This document shows positions 1-64,000 of a stretch of DNA of 64,000 nucleotides, piece after piece. Position numbers and translations under genes: made by a program. The notes under the pieces are model-generated. The model saw only the letters and a list, made by a program, of their open reading frames with translations. It searched no databases and was not told the origin of the DNA. This stretch comes from Bremia lactucae (Eukaryota; Oomycota; Peronosporomycetes; Peronosporales; Peronosporaceae), in NCBI RefSeq assembly GCF_004359215.1, contig NC_090623.1:595180-659179 (forward strand), given 5' to 3'. How positions within the stretch are numbered: the first letter of the stretch is position 1; the number at the start of each line of letters is the position of its first letter.

Positions 1-559
1 CGTAGGTGCATCGTTAAAAAAATAGCGAATTTCTTCCGCTTTCTGCTGCAGTTGGACTAACCCGTCCGCTACGTCCAGGAACCCCGCCCACTTCCCGATC
101 ACCCGACCTCGTCGCACCGTGGACCAGGTATAACAGCTAGATGAAAAGGTGCAAGTCAAAGAACCAGCGTAGGGTTCTAGCGCCAATTCCTCCGCAATGG
201 GGACAGGAGATGATGCCAGCAAGATTGATGTCGCCCAACGACGTAGTTTATGCTGCGAATGGTGAATAGATCGAGGTCCAGCCGGCGTAATGCAAAAAAT
301 ATATTCAGTTGGCCCTGTTCGTCGAATGTGCAGGTCCGAGAATGGAGCAGGCCGCGATTCAGTTGTTGATGGAGGATCTCAGCGGGAGGTCATTGACGTC
401 TCGACTCCACGGTTATTACTCCAGCCCAGTGTCCCTGAAAAGCGATTAAACGCACACTGGATAAGTGTGATGATACGATAAAACCCATTCTTCCTCCTCC
501 CACCAGCTACTGGCGCCTTTTAGTATGATGTAATAGTATCTACGGTATCCGCTCGCAGA

Positions 560-2490
560 GAATGGTGGATTGCTCTTCCGTAGGGTGAAGAAGCATCTCC
601 ACGTCCCGGATCCAGGAATCTGTGGACGGTGTCACAAGACAGGAAGAAGCCTCGACCTCCTGAGACCAGCAATAAAGATCCATGCTCAAACTTGTCGGCC
701 GGCTTTGATAAGCAAACGAACAGCAGGCGCTAATATATTTGTCATGGGCTTGATACGCTGTGTTTCAATGACCACCTCCAATAAGGCCTGACCAACCCCC
801 TGCCTTTGAAATGGTGAAGAGTCGAATGAGTCCACAAAAATTGTACAAGTTGTGATAGCGCGTCGTGCCCACTCAGGCATATCAACAACCGCCGCCGTGA
901 ACAAAATAGACGGAAGGATGATGAAGTTTAGAATCAACACCCTGTTATCCACACTGGTAGCCACCCTAAAAATTGTCATCAGTCGTCATTGATGCTTCCG
1001 AATTCAAAGCGTCCAATTGCGATTGTGAAAGTCACTCAGTCCAACTTGATAGCTCAAGTACCGCACGTGTCGAAGGTTGAAGGACCGGAATGCCTCTCAT
1101 TTCTGAAATGTGCACTGCCCATTTAAGACAAATGAGCTGACTCTTGGACGGTTGGGCTGTAAGACCGGATAGGGTCCTAAAGCGAGGAACAAGTGCGAGC
1201 GCGAGTGCTAGCTCCAGATGACTGGCCTCGTCTAGAAAGATCGTCAAGTCATCCACAAACACCGAGAACGTTTGCGGTGCAGGATGTCTCCCACGGACTG
1301 GAAGTCCTGACAGATCTGGTGATTGCTGCACCGCGCAACGCTTAACAGCTCCACCACGACCAGGAATAAGCAGGGGCAAGCGGAAAGCTTTGATGAATGC
1401 CTGAGACGACGGAGATGGGACTAGACTATTCCCCATTAATTAGGAATGAGGCCGTAATACTCGTTTACAGCCAAGCAATAAGCTGATCCGCGAAACCAAA
1501 TTGGCGAATATCCTCATATGTGAATTCACGATCTACCGTGTCATAAGCCTTGCGGAAGTCTAGCAGGAGGATCACGCTGCTGCCGTCGGCTGAGATTGTT
1601 GCATCTGATGTAGCAGTCTTCAGTTGAGCGAGCATATCATCACAAGTTGAGACATCTGGCGACTGTGTGCGAAGCCTTGCTGCAATTCACCAGTAACTTT
1701 TAATAACACGCATTGTAATCGTGTCGCCAGCACCTTCGCGAAGACTTTGTAACTAGTTTGGAGTAAGGATATCGGGCGGTCGCATCCGCCGAGTCTCCCT
1801 TTTCCGCAAGGGTATGATCAAAGCTTCGAGGAAAGAGGGCGGTGGACCATCTCCAGCCATAATTTGATTGCTGAGCTGGACCGGTGGTTGGACAAGAAGC
1901 GCCGACTTTCTAATAATCGATATCCAGCCTGTCCAGTCCAGCCGATTTGTGTCGACTGAGGCCTGAGACGGCAGTGAGGACTCCTACGTCCATAAAATCA
2001 GCCAATAAAATCCGGTTGACGGCAGGCGGCAAGACACGGTCCGTGGGAAAACTGACAAACGCCGAATGGCTGAGGGCAAGTTCGCGCTGAGCTCCTTGGG
2101 ATGGAGGGCTCTAAGGACTGTAGACCACGCAAATTTATCGGCGATAGTCATATTCTGGGTGAAAGGCGGTCCGTGGAGGCGCAAAATTGTTGTGACTGTT
2201 AGCGATCGTCAATTCGACTATAAAACCATCGTAAAATGGTCAGCCGTCCGTGCAAACTGATGACTGCGACGCACAAGATGTTCCTGCCATAATTCTTCCA
2301 TATGTGACTGCCGTACCCCTATCGACGAGAAGGATCTGGACGCAAATAAAGTCTCCCGCAAGAATAGTATTGGAGGAGACCAAGTCTCATCGAAGGAGGG
2401 GAACAAAGATTTCTTTCCTCTCTGCCTGCATTATGAGCACGTACACGCTCAGAAGAACGGCCTCCCTAATAAAAAGTGCTATCGTCTGAG
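560..2490 (-). mobile_element. Decayed non-LTR retrotransposon (LINE) ORF2 remnant
   Basis: On the minus strand, pieces of a LINE ORF2 follow each other in the right order but in different frames. Around 2375-2325 is an endonuclease-like block (TILAGDFICVQ, compare the family GDFN motif). Around 1990-1900 is a pre-RT block (VSGLSRHKSAGLDRLDIDY), then the reverse transcriptase, then a post-RT segment at 979-690 (NRVLILNFIILPSILFTAAV) typical of the LINE thumb region. Stops and frameshifts break every segment, so this is a dead copy. Sequence between 1 and 560 reads weakly like the continuation of the C-terminus but I cannot support it firmly. No poly-A tail or target duplication was seen. Confidence 0.75.
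1032..1960 (-). pseudogene. LINE reverse transcriptase domain, broken
   Basis: Three reverse transcriptase blocks can be read on the minus strand. Near 1790-1640 is the fingers motif RPISLLQTSYKVFAKVLATR with LQQGF after it. Near 1575-1460 is motif A, LLLDFRKAYDTVDREF, with the catalytic Asp. Near 1290-1130 is motif C as FVDDLTIFLDEAS, followed by LSGLTAQPSKSQLICL. These are diagnostic of LINE enzymes rather than LTR elements, which have Y-x-D-D with different flanks. Frameshifts separate the blocks and no continuous frame covers the domain, so no enzyme can be made from this copy. Confidence 0.8.
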
Positions 2491-4080
2491 GTGATCAGTA
2501 TTCCCGTTGCCAGGCAAAGCTGTAGGAGCAGAATGGGGGGAGAAGGATGGCCACACTAGCGTGGCTGGAAGAGTTGATACTCCATAACGGTAGTGAAGAT
2601 GCGTCGGGAGTAAGGTGTTGACCCCACAATCGGGACCATCGGTAACGCAGCATTTGCCGCCTCCTCCTAAGTGTGAACATGCGTCTCTTGGATACACCAA
2701 GCCTGTGGGCGCCGGCTCTGAGCCCCCCCCCCCTCGCCACGCCGACAGCTAACCTACACAGGCGCTGGCCTTGAAGCCCCGCACATCTTAAGAAATATAG
2801 AGCGTGTCACCTCCCCCAGAATCCTTTGAAGAAGGTACTGAAGCCCAGAACGTAGACCAGTCCGGAAGTTTGCAATGACGGCCGCAAGCGTCAACTGCCT
2901 AAAGGGAAGTATCGTCAAGCTTGAGGTAGGGATGCCTCTGTATGCACCCCTTAGTACTCAAGGAGGAGTGCCTATTGCGAACTACCGCAGGCCAGTCGGC
3001 TCGAGATATCCCGTCCGGGTAAAACGCGTCCTTGTAGGTACTGTTGGTCTGAAGTAAGCAAAAGTGGAGTTGCTCGAGATGGTGTAACGGCTACTCGCCC
3101 GTCCCCGTCAGGGCAAAAATCTCGTTGTTAAATACGATGGCACAAATTAAGTAATGACTCGAACGGACGCGCCTGTGCGGGTCGCACCAACGTAAAATGT
3201 CTCCGCCGAATTGTGGACCTTCTACAGCTTCTGCCAATCATCGGACTCATCAATCAGGGGGGCGTACGTGCGTACGAGCACTCCATTGGTCGAGCCAAAT
3301 AATTGTGGGTGAAACTGTCATTCGTTGTCGGTACGCTAAGAGTCCGGATAACAAGCACTCCTGGCGCCACATAACCGTCTACTGCACACAACCTTTGTCT
3401 GCCAGGCTAGCTAGTAGCTCGTGAGGAAAGAAAAAATCGCGCAAGTGATGTAGAAACAACTCGGGTTCTAAACGCGCAATTGTCTCCCATCCGTCTGAGT
3501 TGTCATGAACGTGAGGGTGCGGTGTAGCCGCTGTAGCCGGCGGTGTATACTGACGAGAGCCCGCCACCTCCGGTCCTAAAACACCGGTCCGAGCAGCCGT
3601 GGCTGACATGCTTTATTCGAGGCTTTCGCCGGCCTTGGTACCCAGCTAAGGCCCATCACCTCGGCTAAACGTCAGCAGCGGTGGTTATCACGTTCTCCAA
3701 GATTCAGGGCCTCCAGAGCTCTGACCATTCCTCCCGATCGATTCTGGCGTCCGACTCGGCAGCAAAATGTGTCTGCAAGTCTGATCTAACCCGACCATTC
3801 TTGTGTTGAGAGCCGACCGGGCCGTCGGCGCCGTGATTTACAGACACCATCAGTTGCGGGGGGGGGGGCTGCTGAATCGATTGTATAGGTATGTTTGTAG
3901 GCTGAAGCTCGGCGGCTGGCGAGAAATTGGGAGCAGCGACCTGAACCGCTGGCGTCTTCGCAGCTTGCGCTGCTACATCGTCCGGTCGGTGCACACGAAG
4001 ACGGCGCTGTGCTATCTGCCGCATGATATGCAGCGTTCCCTGGAGCTTCTGCCACTTGTGCAAAATATGTGGATGTTAGA
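2491..4080. other. Unassigned, decayed repeat-like DNA
   Basis: No gene is supported. Short open frames on both strands lack recognisable domains. A minus-strand frame at 3704-4063 is Ala/Pro/Gln-rich and adjoins the copia remnant, so it might be its linker downstream of integrase, but I see no reverse transcriptase motif here. A C/G-rich homopolymer tract lies near 3860. Confidence 0.4.
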
Positions 4081-4085
4081 CTTTA

Positions 4086-4133
4086 CAAGTCGAGAAGATG
4101 CTGTGAAAAGTAGAAGTGGTATTGTTTTAACGT
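4086..4133. repeat. 48-bp direct repeat, left copy
   Basis: This segment recurs at 6542-6589 in the same orientation with two mismatches in 48 bases. The two copies bracket the copia remnant, so they may be pieces of its LTRs, but no longer terminal repeat can be reconstructed. Confidence 0.7.
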
Positions 4134-4394
4134 CCTACAAACAAATGTTTCTTACGATATCTACCATCCGACCATTTCATCTAATCTTCGTACAAGTCTG
4201 GTTTACTCTTCGTGAGCATTTGCAACGGTGGCTGTCTTTTCAAATTTGTTTTGCTTGGGCTTCGGTTAAGAATATACACCGCATATTCCGCAACATCTCC
4301 TCAAAAGCTTAACGACAATCGACAAACGAGGAGCATGGTCAACGACAATCCACAAGCGAAGAGCACCATATTCATGATGGTGCGGTGCATCCGC

Positions 4395-4888
4395 TCTGCT
4401 CCTCCGTTATTTGCTTGGTTAAGTGGTTCGCTCACCTGTCGCGCAATACCAGCGTCCTTGCAGAATAGCTCCAACCTCCTGTATTATCTTCCGCCGTCCG
4501 TCCTCAAAACGTGAATCCGACAGTTAAACTGTCGACTTGGCTTAAAAAACGCGACAGTGCTTTGTCCGATGGTCGATAAAATCCAGCATGCAACGGTTGC
4601 CCAACCTATTTCGCGGAGTCATCGGCCCCTTGAAGTATGAGCTTATGACTCCTCCAATCACATTGATCGATGCATTTCTTCTAGTCCTTTCGCGATTGCG
4701 GGTTTTGATTCGTTTTCCTTGGGCACAAGCCAGCGCAGCTCATCCGTCAGCTGTATTCCTGCTGCGGGGTCCTTTGCCATATCGATACTGTCATGATTAA
4801 AATGCGCAAGTTGTTTATGAAAGTGGATTAGCGACCATTTCTGTACATCCTGGCCGACGACCTCATCTAGTTGCGAAAGTACTGACAT
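4395..4888 (-). pseudogene. Copia pre-integrase and integrase core fragment
   Basis: The frame ending at 4658 carries the zinc-binding pre-integrase block, with two histidines in FHKQLAHFNH. After frameshifts the catalytic core continues at about 4510-4390 with TDGG (second catalytic Asp) and NNGGAERMHRTIMN (catalytic Glu). The first catalytic Asp region between 4658 and 4510 is too decayed to identify. The motifs are typical of Ty1/copia, not gypsy, integrases. Confidence 0.65.
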
Positions 4889-5537
4889 CAGCTCGTCTCG
4901 TCCCGTCGTATCTAGCTCGCAGCTTTGTGCTCACACAACGAACACGTTATAGCATATTCCCACGTCGAAAACAGCCGGTTCTTCGTTCAATGCGGCTACC
5001 ACACATTACTATCCCCGGAACGATAAATCACACCCTTTACCCTCCAACGATCTATACGAAACTATGTTCCTCTCGAGTTTTTCCGCGAAAATTACCCGTC
5101 AAGTGCAATTTGGTTCTTCTCATTACTGTCGTTAAAATAAACATATTTTTTGCGCATCGCTATGCGCAGGTGACCACTAACCGCAGCAACGTACTCGCTT
5201 AAGTATTTATCAGCGTCTTTCAGCATTGAAGCATCATATACCAGCTGTCGACTCCATCCGCTATCCAGGATCCAGTGTTCTCACCTATGGCCAGGAAGAA
5301 ATCAACATCATTCATCGCTCTTAGCTCAGCGCTGCGGTCGCGGCACGCTATCTTCAGATGTCCTGTTTTTTTCCATATTGTAGCACGTGCGCACATCTCG
5401 ACGATCCTTACAATTGTATGTTTGGATCTTGTGATAAGCCCGGTGCCCATTATCGACGGTATTACTCACGTCTTTACCGATATTCTTCTCGCGCAGTCGA
5501 TCTCAGTCGACTGCGCGAAGTGCACAAGCTCTTCCGC

Positions 5538-5939
5538 CTACCGCAAATAGTGTATGAAGTTTAACTTCACCAACATCGACACCTTCATAGTGGGGTTAGC
5601 GTAATGCACAATGTTGTCTTGAACTAGGTTGTCGGCTTCGTCAGACGCTTCACTCACCAACACCAAGTACAGGCAATTCTCCGTCCAGCCTCGCTCGGAG
5701 CTCTTGGGAGCTGTAAGAAACTTCATACTGTGTGCGGGAGTGATCTTCGTTGCAAACATGCGGAGTAGACGCAGCATCGCATGCTCTAGTGTAGGTTGCT
5801 CTTCCGACCATCCCCCGACCTGTTGATTGTAATACCGCTCCGCCATCCCAGTTAAGTGGTGCCCTAGTACGTCCCCTTTGACGTCTTCACTCCACTGGAA
5901 ACCATTTACTCGCTCCGCGAACATGATCTGCCTTACCAA
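5538..5939 (-). pseudogene. Copia gag fragment
   Basis: A 133-residue open frame resembles the capsid region of copia Gag (UBN2/retrotran_gag type): aromatic and leucine spacing around MAERYYNQQ, W-S-E-E-Q-P-TLEHAM and LLRMFATKITPAHSMKFL. In an intact element Gag would build the virus-like particle. Upstream sequence to about 6300 carries further gag-like residues in other frames, so the start here is only the first Met left open. Confidence comes mainly from the correct order with the protease and integrase pieces downstream. Confidence 0.55.
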
Positions 5940-6541
5940 TTTCTTGCCTCATGATAGAAAATAACTTCCGAGTCCTTGATACAATTCTTTGCCACCAAAA
6001 GGTCGGATGCCCAGCTTCTCCTGTCGCGTATCCGTCACGCGGTCATTTTGAAGTCCTGGTACCGGGCGCCGGCTGGTACATGGGTGGTGACACGTAATGC
6101 TGCGACAACACCGGATGCGGCGCTTGTGCCATCTCGACGCTGGCTGCTGCACCAGCGTATCCAAACTATCTTGCACGAAAGTACGTTGATGGCAATACGC
6201 CGGGCGACACACGCCTGAGTGGCGACACGTCCAAACCCTCTCTGGTCATGGCCTTGCCCTGCCTCAACACCAAATTAACACTAGTCGTGGCCCTCTAGAC
6301 GCTCCTTCTCCTCCAATCGCCCTTGTGACGCCTCGATCCACTCTATGCGCCCCATGAGGCCTGTGTGGAGGTTCAGCAGCTTTACAGCTTTATCTGCGTG
6401 TCCTTAGTTCTTTTTTGACCTCGTCTTTCTCCTCCAGGGCGCCGGCCCTTTTGCAACGAGCAGTTGCCCTTCGCTGCTGACGACCTTCAGCCGCAGCAGC
6501 TTCTTCGCCATGTGGGCTACTAGAATACTGGTTAATATTTG

Positions 6542-6589
6542 CAAGTCGAGAGGATGCTGTGAAAAGTAGAAGTGGTATTGCTTTAACGT
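6542..6589. repeat. 48-bp direct repeat, right copy
   Basis: Partner of 4086-4133 with two mismatches. See that entry for the possible LTR interpretation. Confidence 0.7.
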
Positions 6590-6894
6590 AGATTTTATAA
6601 ACCGATTGTGGCTACACCTACCTGCCGAGAGTGGTCGGCAGAACTTCAACACACACTCACCATCTTGCATTTCTTCCAAAAGTGGAGCTAGCAGCGGAGG
6701 GATAAGGACCCCCGCCCCTCGCCCCCGCAACCTTGGGCAAGGCTTGGATTGCACTGGAGAATCCCGGGCCATCCGGCAGGCTTCTGGGCAAGGGCGCCTT
6801 ACATTCGTCGGGAGGTGGCATGGTGGCGACTCCTGAGCCGTCGTTCGAGAGGAGCTGGCTAGCGCCAATTCGTGTCTGATTTATACTCCTCCAC

Positions 6895-6990
6895 CAAGCA
6901 CTGCCGACTGAAGAGTGAAGGTTATGGATTATGGTCTGAGCATAAGGCGTTGTGGTTATACCCAGCGGAGAAGCGGCTAAGGATAGACTT
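6895..6990 (-). pseudogene. Short relic of a family B antisense gene
   Basis: On the minus strand the stretch ASPLGITTTPYAQTIIHN matches the N-terminal half of the antisense protein of elements B1 (PFGKTTTSFAQATIHNGSDI) and B2 (LLGKTTTPYDQTIIHNGSDI). The similarity also shows at DNA level around 6920-6970. Only about 30 residues can be recognised, so this is a fragment of a third B-type element. It helps show that the antisense frame is a regular part of the family. Confidence 0.6.
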
Positions 6991-7471
6991 CTGTGCCTGA
7001 TACGATTTTTTCTACGTATAATAGGGAGCCGGTATAGACACACCCTTTTGGTATTGCCCCTTCCCCGTCTGTATTGAATAAAAAGTCAAATTGAAAAAAT
7101 TTCACTGTGAGGAATACTTTACTGCATCCAAAAATTAAAATTTATTCCTTTTAACATCGCCTTTTTGGCTTTGAAAAATCACCCTTATAAATTACATTGA
7201 GGAATCGCTATAGCCACACACCCTAATTACCTACATGAGAGTGGGTGTGACTGACATCAGAAATTGTGCTTTCGTTTGGCGATGTTAAATGGACTGTTTT
7301 TATTAGGTGAGAAAAAGCCAAGAGCGCCCGCACTTGATTGACAAGTCATAGAAAGAGCGAAAAGGAAGGGCAGCAAAATGGAGCATGAGGGAGAAGTTGA
7401 GCTGAAACAAGCGCCGATGGAAGCTAAGGATGAATTTATTTTGCTTCACATCAATTAACTTTTGCAGAAGT
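6991..7471. other. AT-rich spacer left of element A1
   Basis: No domain-bearing frame. A 26-codon frame at 7378-7458 (starting MEHEGEVELK) ends just before the LTR. It could be a truncated gene start but nothing supports translation. Confidence 0.4.
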
Positions 7472-8012
7472 TGTATCGGAGTGTCCCGTTACAGAAACAT
7501 TATTTCCTAGGAAAGAAATAATACTAGTTGTTTCCTATTAGAGGAATAATATTAATTGTCTCCTATAAGAGGAAATAAAGAAAGGAGTTCAAAACTATTA
7601 TCGCCATTAATGTAACTTAAATATTATCAATAATTCCAGATCGGATAACATTGATACAAAAATACATTTGCTCTGTTGATTGGTTGATTTACATCTTAAT
7701 CAACCCCGCCAATCGTTACTAGAAACGATTGTGCGGTGCGCAAGGAGGCGCCATACTTAGTTAGATATTAACATAATAAGTTCAGTAGTAGATAGAAGAT
7801 CGTTACGTAGAAAACTTAATAAATTAATACAGTTTTACTTTTCTTTGATTCTTATCCTTGAATTACCTTTGGTAGCTTGAGACCTTTAGCTACTTTGAAA
7901 CCTTCTTCTGTACTCTTGTTAACGTGATGTTTCGAGGCACCTAATCTACACTGTAATCAGTGTCAGGTTAATCAGTACGAATAAGTACTAGTGAAGGGCG
8001 CCTCGGTATACC
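7472..8012 (+). repeat. LTR_A, 5' LTR of element A1
   Basis: Starts TGTATCGGAGTGTCCCGTTA and ends near GCGCCTCGGTATAC, a decayed version of the family ends TGTAACGGGG...CCCCGTTACA. It contains the LTR_A landmark block at about 7690-7760, with an inverted repeat around AACGATT and a GGCGCC site. Similar copies lie at 19261, 26413, 36680, 44790 and 52043. Confidence 0.8.
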
Positions 8013-8344
8013 TGGTAGCACTTTGTAGTCCGTTCAGCGACCTACGCACGTTTTATCCAACATAGACATGCTGGATGAAAAAAGGAGGGAGCTCCTCAGC
8101 CCCATAAGAAGGTTATCTTTGCACGCGTGAAGGGTTTACCCATAGGTGTGACCTTGAATGGAGTGTGATCGAACGAATGAGTCGGGCAGCCGTTGACGCT
8201 ATGCTGTAAGTTCTGGGCAGAGATGAACAGCATGCGGCCATAGCCCAGTTCATTCATCACGAACTCGACGGGGGCCAAAAGAAAGTAACCTTGCTTCACC
8301 TGCAAGGCTCTCAACACGCGGAGATGTTGAGTGAACAAGCTCAA

Positions 8345-8935
8345 CAGATAAAACTGTTGAGGCTGCAGCATGTATATGCTGCTAATGGGCCGACGCTTCC
8401 GCGTCGACCCGAAAGCTTAAAGATAGAAATCTCTAGGTTTAAGGTAGTCGAAACGACTCCCTTTTGAGATGATTCGTCGAGTTAACCGACGCCAGATAAA
8501 CTCGTCGTATCAGTGATGATGCGACGAAAGTATTTTTGGCATGTCCAACATAGCCGGACGTGCCAAATGTTGGGCCTTGGGGCTTAAGCTTCACGACCCG
8601 TTAGTCTTTGGATCGGATGAGGTCTTTAAGAGCCGGCTCAGACATACTTATGAGCTGCCACGTGCCGAATCCAGGGCTCGGGCAGAGCTCTTGGATTTGA
8701 GGTTTGACAAGCGTGGCATTCACGCTTATGCCCAACACATACGATACCTGGCCAGTTGTATCGTAAGTCTTCCAAATCATGAACAAATCCAGGTAACTCG
8801 GTTTTTTTAAGATCATGCAGACGGACCTGTTAAGACACACCTGTTCCGGCTCGAATTAGAGTCGCTTGACCAAGCGATCTCAAAAGCGGAACAGAAAGAA
8901 TTTAGCCTGAAACAGGCTTTCGTCCACTCGGGTGC
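8345..8935 (+). pseudogene. Family A gag (capsid), broken
   Basis: The best open piece (8541-8810, 89 residues) reads GRAKCWALGLKLHDPLVFGS, then FKSRLRHTYELPRAESRARA and HAYAQHIRYLASCIVSLP. This is the gypsy Retrotrans_gag capsid pattern, in which Gag assembles virus-like particles. Gag-like residues also occur upstream (ISDDATKVF in another frame) and downstream (TDLLRHTCS), separated by frameshifts or stops. No intact CCHC zinc knuckle was found before the protease. The frame precedes pol on the same strand, as expected. Confidence 0.7.
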
Positions 8936-9339
8936 ATATTGTCCACCGAGACGACAAGAAAACGGAGGTCCAGAACCCATGAATCTCTCGTATGTAGTGA
9001 ACGAGAAACCTCGCTTTTCAAATTACAAACGATTACAAAATGTAATCGTTTTAAGAAATGGACCACGACGCCTATCAGTGTAGTGCTCCACGGCCAGTGC
9101 CGAAAAACACAGCGCGAAAAGACCGACCTCTCGAAACTGCGGAGGACGCAGATCCGAACGCTGTCGCGAAATCGCAACGGCGAGGCGGACCGTAAGAAAC
9201 GGTCGGGATCAGTAGGTGTGGAGCGCCCTACTGATCCAGCATCGTCAAAACAAATCGCAGGCCTTCTGACGAAAGTTGCTCCTCATGTAGGTAATTGCCC
9301 CCAGCGAATGAGGTTAACCACATCACCCTGAAATACAAG

Positions 9340-11010
9340 TGTCAAATAAGTTGCCACTTAAGTCCTAGTCGATTGTGAGGCGTCAAATAATTCAGACGCC
9401 AATCGCTTGAAGATCGCGGACTCAAATATATTGAGCGCGACATCCCTCTAACGAGGATCACAGCGCGCCTAGCAACAGAAACACCTCAAATTGTAACGTA
9501 ATGTGTAGTTGGTATCTAATACACGTCAAAGGTAAACAGTACGATGGTGATTTCATCCTACTAGATTTGGATGACAAATTTGATGTCATCCTTGAAATTT
9601 AATGGCTCAGAATTGCGAGCCATGTACAAATTGGCAGCATAAAGGCGTGCCGTTGCCTGTCTCTTGTACATCAGATGGTCAGCTGATAATTGTCTTGGAG
9701 CGTCCACAAGCGTCTGGAAGCCGTACCAGTGAGTGCGGTGGCCTCAATTGTGGGTCGGTCGTTAGCATGACTGCAGAAGACCTCAGTGTGAATATTCAAC
9801 ACATTGTGGAGTTAGATCCCGACGGCTGTGCACAAGCACATGTAGAGTCAAGGTCCACCAATGTGATGTGGACATAGTTACCGACGGCTGTGCACAAACA
9901 CAGGCAGCGTCGAAGTTCGACCACTCGAATTTGTTGATGGCACGAAACACGGATGCTTACTTGAAAAACTACATCCAAGAAAGTTTAAAGCAGCCGTGTA
10001 TAAGAGACAGTGTGAAATTCCTAGATCGACTGGAGAGTCGATCGTAGAGTTCTCACAGCTAGAGGCAGTTGGGGAGGATACTCCCCAAATGATATCTGTG
10101 GGAATAAGTTTCCGGATGCTGTGGTCAAAGGTTCCCAGATATCTTTGGAAATACGTTCTAAAGAAGAAACGGAGACAATATATGTCTAAGTAAACAATTG
10201 ATCAAGTGTAGGCGCTCATACACTTGATCTAGTGGCACCTCCGGAGTCAACTTCGGAGACAGATCAATTGCCAACGGTAGAACGGAAACGGTTTTTGCGT
10301 GATCTGCGTTGTGGCAAATTCAAGCAGATTTACTTCTTGTAACAGATGACAACTACGTGACCGATATTCCGTCGACAATAAATTTTCTGAGAACGAACGG
10401 ATTCTCAGTGGCTCATCGATGAGAAATTTCGGATCAAACGTTTACGTCCCAATAGTGAGAGTGTTTGAAGACAATCCTTTATATAAAGATTTGATCGAAC
10501 TCAAGGATGTATTCCTGAGTCGGTACCGTGCGAGTTGCCTAACGATAAAGGCACTCGACCTGAAATATATCTGATCCAAACGCCGATACCACGAAAAGAC
10601 GTTATCATTGCTGGTATGTCAAAGAGTACTATCTTTTCGTCAATGGATCTGATGGATAAATTCTATCAGATCCTTATACGTGAACAAGATATTCCGAGCA
10701 CACTAGTAAGCACTTCAAGCGGTATGCTATGGGAGTATCTAGTCATGCCATAGGGACTTAGTAATGCCCCCTGCGGCATTTAACAGATGTGTAACCAATC
10801 TGTTGAGATCGATGCGGGATTTTTCACCGAGCTATTTCGATGACGTCTCGTTCATAGCAGAGCCATGAACGAGAAATCGGATATCAAAGTAAAGCACAAG
10901 TTGTATGCAAATCTCAAGAAGCGTAAATTCGCTGCAAGCGAACTACCACTCCATGGGTGCATCGTGTGTAAACACAGTGTACGCCCGGATCCAGAAAAGA
11001 TCAAGGCGAT
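9340..11010 (+). pseudogene. Family A protease and reverse transcriptase, copy 1
   Basis: The aspartic protease is recognisable as LVDCEASNNS near 9368, where the family has D-(S/C)-G-(A/S), followed by FDVILEI near 9578. The reverse transcriptase can be traced through DNPLYKDLIELKDVF (about 10472), RPEIYLIQTPIPRKDV (10558), SSMDLMDKFYQILIRE (10639) and SYFDDVSFIAEP (about 10835), which keeps F-D-D of the Y/F-x-D-D active site. Several stop codons interrupt the frame. From about 11025 an AT-rich, poorly matching stretch replaces part of the RT-RNase H connection. Confidence 0.75.
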
Positions 11011-11293
11011 CGCGGACTTTTTTTGGGTGAGATATTTGAGTTCTTTTTACATGAATTTTGCTTTTAAGTTTTATTTTACGTGCGGATTGGCCTGTGACAG
11101 TCGATTTGAAGGCTTTTTAAAAATACCTCGATTTAGCGGCGAACCTCTACAAGAATTCACGCAACTATCCCGAAATGACAGTACATATTTCTTCTTCAAT
11201 ATAAGAAAAAATGTAAAGTGGTCATGGAACGCTGCTGTCAGCGTTCCTTCGAGGGTATTAAGTAAAGCTTGATGTAACCGTCAATCCTGGCGA

Positions 11294-11690
11294 TTGCTGA
11301 CCAAGACCGACCTTTTCATGTGGTCTGTGACGCCAGCAATTTTTGCAATCGGCTGTGCGTTTATGCAATGTGACACAGACGGCGCAAAGCGCGTTGTATT
11401 TTATCAATCGCGTCACCTTCAACCAGCTAAAGGCAACTATCTAGTGCATGACAAGGAGCTCCTTGCCATAAAATACGCACTGCTAAGTTTAGGGTCTATC
11501 TCCCAAGAAATAGACCGTTCCTTGTATATACGGACCCTGCGTCTTTACGCACGGCTATAAGCAGTCCACACCTCTCGCATAATTATCTTCTTCGCGGTGT
11601 ATAACTTCTCAGTGGAATGTAAAACAGGAAGGCTCAACATCGTCGCTGATGGCCTTCGCGCCGGCCCGATTTGAGCCGGCTGCGCAAATC
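11294..11690 (+). pseudogene. Family A RNase H, copy 1
   Basis: The open frame 11294-11560 carries DLFMWSVTPAIFAIGCAFMQ (family: V-x-x-D-A-S-x-x-A-I-G-x-x-L) and NYLVHDKELLAIKYAL, the RNase H HDKEL block. The catalytic D of the DAS motif is replaced in the text TPAIF. The C-terminal part (VECKTGRLNIVADGL, about 11610-11655) lies in another frame, where the intact family reads EYKPG...NVLADALSRR. No active enzyme is expected. Confidence 0.75.
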
Positions 11691-11731
11691 AATAGTGAGC
11701 ATAATGCCACTGCTCAACAATAAGCGTTCCG

Positions 11732-12838
11732 TTGTCAGCATTACTCGACGACGTTGGAAGAGCTTATCAAGAAGATAAGGCTCTTAAAGGGTTGATAGTC
11801 TACCTTACAAATCCATCCCAGCAAAACTTAAGAGGATTGTTGAAATTGAATGAATCCTCAACAGATCGATACACAACACACAATGGGTTACTGTATACAC
11901 AGCCATTGCTGGCGACACACTTCGTGTCGTCATTCCCACCCATACTAATTTGCATCACGCATCATGTATGAGTACCACGATGCACCAATAGTGGCCATCG
12001 TGGATGTGAGAAGACCTATCTCACGATAAGCCGCGACTTATACTGGCCACGCCAGTATGAAATCGTTTGCAAGTACATACGTGCTTGCGAAGTTTGTCAA
12101 CGGATGGAGCCCAGTGCTTCAGCCCGTGATTCGTTGCAACCTCTGCCTGTTCCGGTAGAATGTGGGCAGTCCGTTTCGATGGACTTCGTCTTCGGATTCC
12201 CCAAAGACACCCTCAAGTATAATGGGTTCCTTGTTTCTGTTGATCATTTAAGCAAAACGGTACATCTTGCTGCCGTCTCGAAGTCGATCACAGCAAAAGG
12301 CTGTGTTCGGATCTTTGTTTATACTACAATTCGACTCCATGTATTACCCCGTGAACTGGTATCAGATCGAAACCCTGGATTCACGCCGGAATTTTGGCAA
12401 ACAGTGGTCAAGTCACTTGGAACACAGTTAAAATTGTCAATTTCTGATCATCCAGAAACATATGGTAGGATTGAGCGTGCAAACCGTATTCTCGAAGAGA
12501 TACTTCGCGAATACGTCCACTCTTTTAAGAGTTGGAGCGAGCTCTTGCCGATGGTAGAATTTGCCATGAACAATTTAGTACATGCTTCAACAAAGCATAC
12601 ACCGTTTTTCGTGAACGGATTACGCCATCCACGCCTCCCCACCGTGTTTGAGAGTAACTCTTATTTAACGGGAGGAGAGACTCGCTCGAGCAGACAATTG
12701 TCTAGCACTTGCTCACCACGCATTAGCTCTAAGGCAATGCGAAGGATACCAATGTTGAGTCAACTCACATTGAAATGGACAAATTCAGTTAGAACAATAA
12801 TGCTATTAAAGACTTGGATAACGATGCTGATAGACTAA
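11732..12838 (+). pseudogene. Family A integrase, copy 1
   Basis: The longest pol piece (12104-12838, 244 residues) is the integrase catalytic core. The first Asp lies in VSMDFVFGFP, the second in LVSDRNPGFTPEFW, and the Glu in GRIERANRILEEIL (usually G-Q-T-E-R-A-N-R). It is followed by FAMNNLVHASTKHTPFF, the conserved family block. The N-terminal zinc-binding region (about 11970-12100) is present but frameshifted. Integrase would insert the cDNA. All three acidic residues remain, but the frame is broken on both sides. Confidence 0.8.
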
Positions 12839-13478
12839 GCATCGAAAAAACAATATCATTAATGATATCGAGAATTCTCTCAAGAATGAGGAGATTGACA
12901 TCTCCGCAGTGCGAGCCGGTCACACTGAAAACAAAAATAAAATCGAGTCATCAGGTGGTTTCCTTTTGGCTAGAGACGCAGTGGTCCGTTTCGTACAGGA
13001 TTCCATCGCTGATGCGATGGTCCGACAGATACGGAACTCTAACAAAATAGAAGAGCAAACATACTTTCATTTATGGTGATTACCTAGTCCTTCTGTCTAC
13101 GCTAAACCTATCAAAATACGTGGTGACGAATGTAGGCAACAATAAATTACTGCCCAGGTATATCGGCGCATTTCGTGTAATACATCGCCAAGGCAATGCG
13201 TACACGATCGAGCTGTCTCGTACCATGCATACATATTCTACGTTTTGTGATGGGCGTCTCCGCCAGTACCATCAGTACGAAGCTTCTTCCGATTNAACGC
13301 TGTCGCGAAATCGCAACGGCGAGGCGGACCGTAAGAAACGGTCGGGATCAGTAGGTGTGGAGCGCCCTACTGATCCAGCATCGTCAAAACAAATCGCAGG
13401 CCTTCTGACGAAAGTTGCTCCTCATGTAGGTAATTGCCCCCAGCGAATGAGGTTAACCACATCACCCTGAAATACAAG

Positions 13479-15150
13479 TGTCAAATAAGTTGCCACTTAA
13501 GTCCTAGTCGATTGTGAGGCGTCAAATAATTCAGACGCCAATCGCTTGAAGATCGCGGACTCAAATATATTGAGCGCGACATCCCTCTAACGAGGATCAC
13601 AGCGCGCCTAGCAACAGAAACACCTCAAATTGTAACGTAATGTGTAGTTGGTATCTAATACACGTCAAAGGTAAACAGTACGATGGTGATTTCATCCTAC
13701 TAGATTTGGATGACAAATTTGATGTCATCCTTGAAATTTAATGGCTCAGAATTGCGAGCCATGTACAAATTGGCAGCATAAAGGCGTGCCGTTGCCTGTC
13801 TCTTGTACATCAGATGGTCAGCTGATAATTGTCTTGGAGCGTCCACAAGCGTCTGGAAGCCGTACCAGTGAGTGCGGTGGCCTCAATTGTGGGTCGGTCG
13901 TTAGCATGACTGCAGAAGACCTCAGTGTGAATATTCAACACATTGTGGAGTTAGATCCCGACGGCTGTGCACAAGCACATGTAGAGTCAAGGTCCACCAA
14001 TGTGATGTGGACATAGTTACCGACGGCTGTGCACAAACACAGGCAGCGTCGAAGTTCGACCACTCGAATTTGTTGATGGCACGAAACACGGATGCTTACT
14101 TGAAAAACTACATCCAAGAAAGTTTAAAGCAGCCGTGTATAAGAGACAGTGTGAAATTCCTAGATCGACTGGAGAGTCGATCGTAGAGTTCTCACAGCTA
14201 GAGGCAGTTGGGGAGGATACTCCCCAAATGATATCTGTGGGAATAAGTTTCCGGATGCTGTGGTCAAAGGTTCCCAGATATCTTTGGAAATACGTTCTAA
14301 AGAAGAAACGGAGACAATATATGTCTAAGTAAACAATTGATCAAGTGTAGGCGCTCATACACTTGATCTAGTGGCACCTCCGGAGTCAACTTCGGAGACA
14401 GATCAATTGCCAACGGTAGAACGGAAACGGTTTTTGCGTGATCTGCGTTGTGGCAAATTCAAGCAGATTTACTTCTTGTAACAGATGACAACTACGTGAC
14501 CGATATTCCGTCGACAATAAATTTTCTGAGAACGAACGGATTCTCAGTGGCTCATCGATGAGAAATTTCGGATCAAACGTTTACGTCCCAATAGTGAGAG
14601 TGTTTGAAGACAATCCTTTATATAAAGATTTGATCGAACTCAAGGATGTATTCCTGAGTCGGTACCGTGCGAGTTGCCTAACGATAAAGGCACTCGACCT
14701 GAAATATATCTGATCCAAACGCCGATACCACGAAAAGACGTTATCATTGCTGGTATGTCAAAGAGTACTATCTTTTCGTCAATGGATCTGATGGATAAAT
14801 TCTATCAGATCCTTATACGTGAACAAGATATTCCGAGCACACTAGTAAGCACTTCAAGCGGTATGCTATGGGAGTATCTAGTCATGCCATAGGGACTTAG
14901 TAATGCCCCCTGCGGCATTTAACAGATGTGTAACCAATCTGTTGAGATCGATGCGGGATTTTTCACCGAGCTATTTCGATGACGTCTCGTTCATAGCAGA
15001 GCCATGAACGAGAAATCGGATATCAAAGTAAAGCACAAGTTGTATGCAAATCTCAAGAAGCGTAAATTCGCTGCAAGCGAACTACCACTCCATGGGTGCA
15101 TCGTGTGTAAACACAGTGTACGCCCGGATCCAGAAAAGATCAAGGCGATC
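13479..15150 (+). pseudogene. Family A protease and reverse transcriptase, copy 2
   Basis: Same content as the copy at 9340-11010, with the same disabling stops, since the two copies are virtually identical. The F-D-D active-site block lies near 14974. Confidence 0.75.
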
Positions 15151-15432
15151 GCGGACTTTTTTTGGGTGAGATATTTGAGTTCTTTTTACATGAATTTTGC
15201 TTTTAAGTTTTATTTTACGTGCGGATTGGCCTGTGACAGTCGATTTGAAGGCTTTTTAAAAATACCTCGATTTAGCGGCGAACCTCTACAAGAATTCACG
15301 CAACTATCCCGAAATGACAGTACATATTTCTTCTTCAATATAAGAAAAAATGTAAAGTGGTCATGGAACGCTGCTGTCAGCGTTCCTTCGAGGGTATTAA
15401 GTAAAGCTTGATGTAACCGTCAATCCTGGCGA

Positions 15433-15830
15433 TTGCTGACCAAGACCGACCTTTTCATGTGGTCTGTGACGCCAGCAATTTTTGCAATCGGCTGTGCGTT
15501 TATGCAATGTGACACAGACGGCGCAAAGCGCGTTGTATTTTATCAATCGCGTCACCTTCAACCAGCTAAAGGCAACTATCTAGTGCATGACAAGGAGCTC
15601 CTTGCCATAAAATACGCACTGCTAAGTTTAGGGTCTATCTCCCAAGAAATAGACCGTTCCTTGTATATACGGACCCTGCGTCTTTACGCACGGCTATAAG
15701 CAGTCCACACCTCTCGCATAATTATCTTCTTCGCGGTGTATAACTTCTCAGTGGAATGTAAAACAGGAAGGCTCAACATCGTCGCTGATGGCCTTCGCGC
15801 CGGCCCGATTTGAGCCGGCTGCGCAAATCA
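15433..15830 (+). pseudogene. Family A RNase H, copy 2
   Basis: Identical in content to 11294-11690: the HDKEL block is kept and the catalytic DAS motif is altered. Confidence 0.75.
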
Positions 15831-15870
15831 ATAGTGAGCATAATGCCACTGCTCAACAATAAGCGTTCCG

Positions 15871-16977
15871 TTGTCAGCATTACTCGACGACGTTGGAAGA
15901 GCTTATCAAGAAGATAAGGCTCTTAAAGGGTTGATAGTCTACCTTACAAATCCATCCCAGCAAAACTTAAGAGGATTGTTGAAATTGAATGAATCCTCAA
16001 CAGATCGATACACAACACACAATGGGTTACTGTATACACAGCCATTGCTGGCGACACACTTCGTGTCGTCATTCCCACCCATACTAATTTGCATCACGCA
16101 TCATGTATGAGTACCACGATGCACCAATAGTGGCCATCGTGGATGTGAGAAGACCTATCTCACGATAAGCCGCGACTTATACTGGCCACGCCAGTATGAA
16201 ATCGTTTGCAAGTACATACGTGCTTGCGAAGTTTGTCAACGGATGGAGCCCAGTGCTTCAGCCCGTGATTCGTTGCAACCTCTGCCTGTTCCGGTAGAAT
16301 GTGGGCAGTCCGTTTCGATGGACTTCGTCTTCGGATTCCCCAAAGACACCCTCAAGTATAATGGGTTCCTTGTTTCTGTTGATCATTTAAGCAAAACGGT
16401 ACATCTTGCTGCCGTCTCGAAGTCGATCACAGCAAAAGGCTGTGTTCGGATCTTTGTTTATACTACAATTCGACTCCATGTATTACCCCGTGAACTGGTA
16501 TCAGATCGAAACCCTGGATTCACGCCGGAATTTTGGCAAACAGTGGTCAAGTCACTTGGAACACAGTTAAAATTGTCAATTTCTGATCATCCTGAAACAT
16601 ATGGTAGGATTGAGCGTGCAAACCGTATTCTCGAAGAGATACTTCGCGAATACGTCCACTCTTTTAAGAGTTGGAGCGAGCTCTTGCCGATGGTAGAATT
16701 TGCCATGAACAATTTAGTACATGCTTCAACAAAGCATACACCGTTTTTCGTGAACGGATTACGCCATCCACGCCTCCCCACCGTGTTTGAGAGTAACTCT
16801 TATTTAACGGGAGGAGAGACTCGCTCGAGCAGACAATTGTCTAGCACTTGCTCACCACGCATTAGCTCTAAGGCAATGCGAAGGATACCAATGTTGAGTC
16901 AACTCACATTGAAATGGACAAATTCAGTTAGAACAATAATGCTATTAAAGACTTGGATAACGATGCTGATAGACTAA
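15871..16977 (+). pseudogene. Family A integrase core, copy 2
   Basis: Same 244-residue core as copy 1 (16243-16977), with VSMDFVFGFP, LVSDRNPGF and GRIERANR. The one base change seen between the copies (codon at 16589) is silent, as both read H-P-E. Confidence 0.8.
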
Positions 16978-17258
16978 GCATCGAAAAAACAATATCATTA
17001 ATGATATCGAGAATTCTCTCAAGAATGAGGAGATTGACATCTCCGCAGTGCGAGCCGGTCACACTGAAAACAAAAATAAAATCGAGTCATCAGGTGGTTT
17101 CCTTTTGGCTAGAGACGCAGTGGTCCGTTTCGTACAGGATTCCATCGCTGATGCGATGGTCCGACAGATACGGAACTCTAACAAAATAGAAGAGCAAACA
17201 TACTTTCATTTATGGTGATTACCTAGTCCTTCTGTCTACGCTAAACCTATCAAAATAC

Positions 17259-18047
17259 GTGGTGACGAATGTAGGCAACAATAAATTACTGCCCAGGTAT
17301 ATCGGCGCATTTCGTGTAATACATCGCCAAGGCAATGCGTACACGATCGAGCTGTCTCGTACCATGCATACATATTCTACGTTTTGTGATGGGCGTCTCC
17401 GCCAGTACCATCAGTACGAAGCTTCTTCCGATTCCAGAATACACCGGAACGGTCTAGGGCATCCGCCAAAGCCTGATGGTTTCGAGCGAAAGCCTTATTA
17501 TCTCGGAACAGAGTCTAATTCTCTTGAATTAAACAATTCACTCTTTTTTCCAAGGAATAGATCTTCTGACAAGATGTCACCAGCTTGTTTTAAAGCGCCT
17601 GATGTGTCCTATCGTTCGCCAGTTGATCCGTCGCAACTTGCGCGAAATTCCTCAACTGGTCACGAGAAACATTATCAACCGTCACCGCTAACTCGTGGCG
17701 ACAGGATCGCTCGTGATCAAGATCCTCTCTTAAATAATGAAGTGGGTGATCCAAATCACATTGTTGATTTGGGTTCGTCAAACGATGCGGACCCGACCAT
17801 TCCTTTCCCTCCACGTCCGTTGACGGATTCGAGTAATATAAAGCTTCTTCTTGTTGAAGCTTCTCGAACCACCGTGAGTAATGGGGTTCGAACGAGTTAT
17901 CTCGTTCGTTGGCGAGAGCATAAACCCTCGCACGACCTTTGGGAACGTCACTCCTTACTGATGTTAGACGTTCCGGATCTCGTCTTGCAGTGCGACGAGA
18001 CCCATCCACCTTGCCAGAAAGTCCTTCGTGCGCTTCCCGCGCTCTAA
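17259..18047 (+). pseudogene. Family A integrase C-terminus, linker and chromodomain
   Basis: This 262-residue frame begins with the integrase C-terminal GPF/Y-like block (LLPRYIGAFRVIHRQGNAYT) and the DGRLRQYHQYE turn. A Pro/Ser/Asn-rich linker follows. The end is a chromodomain: LLLVEASRTTVSNGVRTSYL, VRWREHKPSHDLWERH and DLVLQCDETHPP. Chromodomains in chromoviruses are known to bind histone marks and guide integration. The aromatic cage is only partly visible. The linker and chromodomain lie opposite the coiled-coil part of the antisense gene at 17377-19118. Confidence 0.8.
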
Positions 18048-19118
18048 AAAGGATTGGAGGTTCTCAATCCTTTGATGCATCTCGAAAGAGATGAGAGTCC
18101 TTCAATAGGATCTTTGAGGGAACTTGCTACCTTAGGGGGCATGACCCACACCCTTATAACAGCATAGGCATGAGTCCCCCCTACGAGAGGCAAGGAATCC
18201 CTGCCTCTCTCGATAAACGGTGCAACTTATAGCGTGCACCGACTGCGGTATATTTCTCAAATCGCTTGCGGAAAGCATTTAGCTTGTCAAGGTAGATCTC
18301 ACGGCCTATGTTTTGTACATTCTGTACAAAGGCTGTCCAAGCTTGGAACAAAGGCTTGACATCCTTTACTCGTTTGCAAGTGTACCGCCAATACTGGTAT
18401 AAGGAATCGATAAAGAATTCCGTTTCATCCTCACAAGGCTTGTGAAGCCTGGATGAGTCGAATTACGGAATATGATGTCGATCGTTGGTCATACCAGACC
18501 AACGATTTAGGTTATCCTTAGTGGGCAACCAAGGCCTCTTTTTAGGAGCGAAACGCAACGTGTTGTAGTCCCTCTCCTGTTGGCTCATGCTAACGTGAAT
18601 TTGGCCTTCTAAGCTATCGCTAAAGTCACTCATTTCCTGGTGATGGAAGCTAGCACCACTTTTCTTTGCGACCACTTAGTTCATGGTAACGCATATTAAC
18701 GTCACCAAAGTGATCATCGCCCACGGAGTCAGCTAATGATGACTCCCCACCAAAGAGGTCCGACCAGTCGAATAACTCGTCATCACCTCTCTGGTTGTCA
18801 CGTTAGAACCTTACGGCTTAACAGATTCGGCCCCGGGTGATCCGGCGGCCTTTCACTAGACACTGAGTCGGACGATGCCGGTTACATGGTCCTGTCACCT
18901 ACAAATTGGTATAGCAGGTGACTTGTCACCGTCACCTGCACTGTCACTGACAGATGACATGTTCGAGTCACCTCCAATGGAAGCTGGAGGTGAAGAATTC
19001 CCCGCAGTAGACGCATTATCGTCTACTGAAACATTTCATTACCAACAGCTGCACTGATCCGTGCAGCTGCCATCTTTGCGGCATCACGGACCACGCGCAT
19101 AGACTTGTTAAGCGCCAT
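17377..19118 (-). pseudogene. Antisense gene of family A (unknown function), broken
   Basis: Read on the minus strand from an ATG at 19118. It has an Ala/Lys/Arg-rich start (MALNKSMRVVRDAAKMAAAR), a Ser/Asp/Gly-rich segment (ASTAGNSSPPASIGGDSN), and a conserved block at about 18450-18220 (CKRVKDVKPLFQAWTAFVQN; EKYTAVGARYKLHRLSREAG; IPCL). A coiled-coil part follows (17590-18009: REDLDHERSCRHELAVTVDN), then LFRDNKAFARNHQALADALD and a stop at 17377. Several frame changes are needed, so this copy is dead. The same blocks occur in order in A3 and D. The C-terminal third lies opposite pol, so part of its conservation there could be passive. I recognise no known family. Confidence 0.6.
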
Positions 19119-19260
19119 ATTGAATTTGGTCAAATTCAATTAATGACAATAGAATCGGTTTGTTACTTAAAGCCAATAATGAAAAATGAAAGGGAGAGAC
19201 AAAATAGTATTTTCTGTCATCCTACATCAGTCACGATAGTGACTCTTGGTTAGGGGGTGA

Positions 19261-19768
19261 TCTACCGTGATGTCCCGTTACATAAGTATTACTTCCTATA
19301 AGAGGAATAAAAAATAATTTTATCGATGAGAGGAAATCAATAAAGAAGTACGAAATTATTATCTGAATAAATTTGGACTTCAATAGTTCCAATATCACCA
19401 AATTTGGTAATATTGATGCAATGATACATAAGCTCTATCTATTGATTGATTTAAGTCTATATCAACACCGCCAATTGTTACACGATTGTGCGAAGCGCAA
19501 GGAGGCGCCATAGTTAGATAGTTATTACTTGAATAAGTTCAGAAGTAGATTGAAGATCGTTACGTAGGAAGCCAAAAATATTAATACAATTTTACTTTTT
19601 CTCCATTTTAAAGCCTTAGTCTAGAACTTTTAGCTAAAGACCCTTTGCTTTATAGGAACCTTTCTCTCTACTCTTGTTTACGTAAAAATTTGAGGCACCT
19701 CACCTACAACGTGATCAGTGTGAGGTTAACTAGTACTGATCAGTACTAGTGGAAGGTGCCCCGATAAA
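19261..19768 (+). repeat. LTR_A, 3' LTR of element A1
   Basis: Decayed 5' end (TCTACCGTGATGTCCCGTTA) and 3' end GGTGCCCCGATAAA. The interior aligns with the 5' LTR with many changes. It borders directly on the CRN fragment. Confidence 0.8.
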
Positions 19769-20064
19769 CTTGAGCCTTTCTTGGAGAAGAGAAAAAGCCT
19801 CTTCAAGTTCTGCACCCTCAGCTTGAGCTGGGCCTTGCTTCATTGCAATATTAGCCGCAGCACCAGAGAGTTTCACCAAGTCGTAAATCTCTGCTTCACT
19901 GAGCTGAAAATCTGGCCCAAACAAATTCGCCCACGTGAGCCTCCAGAACGGTCGCATTTCTTTATAATCAACGCTTTTGCCAGCTTTTAAAACGTTCTTT
20001 ACATAAACATCGTCCTTTAACCACACGCCATCCTTCTTCGCCAAGTGCACCGTCATCGTAGCCG
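19769..20064 (-). pseudogene. Crinkler (CRN) effector fragment, second half of LFLAK region
   Basis: The minus strand carries the stretch VHLAKKDGVWLKDD, which matches the L-x-LFLAK hallmark of oomycete CRN effectors. EMRPFWRLTWANLFGPDFQL follows, like the segment after LFLAK in many CRNs. CRNs are host-translocated effectors that often act in the plant nucleus. This piece is cut on one side by LTR_A of element A1 and on the other by LTR_B of element B1. The first half of the gene is at 26383-26412 and 26902-27032. Element B1 has the same 5-bp flank (AGCCG) on both sides, which proves insertion into this gene. No effector can be made from this copy. Confidence 0.75.
20060..20064. repeat. Target-site duplication of element B1, left
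   Basis: AGCCG directly before LTR_B. The identical AGCCG follows the 3' LTR at 26383-26387. Confidence 0.8.
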
Positions 20065-20212
20065 TATAACGGGCTAAAGCTGCCCTAAGGTTTCACAGTC
20101 CTCTTCAAATACACTTGTGTACATCAGGGGATGGTCGACTACTTAAGTGATGTAATTATACTTACCACTTGGGTGTGGCTCACATTATGACCCACCCTTG
20201 TGTATGTAATGT
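20065..20212 (+). repeat. LTR_B, truncated 5' LTR of element B1
   Basis: Starts TATAACGGGCTAAAG (family TGTAACGGGCTAAAG) and follows the copy at 25867 to about GACCCACCCTTGTGTATGTA. It then breaks off into gag sequence. Confidence 0.75.
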
Positions 20213-20249
20213 CCGGCTTTCTACATGGGCGATCCCTACGACAGAGGTT

Positions 20250-20860
20250 CCCGCCATGTACCAGCCACCAAACAACATGGTGCAACTTCAGGCGCCCTTC
20301 TTTGGAGCGCGAAAGGAGAAGCGATTTCTGCAAGAGTATGAGCAGGAGATGCCTCGCTGTCGGCATCCAGTACCGTAGGTCCGATTCTGGAGCACATCAA
20401 GGTGCCCATGTTTATGAACGGACTACGGCATGGCCCATCGCGACAGGCCTTTTTCAGAAAGGTGCTGTCGACGATGGAAGAGGCAATCCAAACTGCCTTA
20501 GTTGAGGAGCAATCCTACAATAGTGTCTCGGCGACAGCTTGGTATAAGACGTCGGCCGAGAGGACAGATGCCACTCCCATGGAGTTGGGCAATGCAGACG
20601 TTGTCTGCTTGAAAATGCGGCAAGCGCGGCCATATGATGGCTCGCTGTTACGTCAGGGTCCCTGCTGGGGCGAAGACGCCCAGTAAGAGGTGTCCCTTCC
20701 CAAAGGGCGACGGCAAGAAATAGTGTGCGAGACGCATGAGTTCTGCAACGACCACTGAAGGGTCGGGAAAAGCAGGGACGCAGTATGGGCAGGATGCCCT
20801 ATTGACGCGGACTCCGAAGCTACCCCTAAGTTCAAAGTTGTCGAACAAATGGGTAGCATA
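20250..20860 (+). pseudogene. Family B gag, broken
   Basis: Pieces read QLQAPFFGARKEKRFLQEYE, then KVPMFMNGLRHGPSRQAFFR and ATPMELGNADVVCLKMRQAR. They align with the longer gag of B2. The zinc knuckle seen intact in B2 (C-x2-C-x4-H-x4-C) is destroyed here by frameshifts around 20610-20640. The capsid region would assemble particles in a living copy. There is no intact start because the upstream deletion joins LTR to mid-gag. Confidence 0.7.
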
Positions 20861-20929
20861 GTCTCTAAGGTACTGAGAATTTTGTACCTCAACCCCGCTT
20901 GTCTGAAGCGCTCAAGTACGAAGCGATGA

Positions 20930-21620
20930 CCAGGTGATTACGCTCCTAGTGGATTCGGGTGCATCACAAAATTTCGTTAAACTCGCGGCTCTAAGACAGA
21001 GACGGCGATGTTTGAGTCGCTTTGCCAAGATGACAAGCGAGAAGAGGCGACCGTTTGTTAGCGAACGGCGCGCTCGTTAAGCCTGAGGTTGTTCAAGTAG
21101 AACTCGCCTTCAGCTTAGTGGTGCGTGGTTCATGCTTACAATAAGCTGAACACAGCGACTATACCGGCACAAACGCCAATACCGCGGAAAGATGTTTTGT
21201 TGAACTCCATGGGAAAGTCAACTATCTTTTCCGCGTAGGATTTGAAAGATGGCTACTACCAGGTACTCATGAGAGAGTCCGGTGGAGCCAAAGCAGCTGT
21301 AAGCACCCCAAGCGGTATGCTTTGGTAGTGGCTTGTGATGCCCCAAGGCTTGAAAAACGCACCAGCGATATTCAACCAAGTGGTGGTTCACGTGATGCGA
21401 CAGCATCCTTCCTACGCGCCCCATAACTTGGACGATGTATTAGTGCATAGTAGGGCGAGCAGTCCGAGCGCAATAGAGTCAGACAAGTGTCATTTAGACG
21501 CAGTGTTGCAGACTCTGGAGGACGCCCAATTGTACGTCAACTTGCAAAAGTGCGTCATAGGGGTCCATAAGATACATGTGCTACACATGGTGTACGAGCA
21601 GACCCAGACAAGGTAAAATC
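20930..21620 (+). pseudogene. Family B protease and reverse transcriptase, broken
   Basis: The protease shows ITLLVDSGASQNFVKLAAL near 20937, with the catalytic D-S-G-A intact. A deletion then joins to the RT near 21120. The RT reads IPRKDVLLNSMGKSTIFSA, LKDGYYQVLMRES, then TPSGMLW and QGLKNAPAIFNQVVVHVM. Its active site is HNLDDVLVHSRASS, where B2 has YFDDV, so the aromatic residue is replaced by Asn. A stop replaces a codon at TPSGMLW-stop-W. It is not functional. Confidence 0.75.
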
Positions 21621-21648
21621 AGTAAAGGAATGGCCAATCCCACGGCAT

Positions 21649-22271
21649 GTGAAGGATTTGCGCCAATTCCTAGGGCTCGCTAATTACTTGCATAAGTATA
21701 GCAAGAATTATGCGGAGCAAACTAAACCATTATCTGATCTCCTTAAAAAGGACACAGAATGGGTTTGGTTAAAAGAACAAGAAGATGCGTTCACATCAGT
21801 GAAGCAATCTCTTGTAGAGGCACCGGTCTTGGCATTGCCAGACGCGGATAAGCCCTTTAGCGTCGTCTGCGATGCAAGTAATTTTGCAATCGGCAGCGCG
21901 CTCATGCAGAAGGATGACGACGGCGTTGACCGTGTCATCTCTTATCAGTCCCGGCTATTAAAAGCCGCGGAACTGAATTACCCTGTGCATGACAAAGAGC
22001 TACTTTCAATAAAGTATGCTCTTGTCAAGTTTCGTGTGCACCTATTGGGCACCGAACCATTTGTGGTTTATACGGATCACGCATCACTGCGGACCGCAAT
22101 AAACTCACCGCACCTCTCGCCTAGAATGGCAAGATGGCTCACATTCTTCTCTGAATTTAATTTCAAAGTTGAATATAAGCCGGGTAAGTCGAATGTCTTG
22201 GCTGACGCTTTATCGCGCAGACCAGACTTCGAGGTTAGACACCAGGAAAGTGTGTCTAGTGCGAAAGCACA
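21649..22271 (+). pseudogene. Family B RT connection and RNase H
   Basis: This long open stretch has DLRQFLGLANYLHKYSKNYA, then PFSVVCDASNFAIGSALMQK (RNase H catalytic D-A-S), ELNYPVHDKELLSIKYALVK, VVYTDHASLR (catalytic D) and KPGKSNVLADALSRRPDFE (catalytic D). It is the best-preserved RNase H in the window and would remove the RNA template strand. It ends at the N at 22272, beyond which the sequence restarts in a related but diverged copy. Confidence 0.85.
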
Positions 22272-22272
22272 N

Positions 22273-22748
22273 GTACTAAGCCCTTGTCTGACCTCCTTAA
22301 AAAGGTTGCAGAATGGGTTTAGTCAAGGTAACAAGTAGTTGCGCTCACATCAGTGAAGCAATCTGTTGTAGATGCACCGGTCTTGGTATTGTTAGACGCG
22401 GGTAAGCTTTTTAGCTTCGTCTGCGATGCAAGCAATTTTGCAATTTGCAGCGCGCTCATGCAGAAGGATGACGACGGCGTTGATCGTGACATTTCTGATC
22501 AGTCCCGCTTTGAAAGCCGCGTAACCGAGTTGCCGTGTGCATGACAAGGAGCTACTTTCAATAAAGTATGCTCTTGTTAAGTTTTAAGTGCGCCTATTAA
22601 GCACCAAACCGGGCTCACATTCTTCTCTGAATTAGATTTAGAGTTGAATAGAGCCGGGTAAGTCAAATGTCTTGGCTGACGCTTTTTCGTGAAGACCAGA
22701 CGTCGAGGCAAGACACCAGGAAAAAAGTGTGTCTAGTGCTAAAGCACA
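22273..22748 (+). repeat. Diverged second copy of the family B RNase H segment
   Basis: From CTCCTTAAAAAGG this repeats 21739-22270 but with many substitutions, a deletion of roughly 80 bases near 22610 and stop codons (for example at 22336). It ends in the same words (GTGTCTAGTG...AAAGCAC) that precede the N. Unlike the other three N junctions the copies are clearly different, so two element copies may have been joined. Confidence 0.8.
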
Positions 22749-22955
22749 ATTGAGCCGTCAACGTTGGCAGCCATGAAGGCATACCACGTGACGAGCTCGT
22801 TACCTTTGATATAAAAGTAGACTAAAGTCAGAACTAACATTGTCGCCTGCTGTTGATCACTTTGGTGGACGAAAGGTAACCTTTCCGTCGCACTTAAAGG
22901 CTAAGCTTAATCGCTTTAGCTGTAACGATGGCCTGACATGGCATAAGCTGTTCCT

Positions 22956-23880
22956 TTGAGAATCTATGTGTCGCATGGCACAGATCTCAAGTTGATGATT
23001 CTTCGCGAGCTCCATGATGCAATATCTAGTGGCCATCTGGGCCGTGAGAAGACATTTTTGAAAGTGTCAAAGGAATTCTGTTGGCCACATCTATATAGAT
23101 GGGTGGCCAACTATATTCGCTCTTGCGAACAGTGTCAGCGCATTAAGCCTGCACCGTCCAGCAGTGCGCCACTGAAGCCGCTACCGATTCCAACCAACTG
23201 TTGGAAGTCAGTAAGTCTGGACTTCATGTTTGGCATGCCGCCCGATCATAAGGGTCGGACAGGGCTAGTCGTCTTTGAAGACAGACTGAGCAAGATGGTG
23301 CATTTAGCACCATGTAAGACATCGATCATAGACAAAGAGGCATCTCTCTTGTTCCTGGATGCCCGAGTCCATAGTATCGGACCGGGATCCACGTTTTACG
23401 TCTGGTTTTGGCCACATGTGTTCGAGCTGCTAGGTAGCAATCTCCACATGTCGACCGCAGATCATCCCCAGACCGATGGCCAAACAGAACGTGCCAATAG
23501 GGTCGTGGCGGATGTCTTGCGCACTATAGCAACTCCAAAAGAGTGGAGCAAGCAATTTCCATTTGTGGAGTTCCCTATAAATAACAGTGTAGACACCTTT
23601 TTATAGTAACGGACTGCGCCATCCTCGGACGCCAGTCTCGTTTGTGCGCAGCCCAAGTCTTCACCTCTTTCGCACCGAGCATTGCGTAGGGGGGGGCCCC
23701 TTGCAATGCTCGGTGCGAAAGAGGGACATAGTTTCGTCAATATGACGATGACCCATGAAGGTATCATCTCAAAGACAGAAACTTGCCCTAGTGACCCTGT
23801 CAGTTTAGCAGTGGTCAATAAACATCCGTCCTATGACCGACCTCTCGGCGGTGTCATAGGCGAGTTTGATTTTTAAAGCG
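22956..23880 (+). pseudogene. Family B integrase
   Basis: The frame 22956-23606 (216 residues) carries the zinc-binding end (SGHLGREKTFLKVS, SCEQCQRIKP), then the catalytic core: SVSLDFMFGMPPDHKGRTGL with the first Asp, and DHPQTDGQTERANRVVADVL with the Glu. The region of the second Asp (around 23340-23410, HSIGPGSTFYVWFW) is scrambled; the family has LVSDRDPxF. After EFPINNSVDTFL a frameshift occurs, and the remainder runs in other frames to about 23880. Confidence 0.75.
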
Positions 23881-23899
23881 TGAGCGAGGGTCAACGCTT

Positions 23900-24301
23900 T
23901 ATAGATGAGCGATTACCCGTCACACGAAAAGCCCGTGACGCGATGGCAAGCGCACAGATAAACAAAAAGAGTATGCGGACCGAAACGGTCGCAAAAACAA
24001 TGATCGCTTTAGAGCGGGTGAAAAAGTACTATTAAGTACTGCTACCCTACCTAAGAATGCAATTTCGTTACTACCTGGAGATACTACGGAGTTGTTGCCG
24101 CGTTTCATTGGGCCCTTTACGGTGGTAGAAGAGGTTCGAGACCTAAATTATAGAATCACCCTTCCCTCGTATGTGAAGACGCACCCCGTATTTTACGTGG
24201 GTCGTCTGAAACGTTATGTAGACCCAAATGAGGTTTCATACCCTCATTCGCTTAAGGAGACCGACGGTAACGCGACTGTGAGTCGAGCGTCATTTCGATA
24301 A
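23900..24301 (+). pseudogene. Family B integrase C-terminus
   Basis: The GPY/F-type module is visible as LLPRFIGPFTVVEEVRDLNY and HPVFYVGRLKRYVDPNEVSY, preceded by a DERLPVTRKARDAMASAQ-like helix in another frame. No chromodomain follows. In family B the frame stops shortly after this module, unlike families A, C and D. Confidence 0.7.
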
Positions 24302-24359
24302 GGGAGTCGGTGAAGGTGAAAAGCTTTTAGCCGAAAGACTCCTTCTACCACCGTATGTA

Positions 24360-25722
24360 TTCGGAGATCGAGAAACATCACACGAGTAACGCGGATCGCT
24401 CAGCATTATCTTCTCCAAAAGCTTCAAGCGAGTCTTCAGGCGCTCATAACCTTGGCGATCTTCGCTCGGGCATCATAAGGATCCGAGATCAGTCGCAGAA
24501 CTTGACCTTCGGGATCCGCAATACGTCGTTAGACAGCGCTTAAATCGTGCGACTGAACGAACGAGGGTAAGGCAGCCGCGAGTAGGTGGGCGAGATCGCC
24601 ACTTCTATCGGGCGCCGCTTGTACTGATGGATGCGGGTGGGAATTAACGCTTCCTTGTTGAGAGGTTGATTGCGCACCGCTTCATAATAGTATTGAGGTA
24701 GAAGTGTCAAATCCTCGTCTAATGAGGGGGATATTCGAAGATGTTCGACTCTTGGGAACCGATACCCTACGTATTGATGTGCTCGGATTGATGACTGCCT
24801 GAAAGAGCTCCCGCTGTGACCTCTTCGCTAGTTTCAAATGGACAAGCAAAAGTAGCGTAGTGAGAAGAAACAGGGGTACAGTACCGCCATGATTTCTTTC
24901 ACACGCAGGCGAGCGAAATTAATTCGCTGCGACCGTTATTTCCTCGCATCGTTATGCGGGTGAATGGGGCGCGTGAATTCCGCCTCGTAGTAGTTGGGCG
25001 TTCATTTGAACGCAACACGACCGGGATCGGGATCTTACGCCCAAGCGATTTCCTCTGAGCCGCATCATAGACGCCATAATAATTATGTGCGTCTACAATA
25101 GCACGCTCTAGGAGCGACGCTCTTGGCCCGTTGGCACGAGCCATTCAGATGGAGGGGGCATAAGTGGTTGCCACCCCTCACATAGCCACGTTCGATACGA
25201 CTGGCTTGTGACACCGACTGAGCACGCTCACGTGTCGTCGGCAACATTGCATTTAGGCTCCTCTATGTCAGAACCATTGTGAATAGTGGCCTGAGCAAAG
25301 GACGTTGTGGTTTTACCAAACGGAAAAGCAGCTGCATCTTTACGGGCAGCGCTTTCATGAATGGTCGCTGCGCTAGCCAGCGCAGACGACGAGACAGCAT
25401 TGGAATACATTGTTGCCAACAAGAAAATTTTGATGGGCGAAAATGCACCATCACTCTTCCTCATTAGCTCGCTTTACTCATCACTTCTATAAAGTGATGG
25501 TAGCGGTGTCGATCATTGTAGTCTACAATGAGCGACAGATCGACACTTCACTGTGAACGTGGGATGGACCATTAAGCCCAGCTAGCGCAACAGTAGCAGT
25601 GGCTGTGGGCGTTGTAACTGTGGCACTGGGCGACGGCGGCGCGTCAACGCGGCGCATGCGCAACGCGCGTGATTCAGTGGGAGTCTTCGCAGATGACCCA
25701 GCAACATTGTCCCTTTTAGGTA
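24360..25722 (-). pseudogene. Antisense gene of family B in element B1, broken
   Basis: Minus-strand relic of the same protein as at 58479-59861. The start reads LPKRDNVAGSSAKT, with ATA in place of the ATG present in B2 (MPPKRGNVGGSSAKT). Further pieces are AAFPFGKTTTSFAQATIHNG (25228-25464) and GPRASLLERAIVDAHNYYGV (24899-25144). The coiled-coil relic RRIADPEGQVLRLISDPYDA lies near 24500. Frameshifts and stops separate them. The function is unknown. The position between pol and the 3' LTR, opposite strand, matches B2. Confidence 0.6.
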
Positions 25723-25866
25723 GTATATTCGGCTCCGTCTAAGACACAGGTAGCAAGAGTGAAGGGGAGAACTAAGCGGCGCGTGAAGCAGCTCGCCGTT
25801 CCTCTGTCCTCTTTGACGAATTTGACGAATTTGCAAAATGTAAATTCATTCTTTAAAGGGCGGTGG

Positions 25867-26382
25867 TGTAACGGGCTAAAGTTGCCCTAATGTTACACAG
25901 TCCCAGTACACTTCGTGTACTTAAGGGGATGGTTAATCACTAAAGTGATGTAATTGTACCTGCAACTTAGGTGTGGTTCACATTGTGACCCACCTTGTTT
26001 ATGCGATGTCCATGAGGGCATTCACATTAGCGGGGATGACGGTTTGCGTCATCCATTGCGCGAGATATCTAGAAAGATACGCTCGCAATACATTGTAGTG
26101 TCTATCTACAGAGATGACATTTTAGGATTAATTAAAAACAGGAAATCATTTTAAATATAAATCAGTCTGAAAACTACTTCCAACTGATAAGTGCGCAGGA
26201 GGAGCCGGATTACCGCCCCCGTGACGACACGTATCTTAAAGTACTTAGTGCGTTGGGTGAGGTTGTTAAGTCCATTACAACATGTTCACTGCACGTGAGA
26301 GAAGTCACTCAAAGAGTTTCCTCGCTGTGCTAGGGTGTGTGCTTAAGTAAAGCGTGGCCGCATTAAGACGTGCCCGCCTACA
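25867..26382 (+). repeat. LTR_B, 3' LTR of element B1
   Basis: Starts TGTAACGGGCTAAAGTTGCC right after a purine tract (AAAGGGCGGTGG, likely polypurine primer) and ends TGCCCGCCTACA. It is followed by AGCCG, the same five bases that precede the element. Confidence 0.85.
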
Positions 26383-26412
26383 AGCCGGATCAACTCTAAA
26401 AGCGATCATTGA
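26383..26412 (-). pseudogene. CRN fragment, short middle piece
   Basis: About ten codons of the CRN N-terminal region (reading FRVDPA on the minus strand) left between the 3' LTR of B1 and the LTR_A insertion. The frame does not match the flanking pieces without small indels. Confidence 0.6.
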
Positions 26413-26851
26413 TGTAACGGGGCACCTTTCAGTTGACCTAACACTGGTTACAGTGAAGATAAGGTGCCTCGAAACTTCACGTACACAGGGGTACAGAGGA
26501 AGGTTTTTAAGTAGCTAAGGGTCTTTAGCTACCAAAGGTAATTCAAAGAATTAGAATTAGGGAGAAAGTAAAATTATATTAATATATTTAATTTCCTACC
26601 TAACGATCTTCTATCTAAGATTGAACTTTTTATAGTAATATATAATTAAGTATGGCGCCTCCTTGCGCACCGCACAATCGTGTCTTGAAACGATTGGCGG
26701 GGTTGATTTAGGATAAAATTGACCAATCAATAGAGCTAATGTCTTATTGCATCAAATATTATCCAATTTGGAAATATTCGAACTATTTAAGTCAAGGTAA
26801 TTTATTTCCTCTCATAGGAAATAATACTTATGTAACGGTCACCCCGTTACA
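26413..26851 (-). repeat. LTR_A, solo, minus orientation
   Basis: The ends TGTAACGGGGCACC and CACCCCGTTACA are well kept. The interior contains the GGCGCC landmark block (about 26655-26705). No internal element sequence adjoins it, so it is a solo LTR. Its immediate 5-bp flanks do not match. A 10-bp direct repeat brackets a slightly larger segment (see 26403 and 26902). Confidence 0.85.
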
Positions 26852-26901
26852 TTCAGTATCGCCGTGGCCGGATCAATAAAGATAATAATTTCGTACTTCT
26901 T
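26852..26901 (-). repeat. Short rearranged LTR_A scrap
   Basis: It contains GATAATAATTTCGTACTTCT, which on the other strand matches the LTR_A interior (compare about 19345-19365). It sits outside the clean LTR end, so the insertion was rearranged. Confidence 0.5.
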
Positions 26902-27032
26902 CGATCATTGACGCCTTTCTTCTCGTTCACGATTGCCAATGTAGCGCTGTAGCGTCCGCATTACGTGCTATCTTCACAGGAAACAGTTTTTCCTTTGCCA
27001 AAGACCGCGCATAGCAGTTTCACCTCGTCCAT
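26902..27032 (-). pseudogene. CRN effector N-terminus, frameshifted
   Basis: The minus strand from an ATG at 27032 reads MDEVKLLCAVFGKGKT, then in a shifted frame FPVKIARNADATALH, and in a third frame AIVNEKKGVND. This follows the first half of the CRN N-terminal domain (K-L-x-C-x-V-x-G, F-P-V-x-I). The second half with the LAKKDG motif is 6.8 kb away at 19769-20064, separated by element B1 and an LTR_A. Two frame breaks inside 130 bases show the gene was already dead or decayed after interruption. It is divergent to the nitronate monooxygenase gene, with 96 bp between the two starts. Confidence 0.75.
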
Positions 27033-27128
27033 CCTTCTTCTTCTTAAAAAGGTTGCGACTGCGAACCTCTCCATCAGCTTCGAAAGGGTTTTGACTGTCG
27101 GCATAATAAGTAAAATATCAATCGAGCC

Positions 27129-28280
27129 ATGGCGTGGCGAGACCTCCGAGTTGCTCGGCGGCTGGGGCTACGCGTACCTCTATTGCAATCCCCAATGGCT
27201 GGTGTACAAGCAAGTGACCTTGCTATTGCCGTATCTTACGCGGGAGGCCTGGGCGCAATTCCCTGCGCCCTAATGTCTGTTGACGCCGTCCGCGCGCATG
27301 TACAGAATTTTCGAAAAGCGACAAACGCTCCTCTGAATCTCAATTTTTTCTGTCATACTTTGCCTCCTGGAAATGCAACGGCCGACAAACAGTGGCAAGA
27401 TATTCTTAGACCCTACTATCAAGAGTACGGTATCGAAATGCCAGATCTTGCAGCAATCAAGGATGCGTTACGCATGCCTTTTGACGACAAGAGTGTACAG
27501 TTAGTGCGAGAGCTCACGCCCGAGGTCATCAGTTTTCACTTCGGGCTCCCATGTCCTCGCCTTTTAAAAAGCGTCAAGGATACAGGTGCTTTTATTATTT
27601 CGTCGGCCACGACAGTTCGTGAGGCGTTGTGGCTAGAAGAGCGAGGATGTGACGCTGTGATAGCTCAAGGACTTGAAGCCGGTGGTCATCGTGGTGTGTT
27701 TTTGTCAAATACAAAGGAACAGAACTATTCAAGCAACTGTCAATATCGAAACAGCTTAATGGATTTTCCTCAACAGACGAACACGCTGTCTCTTGTTTCT
27801 CAGCTTGTCAATGCGGTGAATGTTCCAGTTATCGCAGCGGGAGGAATCGGCGATGCTCGTGGGATCTTGGCTGCTCAAAGACTTGGAGCTGCGGCAGTGC
27901 AAATGGGAACGGTATTTCTTCTTGCGGATGAAGCAACGACGTCGACTTTGCATCGTAACGTATTAAAACAAGCTGCCAACGCCACGGAAAACGAGATCCC
28001 CGAGACAGCAATCACCAATATATTTTCTGGTCGACCTGCAAGAGGATTTATGACGCGTGTAATGCAAGACCTTGGTCCGATGTGTGCTGCAGCACCGGCA
28101 TTTCCTGCAGCAGGAACGTTACTTAAAAACCTTCGACTAGCTGCTGAAGCCAAAGGAGAGACTGCCTTTTCGCCAATGTGGTCCGGTCAATCGCCTAACT
28201 TTGCATTCGAACAATCTGCTACGACTATTCTGCGTTCAATTATACAAGACCTCGACGAAAGAATATGTTCGAGAGTGTAA
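27129..28280 (+). CDS. Nitronate monooxygenase (2-nitropropane dioxygenase family)
   Basis: A 383-residue protein with the TIM-barrel pattern of FMN-dependent nitronate monooxygenases, which oxidise toxic alkyl nitronates to carbonyls and nitrite. Visible motifs: VPLLQSPMAGVQASDLAIAV at the N-terminus, the LNFF block (about residue 72), HFGLPCP, the QGLEAGGHRG substrate/flavin loop with the family His (about 180), PVIAAGGIGDARG phosphate-binding loop (about 235) and GAAAVQMGTVFLL. Length and order fit a complete enzyme. The first Met fits the family, whose members start shortly before the PMAG block. It shows no signal peptide, so a cytosolic location is likely. It is separated by 38 bp from the convergent gene at 28319. 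Confidence 0.88.
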   Translation: MAWRDLRVARRLGLRVPLLQSPMAGVQASDLAIAVSYAGGLGAIPCALMSVDAVRAHVQNFRKATNAPLNLNFFCHTLPPGNATADKQWQDILRPYYQEYGIEMPDLAAIKDALRMPFDDKSVQLVRELTPEVISFHFGLPCPRLLKSVKDTGAFIISSATTVREALWLEERGCDAVIAQGLEAGGHRGVFLSNTKEQNYSSNCQYRNSLMDFPQQTNTLSLVSQLVNAVNVPVIAAGGIGDARGILAAQRLGAAAVQMGTVFLLADEATTSTLHRNVLKQAANATENEIPETAITNIFSGRPARGFMTRVMQDLGPMCAAAPAFPAAGTLLKNLRLAAEAKGETAFSPMWSGQSPNFAFEQSATTILRSIIQDLDERICSRV

Positions 28281-28318
28281 TGTGTACTCTTAAAAGACGC
28301 TATATCTCGCAAAGCTTT

Positions 28319-29032
28319 CTATTTTATTGTCGGAAGTATCGCCGACTTTTCGACAAATGGTGTGGCAGCTACAATGCCCCACTCCATTTCCTCCGATTTA
28401 GTGACATCAGCTTCAAATGTCCATGCAAATTCCGTATTAATGACACGTCGGTCTTCAATTCCGTCTTTCGGCATCTGCAATACGTGTTCCGTGATGTGAT
28501 ACTGCACTCGAATCGTGAGCCACTCGCTCTTGACATCGTCCTCACATTTCTCCCACGTGTACTCCATAGACTCGATCGCCGCAGTATTCACATTAAGCTG
28601 CTCTAGCACTGCATGTCCTCCATGACTGCTAAATATAGACGGCTTGCGTAGCATTGTCTCTATAGGTTGTGGTGTCGCTAATTGCTCTAAAAACATATTC
28701 GCGCTCATGTCTTGCTTGTAAAGCTTCGAAAGGACAATAAGGGCTGCTTTTTCGGCACCCTGCACAAATTCCAGAAGATCTACCCGTGTTTTCATTGGAA
28801 ATTGAGACAGCACATACATGGAGCTACGGACTTCGTCGGACGAACTTGCCAAAAAGATGCGCGGATTGCCAAAATCATGACGTACAAATTTGGGTAGCCC
28901 ATGCAGCACACGTCTAGCAATATCTAGTCCGCGCATTGACATATACTCAGAATTGATGCTTAGCCAATTGTGCGACTGCCTCGAGAAGCTGCGGGCACCA
29001 CCGCGCAAATGGCGCACGCTAGTTCTCAACAT
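28319..29032 (-). CDS. Probable mitochondrial Tim44-like domain protein
   Basis: A 237-residue protein with an N-terminus rich in Arg and Ser and lacking acidic residues (MLRTSVRHLRGGARSFSRQS), as in mitochondrial presequences. The C-terminal half fits a Tim44-like (NTF2-like) fold, the domain of the import-motor protein Tim44 and ribosomal protein mL45: AVLEQLNVNTAAIESMEY, EWLTIRVQYHITEHVLQMPK, then INTEFAWTFEADVTK and EMEWGIVAATPF. The W-x-F-E...W-x-(I/L) spacing is the best clue. It is too short for full Tim44. A role at the inner membrane or mitoribosome is inference. It forms a head-to-head pair with the NPC1-like gene, only 72 bp apart. Confidence 0.6.
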   Translation of the reverse strand: MLRTSVRHLRGGARSFSRQSHNWLSINSEYMSMRGLDIARRVLHGLPKFVRHDFGNPRIFLASSSDEVRSSMYVLSQFPMKTRVDLLEFVQGAEKAALIVLSKLYKQDMSANMFLEQLATPQPIETMLRKPSIFSSHGGHAVLEQLNVNTAAIESMEYTWEKCEDDVKSEWLTIRVQYHITEHVLQMPKDGIEDRRVINTEFAWTFEADVTKSEEMEWGIVAATPFVEKSAILPTIK

Positions 29033-29104
29033 GATGCGTTTTTTGCTATTATAGCCAATTAAATTGCTTTATTCTTTAAAAAGATCAAGTAAGAAATAAT
29101 CGTC
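29033..29104. promoter_or_regulatory. 72-bp bidirectional intergenic promoter region
   Basis: The only DNA between two divergent start codons (29032 minus, 29105 plus), AT-rich with a pyrimidine/poly-T tract. Both core promoters must lie here or inside the neighbouring 5' coding ends. No clear initiator consensus was recognised. Confidence 0.5.
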
Positions 29105-30145
29105 ATGATGATTGTCCTCTTCCTATTGCTTCTGCCTCTTGTCGAGGCAAAATGTGTGATGACCCAGACGTGTGTAAACCCGACGAATGAGCCAGACTAC
29201 GATACATGCATTCCGGAGGCACACAAGGAGCCTGTTGAACCACAGCCGATGACTGGAGATCGCTGGCCAAGTGTAGTTGGTGGTGGAAAGTGTACTACTG
29301 CCACTGACTGCAATGGAAAGGGACAATGCCTCAACGGTAGCTGCGTTTGCCGTCGCGACGGCATGGCCGCTGGTCCGCACTGTGATCAATTTATTATACA
29401 ATGCCCTGCCTACACGAAAAGTGCGTGCTGTACATGGCAACAGAATCAAGCCATGGCCGAGAATTTCAAATTGCTTGCCAGCGTCTTTGCGAAAAACAGT
29501 GGTGGGGGCTGCGATGCCTGTGCTGCGAATTTGATGGCACTGTGGTGTGGTCTAGTGTGCTCTCCTGATCAAGCCGACTTTATGCAAATGACTCACGAGT
29601 GGCCTAGTATCAACTATCGTCCAGATCCTATGACGGGGAAAGACAAGGTGAAAGTCTTAGAGGTCACTGTGGCTCTAGCCAAAGCCATGACTTGTGCCCT
29701 CTTTGACTCATGTAAAAACACAGCCATGGCATCCTTGGCAGCAGCAATGAAGTCGTCACTGGGGTTTCTAAACTATCAAATGCAAGTTGGCGCAGTGGGT
29801 CATGGAGAATTCATTACGTTATCGTTTAACGCGACCCAAGACAAAGCATTTGACCACGACGTGCTCAAGTGTTCGAACTATTCCAAAGTTCTACCGATCC
29901 GTGAGACGCTCCCAGCACAAGCGCAATTACTCGACTCCATCGCGTCCGATTCAATTCATGACAAGCAGTGTCCCTGTGGGTCCTGTCGTGCGTCCTGTGA
30001 TACCCACACAAGTGGAAAGAGCCACTTTCACGTCGTTGACAACCCCATTTCGGTCTTTACGGGCTTCAATCCCAAACTTGTCGCGATTGTCTATGGAATG
30101 TTACTGCTTCTTGTCTTCTCCTGGAACAAGTGGAAGCATACTTGA
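29105..30145 (+). CDS. Stand-alone NPC1 N-terminal-domain-like membrane protein
   Basis: A 346-residue protein with a signal peptide (MMIVLFLLLLPLVEA), an EGF-like cysteine cluster (CNGKGQCLNGSCVC, about 69-82) and a cysteine-rich region resembling the sterol-binding N-terminal domain of Niemann-Pick C1. Supporting stretches are IIQCPAYTKSACCTWQQNQA, then CDACAANLMALWCGLVCSPD, which is the C-x-x-C...W-C-x-x-C-S-P-x-Q pattern. CPCGSCRASC follows near 290. One membrane segment (KLVAIVYGMLLLLVFSW) and a short basic tail end the protein. Full NPC1 has 13 membrane spans and about 1,300 residues. Here the next gene ends 59 bp downstream, so the protein really is short. A sterol-binding role at a membrane or cell surface is inference. 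Confidence 0.75.
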   Translation: MMIVLFLLLLPLVEAKCVMTQTCVNPTNEPDYDTCIPEAHKEPVEPQPMTGDRWPSVVGGGKCTTATDCNGKGQCLNGSCVCRRDGMAAGPHCDQFIIQCPAYTKSACCTWQQNQAMAENFKLLASVFAKNSGGGCDACAANLMALWCGLVCSPDQADFMQMTHEWPSINYRPDPMTGKDKVKVLEVTVALAKAMTCALFDSCKNTAMASLAAAMKSSLGFLNYQMQVGAVGHGEFITLSFNATQDKAFDHDVLKCSNYSKVLPIRETLPAQAQLLDSIASDSIHDKQCPCGSCRASCDTHTSGKSHFHVVDNPISVFTGFNPKLVAIVYGMLLLLVFSWNKWKHT

Positions 30146-30204
30146 GGCATGTCAAAGTGTTAAAATGCTTGCTGTGTATCCTGGCATCATGTCTTCGTAA
30201 GCCC

Positions 30205-33200
30205 TCAGACTAATACGACAGCTCCACGTTGACTTGACAGCTCTGCAGCCATCACGACAGCATCGTCTCCATGAACTTCTTTTAACTTCTCGCGCAGCAC
30301 GGTACATTGAATCTCTAAACTTGCTACCAAAACCAGCAGATCCGTAATTGTCGAATCGCCGTCTACTTCACAAGGTTCTAATGGCTTTTGCATTAATTCG
30401 CCAGCTTGTTCTTCCTGCTGGTATTGGGCCACTTTCTTCTCTAGCTCCACTTGTGCCAGAAATAACCGAGCGACTTCATTTTCCAGCTCTTTCACAGCTA
30501 ATTTAGCTTTGCGTCCCACATCTTTTTTCTCTAAAAATGCGCGGGCAAGCTCTTCCTCTAATTCTCGAATTGATTCGCTATACTTTTCTTTTGCATGTCG
30601 GGACTTGACATTATATTCGGCTACCAAATTTTGAAGAAACAAAGTCTTTGCTTCGCGTGCTTTGCCAACAGACTCCATTTCGATGACAAGAGCACGTAAT
30701 TTTTCAAGTTCTTCAAGTTGACACGCTACAAAATCCGTCAAAAGAATACAATCTTCATTATCACGAGATACGTCTGCGTTGTCACTGACCATATCATTGT
30801 CCAGCGCTGTGCTTTTCAAAAAAAGTTCCTGCTGAACCTCGGGAATGCGTTGGTGAAGAGCCTCTTGGTCGTTCGTTGTACGCGCTGCAGCTTCCAGCTC
30901 ATGAACACAGCAAGACAAATGGTGTTTTTCTTCGAGCAAGTTATTGATAAGGCTATGGAGCGATGCGTCATCATCGACACCAAATTTCAATCGAATTTCT
31001 TTCAATTGCGCTTTCAGCATGACATTCTCAGCCTTTATCAAAGCCTGGTCGTCTGTCAAAACCTCGAGCATGTCATTACACTCTGCAAGCTCCTCATTTG
31101 TGCATTCTTTATCCACACGAAAATCTTCTAGCTGCTGTTTTGAGCGTGCAATCGCGAATTCGGCGTCGCTATGCTCTTGACAAACTTGATTTACCGCTTC
31201 GCGTTGACTTGTTCCTGCTTCTCGACGCAAATGCCGATTTAAGTCACTCTCCTGCTCAAGCTCGGCTTGCAAGGCACATAATTTGTCACTGCTTAAAGGC
31301 AAAGTAATTGGACTTTTATCAATCCTCGAGCAAGCTTGTTCACAGCGTTCATGCTCTTGTTCCAGCTCGGTATGCGCCAGTGCAAGTTCATTTTCTTTAG
31401 CTATTTTACACTCCGCGTCAGCCCTGTCTTGCATTAGCTGAAAGCTCTGGTCGTCCGCCACAACTTTCGTCATGCTAGTAGGTGAGTGCTGTTGGAGTTT
31501 ATTTACTTGTCGTTTTAACGCCTGGAGCTGTTTATCCTGCATCCGAATGAGTTCTTGGTACGCACTTATTGCATGCAATGCACTCGAGTCGACAACTGAA
31601 GCATTTACCGACTCGCTGTCCACTCCAGAGTAAAGAGCAAGAATACGTCGTTGAATTTGCTCAGCCATGTCGCGATAAAAGACCGTAAAGTTTCGTTCAT
31701 ATAGCATGAATAAGTACTGGGCCTTGTTCTCTGCGGTCAAATCATCCCCCGCAACATTTGCGTCGATCATGTCGTAAGTTGCACGGTAGTCCAGAACGAT
31801 ACGCGAACTCTGAGTTTTGCTCGCCTGAGCACATGTGATCACTGAAGGCGTTTGCTGAAACTGAACAAGAGCGTCGGTAAATGGCTCAATCCCCACGCGA
31901 GTACTGATGACCTGAAGCAGTTGATTTCTTGTCATTTGAAACTCGGGCTTGTCGTTTCCTAAAGCTTTTTCTTGAGGTGAATTGGCTAGCTGCATAGCTT
32001 GCGTGTCATCGCAAAGAAATTCCAAGCAGCAGCCGAGTAAGAGAGCCACTAATCCTCGCAGCTGCGTCGTTTCGGATACGTTTCGCTTTGATGCACTTGA
32101 CGGGTTATCGGAAAGAGCGTCTACAAGTACCGATAAGGTGGTTACGGAACCAACAACCTCCTGGACAGCATTCGGACACTTATGACACCAGCGAATCACG
32201 AGAATAAGCAGCGCGACTTTGGCTTGGAATAGAATTGACTGAACTGCAGTATTTGGTTTCTCGCTCGACAACGATCGTAAGAGCCGAATGCAACGTGAAA
32301 GGAACCGTCCACCAGCAACTGCACGAGCTTGAATACTGTCATACTCGTCTGGTACACGAAGAGCCAATTCTTGACAAAATGAGCTCTTTTCAAGCAATTT
32401 CGTTAATCGATGACTTGCTTTCCAAGCTACGACCAAATTTGACTCAAGCATTTCAATATCTGCGCTGTCCTTGAATTGATGGATAAAGTCAAGATTCACC
32501 ATTAATGCATCAAGCAATACACGTCCAGCAGAGCGATTGTGAATTTGTGTGTGTAAAACATTTTTCGTACCATCAAATTCAGCCGAGAGAGACAAAGGAG
32601 GAGGAGTTTGAATGTGCTGCACAATTGCCATACAAGCTCCTTCATTTTCTTCAAACAGAGCGTCCAAGAGCGACGACGCTGCTGCGGCTACAGGAATATA
32701 GTCCCTATCCTTTCCCACATCAAGTTTCATGAGCTCCGCGATGACAGGACGTCCCGATGGCACCGCGTACATATTCAAAACAATCATTTGCACGCCACCA
32801 TTGGCTTGACTCACTAATCGTAAGAAATCAATCGCTTCGAGCCGTACATCCGTAAGCCTGTCACTTTCACAACACACTAACTCGCCAATTGCTCCCATTA
32901 AAGCCTCCTGTCGAGCAACAAGACTTTGAATTTTCGTCAGCTCGTGCCGCTTCCGAGATCGATCTCGTAAAGCCAAAGCATCGAACGAGACCTTTGTCAC
33001 TCCTTCATACAGACCAGCAACAAGAATTCGCACGAGCTCAAGTCCCAGTTTTAAAACACGCTTACGTAGAGCCATGGACTCGTCATCAATGTCGTTGGTA
33101 ATTATTCCAGTCACTTGTAAAATAGACGGGACATGCGACTCTAAGACGGGTAACTCTAGAAACAGCGTCTGCGTCATGAGGTTATCACGGAGCATATTGT

Positions 33201-36200
33201 TGACAATGTGTAAACAATCGGCACAAACAGGACTGGGTCCATTTTCTACGACGCCTTCACCTTCTATAATCTGAAATAATCGCATAAACCCTTCTTCAAA
33301 AGCTAAGAATTGCTGCATGTTTCGATCGTGGCCCGTTAAGTGTATAAGCACGGCTAAAGCGGTATCACGAATGTGTTCTCGTCGGTCTTCCACGACCTCA
33401 AGCAAACGTCGAAGTCCTTCTTTACATGCTAATACCGACGTAGCAAATGCATGAGGTTGGGCATCCTGAAGTGCTCGTATTAGAGCTATCGTTGGACCTC
33501 GGATCCATGGCGATGGGTCCTGAAGCAGATTTAAACTCGTTTGCATGCCCCACGGAGCGGGAGGCTCTGGNTCCTGCTCAAGCTCGGCTTGCAAGGCACA
33601 TAATTTGTCACTGCTTAAAGGCAAAGTAATTGGACTTTTATCAATCCTCGAGCAAGCTTGTTCACAGCGTTCATGCTCTTGTTCCAGCTCGGTATGCGCC
33701 AGTGCAAGTTCATTTTCTTTAGCTATTTTACACTCCGCGTCAGCCCTGTCTTGCATTAGCTGAAAGCTCTGGTCGTCCGCCACAACTTTCGTCATGCTAG
33801 TAGGTGAGTGCTGTTGGAGTTTATTTACTTGTCGTTTTAACGCCTGGAGCTGTTTATCCTGCATCCGAATGAGTTCTTGGTACGCACTTATTGCATGCAA
33901 TGCACTCGAGTCGACAACTGAAGCATTTACCGACTCGCTGTCCACTCCAGAGTAAAGAGCAAGAATGCGTCGTTGAATTTGCTCAGCCATGTCGCGATAA
34001 AAGACCGTAAAGTTTCGTTCATATAGCATAAATAAGTACTGGGCCTTGTTCTCTGCTGTCAAATCATCCCCCGCAACATTTGCGTCGATCATGTCGTAAG
34101 TTGCACGGTAGTCCAGAACGATACGCGAACTCTGAGTTTTGCTCGCCTGAGCACATGTGATCACTGAAGGCGTTTGCTGAAACTGAACAAGAGCGTCTGT
34201 AAATGGCTCAATCCCCACGCGAGTACTGATGACCTGAAGCAGTTGATTTCTTGTCATTTGAAACTCGGGCTTGTCGTTTCCTAAAGCTTTTTCTTGAGGT
34301 GAATTGGCTAGCTGTATAGCTTGCGTGTCATCGCAAAGAAATTCTAAGCAGCAGCCGAGTAAGAGAGCCACTAATCCTCGCAGCTGCGTCGTTTCGAATA
34401 CGTTTTGCTTTGATGCACTTGACGGGTTATCGGAAAGAGCGTCTACAAGTACCGATAAGGTGGTTACGGAACCAACAACCTCCTGGACAGCATTCGGACA
34501 CTTATGACACCAGCGAATCACGAGAACAAGCAGCGCGACTTTGGCTTGAAAAAGAATTGACTGAACTGCAGTATTTGGTTTCTCGCTCGACAACGATCGT
34601 AAGAGCCGAATGCAACGTGAAAGGAACCGTCCACCAGCAACAGCACGAGCTTGAATACTGTCATACTCGTCTGGTACACGAAGAGCCAATTCTTGACAAA
34701 ATGAGCTCTTTTCAAGCAATTTCGTTAATCGATGACTTGCTTTCCAAGCTACGACCATCTTTGACTCAAGCATTTCAATATCTGCGCTGTCCTTGAATTG
34801 ATGGATAAAGTCAAGATTTACCATTAATGCATCAAGCAATACACGTCCAGCAGAACGATTGTGAATTTGTGTTTGTAAAACATTTTTCGTACCATCAAAT
34901 TCAGCCGAGAGAGACAAAGGAGGAGGAGTTTGAATGTGCTGCACAATTGCCATACAAGCTCCTTCATTTTCTTCAAACAGAGCGTCCAAGAGCGACGACG
35001 CTGCTGCGGCTACAGGAATATAGTCCCTATCCTTTCCCACATCAAGTTTCATGAGCTCCGCGATGACAGGACGTCCCGATGGCACCGCGTACATATTCAA
35101 AACAATCATCTGTACGCCACCATTGGCTTGACTCACTAATCGTAAGAAATCAATCGCTTCGAGCCGTACATCCGTAAGCCTGTCACTTTCACAACACACT
35201 AACTCGCCAATTGCTCCCATTAAAGCCTCCTGTCGAGCAACAAGACTTTGAATTTTCGTCAGCTCTTGCTGCTTCCGAGATCGATCTCGTAAAGCCAAAG
35301 CATCGAACGAGACTTTTGTCGCTCCTTCATACAGACCAGCAACAAGAATGCGCACGAGCTCAAGTCCCAATTTCAAAACACGCTTACGTAGAGCCATGGA
35401 CTCGTCATCAATGTCGTTGGTAATTATTCCAGTCACTTGTAAAATAGACGGGAGATGCGACTCTAAGACGGGTAACTCTAGAAACAGCGTCTGCGTCATG
35501 AGGTTATCACGGAGCATATTGTTGACAATGTGTAAACAATCGGCACAAACAGGACTGGGTCCATTTTCTACGACGCCTTCACCTTCTATAATCTGAAATA
35601 ATCGCATAAACCCTTCTTCAAAAGCTAAGAATTGCTGCATGTTTCGATCGTGGCCCGTTAAGTGTATAAGCACGGCTAAAGCGGTATCACGAATGTGTTC
35701 TCGTCGGTCTTCCACGACCTCAAGCAAACGTCGAAGTCCTTCTTTACATGCTAATACCGACGTAGCAAATGCATGAGGTTGGGCATCCTGAAGTGCTCGT
35801 ATTAGAGCTATCGTTGGACCTCGGATCCATGGCGATGGGTCCTGAAGCAGATTTAAACTCGTTTGCATGCCCCACGGAGCGGGAGGCTCTGGTTGCTCAA
35901 GCAGTAGAAGCGCTAAGGAAGGCGTGTGGCTGACAATGTAGTGAAGGAATTCAATCATAGCCTCCATAAGCTCCGTGTCTCGTGGATCAGATACTAACGC
36001 TGCTAAGACGGCGGGAATAGACGACTTGCCCACTTCCAGCTCCTCCATTGTCGGGTCGTCATCGCTATTGCTACGGCCGTCTGGATGTTTCCTGATAATT
36101 AAATTCTGCGCTAATGACTGAAGTGCATCAATAGATTTTTTGCGCTCGCTTAGTAGCGTCGCAAACTGCAGGCGCTCTATGGCTTGTAGTATCTCCGCCT

Positions 36201-36495
36201 TTACCGCAGGTGAGACAGTGATTGTTGCCGGGGTTGAGATTGTCTGCAGAGGATTAGATTGTGGAGATTGAATTATGGGCGATTTTGACGGATCAATGGA
36301 GATGCTGGGAGGTGAAGACATTGCCCCGTACTCCGCAGGTGCTACGATACGACTGAGCAAGGCTTGCATGTCGTCCTTACTAAATGGGGCGTGATTTGAG
36401 GTTGTGATACCAAAACGCAAAAAGAGGACTTTTTTATATTGTAATGTGGACCAATTGTTTAGTTTTTGAATATAAAGAGTTGCACCTTTGATCAC
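30205..36495 (-). CDS. General vesicular transport factor p115/USO1 homologue (with 774-codon duplication)
   Basis: A homologue of p115/Uso1, the dimeric tether of COPI/COPII vesicles at the Golgi. As read it has 2096 residues, but 33572-35892 and 31250-33570 are near-identical copies joined at an N (33571). Without one copy the protein is about 1322 residues. The armadillo-type head includes RDTALAVLIHLTGHDRNMQQ, FLAFEEGFMRLFQIIEGEG and RGLVALLLGCCLEFL. A long coiled coil follows, from about ALKRQVNKLQQ, ending in ITDLLVLVASLEIQ before KLKEVHGDD, like the p115 C-terminal block. The Met at 36369 is a likelier start than 36495, because an initiator-like element lies between them (36432-36449). 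The frame is fully open. Confidence 0.85.
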   Translation of the reverse strand: MIKGATLYIQKLNNWSTLQYKKVLFLRFGITTSNHAPFSKDDMQALLSRIVAPAEYGAMSSPPSISIDPSKSPIIQSPQSNPLQTISTPATITVSPAVKAEILQAIERLQFATLLSERKKSIDALQSLAQNLIIRKHPDGRSNSDDDPTMEELEVGKSSIPAVLAALVSDPRDTELMEAMIEFLHYIVSHTPSLALLLLEQPEPPAPWGMQTSLNLLQDPSPWIRGPTIALIRALQDAQPHAFATSVLACKEGLRRLLEVVEDRREHIRDTALAVLIHLTGHDRNMQQFLAFEEGFMRLFQIIEGEGVVENGPSPVCADCLHIVNNMLRDNLMTQTLFLELPVLESHLPSILQVTGIITNDIDDESMALRKRVLKLGLELVRILVAGLYEGATKVSFDALALRDRSRKQQELTKIQSLVARQEALMGAIGELVCCESDRLTDVRLEAIDFLRLVSQANGGVQMIVLNMYAVPSGRPVIAELMKLDVGKDRDYIPVAAAASSLLDALFEENEGACMAIVQHIQTPPPLSLSAEFDGTKNVLQTQIHNRSAGRVLLDALMVNLDFIHQFKDSADIEMLESKMVVAWKASHRLTKLLEKSSFCQELALRVPDEYDSIQARAVAGGRFLSRCIRLLRSLSSEKPNTAVQSILFQAKVALLVLVIRWCHKCPNAVQEVVGSVTTLSVLVDALSDNPSSASKQNVFETTQLRGLVALLLGCCLEFLCDDTQAIQLANSPQEKALGNDKPEFQMTRNQLLQVISTRVGIEPFTDALVQFQQTPSVITCAQASKTQSSRIVLDYRATYDMIDANVAGDDLTAENKAQYLFMLYERNFTVFYRDMAEQIQRRILALYSGVDSESVNASVVDSSALHAISAYQELIRMQDKQLQALKRQVNKLQQHSPTSMTKVVADDQSFQLMQDRADAECKIAKENELALAHTELEQEHERCEQACSRIDKSPITLPLSSDKLCALQAELEQXPEPPAPWGMQTSLNLLQDPSPWIRGPTIALIRALQDAQPHAFATSVLACKEGLRRLLEVVEDRREHIRDTALAVLIHLTGHDRNMQQFLAFEEGFMRLFQIIEGEGVVENGPSPVCADCLHIVNNMLRDNLMTQTLFLELPVLESHVPSILQVTGIITNDIDDESMALRKRVLKLGLELVRILVAGLYEGVTKVSFDALALRDRSRKRHELTKIQSLVARQEALMGAIGELVCCESDRLTDVRLEAIDFLRLVSQANGGVQMIVLNMYAVPSGRPVIAELMKLDVGKDRDYIPVAAAASSLLDALFEENEGACMAIVQHIQTPPPLSLSAEFDGTKNVLHTQIHNRSAGRVLLDALMVNLDFIHQFKDSADIEMLESNLVVAWKASHRLTKLLEKSSFCQELALRVPDEYDSIQARAVAGGRFLSRCIRLLRSLSSEKPNTAVQSILFQAKVALLILVIRWCHKCPNAVQEVVGSVTTLSVLVDALSDNPSSASKRNVSETTQLRGLVALLLGCCLEFLCDDTQAMQLANSPQEKALGNDKPEFQMTRNQLLQVISTRVGIEPFTDALVQFQQTPSVITCAQASKTQSSRIVLDYRATYDMIDANVAGDDLTAENKAQYLFMLYERNFTVFYRDMAEQIQRRILALYSGVDSESVNASVVDSSALHAISAYQELIRMQDKQLQALKRQVNKLQQHSPTSMTKVVADDQSFQLMQDRADAECKIAKENELALAHTELEQEHERCEQACSRIDKSPITLPLSSDKLCALQAELEQESDLNRHLRREAGTSQREAVNQVCQEHSDAEFAIARSKQQLEDFRVDKECTNEELAECNDMLEVLTDDQALIKAENVMLKAQLKEIRLKFGVDDDASLHSLINNLLEEKHHLSCCVHELEAAARTTNDQEALHQRIPEVQQELFLKSTALDNDMVSDNADVSRDNEDCILLTDFVACQLEELEKLRALVIEMESVGKAREAKTLFLQNLVAEYNVKSRHAKEKYSESIRELEEELARAFLEKKDVGRKAKLAVKELENEVARLFLAQVELEKKVAQYQQEEQAGELMQKPLEPCEVDGDSTITDLLVLVASLEIQCTVLREKLKEVHGDDAVVMAAELSSQRGAVVLV
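31250..33570 (-). repeat. 2321-bp duplicated block in p115 gene, copy 1
   Basis: Repeated at 33572-35892 with offset 2322 (exactly 774 codons). About a dozen amino-acid differences are visible between copies (for example LESHV versus LESHL, YEGV versus YEGA, SKRNVSE versus SKQNVFE). Confidence 0.95.
33572..35892 (-). repeat. 2321-bp duplicated block in p115 gene, copy 2
   Basis: Partner of 31250-33570, adjoining the true 5' end of the gene. The one-N junction and about 1-2% protein difference suggest two haplotypes, although a real in-frame duplication cannot be excluded. Confidence 0.95.
36432..36449 (-). promoter_or_regulatory. Oomycete initiator/FPR-like core promoter of p115 gene
   Basis: On the minus strand CCACATTACAATATAAAA resembles the oomycete start-site core (TCATTYYNCAWTTT). 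It lies 60-80 bp upstream of the ATG at 36369, a normal spacing, but downstream of the ATG at 36495. Confidence 0.45.
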
Positions 36496-36679
36496 AAGAA
36501 CTTTGCTTGTAGTAATATTGAAAAAAAAGGTTTATTTGACAATTGAATAAATCACATAGACAAATATCTTACGATAATTTTACAACGGCAAATCAGAACT
36601 TAGAAGCCGATTTTGTGTCCTTCTCGACTGCAGCTTGTAGCTAACGTTGAAGCTATCAAATGTTTCCTTACTAAATATG

Positions 36680-37159
36680 TGCAACGAGGTGTCCCGTTTC
36701 ATAAGTATTATTTTCTATTAGAGAAAGTAAACAACGAAGTACAAAATTCTAATATTTATTAATTCTGACTCAAGTAGTTCTAATATTTCCAAATTGGGTA
36801 ATATTGATGCAATTAGACAGCTCTATTGTGGTTGATTTACGTCTATATCAACCCCGCCAATCGCTTCAAGACACGATTTGCGGTGCGCAAGGAGGCGCCA
36901 TACATAGTTAGATATTAATATAATAAGCTCAGTAGTAGATAAAAAGATTGTTACTTTGGAAACTTAAAATATTAATACGGATTTACTGTTGCCTAATTCT
37001 AATCCTTTGCATTACATTTGGTAGCTAAAGACCCTTAGCTACTTAGCAACCTTCCTCTGTACCCATGTGTACGTTAAGTTTCGAGGCACCTGACCTACAC
37101 CGTAATCAGTGTAAGGTCAACTAGTACTCACCAAAATTAGTGAAAGGTGCCCCGTTACA
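36680..37159 (+). repeat. LTR_A, solo, plus orientation
   Basis: Starts TGCAACGAGGTGTCCCG and ends GGTGCCCCGTTACA, with the full interior including the GGCGCC landmark. No internal sequence adjoins. Flanking 5-mers (ATATG, ATGTT) do not match. Confidence 0.85.
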
Positions 37160-37337
37160 ATGTTGTACAAACTGTTTATAAGTCGTTGAAAATCTGTACA
37201 AAAAAAAGCGAGACCCTTACAAACTTTGCAACGGTAAACTACGGCATACAAGCTGACTTTGTGTCCTTCTCGACTGGTATTTGCCTGTGTGCGTAAAAGT
37301 ACGACGCGCAGTGAAAACGCCCTTAATATCGTCTTGG

Positions 37338-37779
37338 TCTAACGGGGCACTACGACTTGTACTGCTTCAGTACAAGTCCACTTCTCACTGCTTCAGTTGC
37401 GATTGGTGCCTTACATTATTTCACGTACACTAGTACGTGCAGAGGAAGACCTATCTTTAAGGTAACTAGCTTAAAGAGGGTTAAATGAAAACTGTATTAA
37501 GATACTTAAGTATCTCTTCTATCTATCTTGTAAATGCTAACTTAATTATAATCTGATACTAAACATGCAATTGAATTCTTATCTGTATCTCTCTTTTGTT
37601 TATCTCTACAGCTGATTAGTCTGCGGAATAAATAGATTTAATGGTCTATACCTATTTATGATAAGAATTCTGCACATTACTACATAAAGTAATATCCTCA
37701 AATATTATCTACCTTTTAGATAATATATTAATTAACAACCTTTAAGTGTTAATTTCATGTAACGATACACCCCGTTACA
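37338..37779 (-). repeat. LTR_D, solo, minus orientation
   Basis: The ends are TCTAACGGGGCAC and ACCCCGTTACA, closely similar along its length to the LTR at 60235-60678. Flanks CTTGG and CTTGA agree at four of five bases, a probable target duplication. It interrupts or truncates element C. Confidence 0.8.
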
Positions 37780-38324
37780 CTTGATGCTTTTCTCATGTCG
37801 GCATATGCTCGTCTTTATCGCTCTGGCGCTCTCGAATAGACCAAATTATCTATTTTCAACGTGGGTTAAAAACAAGAGCGCAAGAAGAAATACCGACGGG
37901 GAAACACACTGTCGGACGCTATTACTGTGGCGCTCGACTTTGAACGCGCACATTCGGTTGATTATAATCACCACAGCGCTACAACCCCTCGTCCTGGTCC
38001 ACCAAATGTGGCCAGAGAATAAAACAATGAACCAGAGCCGATAGAAATCGACAATGCTCGTCCTTTCATAGGTCATCTCGCCTCCATAACCGACGTCCAA
38101 ATAAATCAAAGTGTGCATACTGCAAAAAAATGGGGCACACGATTCAGCAGTGTTACAAGCGCAGGAACCAGCAAAATAGTCGCGGCAAGGGGTATCGTCG
38201 CGATCGTGCAAACGTCAACTATTTCGAGAATGAGTCAGTCGAAGAAGAAACCATCGCGACTGTGTCAAATGAAACTATCACCACACTAAGTGAAGCTGAC
38301 TTTGCTTCCTTCACGGGAAAATAA
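37780..38324 (+). pseudogene. Element C gag C-terminus with CCHC zinc knuckle
   Basis: Pieces read ALDFERAHSVDYNHHSATTP and PIEIDNARPF in one frame. Then CAYCKKMGHTIQQC gives an intact C-x2-C-x4-H-x4-C nucleic-acid-binding knuckle (about 38118-38160), followed by a basic RRNQQNSRGKGYRRDR tail. One stop and one frame change occur. The capsid part is missing upstream of the solo LTR. Confidence 0.7.
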
Positions 38325-38365
38325 TTGATCGTCAAAAAGGGTCATCATGACGATCGTGCTGTTAG

Positions 38366-38803
38366 TATAATGCTCGATGCTGGCGCCACATGCATGTGGT
38401 GAAGCCGGGGTTGCTGCAACGCGTCACCTCTGAAGTGGCAATTCAAATCACTCGTTTCTACGGCAATAATACCAACAAAAAGAAGGTGAAGAAAGGAGTC
38501 GCAAATATCTCCTTTATTGGTAATCAATTTTCTGACGTTCCGGTCATTGAGTGGTCAATGAGCAATTCCCATGATGTAATCCTGGGTAAGCCTTGGTTAA
38601 CTGTGCACGAGCCAATCATAAATTGGCGTACTCATCAAGTTTCGTTCAAAAGTGGTGACATCCCACAGGATGAGGTTTTTGAACCGGTCATTATTTCCTC
38701 TGCCGACTGTTCAAGGAAATTGAAGACATCACAATACGAAGAAGTCTATCGTGTCAAAAATTATCAAGAATCGGAATCTACAAAACCTCGAAAAAATGGT
38801 TAA
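38366..38803 (+). pseudogene. Element C protease
   Basis: MLDAGATCMW near 38370 keeps the D-(S/A)-G-A type active site, in a different frame from the rest. The remaining flap region (VANISFIGNQFSDVPVIEWS, then DVILGKPWLTVHEPIINWRT) is open. The I-L-G-x-P-W-L block is typical of gypsy proteases, which cut the Gag-Pol precursor. Confidence 0.7.
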
Positions 38804-39750
38804 AGGCTTTACTCGATTCCTATAAAGATGTATTTCCGGAAAAGTTACCGAATTCAGTGCCTAATCATCGGTCGGTTGAGTTTGAAATCAATATGCAACC
38901 CGGTGCGCAACCGAGTAATCGTCCGCCGTTTTGACTTTCACAAGTTGAACAAAAGGCTTAACAGAAGTTCGTCGATGAGAACCTTTCACGCGGATGGATC
39001 GAGCTTTCAGACTCGCCTTAGTAATCAAACATCTTTGGCACTCCAAAAAAGGACCCAACAATCGGTACGAGTGTATCTCGTTCGGAATGGATTCGATCCG
39101 GAAACACGAACATTTTGCTTTGTTGGGTGATTGACTTTCGTTACGTCAACTTAAAGTCAGTCGTCCCTAATATACCTTGCCGCGAATTGATGAATTATCC
39201 GATAAGATGCAAGGTATGAGCTTTTTCACAGTCATTGACTTAGCTAAAGGGTACCATCAGATGCGTATCCATTCGGATAGCAACAAGTACACTGCGTTAC
39301 GTTCATCAAATGAGACGTATCAGTGGTGCGTTGCTCCGATGGGCTTTGCTGGAATGCCTTGCATTTGGTCGCGCTTGATGCGTGTTCTTTTTGGAAAGTT
39401 CCCATTCGATGTGGTATATTTGGATGATATATGCATATTTTCCGTCTCGTATGACGAGCATCTTAGTCGTCTAGCTATCGTGTTCGACGTATTACGCAAG
39501 CAAACTCTATTCGCTCACATCGGCAAGTGCAAGTTTGCGCGTTAAGAGGTCAGCTTTTTGGGGCACACTGTTTCTGGCAAAGGATTATCCGTTGATAATA
39601 CGAAGACGGAAGCAATCGCTAAGTGGCCACCACCTACCTTCGTAAAGGAATTGCAAAATTTTCTTGGTCTTGCTGGTTATTATCGCCGCTTTTTTTTATC
39701 AGTCTGCGCACATAGTTCTGCCGTTGAGCCATCTCGTTAAGGAAGATTCT
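38800..39750 (+). pseudogene. Element C reverse transcriptase
   Basis: The palm and fingers read PRIDELSDKMQGMSFFTVID, LAKGYHQMRIHSDSNKYTAL, WCVAPMGFAGMPCIWSRLM, then VVYLDDICIFSVSYDEHLSR with an intact Y-L-D-D. The connection reads [18 protein letters not shown] and [13 protein letters not shown]. The N-terminal part (38800-39170) is frameshifted, and one stop separates KCKFAR from the connection. The enzyme would copy the element RNA into cDNA. Confidence 0.8.
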
Positions 39751-39752
39751 CC

Positions 39753-40230
39753 ATGGGTCTGGAATACAGAACAAGAGGATTCCTTCGTAAGGCTGAAGTC
39801 TGCCTTGCAAGCCGCACCTGTGCTGACTTTGCCCAACTTTTCACGCCCATTTGTTCTCAGCACGGATGCATCAGGGTCGTGCGTGGGAGGTGTTTATCGC
39901 AATTTCTCGATGGACATGACCATCCAGTAGCGTTTTATTTAAAGAAGCTTGGAGTCCATGAGAATTACTGGCCTGCTCATGAAAAGGAGCTATTTGCAAT
40001 CAAAGCGGGGTTAGACAAATAACGTCATTATCTTTATGGCCATCAGTTTGAGATTTTCACGGACAATAGCGCCTGCTCTTGGCTGCTTCATCATCCAAAA
40101 GTCTCGCCGAAGTTGGCTCGATACTTGACAACCTTCGCTCAGTATACGTTTACTATACACCACATTAATGGTGCTTTTAACGTCGTAGCTGATGCGCTTT
40201 CGCGCCGGCCTGATGAAACTGTCGTGGACA
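39753..40230 (+). pseudogene. Element C RNase H
   Basis: Blocks are FVLSTDASGSCVGGVYRNFS (catalytic D), PVAFYLKKLGVHENYWPAHE then KELFAIK (catalytic E region), FEIFTDNSACSWLL (catalytic D) and FNVVADALSRRPDE (catalytic D). Two frame changes and a stop at about 40021 break it. Confidence 0.75.
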
Positions 40231-40579
40231 ATATCCACTTTCATAAGTGCGATTCTAGTTGCCAACAGCGAGGTACACGTTTACTTTGCTCGTCGACGGT
40301 GCCAACTCTGCCCCGGAAGGAGGCTGAGGCTCTGCAAGTTGCCACCTTAATGACAGCGTCGTATGTTGTGCTGTCACCAGAAGTTCGTAAGATACTTCAA
40401 CAAGGCTACGATAGAGATGCCGAATTTGAAGAAGCATGGAAAAGGCTCCGAAACAAGTTCATTGTTTGTCAAGCAGGAAGAATTGTTGTTTTTGCGCACA
40501 TCAAATAAGCCTACACGTCGCTGCGTGCCCAGCAACAACCGTTTGCGAACGAAAGTAATATCGGGGAATATCATGATTC

Positions 40580-41430
40580 GGCAATAGCTGCTCATCCGGG
40601 CAACCGCAGAACATACTTGCGAGTGGCTCAGTGGTATCACTGGAAATCATTGCAGAAATACGTCAAGGAATATGTCAAAATCTGTGAAACCTGCGCACGT
40701 TGGAAACATGAGAATCAACGAAAAAACGGATTACTTATGCCAATTCCAATACCGGATGCTTGCTGGCAAGTGGTGTCAATGGACTCCATAACAGGGCTTC
40801 CTGTGTCCAATGGATTTGATGCCATCCTACTTTTGTCGATAAGTTTTCCAAACGAACGAAGTACGCAGCAGTGCACGTTAAGGACGATGCATGCGCAACA
40901 TCAAAAGTATTTTTCGATGCTGTAGTTCGACACCATGGTCTTCCAGAAGTTATCATCAGTGACCGAGATAGCAAGTTCACGTCCATGTTTTGGAAGTCTT
41001 TGATGACGATCATCGGTGTCCGTCTAAGTATGACAACTGCTCATCGGGCTCAAGCCGATGGACAGACCGAGCGCCAGAACCTTGTGGTAAAGGACGCACT
41101 CAGATGCATGGTATCTTACCATGGCACTGACGGAACCGAATACTTGGGAAGCATAGAGTATGCACACTCTACACTGGTTAGTGCACCCACTGGATACTTT
41201 CCCTTTGAAATCGATACGGGAAGAAAGGAATGCTCTACATGGCAAAATGCACTGGGCTGGAATAGTCAACCAGAGGAGATTGACGTATACGCAAAAGAGT
41301 TTATCGAAGAACGAGCTAAGATCATCGATCAGGCTCGCAGAAATCTTTTAAAAGCACGAGCTTCGCAAAAGCAATGTTACGATCAAAAACGCCGAATAAA
41401 TCAAGTTGATTCAAGGTTGGAGATCTAAAT
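40580..41430 (+). pseudogene. Element C integrase
   Basis: The zinc-binding end shows VKICETCARWKHEN (paired Cys). The core shows VVSMDSITGLP (first Asp), EVIISDRDSKFTSMFWKSLM (second Asp) and QADGQTERQNLVVKDALRCM (Glu). These keep the DD35E triad, though the first Asp lies in a different frame from the other two. The last 185-residue frame (40871-41428) also includes YAHSTLVSAPTGYFPFEID, the usual S-T-G-x-S-P-F-x-x-x-x-G block. Confidence 0.8.
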
Positions 41431-41916
41431 ATGCTTGATACTCGCAGAATATCGTTGAAACATGCTGCGAAAGATATGGGGACACCAAGAGCTAAGTTTG
41501 CGGCAAGAAAGGTGGGACCATTCGAAATTATCAAAATGATTAATCCTAATGTGGCAAGGCTTAAGTTACCACAGAGTATGAATAGGATTAATCCAACCTT
41601 CAACGTCGATGTTCTATCAAAGTATGAACCGACACCGGAAGAGATTCGAAGTCGTCCGATACCGAAAGCATCAAAATTCGTGGATAATGGCACAGCGGAT
41701 CATCTTCAAGTTATTGAACGTCTCTTGACGAAAAGCCAATTCAATCGTCAACCATACTGGCTCGTACAATGGCATGACGAAACTAAGGAAGAAGCCAGCT
41801 GGGAAAAAGAGAGAAATATTCGCACGTCTCCCAATGGAAGGATCTCGTCGCCGATTTCAATCAGCGTCAACGAGGGATCAAATCGGGGAGGATGTAAGGA
41901 CCAGTCAACTCGCTGA
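41431..41916 (+). pseudogene. Element C integrase C-terminus and chromodomain
   Basis: An open 161-residue frame contains the GPF module (ARKVGPFEIIKMINPNVARL) and INPTFNVDVLSKYEPTPEE. It ends in a chromodomain, HLQVIERLLTKSQFNRQPYW, LVQWHDETKEEASWEKERNI, with the conserved V-x-W and W-E. Chromodomains of chromoviruses help target chromatin. The frame runs on for about 20 codons through the polypurine tract and just into the LTR. Confidence 0.8.
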
Positions 41917-42240
41917 GCCCTTGACCACTCATTTCGATTTATCTTTTAAACCATTCATTTTCGTTATTTCAATTTTACATACGCGCCATAATAAAAACAA
42001 GTAAAAATGTTTGCGCAATTAGGAAAGATGATACTTAGTAAGAATTAGATTTAGGATAGGCGATACCTTAAGGAGTATACCAAAAGTATCGGTTAGTAAA
42101 ACTAATTTGAATTCAGTCGTAATTTACCCTCATTCCTGACAGTAACTAGTCTAATAATAGTTTTTAAAAATCGCTATTTTTATTATGTTTACCCAAAAAA
42201 GTGTATCCATGCTAAGCGCTGTGTTGTCGCCGCAAAAGAT
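41893..42240 (+). repeat. Start of the 3' LTR of element C (end unresolved)
   Basis: TGTAAGGACCAG follows the purine tract CGGGGAGGA at 41884-41892, the expected primer and LTR start. No matching right end (TCCTTACA) or second LTR copy was found, so the end coordinate is only approximate. Confidence 0.4.
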
Positions 42241-42768
42241 GAAGATGCTTTTTATGTGCTTTATTATTGGCTGCTCCATACCTAGCTAGTACCTAACGGA
42301 AAAGTATGGTTTTGAAATACTGGTTTATAGAAGGAATTATTGAGCTCCTAAGAAAACTATTCCGTATTGCGGAGTGTCCACTGCATACTACAATAAAGTC
42401 ATTACGGGGGATTAACGATCGACCGAAGGCAAAAGTAATTTTATATGAATTGTTGCCTAGGCTTATCTGTTAGCTTTCGACACAAGTACATGAAATATCG
42501 ATAATGACGGTGGATCCGTGATATTATTGTACAGCTAAATATCATTTTTTGAGGATGACAAATTTGCATTTAATAAGATAAGGGAATTCGTCTCGATAAA
42601 TGCAGCTACTGCTAAAATGAAAGTAAACTTCAGTTCCATTTGTTGCATGTAACACAGACAAAAAGATACGAAATTTGCAAATATTCATGTTGAATTGGAA
42701 AATTTGATTGCAATTGTGGTAGTGCAGTAATAATGATGCCTCTACTCAAAACTTGGTGGCGACGGTCG
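42241..42768. other. AT-rich spacer
   Basis: No gene or recognisable repeat seen. It lies between the element C LTR and the 3' end of the protease-like gene. Confidence 0.4.
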
Positions 42769-42769
42769 A

Positions 42770-42847
42770 CTACTTTAGGGAATTGATTACTTCATTTATC
42801 CAATTCGACTACTTAAGGGAATTGATTACTTCATTTATCCAATTCAA
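42770..42847 (-). repeat. 39-bp tandem duplication across the stop codon of the protease-like gene
   Basis: Two consecutive copies encode NWINEVINSLK-stop-S on the minus strand. The upstream copy supplies the real C-terminus (stop at 42809-42811). The second lies in the 3' untranslated region, with only a small change near 42773. Confidence 0.85.
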
Positions 42848-43612
42848 AGCAAACGAGGTCCGAGTGGAGAGACTAGGTACACCGATCGCGCAACCTTCGC
42901 CGTAATTGCCTGAACCGAGGCCAATGATACCAACGACACGGTCATCGTCGTTGCTGTTCTTGTCTGCCCCCTCGGCAATTAGCGGACCACCATAGTCATT
43001 GTTGCAAACATCCTTCCCCTCTTCGCCACCAACACACAAATTCGTGGCTGTAAGCATTTCATACATATCACAAAGATCGTTCGCCTTCACTTCGAGCTGG
43101 ACCCTCTGTAGCGTGCGTGATGGATAGTCATGACTACTGTCGGTTCTACCCCAGCCGAAAGCCCATACTTTAGAGCCTGGCTTCGGATCGCTGCCAAGTT
43201 TGGCGGGCTTAATGCGGCTCTTATTCTCCAAAACCAATAATGCGATCTCATTCGTAACTTTATTATCGTCGTACATGGGATGAAATATGACTCTTTTGAC
43301 TTCAATCACCTCGCCAGTCTTTGAATCCGTGCCGTCGACAATTTTCTGGTTAATTGCCGCGAAACGGGGTTGTAATTCTTTGGACACATTTGTTGCGCAG
43401 CCAACCGAAGTGAGCACAAGGAACTCATGAATCAAGACACCACCGCAGTTACTGCGCCCGTTTGCATAGGCACGGATACCGACGGTGTAGTTAAATTGTC
43501 CCTCAATTACGCTTTCTCCGCCCACAATTAGCCGCCTAGACGTTTGGTCCGCATTGACGCCAACACTTGCGATAGCTATCGCAATGGCAGCAACCACGTT
43601 AAATATCTTCAT
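42809..43612 (-). CDS. Glucanase-inhibitor-like protein: secreted, catalytically dead S1 protease homologue
   Basis: A 267-residue protein from the ATG at 43612, chosen because it starts a signal peptide (MKIFNVVAAIAIAIASVGVNA); the frame is open 52 codons further. A chymotrypsin-fold (S1) domain follows: RRLIVGGESVIEGQFNYTVG, then SNCGGVLIHEFLVLTSVGCA, NEIALLVLENKSRIKPAKLG and WAFGWGRTD. All three catalytic residues are changed: A-A-H-C reads S-V-G-C, N-D-I-A-L reads N-E-I-A-L, and G-D-S-G-G-P reads N-D-Y-G-G-P. In Phytophthora, such inactive homologues (GIPs) inhibit plant endo-beta-1,3-glucanases in the apoplast, so that role is likely here. Cysteine pairs are kept. It is flanked by retrotransposons. 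Confidence 0.85.
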   Translation of the reverse strand: MKIFNVVAAIAIAIASVGVNADQTSRRLIVGGESVIEGQFNYTVGIRAYANGRSNCGGVLIHEFLVLTSVGCATNVSKELQPRFAAINQKIVDGTDSKTGEVIEVKRVIFHPMYDDNKVTNEIALLVLENKSRIKPAKLGSDPKPGSKVWAFGWGRTDSSHDYPSRTLQRVQLEVKANDLCDMYEMLTATNLCVGGEEGKDVCNNDYGGPLIAEGADKNSNDDDRVVGIIGLGSGNYGEGCAIGVPSLSTRTSFALNWINEVINSLK

Positions 43613-43655
43613 CGTGCGGATGTATAGAGGATAAGCGCAGTAAAAAGAAGATTTT

Positions 43656-43663
43656 AAAGTGAG
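43656..43663 (-). promoter_or_regulatory. Initiator-like element of the glucanase-inhibitor-like gene
   Basis: The minus strand reads CTCACTTT, matching the oomycete initiator YTCANTYY, 44 bp upstream of the ATG at 43612, with a pyrimidine-rich stretch after it. The position also argues against the upstream ATG at 43768. Confidence 0.5.
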
Positions 43664-44789
43664 TCTGTCAGTCCAAATTTCCGTGTACATTTTTCTTAAC
43701 ATCCTACCGTTTCTAGAGGATTTGATTGTACGATTGCAGTGTTGTAATTGCGACCGCAACTGTCTCATGAGTCGATCCGAAGATTCTCCTAGGATAATTA
43801 TAACCGAGGGACATTATGTGGCGCTGATCTTTGAGGGCTCCCTACCAAATGGTTGGCTTGACAATATTTGCGAATGTTTCAAATATTTTAAATGCACATA
43901 CCGTAGGTTTTATCGTTAAAATCAATATCAGTCATGATGAGGTTTTCTCGCTAACCAGATGTGGGCGAGATGCAGCTTTTTTGGCACACTTACGTATGAT
44001 GCAGATGTGTGACATTACATTAACGCGTAATCATCTAGCGGATCAATTTTAGGGATGTAAATTGACAAAGAAGTTGCTTCGTGTGCAGAGCATAAACCTC
44101 TGCCGGCTCATTAATTTGTATGCCAATCTGCACTGCAAAATCTGCTTCTTTTCTATTTTCATGTGACAAATGCAAGATCTGTCAAACAACATTTATAAAA
44201 GAATCTCATTCTGCCAGCAATCCGAGAAAAGTCACGAACGCAGACAAAAAATCATCTTCATGGCAAGTTTGGGATAGGAAGGAAGTAGGCTTTCGGGCTG
44301 GGTGCTATTGTCTTAGTGCGTTAAACAAACGGCTCACACTACGCCGGATCGTATCTAGCTGGCATAATGTTTGCGACGTGCTTTTTCTATTACGCGCTCT
44401 TTTTAAAATTGGATTGTCCGCTACTAGGTAGACACGCAAGATAAAAAACACGCAAGTTTTTCCTTCGTTCACTGTTCTCCTTACTGTAAGCTTGCACAAG
44501 CGATCCCGAACATTCCTGTGACATTATGAAGCTACATATGGATGTATGTTAGTGATGCAATTATCAAATATGAGTGATGCAAAGACTGCCTGCCTTCTGT
44601 TGGATTCACTGATTTTAAGTATGTACAAAACTAATTGCTAATCATTCTTTCAGTTATAATTGATCTTCATGTGTTAGCCGAAGTCAGCACTAAAAGACTA
44701 GTTCTTCGGATCGGTTTTGCAGGTCGCATATTTGAAGTCGAATATTTTGATTGGTTCTTCTGCACACATGTCACCGGCCCGTCTGTTTT
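43664..44789. other. Spacer without supported genes
   Basis: Short frames on both strands have no domain or composition that supports coding. It probably holds the upstream region of the protease-like gene. Confidence 0.4.
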
Positions 44790-45966
44790 TGTTTCGGCTG
44801 GGGACCTTCACTAGTAATAAGTACTAGTTTACCTTGCACTGATTACAGTGTAGGTGCCTCGAATATAACGGGGTGTTTCGTTACATGAAATTAACACTTA
44901 AAGGTTGTTAATTAACAAATTATCTAAAGTAGATAATATTTTGGAATTATAACTCTACATAGTAACATTCGAAAAGCTGATCATTGGTAGATCTAAGTCT
45001 TAACATTTAACATTCTTGTATTAATTTCATTTGTCTTAAATAATACAAAATTATTCAAAATGATATAATTGAAAAGTAAAACAATTTTATTTTTAGTCAA
45101 TTTGTAAAATTTATATTTCTTTAATAAAATAATAAATAAGGTGTTTTATTTTATAAATAGGTATTATCATAATTTTAATTATTTTTTTTATATTCGCATA
45201 TGCAAAATTAATTATTTTACTTGCTCCGCGGTCCAGTCAGCACTGGAAGCGCGCAAAGAGAGAGACAAATATGACTTTATAACATGATTTGTAATAGATT
45301 ATATTTAAGTTAGTATAAATAGATAGAAACACTAGAACTTAATTATACTAAATCCAAATTACTTTTAATTCTCTTTAGAGCAAGTATTTAAAAGAGGGTC
45401 TTTCTCTGCACGTATTAGTGTACGTGAAGTGACGTGTGGCACCACTGGCACTAAAGCAGTGTGAAGTGGACTTGTACTGAAGCAGTACAAGTTGGCAGTG
45501 CCCCGTTACATCAAACTTCACGTACATAAGAGTACAGAGGAAGATTTCTATGAAGCTAAGGGTCTTTAGGTTAAAGGTCTAGCCTAAGGCTTTAAAATAG
45601 AGAAACGTGAAGCTGTATTAATATATTTAGATTCCTTCTTAACGATCTTCTTTCTACTACTGAACTTGTTTTATCAGTATCTAACAAGTATGGCGCCCCC
45701 TTGCGCACCGCACAATCGTGTCTTATAACAATTGGGAGGGGTTAATTTAGACTTGAATCAACCAATCAATAGAGCTAATGTCTAATTGCATCAAAATTAC
45801 CAAATTTGGTATTATTGGACCTATTTTAAGTCGATCTTAACTGAGACAATAATTAAGTTCTTCTTTATTTATTTCCTCTCATTGAAAACAATATTTATTA
45901 TTCCTCTTATAGGAAATAATATTTATGACTCGGAATAATACTTATGTTACGGGACACCCCGTTTAA
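44790..45966 (-). repeat. LTR_A, 3' LTR of A3, split by a nested LTR_D
   Basis: The left piece (about 44790-44863) carries the TTCACTAGT...GTAGGTGCCTCGAA end. The right piece continues from 45511 (AACTTCACGTACAT) to ACACCCCGTTTAA at 45966. Joined in order they match the other LTR_A copies. Confidence 0.8.
44864..45510 (+). repeat. LTR_D, solo, nested inside LTR_A
   Basis: The ends are TATAACGGGGTGTTTCGTTA and GTGCCCCGTTACA. Flanks TCGAA and TCAAA agree at four of five bases, a probable target duplication. At 647 bp it is longer than the other two copies (about 443 bp), with extra AT-rich sequence near 45030-45230. Confidence 0.85.
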
Positions 45967-46104
45967 TCCAACCCTTAACCAACACTCCCTTTAGTGACTG
46001 ATGTTGGGTGACAGGACCGATTATTACGTCTTTTCCGTAAATTTCATTATTAGTTTAATCAAATGCCGATTTTATTTGCATTATCGATTTTGACTAAAAT
46101 CAAC

Positions 46105-47800
46105 ATGGCGACCAATAAGTCTGTGCGCGTGGCTCGTGCGGCCGCAAAGCTGGCATATGCACGGATCAGTGCAACTGTTAAAAGACAAATGTTTCAGTAG
46201 ACGCTCATGCGTCTACTGCGGGGAATAAGTCACCTAATACTCTCATTGTATGTGACTGGGGTATGTTATATGTTGATAGCATTGCAGGTGACGGTGACAA
46301 GTCACCTGCTACACAAATTGTAGGTGACTGGTCCAAGTCACCGTCATCGCCCGACTCAGTGACTATTGTGAAGGGCTGAGTCCGTTAAGCCTTTGGCTTC
46401 TAACGTGACAATGAAAGAGGTGATGACGAGGTTGTTCGACTCGTCGGACCTTTTTGGTGGGGAGTCATCTCATGATGACTCCATAGGCGACGATCGCTCT
46501 GGTGACGTTAGTATGCGCCACCCGGAACTAAGTGACCGTGAAGGAAAGAGTGCTGGTAGTGGTGCTAGTTTACATCAACAGGAAAAGGGATTCTAGGAAT
46601 CGCTCGAAGGGCCAAATTAGCGTTAGCGTTAATATGAGCCAATAGGAGAGGGACCGCAAACCGTTGCGGTTCTCTCCTGAAATTGGCCTCGGTTGCTCTC
46701 TAAGAGTGACAAATTCGTTGGTCTGGTTGACCAACGATCGAAATAATAATCCGTTATTTGATTCATCCAGGCTCCACAAGCCTGGTGGGGACAAAACAGA
46801 ATTCTATACCGATGCCAGTAAAAGGCATCGTGTTACACTTGTAAACGGGCAAATGATGCACCGACTACGTTCCGTTTCTCGAACCGTTCACGGTAGCATC
46901 CAGCTTGTCAAGCCAGACCTCACGGTCTATGCTTTGTACATTCTGTACGAAGGCTGTCTAAGCTGGGAACAAAGGATTGACACGCTATAAGCTGCACTGT
47001 TTGTCTAGAGAGGCAGTGATACCTTGCCTCTCAGGTGGGACTCATGTCCATGCTGTCTCAAGGGTGCAGGTCATGCCCCTAAGGAAGCATATTCCTTTGA
47101 AGATCCTCATGAATGACGCTCATCTTTTGCGAGATGCGCCAAGGGATTGAGAACCTCCAATACCCTTACGAGCTCGGAAGCGCTCATTCTCCGATGGACC
47201 TTCTGTCGAGGAAGATGGGTCTCGTCGTACTGAAAGACGAGACCCGGAACGTCCAACATCAGTTGGGAACGAGGTTCTTAACTATCACGCGAGGGTTGAT
47301 TTCCTTGCCAACGAACGATATAATTCGTTTAAACCCCACTTAAGCTCACGGTGGTTCGAGAAGCTTTCAACATGAGAACGCGTCTCACCACTCGAATCCG
47401 TCTATGGATGTGGAGGTGGAGAAAAATTTGAGTTCGCCTTGTTTGACGAGCCCAAATCAACATCGCGATTAAAATCACATCCTTCGAAATTTAAGCGAGG
47501 ATAGTGATCATGAGCGATCCCGTCTCCAAGTGTTTGCGGGACGGTCGATAGTGTATCCCGTGACCAGTTGATACATTGTGCGCAAGTTGCGACTGATCAA
47601 CTGACGAACGAGGGGACACATTTGTCCCTTTAAAACGAGCTGGCGACAGTTCGTCCGAAGATCTCTTCCTTGGAGAAAGAGTTGATTGTCTGGTTCGTGA
47701 GAATCAGACTCTGTTCCGAAACCATTACGCTTTGGCTCGGACCATCAGGCTTTGGCAGATGCCCTAGACCGTTCCGGTGTTATCCGGGAACGGAAGAAGC
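46105..47800 (+). pseudogene. Antisense gene of family A in element A3, broken
   Basis: It starts MATNKSVRVARAAAKLAYAR at 46105, close to the A1 version. Ser/Asp-rich pieces follow: ASTAGNKSPNTLIVCDWG, then 46393-46596 with RLFDSSDLFGGESSHDDSIG. The conserved block near 46990-47030 reads RYKLHCLSREAVIPCL. Coiled-coil relics at about 47540-47700 read VSRDQLIHCAQVATDQLTNE and NELATVRPKISSLEKELI. At least four frame changes are needed. It lies on the strand opposite to pol of A3, between integrase and 3' LTR, as in A1. No known family is recognised. Confidence 0.6.
47205..47350 (-). pseudogene. Chromodomain relic of element A3
   Basis: The minus strand shows TNYIV-like and DVPGLVFQYDETHP pieces matching the A1 chromodomain end (DVPDLVLQCDETHP). 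Frameshifts and a stop interrupt it. Confidence 0.5.
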
Positions 47801-48074
47801 TGTTTAATGAATGCACATTTCACAAGTTGTTAGAAGTAAAAGTGTAAAATATGTTTTGTGTTAATCTCCCTCTTCGTTAATACTACATGCAAACCGAGCG
47901 CTTCTGCAACTATACCATGTCCTCATCATCCCAAGTACGCCCGTTTCGCCCATCACCATGTGATGTTACGAAGTGACGTCCGGCAGTCTTTGTCCTACAT
48001 GTCATTAGTCCGGCTACTCAGATGTCGTCGCTCTTTACCTTAACAGGTCTTGTACTTAAGCTTCAACGTCCTGA

Positions 48075-49431
48075 TTACCTACTAACACCGATATCCGCTA
48101 ACAGAACCTCGTACTGGTTGTACGGGCGGAGATGCCAAACATAAAGCGTACGATGCGTACGCATCCTACGAGGCAGCTTGAACGTGCTCGCATTGCCTTG
48201 GCTGTGCAGAATACGAATTGGGCCGATATCCTTGGGCAGTAATTTATTACTGCTCACATTCCTCACTACATATTTTGGTAGATTAACCGTAGACCGTAGG
48301 ACTAGGTCAACATTAAATGAAAGTATGTTGGCTCTTCCATTTTTGTCAGAGTTTCTGTCGGTCGGTCGCATCAGCAATGGAATCCTGTACGAAACGAACG
48401 ACTGCTTCTCTAGCCAACAGGAAATCACCTGCTGAGTCGATTATATTTTTGTTTTGAGTGCGACCGGCTCGCGCTGCGACGATATCAATCTCTTCATTCT
48501 TGAGAGAATTATCGTTCTTATTGATAATGTTGTTTTCGATGCTAAGTCTTTCAGTATCGTTGTCCAAGTCTTTGATAGCATTAGTGTTATTACTGAGTTT
48601 GTCCACTCCAATGTTAGTTAACACATCATTGGCATCCTTCGCATTGACTTCGGGCTAATGCGTGATAAGCAAGCACTAGAAGTTCTCTGCTCGAGCAAGT
48701 CTCTCCTTCCTTTAAATAAGAGTTACTCTCGAACACCGTGGGTGTGTGTGGATGGCGTAATCCGTTCACGAAAAACGTTGTATGTTTTGTTGAAGCATGC
48801 ACTAAATTGTTCATTGCAAATTCTACCATCGGCAAGAACTCGCTCCAACTCTTAAAGAGTGAACGTATTCGCGAAATATCTCTTCGAGAATACGGTTGCA
48901 CGCTCCATCTGACCATCTGTTTCAGGATGATCAGAAGTTGACATTCTTAACTGCGTTCCAAGTGATTAGAACACTGTTTGCTAGAATTCCGCCGTGAATT
49001 TAGGGTCCGGATCTGAGACCAATTCACGGGGTAACCCATGGAGTCGAATTGTCTTATCAACAAAGACACGAATACAGCCTTTTTGCTGTGATCGACTCCG
49101 GGACGGCAGCAAGATGTACCATTTTGCTAAATGGTCATTAAAATCAAGGATATCATTAATCTTGTGGGTGTTTTCGGGGAATCCGAAGCCGAAGTCCATC
49201 GATACATACTGCCAACATTTTACCGGAACAGGCAAGAGGTTGAAACGGAGCACGGGATGAAGCACTGGGCTTCACCCGCTGACAAACTTCGCAAGCACGT
49301 ACGTACTTGCGACCGAACTCATACTGACGTGGCCAGTAGAAGTCACGACTTATCGTGAGATAAGTCTTCTCACGTCCACGATGACCACTTATTGGTGCAT
49401 CGTGGCATTCATAGATAATGCGTAATCGCAA
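48075..49431 (-). pseudogene. Element A3 integrase, broken into three frames
   Basis: The zinc-binding end (49431-49270) reads ECHDAPISGHRGREKTYL and VRACEVCQRVKPSASSRAPF, with intact H...H and C-x2-C. The core at 49265-48981 has YVSMDFGFGFP and HGLPRELVSDPDPKFTAEF. FAMNNLVHASTKHTTFFVNG lies at 48916-48626. The C-terminal GPY-type module (48428-48075) reads LLPKDIGPIRILHSQGNAST and VWHLRPYNQYEVL. The Glu region near 48930 is frameshifted. Compared with A1 the zinc-binding end is better preserved. Confidence 0.75.
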
Positions 49432-49489
49432 ATCATTATGGGTGGGGATGACGACACGAGGTGTGCCGCCAGCAATGACTGGTTTTTAG

Positions 49490-51970
49490 AATAAATTATT
49501 GCGTCTTGTATATCGACTTGCTGAGGATCGATACAATTTCGACAATCCTTGTAAGGATTGTTGAAATGAATTTCTAAGGTAATACATCAACTCTTTTTAG
49601 AGCCTTGGCTTCTTGACAAGCTCTTCTTACGTCGTCGAGTAATGTTGCCGACGGAACACTTATCGTTTTAACGTGGCCTTGTGCTCATTGTCGATTTGCG
49701 CAGCCGTCCTGGTTTATACTCCATGTAGGAATTATACTCTGCGAAGAAAGACAACCATGTCGCCATTCCTCGCGATAGGTGTGGACTGTTTACGGCCGTG
49801 CGAAAAGAAACATTGTCCTTGTAAAGAATGAACAGTCTATCTCCGAGGAGATAGACCCTAGTGCATAATTCATGGCAAGTAGTTTCTTGTCATGAACTAG
49901 ATAGTTGCGTTCAATTGGCTGAAGCTGACTTGATTAATAGTAGACGACGCGCTCTGCGCCATCTGTGTCATATTGCATTAACGCACAGCCGATTGCAAAA
50001 TCGCTAGCGTCACAGACCACGTGAAATAGCCTGTCTTGGTTGGCAATCGCCAGCGATTGGCAGGCGCATCAAGATTTGCTAAAAATATTAAAAAAACTTA
50101 ATATCAGCGTTCCACGACCACTTTCTATTTATTTTTCAACAAAGAAGAAAGTTTTACTGTCATTTCGGCGAGTACTTGTGCAGGTACGCCGCTAAGTCGA
50201 GGAACTTTCAATGCCCCCTGACATCGACTGGTATAGGCCAATCGGTTTCCGCTCTGATCTTTTCTGCATCCGGGCGTACACCGTGTTTACCCATGATGCG
50301 TCCAGGAGATGGTATTTCGCTTGAATCGAATATGCACTTGTTTATATGTACATACAATTTGTGCTTACACATAAGTGTAAGATTTTTTTAGGACGTGGGT
50401 ACGATGTACTCCAACGTCCGACTTTCCATTCAAAACATCTTATCAGATTGGTTACACATCTGTAGAATGTCGCAGGGGCATTACTAAGTCCCTGTGGCAT
50501 GACTAGCCACTCCCATTGCATACTTCTTATAGTGCTTACTGCTGTAAGCGGGATATCCTGTTCACGCAGAAGTATCTATTAGAATTCATCCATGGGATCC
50601 ATAGACGGTAAGATACTACTCTTTGACATGCCATCAATGATTACGTCTTTCGTGGTATCGGCGTTTGAGCCGGTACTGTTGCAGCGTTCAATTTATTAAA
50701 TGCATGCACAATCAGCCATCCTCCTGTTGCTATACGCACATTGAAGGTCGGACAGCTATGCGAAGAAGTTGACTCTCTCAGCGATGCTAAAGCGAATATA
50801 AAAATTCGTCGATCGCTAGTGCTTGTTCACGAGGCAACGATCATTGCTTCACAAGATTTAGAAATTGGAATTACGTCGATTTCATGTCGAGTGAATTTTT
50901 CTTGAGGTAAGTCGCACGGTTTTGATACAGTAAATACATCCTTTACTGAAATGAATCTTTGTATAAAGGGTTTGTCTTCAAAGACTCCAAGGGCTGGGAC
51001 AAAAAACGTTCCACCCGAGTCTTCTCAACGAAGACACTTTCGTCAATCGATGAGCTGCTGAGAGCGTGTTCGTTCTTAGGAAATATATTGCCGTCTGAAT
51101 ATCGGCCACATAGTTGGCATCTGTGGAAAATTTGCAGATCTGCTTGACTTTGCCACTACGCAGATAAAAAAGGAATTGTTTTGGTCCAAGCTTTGGCAAT
51201 TGCATTATCTCCGCAGTTAACTGCGGAGATCAAATGTATAAGCGCCTTCACTGGATTTCCTGTTAACTAAGACAATTTATAGTTTAGTTTTTTCTTTAAT
51301 ACTTATTTCCAAGGTACCTGGGAACCTTTGACTGCAGGTTTTTGAGGACTTAATCCTGCAGATTCTTGACAACTTATTACCTTGTATTTATTTGGATACG
51401 TCACAATGGTGGACCTTCGACGCTGCCTGTGCTTGTGATTAGCCGTCGGGATATGACTCCACAGTGTGCCAGGTATTCCCACGAATATCTTGTGCTGTCA
51501 CGCGGAAGACCGAATCACAAGTAAGGCCATCGAACTCTTTCGTGGTACATTCACACGCTTGTTGACGTTTCAAGACGTTCATTAGCTGGCTATCTGATGA
51601 ACAAGAGACAGGCATCGTCACGACTCGATGCTACCAATTTATACATGGCTCATACTTTCTGAGCCATGGTAATCCAATGATGAACTCAAATTTGTCATTC
51701 AAATCTAGTACGATGAAATCATTAGCGTACTGTTTACCCTTTTAGCGTTTTTAACACCAGCTACACGTGTGTTTACTGTTATAGATGTGCCTGTTGCTTG
51801 GCGCACTGTCATCCTCGTTAATGGAATATCGCGCTCAAAATTTTTGAGTCTGCGATCTTTACCGATTGGCGTCTAATAAAATTGTGAGACGACCCACAAT
51901 CGACCAAGAACTTAAGTGGCAGTTTCTTAGACATTATATTTTCAGGGTGATGATGTAATCTCATAACTTG
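49490..51970 (-). pseudogene. Element A3 protease, RT and RNase H relics
   Basis: Protease: FLVDCGSSHNFIRRQSV near 51905-51855, keeping D-C-G-S. The stretch MPVSCSSDSQLMNVLKRQ to VESYPDG (51621-51439) matches the spacer after the A1 protease. RT and connection pieces lie at 50660-50040 (for example MDPMDEF near 50600), all with stops. RNase H relics at about 50035-49740 include the SASSTIN and FMTRNYLP neighbourhood, matching A1. No active site is intact. The order is right for a minus-strand element. Confidence 0.6.
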
Positions 51971-52042
51971 GGGCTGTTTCACACAATGTTTGTGTGTGAG
52001 GAGAAACCAACGTCAATAGGCCTGCAAATTCTTTTGCCGTTG

Positions 52043-52340
52043 CTACTGATCAGTACTAGTTAAAGTTAAAATGATTACAGTGTAGGTAGGGTACTTCGAA
52101 ACTTTACCTACACAAGAGTACATAAACTTTACCTACACAAGAGGTTTATAAGTAGCTAAGGGTCTTTAGCTGCCAAAGGTGATTCAAAGGATTATAATCA
52201 GGGAGATTGTAAAACGGTATGAATACATTTAGTTTACTACGTAACGATCTTCTATATTTTACCGAAATTTTTATATTAACACCTAACTATGTTTGGCGCC
52301 TCCTTACGCACCGCACAATTGTGTCTAGTAACGATTGGCA
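52043..52340 (-). repeat. LTR_A, truncated 5' LTR of A3
   Basis: Runs from CTACTGATCAGTACTAGTT to GTAACGATTGGCA, where it stops abruptly at the landmark block and element B2 sequence begins. It contains an internal near-duplicate of AACTTTACCTACACAAGAG. Confidence 0.75.
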
Positions 52341-53257
52341 GCCTTCCCACGACCCGCATCTCTGCGTGTGTACGTGAGGATGCGCCTCAATATTGATTGG
52401 GCTCATTTCTTCCACCTCTCCGAGCATTATCGGGAGGTGGCAGGAGAATATGGCGCAGGGTTTGATGAACAAGCCCTGACAAGGCTCCTGGGTAGTCCTC
52501 CTGAGCAACATATTGCTCAGTTGGAGCAGTTTGAGGCATTCGTGCTCGAACAGAGGAGGACCGCGTCCGAGTCACAGGACCATGCTGCGGCGGAGTCCAT
52601 CACTCAGACTCAGGATGAGCTGAGGCACCAGCAGGCTCGGAGCGAGGCTCTGAACAGGATTGTTAAGATGCTCTCTGCCCGGCCGCATCAGCCGAGGCCC
52701 ATTCAGATAGAAGGAAAAGATTCGCGCCATGTGTTAGCCGCCGAACAACCAAGTGTTGCTTCAGGCGCGCTTCTTCGGAGCTCGACAGGCGAAGCGATCT
52801 CTGCAAGAGTATGTGCAACAGATGCGCTCGCTGTTGGCGTCCATTACCGTAGGTCCGATTCCGGAGCGCATTAAGGTGCCCACGTTTATGAACGGACTAC
52901 TGCATGACCCATCGTGACGGGCCTTTTTAAAAAAGTTTCGTCGACGATGAATTAGGCAATCCAGAATGCCTTAGTTGAGGATCAATTCTACTACGGTGCC
53001 TCGGCTACAGTTTGATATAAATTGTAGGCCGAAGGTCAGATGCCACTCCCTTGGAGTTGGGCAATGCAGACGTTGTCTGCAATAAATGCGGCAAGCGCGG
53101 CCATATGATGGCAAGCTGCAATGCCAGGGTCCCTGCTGGGGCAAAGATGCCCAGCAAGAGGACTCCCTTCCCAAAGGGCGATGGCAAGAACCAGCGTGCG
53201 AGACGCATGAGTTCTAAATCGACCACTGAGGGGTCGGGAAATGCAGGAACGCAGTAG
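52335..53257 (+). pseudogene. Family B gag in element B2
   Basis: The 179-residue opening frame has LNIDWAHFFHLSEHYREVAG, then EYGAGFDEQALTRLLGSPPE and a helical Gln/Glu-rich stretch (QDELRHQQARSEALNRIVKM). After a frameshift the capsid continues with FFGARQAKRSLQEYVQQMRS and KVPTFMNGLLHDPS. The frame 53051-53257 carries an intact zinc knuckle, CNKCGKRGHMMASC, and a basic tail. The true start is unclear, because the first Met (52335) uses LTR_A-derived bases; the Met at 52380 precedes LNIDW. Confidence 0.75.
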
Positions 53258-53672
53258 GGGCGGATGCCCTGCTGACGCGGCTACCCCTAACTTCAGAGTT
53301 GTGGAACAAATGGGTAGCATAGTCCCTGAGGTCTCGAAATTTTGGACCTCAACCCTGCTGGTCTACAGCGCTCATGTAAGAGGCTATGACCAGGTGATGA
53401 CCCTCCTAGTGGATTCGGGTGCATCATTAAATTTTGTGAAAGTCGCGGCTCAAAGAAAGAGACCGGCGACGTTTGAGTCACTTTGCCAGAATGGCAAGCG
53501 AAAAGAGGCGACTGTTCGTTTAGCGAACGGCGCGCTCGTTAAGTCTGAGGGAGTTCAGGTAGAACCCGCCTTCAGCTTTAGTGACTTCTTCTGTAAAGAG
53601 AAGTTCACAGTGCTAGGAATGGAGAGTCCGTATGACCTATGCCATGGTTGGCAAAACACCAAACATGGATAG
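53241..53672 (+). pseudogene. Family B protease in element B2
   Basis: An open 143-residue frame with DQVMTLLVDSGASLNFVKVA, the aspartic protease active site D-S-G-A. It is followed by VRLANGALVKSEGVQVEPAF (flap and second strand) and KFTVLGMESPYDLCHGW, where the family has I-L-G-M-x-W-L. It is frameshifted at the C-terminus. The downstream spacer (53856-54450) contains Glu/Val-rich linker text. Confidence 0.75.
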
Positions 53673-54337
53673 ACTGGCGTACACGCACAGTTGCGAACTC
53701 TACGTCAAGCACCGAAAAGGATGTTTTTTCCTTCACCTTCATGGATATCAACAGGTATCCCACGCCCATTATCTTTAACAGACAAAAAATACCGCCCAAC
53801 CATCGATTTTATTTCCATTAATGCTCCCGCGAGAGGCGTTTGCAACTGATGTCGTGTGAATACAGTTGAGGGTGCGTCGACGGGATGTCAGATGCCACCA
53901 ATTCCTACCCAGCTCGTAGAGACTGGGATAGTGAAAATGGCAATGACAAGTAGTCATGTGTCCCATAGTCTTGCACAGAGCCTAGAGCCTGTGGCAGTAG
54001 ATGGCGAGCTGACAGGAAGTCAAGTGTCGCATGAACCGGCACAGTGTCTAGAGCCTGGTGCGGTCGGGAGGGGTGCGTTAGCCAGGAGAGCAACGACAAC
54101 AGCTTCCCAGCCAAAGGTCGTGGTAACTTGAAGAACGAGTACCCGACAGATTACAACGATTAAAGGTACGTCAAATCGAGTGACCTTTGGATTAGTCTCT
54201 GATAAAGAGGACGGGCCTTCGAACGAGGTGTTCGAGGCCGTCAAAGACGAAATTGCGGAGGCATCCTCAGTTGAGGTGCTCCGGCAAGTCTTTAAATCTG
54301 CCGAGGAGATAGTAAATCTCCCGGAGATGTCGTGGGA

Positions 54338-54463
54338 TCGGATAAAAGGAAGGAAAGATTCACGAAATAGTCGCACCAGTTCCAAAAGAGAACTTGGTGG
54401 CCGAATAAAAGGAAGGGAAGATTAACGAAATAGTCGCACCAGTTCCAAAAGAGAACTTGGTGG
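54338..54463 (+). repeat. 63-bp tandem duplication in the pol linker
   Basis: Two adjacent units (54338-54400, 54401-54463) share GAAATAGTCGCACCAGTTCC and more, with few differences. The unit of 21 codons keeps the frame. Confidence 0.8.
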
Positions 54464-55168
54464 ACTGTTGCTCGTCGTCCACAATGGACGAGAGCGTCCT
54501 AGAAACGGACAAAAAGAAGCGGTTCGCAGCTCAAGGCTGGGATGCCTTGAGATACAGTCCGTTCTTTGAGATTCTGTGGAAACATCGCGATGTGTTACTA
54601 AAAGAAGTGCCGAGCCGCCTACTAGCAGATAGGGGCATCGGGCATGAAATAGACCTCGAACTTGGCACAAAGTATTGTGTGACCAGGAAATGGCCGTTGC
54701 CAAAAAGCAAGTCAATTCAATCAATGAGATCTTCGACAAGCGAGCCAAGGCGGTACATGTGCGTGAGCGCAAATCGCCTCACTGTGGCCCGATCTTTCGT
54801 GTGCGTAAAGCCACAGGAAGGTGGCGCGTGGTTCATGCTTACAAAAGGCTGAACACGGCGACCATACCGGCGCAAACGCCAATCCCGCGGATAGAAGTTT
54901 TGTTGAACTCCGCGGGAAAGTCAACTGTCGTTTCCGCATTGGATTTAAGAAATGGCTACTATCAGGTACTCATGAGAGAGTCCGATGTAGTCAAAACGGC
55001 AGTAAGCACCCCAAGCGGTATGCTTTGGGGTGGCTTGTGATCCCCCAAGGTTTGAAAAACGCACCAGCGACATTTAACCGAGTGGTGGCTCACATGATGC
55101 GTCACCACCGTGCCTACGCGCCCCATTACTTTGACGATGTATTTATAGTAAGGCCGAGGACGGGCTGA
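54457..55168 (+). pseudogene. Family B reverse transcriptase in element B2
   Basis: The frames read RYSPFFEILWKHRDVLLKEV, then VNSINEIFDKRAKAVHVRER and GPIFRVRKATGRWRVVHAYK. RLNTATIPAQTPIPRIEVLL, STVVSALDLRNGYYQVLMRE and QGLKNAPATFNRVVAHMMRH follow, then YAPHYFDDVFIVRPRTG with an intact F-D-D. Two or three frameshifts remain. After 55168 a deletion removes much of the RT-RNase H connection seen in B1. Confidence 0.8.
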
Positions 55169-55201
55169 GCGCAATAGTCGCACAAGCGTCATTTAGACGC
55201 T

Positions 55202-55800
55202 GTGTTGCAGACTTTGAAGGACGCCCAATTGTGCGCCAATTTGCAAAAATGCGTCATAGGGGTTCCCAAATTACTTGTGCTGAGCTGCATCGTAGATACA
55301 CATGGTGTACGAGCAGACCCACAAGGTAAAATCGGTAAAGCAATGGCCAATCCCACGGCATGTGATGGATTTGCGCCAATGTTAGACGCGGATAAGCCCT
55401 TTAACGTCGTCTGTGATGCAAGTAATTTTGCAATCGGCAGCGCGCTCATGCAGAAGGATGACGACGGCGTTGACCGGGTCATCTCTTATCAGTCTTGGCT
55501 TTTAATATTCGCGGAACTGAATTTCCCTATGCATGACAAAGTGCTATTTTCAATAAAGTATGCTGTTGTCAAGTTTCGAGTGCACCTATTGGGCACCATG
55601 CCATTTGTGGTTTATACGGAACATGCATCACTGCGATGCGCAACAAACTCACCGCGCCTCTAGCCTAGAATGGCAAGATGGCTTACATTCTTCTCTGATT
55701 CTAATTTTAAAGTTAAATACAAGCCGGGTAAGTTGAATGCTTTAAATGACGCTATATCGCGCAGACCAGACTTCGAGGTAAGACATTAGGAAATTGTGTC
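55202..55800 (+). pseudogene. Family B RNase H in element B2
   Basis: It reads CANLQKCVIGVPKLLVLSCI (RT thumb) and then jumps to DADKPFNVVCDASNFAIGSA, showing a deletion relative to B1. LNFPMHDKVLFSIKYAVVKF, with K-V-L in place of K-E-L, and VVYTEHASLR, with E for the catalytic D, mark loss of activity. Confidence 0.75.
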
Positions 55801-55996
55801 TAGTGCTAAAGTAAATTCTAGACGTCAACGTTGGCAGCCATGAAGGCATACCACATGACGAGCTCATTAGCCTCTCAAATAAAAGAAAGCCACAGTCAGA
55901 ACGACCATTGTCACCTGCTGTTTGATCACTTTGGAGAACGAAAGGTAGACTTTCCGACGCACCTGAAAGCTAAGCTAAATCGCTTTAGCTACAGCG

Positions 55997-56780
55997 GTGG
56001 CCTTTTATGGCATCAGCTGTAACCTTATGATCCCGAGAATCTATGTGCCTTATGACACAGATCTCAAGCTGATGATCCTTCGCGAGCTCCATGATGCACC
56101 ATCTAATGGGCATCTAGGCCGTAAAATGAGATTCTTACGAGTGTCAGAGAAATTTTGGTGGCCACACCTATATAGATGGGTGGCCAATTATATTCGCTCT
56201 TCCGAACAGTGTCAGCGCTTTAAGCTTGCACCGTCGAACAGTGCGCCACTGAAGCCACTAGCGATTCCAACGGATTGCTGAAGTCATTAAGTCTCGACTT
56301 CATTTTTGGCATGCCGCCCGACCACAAGGGTCGGACGAGGCTCGTCGTTTTTGTAGACAGACTGAGCAGACTGGTATGTAGCACCATGTAAGAGATCGGT
56401 CACAGGCAAGGAGACAACTCTCTTGTTCCTGGATCATGTATACCGACTCCACGGGATGCCCTAGTCCATAGTATCGGACCGGGATCCTTGTTTTACGTCT
56501 GGCTTTTGGCGACTTGTGCTCGAGCTGTTAGGTAGCGAGCTCCATATGTCGACCGCAGATCATCTCCAGACCGATGACCAAACAGAAGGTGCCAATCGGG
56601 TCGTGGCGGATGTCTTACGCACGATAGCAACTCCCAAAGAATGGAGCTAACCTTTGTGGAGTTAACTATCAATAACAGTGTCAATGCCAGTACGGATAAG
56701 ACACCGTTCTATATTAACGGATTGCGCCATCCTCGGACGCCAGTCTCATTTGTGCGCAGCCCAAGTCTTAGTGAGGGGGA
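55997..56780 (+). pseudogene. Family B integrase in element B2
   Basis: The zinc end reads DAPSNGHLGRKMRFLRVSEK and IRSSEQCQRFKLAPSNSAPL, in which S-E-Q-C has lost the first Cys. The core runs in broken frames through DFIFGMPPDHKG, then STADHLQTDDQTEGANRVVA, where the Glu of T-E-R is kept but R becomes G, to INGLRHPRTPVS near 56735. Confidence 0.7.
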
Positions 56781-56987
56781 GGGCCCCTCAGTATACTAAG
56801 TGCGAAAGAGGGACATAGTTTCGTCTATATGACGATGACCCATTACGGTATCATCTCAAAGACTGAAACTTGCCCTAGTGACCCTGCCAGTTTAGCAGTG
56901 GTCAATAAAACTACGCCTTATGACCGACCTCTTGGCGGTATCATAGGCGAGTAAAATGCTAAAAGCGTAAGCGAGGCTCAACGCTTT

Positions 56988-57539
56988 GTGGATGAGCGAT
57001 TAGCCATTACACGAAAAGTCCGTGACGCAATGGCAAGCGCACAGGACAAGCAAAAAGAATATGCGGACCGAAATGGTCGCAAAAACAATGAACACTTCAG
57101 AGTGGGTGAAAAAGTACTATTAAGTACTGCTACCCTACCTAAGAATGTAATTTCTGTACTACCTGGAGGTACTACGGAGTTGTTGCCGCGTTTCATTGGG
57201 CCCTTTACGGTGGTAGAAGAGGTTGGAAACCTAAATTATAGGGTCACCCTTCCTCCGTATGTGAAGACGCACCTTGAAATTTACGTGGGTCGTCTGAAAC
57301 GGTATGTAGACCCAAATGAGGTCACATACCCCCAACCGTCTAAAATGACCGACGGTGACCCCGACTGGGAGTCGAGCGTCATCCCGGTGAGGGAGACGGA
57401 GAAGTCGAAAAACTATCAGCCGACCGACTTCCCCCCACCACGAACAGGACTCGGAGAGCGAGGGACATCACGCCAGCAACGCGGATCCCTCAGCATTATC
57501 CGTTCGAAAAGGTCCAAGATAGTCTTCAGGCGTTCATAA
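56988..57539 (+). pseudogene. Family B integrase C-terminus, copy 1
   Basis: A 183-residue open frame: DERLAITRKVRDAMASAQDK, LLPRFIGPFTVVEEVGNLNY and YVGRLKRYVDPNEVTYPQPS. It ends in a Pro/Arg/Ser-rich tail without a chromodomain. The last 124 bp overlap the end of the antisense frame at 57416. It is classed as broken because the upstream pol is not open. Confidence 0.75.
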
Positions 57540-57846
57540 CCCTGACGAGCCTTCGCTCGGACATCAACGAGATCCGAGGTCAATCGTGAGACTTGACTCT
57601 CGAGATCTGCAATACATCGTTCGGCAGCGCTTAACGCTTGCGACTGAACGGACGAAGGTAATGCAGTCGCGATTAGGTGGGCAAGTTCGCCACTCCTATT
57701 GGGTGCCGCCTGCACTGCTGGATGCGGGTGAATATAAACTCTCCCTCTTTAAAAGTGGCTTGCCCACCGCTCCGTGAGGTTAAGGTATCAGATCCTCGTC
57801 TAATGGAGAGGTTGCCCGAAGAGTTTTGACTCTTGGGAACCAATCG
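57416..57846 (-). pseudogene. Extra copy of the antisense gene C-terminus
   Basis: The duplicate block carries a second copy of the last 99 residues (coiled coil and SPSPVRGGGKSVG tail), cut off at the N at 57847. Confidence 0.75.
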
Positions 57847-57847
57847 N

Positions 57848-58909
57848 CCCTCAGTATACTAAGTGCGAAAGAGGGACATAGTTTCGTCTATATGACGATG
57901 ACCCATTACGGTATCATCTCAAAGACTGAAACTTGCCCTAGTGACCCTGCCAGTTTAGCAGTGGTCAATAAAACTACGCCTTATGACCGACCTCTTGGCG
58001 GTATCATAGGCGAGTAAAATGCTAAAAGCGTAAGCGAGGCTCAACGCTTTGTGGATGAGCGATTAGCCATTACACGAAAAGTCCGTGACGCAATGGCAAG
58101 CGCACAGGACAAGCAAAAAGAATATGCGGACCGATATGGTCGCAAAAATAATGAGCACTTCCGAGTGGGTGAAAGAGTATTATTAAGTACTGCTACCCTA
58201 CCTAAGAATGTAATTTCTGTACTACCTGGAGGTACTTCGGAGTTGTTGCCGCGTTTCATTGGGCCCTTTACGGTGGTAGAAGAGGTTGGAAACCTAAATT
58301 ATAGGGTCACCCTTCCTCCGTATGTGAAGACGCACCTTGTAATTTACGTGGGTCGTCTGAAACGGTATGTAGACCCAAATGAGGTCACATACCCCCAACC
58401 GTCTAAAATGACCGACGGTGACCCCGACTGGGAGTCGAGCGTCATCCCGGTGAGGGAGACGGAGAAGTCGAAAAACTATCAGCCGACCGACTTCCCCCCA
58501 CCACGAACAGGACTCGGAGAGCGAGGGACATCACGCCAGCAACGCGGATCCCTCAGCATTATCCGTTCGAAAAGGTCCAAGATAGTCTTCAGGCGTTCAT
58601 AACCCTGACGAGCCTTCGCTCGGACATCAACGAGATCCGAGGTCAATCGTGAGACTTGACTCTCGAGATCTGCAATACATCGTTCGGCAGCGCTTAACGC
58701 TTGCGACTGAACGGACGAAGGTAATGCAGTCGCGATTAGGTGGGCAAGTTCGCCACTCCTATTGGGTGCCGCCTGCACTGCTGGATGCGGGTGAATATAA
58801 ACTCTCCCTCTTTAAAAGTGGCTTGCCCACCGCTCCGTGAGGTTAAGGTATCAGATCCTCGTCTAATGGAGAGGTTGCCCGAAGAGTTTTGACTCTTGGG
58901 AACCAATCG
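57848..58909 (+). repeat. 1062-bp duplicated block, copy 2
   Basis: Partner of 56785-57846. It continues uninterrupted into the antisense gene and LTR_B. Confidence 0.95.
58051..58602 (+). pseudogene. Family B integrase C-terminus, copy 2
   Basis: Same 183-residue frame as copy 1 with a few substitutions. It overlaps the last 124 bp of the antisense gene tail to tail. Confidence 0.75.
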
Positions 58910-59861
58910 GTATCCTACATATTGACGTGCCCGGCTTGATGGCTGCCTATGAAAAGAAGCACCAGCTGAGGCCACTTCGCTAGTCTCAAATGGACTAGCA
59001 GAAGCAGCGTTGTGAGAAGAAACGGGGGGTACAGTACCGTCCATGATTTCTTTCACACGCAAGCGGGCGAAATTAATTCGTTGCGACCGCTGTTTCATCG
59101 CATCGGAATGCAAATGAATGCGGAGCAAGAATTCCGCCTCGTATCGGTCGGGAGTTTCATTTGAACGCAACACGACCGGGATCGGGAAAATACGCCCAAG
59201 CGATTTTCCCTGAGCCCTCCATGATTGAAAGACGCCATAATAATTATGTGCGTCGACAAGAGCGCGCTCTAGGAGCGACGCTCTTGGCCCGTCTAAACGA
59301 GGTCATTTAGATGGAGGGGGCATCTTCGGAATGCCACCCGTCGCATAGCCGTGTTCTAAACGACTGGCTTGTCACACCGACTGAGCACGTTCACATGTCG
59401 TCGGCGGAGCTTTCGGCTCAGGATCCTCTATGTCAGAACCATTATGGATAATGGTTTGATCATAAGGCGTTGTGGTTTTACCCAACAAAGAAGCGGCTGC
59501 GCCTTTATGGGCAGCGCTCTCAATTATTTTCGCTGCGCTATCCAGCGCAGACGACGAGACAGCATTCGTAAATGTTGCTGTCTCCATGTCGTGAGCCATG
59601 AGAGAAGTTGTTATGGGCAATGATGCGCCATCATCCTTCCTCATGAGCTCGTTGTCCGCATCACTACTATGAGGTGACGGCAACGGTGTCGACTCATTGC
59701 AGTCGACAATGAACGACGGATCAACATCTTCACTAATAAAGTGGGATGGATCCTTAAGCCCCGTTAACGCGACAGCCGCAGTAGCTGTCGGCGTTTCGGC
59801 AAAGTCATTGGACGCGTGTCTTCGCAGACGACCCACCAACGTTGCCCCTTTTAGGTGGCAT
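58479..59861 (-). pseudogene. Antisense gene of family B in element B2
   Basis: The minus-strand start ATG is at 59861 (MPPKRGNVGGSSAKT). An Ala/Ser/Asp-rich part (59839-59372) includes DPSHFISEDVDPSFIVDCNE and SLLGKTTTPYDQTIIHNGSD. A more globular part (about 59330-58736) includes GPRASLLERALVDAHNYYGV and AEFLLRIHLHSDAMKQRSQR. The coiled-coil end (58778-58479) includes AAERCIADLESQVSRLTSDL then YERLKTILDLFERIM and RSPSPVRGGG. Three or four frame breaks occur. No known family or catalytic motif is recognised. An RNA- or particle-associated accessory role would be speculation. Confidence 0.65.
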
Positions 59862-59988
59862 ATTATGCTCTGTATAAGACACAGGTAGAAAAAGTGAAAG
59901 AGAGTACCAAGCGGCGCGTAAAGCAGCTCACTGTTCCTCTGTCCTCTTTGGCTAATTTCAAAACGTAAATTCGTCCTTAAAGGGGGGG

Positions 59989-60234
59989 TGTAAAGGGCTA
60001 AAGATGTCCTAATGCTACACAGTTCCCGTTAAGTACACTTTGTGTGCTTAATGGGGTGGTCAATTACTTGAATTGCGTCACAAGTGTGAACCACACTCAA
60101 GTAGACCCACCACTTGGGTGTGATTCATATTGTGACGCACTATTGTGTATGTGATGCGCGTAAAGGCATTAACATTAGGAGGGATGACGCCTAGCGTCAT
60201 CCGTTACGCGAGCTATTTAGAAAGATACGCTGGC
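59989..60234 (+). repeat. LTR_B, 3' LTR of B2, truncated
   Basis: TGTAAAGGGCTAAAG follows the purine tract AAAGGGGGGG. It matches the copy at 25867 until GATACGCTGGC, where LTR_D begins. Confidence 0.85.
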
Positions 60235-60678
60235 TGTAACGGAGCACTATGACTTGTACTGTTTCAGCACAAGTCCACTTCGCACTGCTTCAGTTGCGAG
60301 TGGTGCCCTTCGTCAATTGACGTATACTGTACGTGCAGATGAAGACTTCTCTTAAGGTAATTAGCTTAAGAGGGTAACATGAAAACTGTATTAAATATAA
60401 TTAAGTGTATCGTGTTCTATTTTTGTGAATGCTAACTGATTTATATTCTAATCCTAAACATGTGAATGAATTCTTATCTGTTACTCTCTCTTTGATTACT
60501 CCTACAGCTGATTAGTCTGCGGAATAAATAGGTATAAATAGTCTATACCTATTTATGGATAAAAATTCTAAATATTACTATATAAATAAATATCCTCCAA
60601 ATTTTATCTACCTTTCAGATAATACATTAATTAACAACCTTCAAGTGTTAATTTCATGTAACGATACAACCCGTTACA
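60235..60678 (-). repeat. LTR_D, 3' LTR of element D
   Basis: The ends TGTAACGGAGCAC and AACCCGTTACA, and the interior, match the solo copy at 37338-37779. It cuts LTR_B of element B2. Confidence 0.85.
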
Positions 60679-61774
60679 TCACCCCTCCTTAAACGACAAT
60701 CACGCTGACTGTCATTGGATGGAGTGGTCATCATGTGACCCCTTAATTTTTAAAATGATGTTCATTAGTCAGATCCATGATTTTAAATTCCATCGCATGA
60801 AGAATCAACTCATGCGGGATGACGATAGTGCTGCGCCTTCGGCTGCGGTTCGTACAGCCACGGGTGACGCACTGCAATCTCTTGCGGCAGACGGAACGTC
60901 TGCCGTAGTATCTTCTTCTCGCGCAATACTAGATGTCGCGGGTGCACGTGGTGATTCACCACGTGAATACGACCCCTCTTTGGAGGTCGACTACGAATAT
61001 GAGTCGGACGAAATGGCCGACTCGAGTAGAATGGAACAGTCATTTGATAAATGTCAGGCAGCTGACTATGAGCCTTCGAATGAGAGGGCTCATTCTGATT
61101 GACGAGTTTATAGTCTATTTGGACCCGACGATGAGGATGATCCCTCATCGCCTGTTCCGCTTCTGGCACGGTCATCTGCACGTGTTTCTGTGGAAGGTGA
61201 TGACGATGGCGCAAGCCATCGTTAAATAAGTCCTTGTTGTCCCTTTGCTTCAGTGGGTACCACTCAGGGGAGTGAAGACAGTAAAATGTCTCATCTCGCC
61301 CCTGATTAGAAGCCGTGGCTTTTGTCAGAACGGCTTATCAATAGCTTGTCTTGAGAAACGACTCCTCACAATAAATCTTCCTTATTTATTGCGACAAAGC
61401 TACATGGCCTTGATCCCAGCGCGATGAACTTTCGCGCTGAGAAAGATTTTTATTCCCGATGCTTTTCTTAAGCATCGATGGTTTAGTTGTAATAATAAGC
61501 GAGATAAAGTTTTGCTTATGCAAGCCTGGAGCGCGTTCATTCGCAATGTCAAAGACATTGGACGAAGCCTGGCTACAAAAACTTAACTCAAATCGCGGTA
61601 AATTTGAGAAAAGAATTTCAAATGGTGCAAAGTATAAATTGCATCGGTTGTCATGTGAGGCTGGGCTTCCATGCCTCACGTGGGGTGATCCCTGTCCGTG
61701 ATGTGTAGACAACTCGAAGAGGGTAAAAGGGGATGTCGATTCCCTTTTTTCGCCCTGGGGGAGGGCTCGCATCT

Positions 61775-62251
61775 CTATTGAGATGCGTGACGCGATTGAC
61801 GTTTTGCGATCGATTTACATGCGCCAGTGGCGCGTGTTTTCCGATGGGCCTTCTGAATTATCGGGTGGGTCTCGTCATACTGACGGACAAGGCCCTTAAC
61901 GTCAGCAACCAGCCGGAAACGAGGCTCCCAGCTGTCATGCGAAGGGGGGCAACCACACCAGCGAACAAGATAACTCGTTCGCTGCCCCTTCACATCACGG
62001 TGGTTCTGGATATGTTCCACAAAAAAACGCTGACCACCGTGGGAATCCACCAATGGTTGTGGTGGAGGAGGGAAAATTAGATCGTAACCGTATGTCGGAT
62101 CAAGAGTCGAGGATCGACAAAATCGATCACTTCCTCCATGATTTGGAGGAGGGACTTGAGCACGAGCGCGGCAAGCGTCGCTCGTTGGAGCAGACGGTGC
62201 AAGCTCACCATATCGAACGATTGGAAGACCATCGATAGGTGCGTTCTCCAT
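61775..62251 (-). pseudogene. Element D linker and chromodomain
   Basis: A 158-residue open frame at the end of pol. A Pro/Ser-rich linker is followed by a chromodomain, RFFVEHIQNHRDVKGQRTSY, LVRWCGCPPSHDSWEPRFRL and VKGLVRQYDETHP, with the conserved V-x-W and W-E-P. It is the clearest family A/D-type chromodomain in the window. It ends in a basic tail (RKTRATGACKSIAKRQSR). Chromatin targeting of integration is the known role of such modules. Confidence 0.85.
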
Positions 62252-62418
62252 GCTGGAGTACGAACGGAAATATCCCGCTCTTCGTGATGAGCTGTCGTCA
62301 GCTCATCGCAGTTTCTAGGAAACTCGGAACCGGCTGAGAAACTCCAGATTCAGCATGAGAACCTGGTTCGCGATCACAAGAATCTCTTCAGGATTTTTGA
62401 AATGGGTGGTCAGATCCT

Positions 62419-62497
62419 TTGGTCGGCTCCGCCCGTACCATCAGTACGCGGTCCTCAAAAGAAACCGCGTACTGATGGTACGGGCGGAGCCGACCAA
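62419..62497. repeat. Perfect 34-bp inverted repeat with 11-bp spacer
   Basis: Arms 62419-62452 and 62464-62497 are exact reverse complements around CCTCAAAAGAA. The right arm is the normal pol sequence for the RLRPYHQY turn. The left arm is an inverted copy of it. Confidence 0.95.
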
Positions 62498-62969
62498 CGT
62501 AAAACGTAGGATGCGTTCGCATCCTAGGAGGCAATTATATTGTGTACGCATTGCCTGTGCGATGCAGTACACGGAAAGGCCCAATGAACTTGGGTAGTAG
62601 TTACTGCTACCCACATTAGTGACAACACGCTTAGATAGTATTACCGTAGAGAGTAGCACTAGATCATTAATTTAAAATGAATGAACATTTGCTCTTTCAT
62701 GTTTGACTGCATTCCGTTTCTGGCGGTCATGTCGATATCTTCGACATCGACATCACTCGCGTCGTTGTTAACTTTTACGCGTGATGAGCATGAGCCAGAA
62801 GTGGTTTTGCTCGTGCGAGTCCACCTCCCCCCTTAAACAAGGGGATCCCTCTTATTAAGTGGGTATGCGAGGATGGCGATAGCCCTTCACGAAGAACGGT
62901 GTATGCGTTGTAGACGCATGTACCGAATTTTTGATGGCGAATCCGACCATCGGTAAAGACTCGCTCCAA
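62441..62969 (-). pseudogene. Element D integrase C-terminal part
   Basis: The frames 62969-62775 (ERVFTDGRIRHQKFGTCVYN, overlapping the end of the core in a different frame) and 62659-62441 (LLSTVILSKRVVTNVGSSNY) correspond to the GPY-type module of A1 (VVTNVGNNKLLPRYIGAF). The sequence reaches the RLRPYHQY turn and then meets the palindrome. It is frameshifted. Confidence 0.65.
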
Positions 62970-63069
62970 TTCGAATACGATTGGACGTAACCTCAGAGTA
63001 TATCTTCGAGGACGCGATTTACGCGTTCTGTCTGGCCATTTGTTTCAGGGTCATCGGATGCTGACTTAG

Positions 63070-63714
63070 TCAGCCGTGTTCCGAGAGATCGGAACACGGA
63101 TTGCCAGAACTCCGCCTTGAATCTTGGATCTCTATCCGAGCCAAATCATGGGGTAACCCATGGAGTTTGAATACCGTGTCGATAAAGACACGGGCACAAC
63201 CCGGAGCCGTAATCGACTCTGGTACCGCAGCAAGATGTACCATCTTGCTGAATCTATCTGCAAAAACAAGGATTCCATCATTTTTGTGGTCGTCTTCGGG
63301 AAATCCGAAGACGAAGTCCATAGATACGGACTGCCGACACTCTGCCGGAAGTGGTAGAGGCTGAAGAGGTGCACTGGATGAAGAACTAGGCTTCACCCGT
63401 TGACAAACCTCGCAAGCACAAATGTACTTGCACACGAGCTGATACTGGCGAGGCCAGTAAAAGTCGCAACTTACTGTGATGTAAGTCTTCTCACGTCCAC
63501 TATGTTCACTTGTTGGAGCATCGTGACACTCATACATGATGCGCAAGCGCAAATCATTGTGAGTCGGGACGACGACACGTGGAGTGTCGCCGGTAACGGC
63601 TGTGTAATACAATAAGCCGTTACGTAGTGTGTATCGATCGGATGACGATCGATATAAAGCCAATAGATCTTTTAAATATTTATCGGATGGATTCAATAAT
63701 GATTTATCAAACAT
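63070..63714 (-). pseudogene. Element D integrase zinc-binding domain and core
   Basis: A 214-residue frame: RIMYECHDAPTSEHSGREKT (His pair), ICACEVCQRVKPSSSSSAPL (Cys pair), then QSVSMDFVFGFPEDDHKNDG with the first catalytic Asp and FADRFSKMVHLAAVPESITA. It ends at HGLPHDLARIEIQDSRRSSG, where the expected L-V-S-D-R-D-P-x-F is frameshifted. The N-terminal linker (SSSDRYTLRNGLLYYTAVTG) is also intact. It is the best integrase N-terminus of the A/D type here. Confidence 0.8.
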
Positions 63715-63753
63715 AGAAGGTCCCTATCTTCTTTGTAGGCTTTCTTTACGTCA

Positions 63754-64000
63754 TCAACTAAGGTTGATGACAGAACACTCGTAGTGAGTGTTGCCAACAG
63801 TAAGATAATTTATATTGTTGGAGTGCACTGCTGACTCGAAATCGGGTCGGCGTGATAACGCATCAGCGACGACATTAAGTCGTCCTGGTTTATATTCGAC
63901 GGATGAGTTATACTCCGCAAAGAAGGATAGCCACCTCGCCATTCTTTGCGAGAGGAGTGGGTTGTTTAAGGCCGTGCGTAATGACGCATGGTCCGTATAT
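63754..64000 (-). pseudogene. Element D RNase H C-terminus (partial, runs off window)
   Basis: MARWLSFFAEYNSSVEYKPG followed by RLNVVADALSRRPDFESAVH is the C-terminal RNase H block with its last catalytic Asp. It continues past the window end. It is not obviously broken within the visible part, though the downstream junction to integrase changes frame. Confidence 0.8.

What the first reader, a model, noticed from the sequence alone, without database searches (positions are those of the whole stretch)
57377..62509. Conserved antisense gene in three gypsy families, between pol and the 3' LTR
Elements A1 (17377-19118), A3 (46105-47800), B1 (24360-25722), B2 (58479-59861) and D (60797-62509) all carry a long frame opposite to gag-pol at the same place, with the same order of parts: Ala/Ser/Asp-rich N-terminal half, a central block (RYKLHRLSREAG-IPCL in A and D) and a leucine-rich coiled-coil C-terminus. 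The families have different LTRs, so shared position argues for an old, maintained accessory gene. Additional antisense frames are described in some plant Ty3/gypsy elements; I do not know of a described function for this oomycete form. All copies here are broken.
Basis: partly seen in the sequence, partly recalled or inferred. Interest (0 to 1): 0.75.

Follow-up and report, generated by a model that had tools for sequence, protein, structure and literature searches.

The report
Antisense gene in oomycete jumping genes
Several families of copy-and-paste jumping genes in this water-mould genome carry an extra protein gene written backwards between their enzyme gene and their end repeat; related intact proteins occur in downy mildews, so it looks like a real, maintained gene whose job is unknown but is probably in the nucleus.

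Summary
In families A, B and D the frame opposite gag-pol is open in the family although each window copy is broken: scored column by column over the copies held, the antisense frame has no majority stop inside the gene; the other frames have 3-45 each per reference piece, except pol's own frame where it overlaps the gene in A. The start codon lies about 127-149 bp from the inner end of the 3' LTR where that end was found, and the gene ends within about 35 bp of the same integrase SH3 motif. Full-length predicted relatives of 480-593 aa exist; the named ones are from Peronospora and Hyaloperonospora only. Between A and D, outside pol, changes sit at third codon positions (0.39/0.31/0.65). Inside families constraint is clear in D, weak in B, near absent in A. 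In A and D about 670-735 bp are coded on both strands. A/D and B proteins are probably distant relatives. Best reading: an accessory nuclear coiled-coil protein of the antisense kind known in plant gypsy elements, with no detected sequence relation to them. Function is inferred, not shown. New variant of a known kind.

The parts
60812..62509 (+). D: antisense gene (broken copy), ATG to stop
   Evidence: ATG at 60812 aligned to relatives; stop after GGADQRKT 62483-62506; ORF pieces
61382..61860 (+). D: central helical block with the KYKLHRLSREAG...CLTWGDPCPCC motif (61630 onward); limits approximate, outside pol except for about the last 85 bp
   Evidence: L052 frame mapped at 90.7%; motif position; helices in the model, pLDDT by blocks of ten 59-87
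62110..62458 (+). D: coiled-coil part of the antisense gene, opposite the pol linker between IN-SH3 and chromodomain
   Evidence: motif position; helix 453-550 of the model, pLDDT by blocks of ten 81-97
62459..62506 (+). D: basic C-terminal tail KKPRTDGTGGADQRKT, its end opposite the IN-SH3 motif
61775..62302 (-). D: C-terminal piece of pol ending in the stop at 61775-61777; chromodomain at 61871-62020
   Evidence: Pfam PF00385 E=6.8e-11
62478..62504 (-). D: integrase SH3-like motif FYVGRLRPY, opposite the end of the antisense gene
   Evidence: Pfam SH3_Tf2-1 weak, E=0.066
60237..60678 (-). D: 3' LTR (limits from a similar copy at 37340-37779, taken to be a solo LTR)
   Evidence: self-comparison, 85% identity
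58403..59861 (-). B2: antisense gene (broken: in-frame stops between 59303 and 59374, and a frame change in 58736-58811); ATG 59861
58018..58602 (+). B2: C-terminal piece of pol with IN-SH3 motif 58342-58368; no chromodomain found; overlaps the antisense gene by about 200 bp
   Evidence: Pfam SH3_Tf2-1 E=1.7e-11
24252..25726 (-). B1: antisense gene, degraded (start ATA)
   Evidence: 78% to the L015 frame
17377..19118 (-). A1: antisense gene (broken), ATG 19118, stop 17377
17190..18047 (+). A1: C-terminal piece of pol with SH3_Tf2-1 (about 17226-17411) and a weak chromodomain match (about 17877-17963); overlaps the antisense gene by 671 bp
46105..47800 (+). A3: antisense gene (broken); ATG 46105, 144 bp from the LTR end at 45961
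57347..57846 (-). duplicate of the B2 antisense 3' part, probably an unmerged assembly overlap next to the N at 57847

Best explanation
It is a real accessory protein gene of these Ty3/gypsy elements, read from the strand opposite gag-pol and convergent with pol. It starts about 130-150 bp inside the 3' LTR and ends at the integrase SH3 motif. Shown by sequence: a family-wide open frame, full-length relatives in other oomycetes, third-position excess outside pol (A versus D, and inside D), and two open frames over the 3' end of pol in A and D. Inferred: the product is a dimeric nuclear protein (basic NLS-like ends, acidic Ser-rich stretch, helical centre, with a conserved H...C-x6-C-x2-C motif in A/D that could bind zinc, and a long coiled coil), made from a promoter of its own or of the 3' LTR. 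It would act in trans on the element's own expression or silencing, as proposed for other antisense genes of retroelements. Gene with protein-level function: about 0.9. Nuclear regulatory role rather than another role: about 0.4.
For: Stop tallies by column. ATG at the aligned place in 28 of the 30 B loci whose start region aligned (of 38), 10 of 10 D and 8 of 10 A loci (L046's is a doubtful alignment); L009 and L035 repeat L001 and L006. LTR-to-start spacing: D 133-135 bp in 9 of 10, B 127-140 in 18 of 28 (8 not found, 2 outliers), A 141-149 in 5 of 11 (4 not found, 2 outliers). Relatives at 36-90% identity. A versus D, 106 codons outside pol: differences 0.386/0.309/0.653 at codon positions 1/2/3. 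Inside D outside pol, variants shared by at least 2 copies 15/13/33, binomial p=0.0007, while singletons are even, 87/84/93; in the D coil 5/4/12. D pol runs in one frame through the SH3 motif and 223 codons beyond it in 4 of 10 copies, and A1's 212 codons beyond, so pol really overlaps the gene. Coiled coil and central helices in the model. No sense-strand frame stays open over the region outside pol.
Against: Inside families A and B the codon-position signal is weak or absent: A middle 46/46/43 and A C-terminal 51/38/47 for variants shared by at least 2 copies; B outside pol 114/105/125, or 117/107/138, p=0.03, with two dropped copies put back, one of them a near-duplicate. B1 versus other B copies dN/dS 0.65 against 0.75 and 0.80 in control frames. 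No transcript data. DNA context of the foreign relatives was not seen, so antisense placement is shown in this genome only. No known domain and no fold match, so the functional step rests on composition. An INR-like promoter motif sits 33-39 nt upstream in 26 of 27 B copies and at -34 or -35 in 7 of 10 D copies, but copies are related, chance is 8% (B) and 18% (D), and A has it in 2 of 11.
Confidence: 0.72

Rival explanations
1. The antisense transcript, not the protein, is what matters: convergent transcription makes antisense or double-stranded RNA that limits or tunes the element, and the open frame is incidental.
For: Review PMC7264820 raises this for plant antisense ORFs. PMC3522703 (passages) reports sense and antisense small RNAs from gypsy and other elements of the oomycete Phytophthora infestans. 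The gene is convergent with pol and overlaps it by 200-735 bp, so dsRNA would form if both strands are transcribed (geometry).
Against: It does not explain an open frame of about 490-570 codons, third-position excess or full-length relatives at 40-60% identity. Both can be true together.
Confidence: 0.1
2. It is a protein of the particle or integration step (for example nuclear import of the preintegration complex, or target choice with the pol chromodomain) rather than a regulator.
For: Basic NLS-like ends and a coiled coil fit an adaptor; the gene is convergent with and partly overlaps the chromodomain end of integrase in A and D. PMC7264820 discusses import as one role.
Against: B has the gene but no chromodomain was found in its pol piece. 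Expression from the other strand would separate its dosage from Gag-Pol.
Confidence: 0.3
3. Chance antisense frame, kept open by the codon make-up of pol on the other strand.
For: In A and D about the last 40% lies opposite pol, and across the chromodomain the A-D pattern follows pol's wobble (0.229/0.433/0.207; antisense identity 18 of 50, pol 33 of 51).
Against: Most of the gene has no coding frame opposite: outside pol in D and B every sense frame has majority stops, none staying clear for more than about 300 nt in D, and the A-D constraint there is on the antisense frame.
Confidence: 0.03
4. A host gene or nested element captured in antisense orientation, recently and separately in each family.
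For: No transposon function is known for it; no homologue with a named domain was found.
Against: Same start and end landmarks and similar order of parts in three families; weak but collinear A/D-B profile similarity (score 31.9 without the coil against at most 23.8 in 30 column shuffles, plus the DPxLxVDYxxES motif). No relative named as a cellular gene came up in 3 protein searches, which have limited reach and do not show genomic context.
Confidence: 0.1

Closest known systems
Antisense additional ORFs between pol and 3' LTR (aORF-3R) of plant Ty3/gypsy elements: Grande gene23, RIRE2, Retand, PvRetro13 (PMC7264820, parts 1 and 2 of 3 seen; PMC11963269, passages and Discussion seen)
   Same: Orientation, position, open frame across copies, no clear homology to known proteins; some products are nuclear, predicted DNA-binding, or have an SMC-type domain.
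   Different: No sequence relation detected (no PF04195 match; the plant proteins themselves were not compared); oomycete hosts; gene runs 670-735 bp into pol in the chromodomain families; pol-to-LTR gap about 1.1 kb in D against Retand's 2.9-6.6 kb.
Boty/BcGypsy1 brtn of Botrytis cinerea (passages of PMC8365987 and the review seen; the original paper not seen)
   Same: Antisense extra gene in a non-plant gypsy element.
   Different: Fungal; sequence not compared here.
HBZ-type antisense genes of HTLV (passages in PMC11963269 and PMC7264820; domain details of HBZ recalled)
   Same: Antisense gene expressed from the 3' LTR end; nuclear protein with acidic part and dimerising helix (recalled).
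   Different: No bZIP domain match here; no homology shown; resemblance in layout only.

Membership tests
aORF-3R (antisense additional ORF between pol and 3' LTR) | Frame antisense to gag-pol | tested here: met
[quoted passage not shown]
   Starts about 130-150 bp from the LTR end, ends near IN-SH3; overlaps the pol end by about 200 bp in B2, 671 in A1 and 735 in D
aORF-3R (antisense additional ORF between pol and 3' LTR) | Present in all or most copies | tested here: inconclusive
   Frame open in the family and many copies (150 B-type matches; 89 D-type matches from 78 scored places; lower bounds), but elements were collected by the gene itself, so the share of elements that carry it was not counted
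aORF-3R (antisense additional ORF between pol and 3' LTR) | Transcribed from an antisense promoter | not testable with these tools
   no RNA data; INR-like motif only
Retand TRP28 proteins | PF04195 domain | tested here: not met
   not among matches at E<=1 for 10 relatives (HMMER's filters drop most matches above about 0.1) nor at E<=0.1 for the window pieces
HBZ-like antisense bZIP protein | bZIP DNA-binding domain | tested here: not met
   no bZIP match at E<=1 for 10 relatives; coiled coil present
Chromovirus (host element) | Chromodomain at the pol C-terminus | tested here: met
   D E=6.8e-11; A1 0.0016, below Pfam's cut-off; B2 none found
Tyrosine recombinase core-binding domain (UniRef name of P0019) | Core-binding domain | tested here: inconclusive
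   no Pfam match for P0019; no fold match for P0018, but the domain was not folded alone

The most novel reading that the evidence does not exclude
A fast-evolving family of antisense nuclear coiled-coil proteins is shared by chromodomain and non-chromodomain gypsy elements of downy-mildew-type oomycetes. It acts in trans to control LTR expression or host silencing. In the chromodomain families it forms a long two-strand gene in which each strand's folded module (coiled coil, chromodomain) lies opposite the other strand's disordered linker.
Probability: 0.3. Interest if true: 0.75.

Novelty: new variant of a known kind. Interest (0 to 1): 0.6.

Why it matters
In the papers seen, antisense accessory genes of LTR elements are described mainly from flowering plants and have no settled function. 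Another eukaryotic group with its own version, kept in several families and species, argues that such genes do useful work for the element. The long overlap with the chromodomain end of pol gives a eukaryotic case of two-strand coding with many copies to study. It also suggests that a set of 'uncharacterized' proteins, and one 'RxLR effector candidate', in downy mildew proteomes are transposon genes.
Full report
Setting. The window lies in G000:C14:595180-659179, a genome of 115.9 Mb in 220 contigs. Its name is not given; the named relatives of the gene are all downy mildews, so a downy-mildew-type oomycete is an inference. D and A3 lie on the minus strand, A1, B1 and B2 on the plus strand.

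Is it there? Yes. All five window copies are broken by stops or frame changes. The fragment at 57416-57748 is a duplicate: 56785-57846 and 57848-58909 are 99.2% identical and separated by one N, like three other N-joined places, which looks like unmerged contig ends.

Is it more than chance? The genome holds many copies: 150 scored matches to the B block, 40 candidates scored each for A and D DNA and 89 matches from 78 scored places for the D-type protein, all lower bounds. I aligned the copies held to natural reference frames and asked in each codon column whether at least half of the copies have a stop. B (35 copies): antisense frame 1 column of 494, which is the gene's own stop, against 15, 20, 20, 25 and 38 in the other frames; with two dropped copies put back, 15-37. 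D (10 copies): 0 of 457 against 10-45, and with the second reference 0 of 347 against 5-28. A (10 loci and A3): no internal column in three pieces (184, 221 and 222 codons, the last with its own stop), against 3-18, 5-12 and 5-17 in the other frames, pol's frame in the last piece having 0. Individual copies carry scattered stops, as expected for dead copies; several are open over long stretches, for example 525 codons including the upstream part in L015.

Anatomy. Where the LTR end could be recognised, the start codon is 133-135 bp (D, 9 of 10), 127-140 bp (B, 18 of 28) or 141-149 bp (A, 5 of 11) from it. For D this agrees with LTR limits 60237-60678 taken from a similar copy, and for A3 with an LTR end at 45961. 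At the other end, the A1 and D genes stop just past the integrase SH3 motif on the other strand (FCDGRLRQY 17382-17408; FYVGRLRPY 62478-62504), and the B genes about 35 bp before reaching it (IYVGRLKRY 58342-58368; FYVGRLKRY 24191-24217). Pol of D, and weakly of A1, goes on to a chromodomain, so in A1 671 bp (17377-18047) and in D 735 bp (61775-62509) are read on both strands; B2 overlaps by about 200 bp. In the D alignment pol's stop (9 of 10 copies) and the antisense stop (10 of 10) are 701 bp apart, with no majority stop between them in either frame. Pol runs in one frame through the motif and 223 codons beyond it in 4 of 10 D copies (L050, L054, L056, L058), and 212 codons beyond it in A1; the other A and D copies are interrupted or lack a clear motif.

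Relatives. L015's natural frame (493 aa) found 15 proteins, L051's frame 51, and a profile of 24 rows 37, of which 8 had been seen before. Named ones are from Peronospora effusa, P. farinosa, P. matthiolae, P. destructor and Hyaloperonospora arabidopsidis; one P. matthiolae cluster stands for 524 sequences. Many rows have no name. No Phytophthora name appeared, but each search scored only about 8,000 candidates. Full-length relatives share a start (mostly MRCA..KAA in A/D; MPPKRG in B), an acidic Ser-rich stretch, a central block, a linker, a coiled coil and a basic or SR-rich tail. A profile comparison of the two types without the coil scores 31.9, against at most 23.8 in 30 column shuffles; its second match is the motif DPxLxVDYxxES, found by pattern in 6 of 15 B-type and 6 of 80 A/D-type proteins, fragments included. 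hhalign's own probability is only 23% with the coil and 11% without, so common descent is likely, not proven.

Selection. A versus D in 106 codons outside pol: 0.386/0.309/0.653. Inside D outside pol, variants shared by at least 2 copies 15/13/33 (p=0.0007) against even singletons 87/84/93: constraint while the element lived, neutral decay afterwards. The same test is weak for B: at least 3 copies 39/42/56, p=0.04; at least 2, 114/105/125, not significant. With L025 and the near-duplicate L027 put back it is 42/46/68, p=0.005, and 117/107/138, p=0.03, but 23/27/36, p=0.06, for at least 4; the near-duplicate inflates 'shared' variants. For A it is mostly absent (N-terminal piece 30/42/51, p=0.04; the other two pieces none). 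In the two-strand part of D the coil shows 5/4/12 and the chromodomain stretch 2/2/2; between A and D the chromodomain stretch follows pol's wobble (0.229/0.433/0.207) and the coil stretch is mixed (0.579/0.431/0.544). These tests use related copies, so p-values are indicative.

Structure. For A/D (P0018, 24-row alignment) mean pLDDT is 59.5, with helices of moderate confidence between 199 and 364 and a long helix at 453-550. The linker with pLDDT under 50 (about 371-448) falls opposite the chromodomain, and the long helix opposite pol's linker (positions; that pol's linker is disordered is inferred from the lack of a Pfam domain there, not modelled). No fold match stands out. The conserved H304, C314, C321 and C324 of P0018 could be a zinc site; this is inference.

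How it may work. Basic ends, a coiled coil, antisense position and start close to the LTR suggest a dimeric nuclear protein made independently of Gag-Pol. The review PMC7264820 states that Grande's gene23 product is nuclear and transcribed from a promoter upstream of the gene, and PMC11963269 proposes a DNA-binding regulatory role for Retand's TRP28 proteins. I take a trans-acting regulator as most likely (about 0.4), ahead of an integration or import adaptor (about 0.3) and an RNA-level role (about 0.1). An INR-like promoter motif lies 33-39 nt upstream of the ATG in 26 of 27 B and at -34 or -35 in 7 of 10 D copies; in P. infestans inferred transcription starts lie 32-144 nt upstream, median 50 (PMC3599244, passages). 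Chance is 8% and 18% per copy, copies are related, and A has it in 2 of 11.

Verdict. A real antisense accessory gene of gypsy elements in a downy-mildew-type oomycete; the kind is known from plants and one fungus, the sequence family and the long overlap with the chromodomain end of pol appear new within the searches made.

Noticed in passing
13295, 22272, 33571, 57847: Single Ns beside near-identical direct duplicates (for example 9157-13294 and 13296-17433, 99.98%; less alike at 22272): probably unmerged contig overlaps, so some 'tandem' repeats in the window are assembly artefacts.
   Followed up: partly
P0094 and P0019: Hyaloperonospora arabidopsidis proteins named 'RxLR effector candidate' and 'Core-binding domain-containing' match this transposon gene; the names look like annotation slips.
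   Followed up: partly
62419-62497: Near-palindrome of about 80 bp (90%) inside the D copy, over the IN-SH3 motif and the antisense C-terminus; many D copies show a shorter 31-36 nt inverted match at the same place.
   Followed up: no
L043 and L044 (G000:C1:6122335-6124090 and 6108357-6110112): Two almost identical A copies in opposite orientation about 12 kb apart: likely a local inverted duplication.
   Followed up: no
A, B and D LTR ends: In the three copies printed (one per family) the LTRs seem to share the terminal TGTAAC; integrase pieces of the families are 64% (A-D) and 51% (B-D) identical over 124 and 134 residues.
   Followed up: partly
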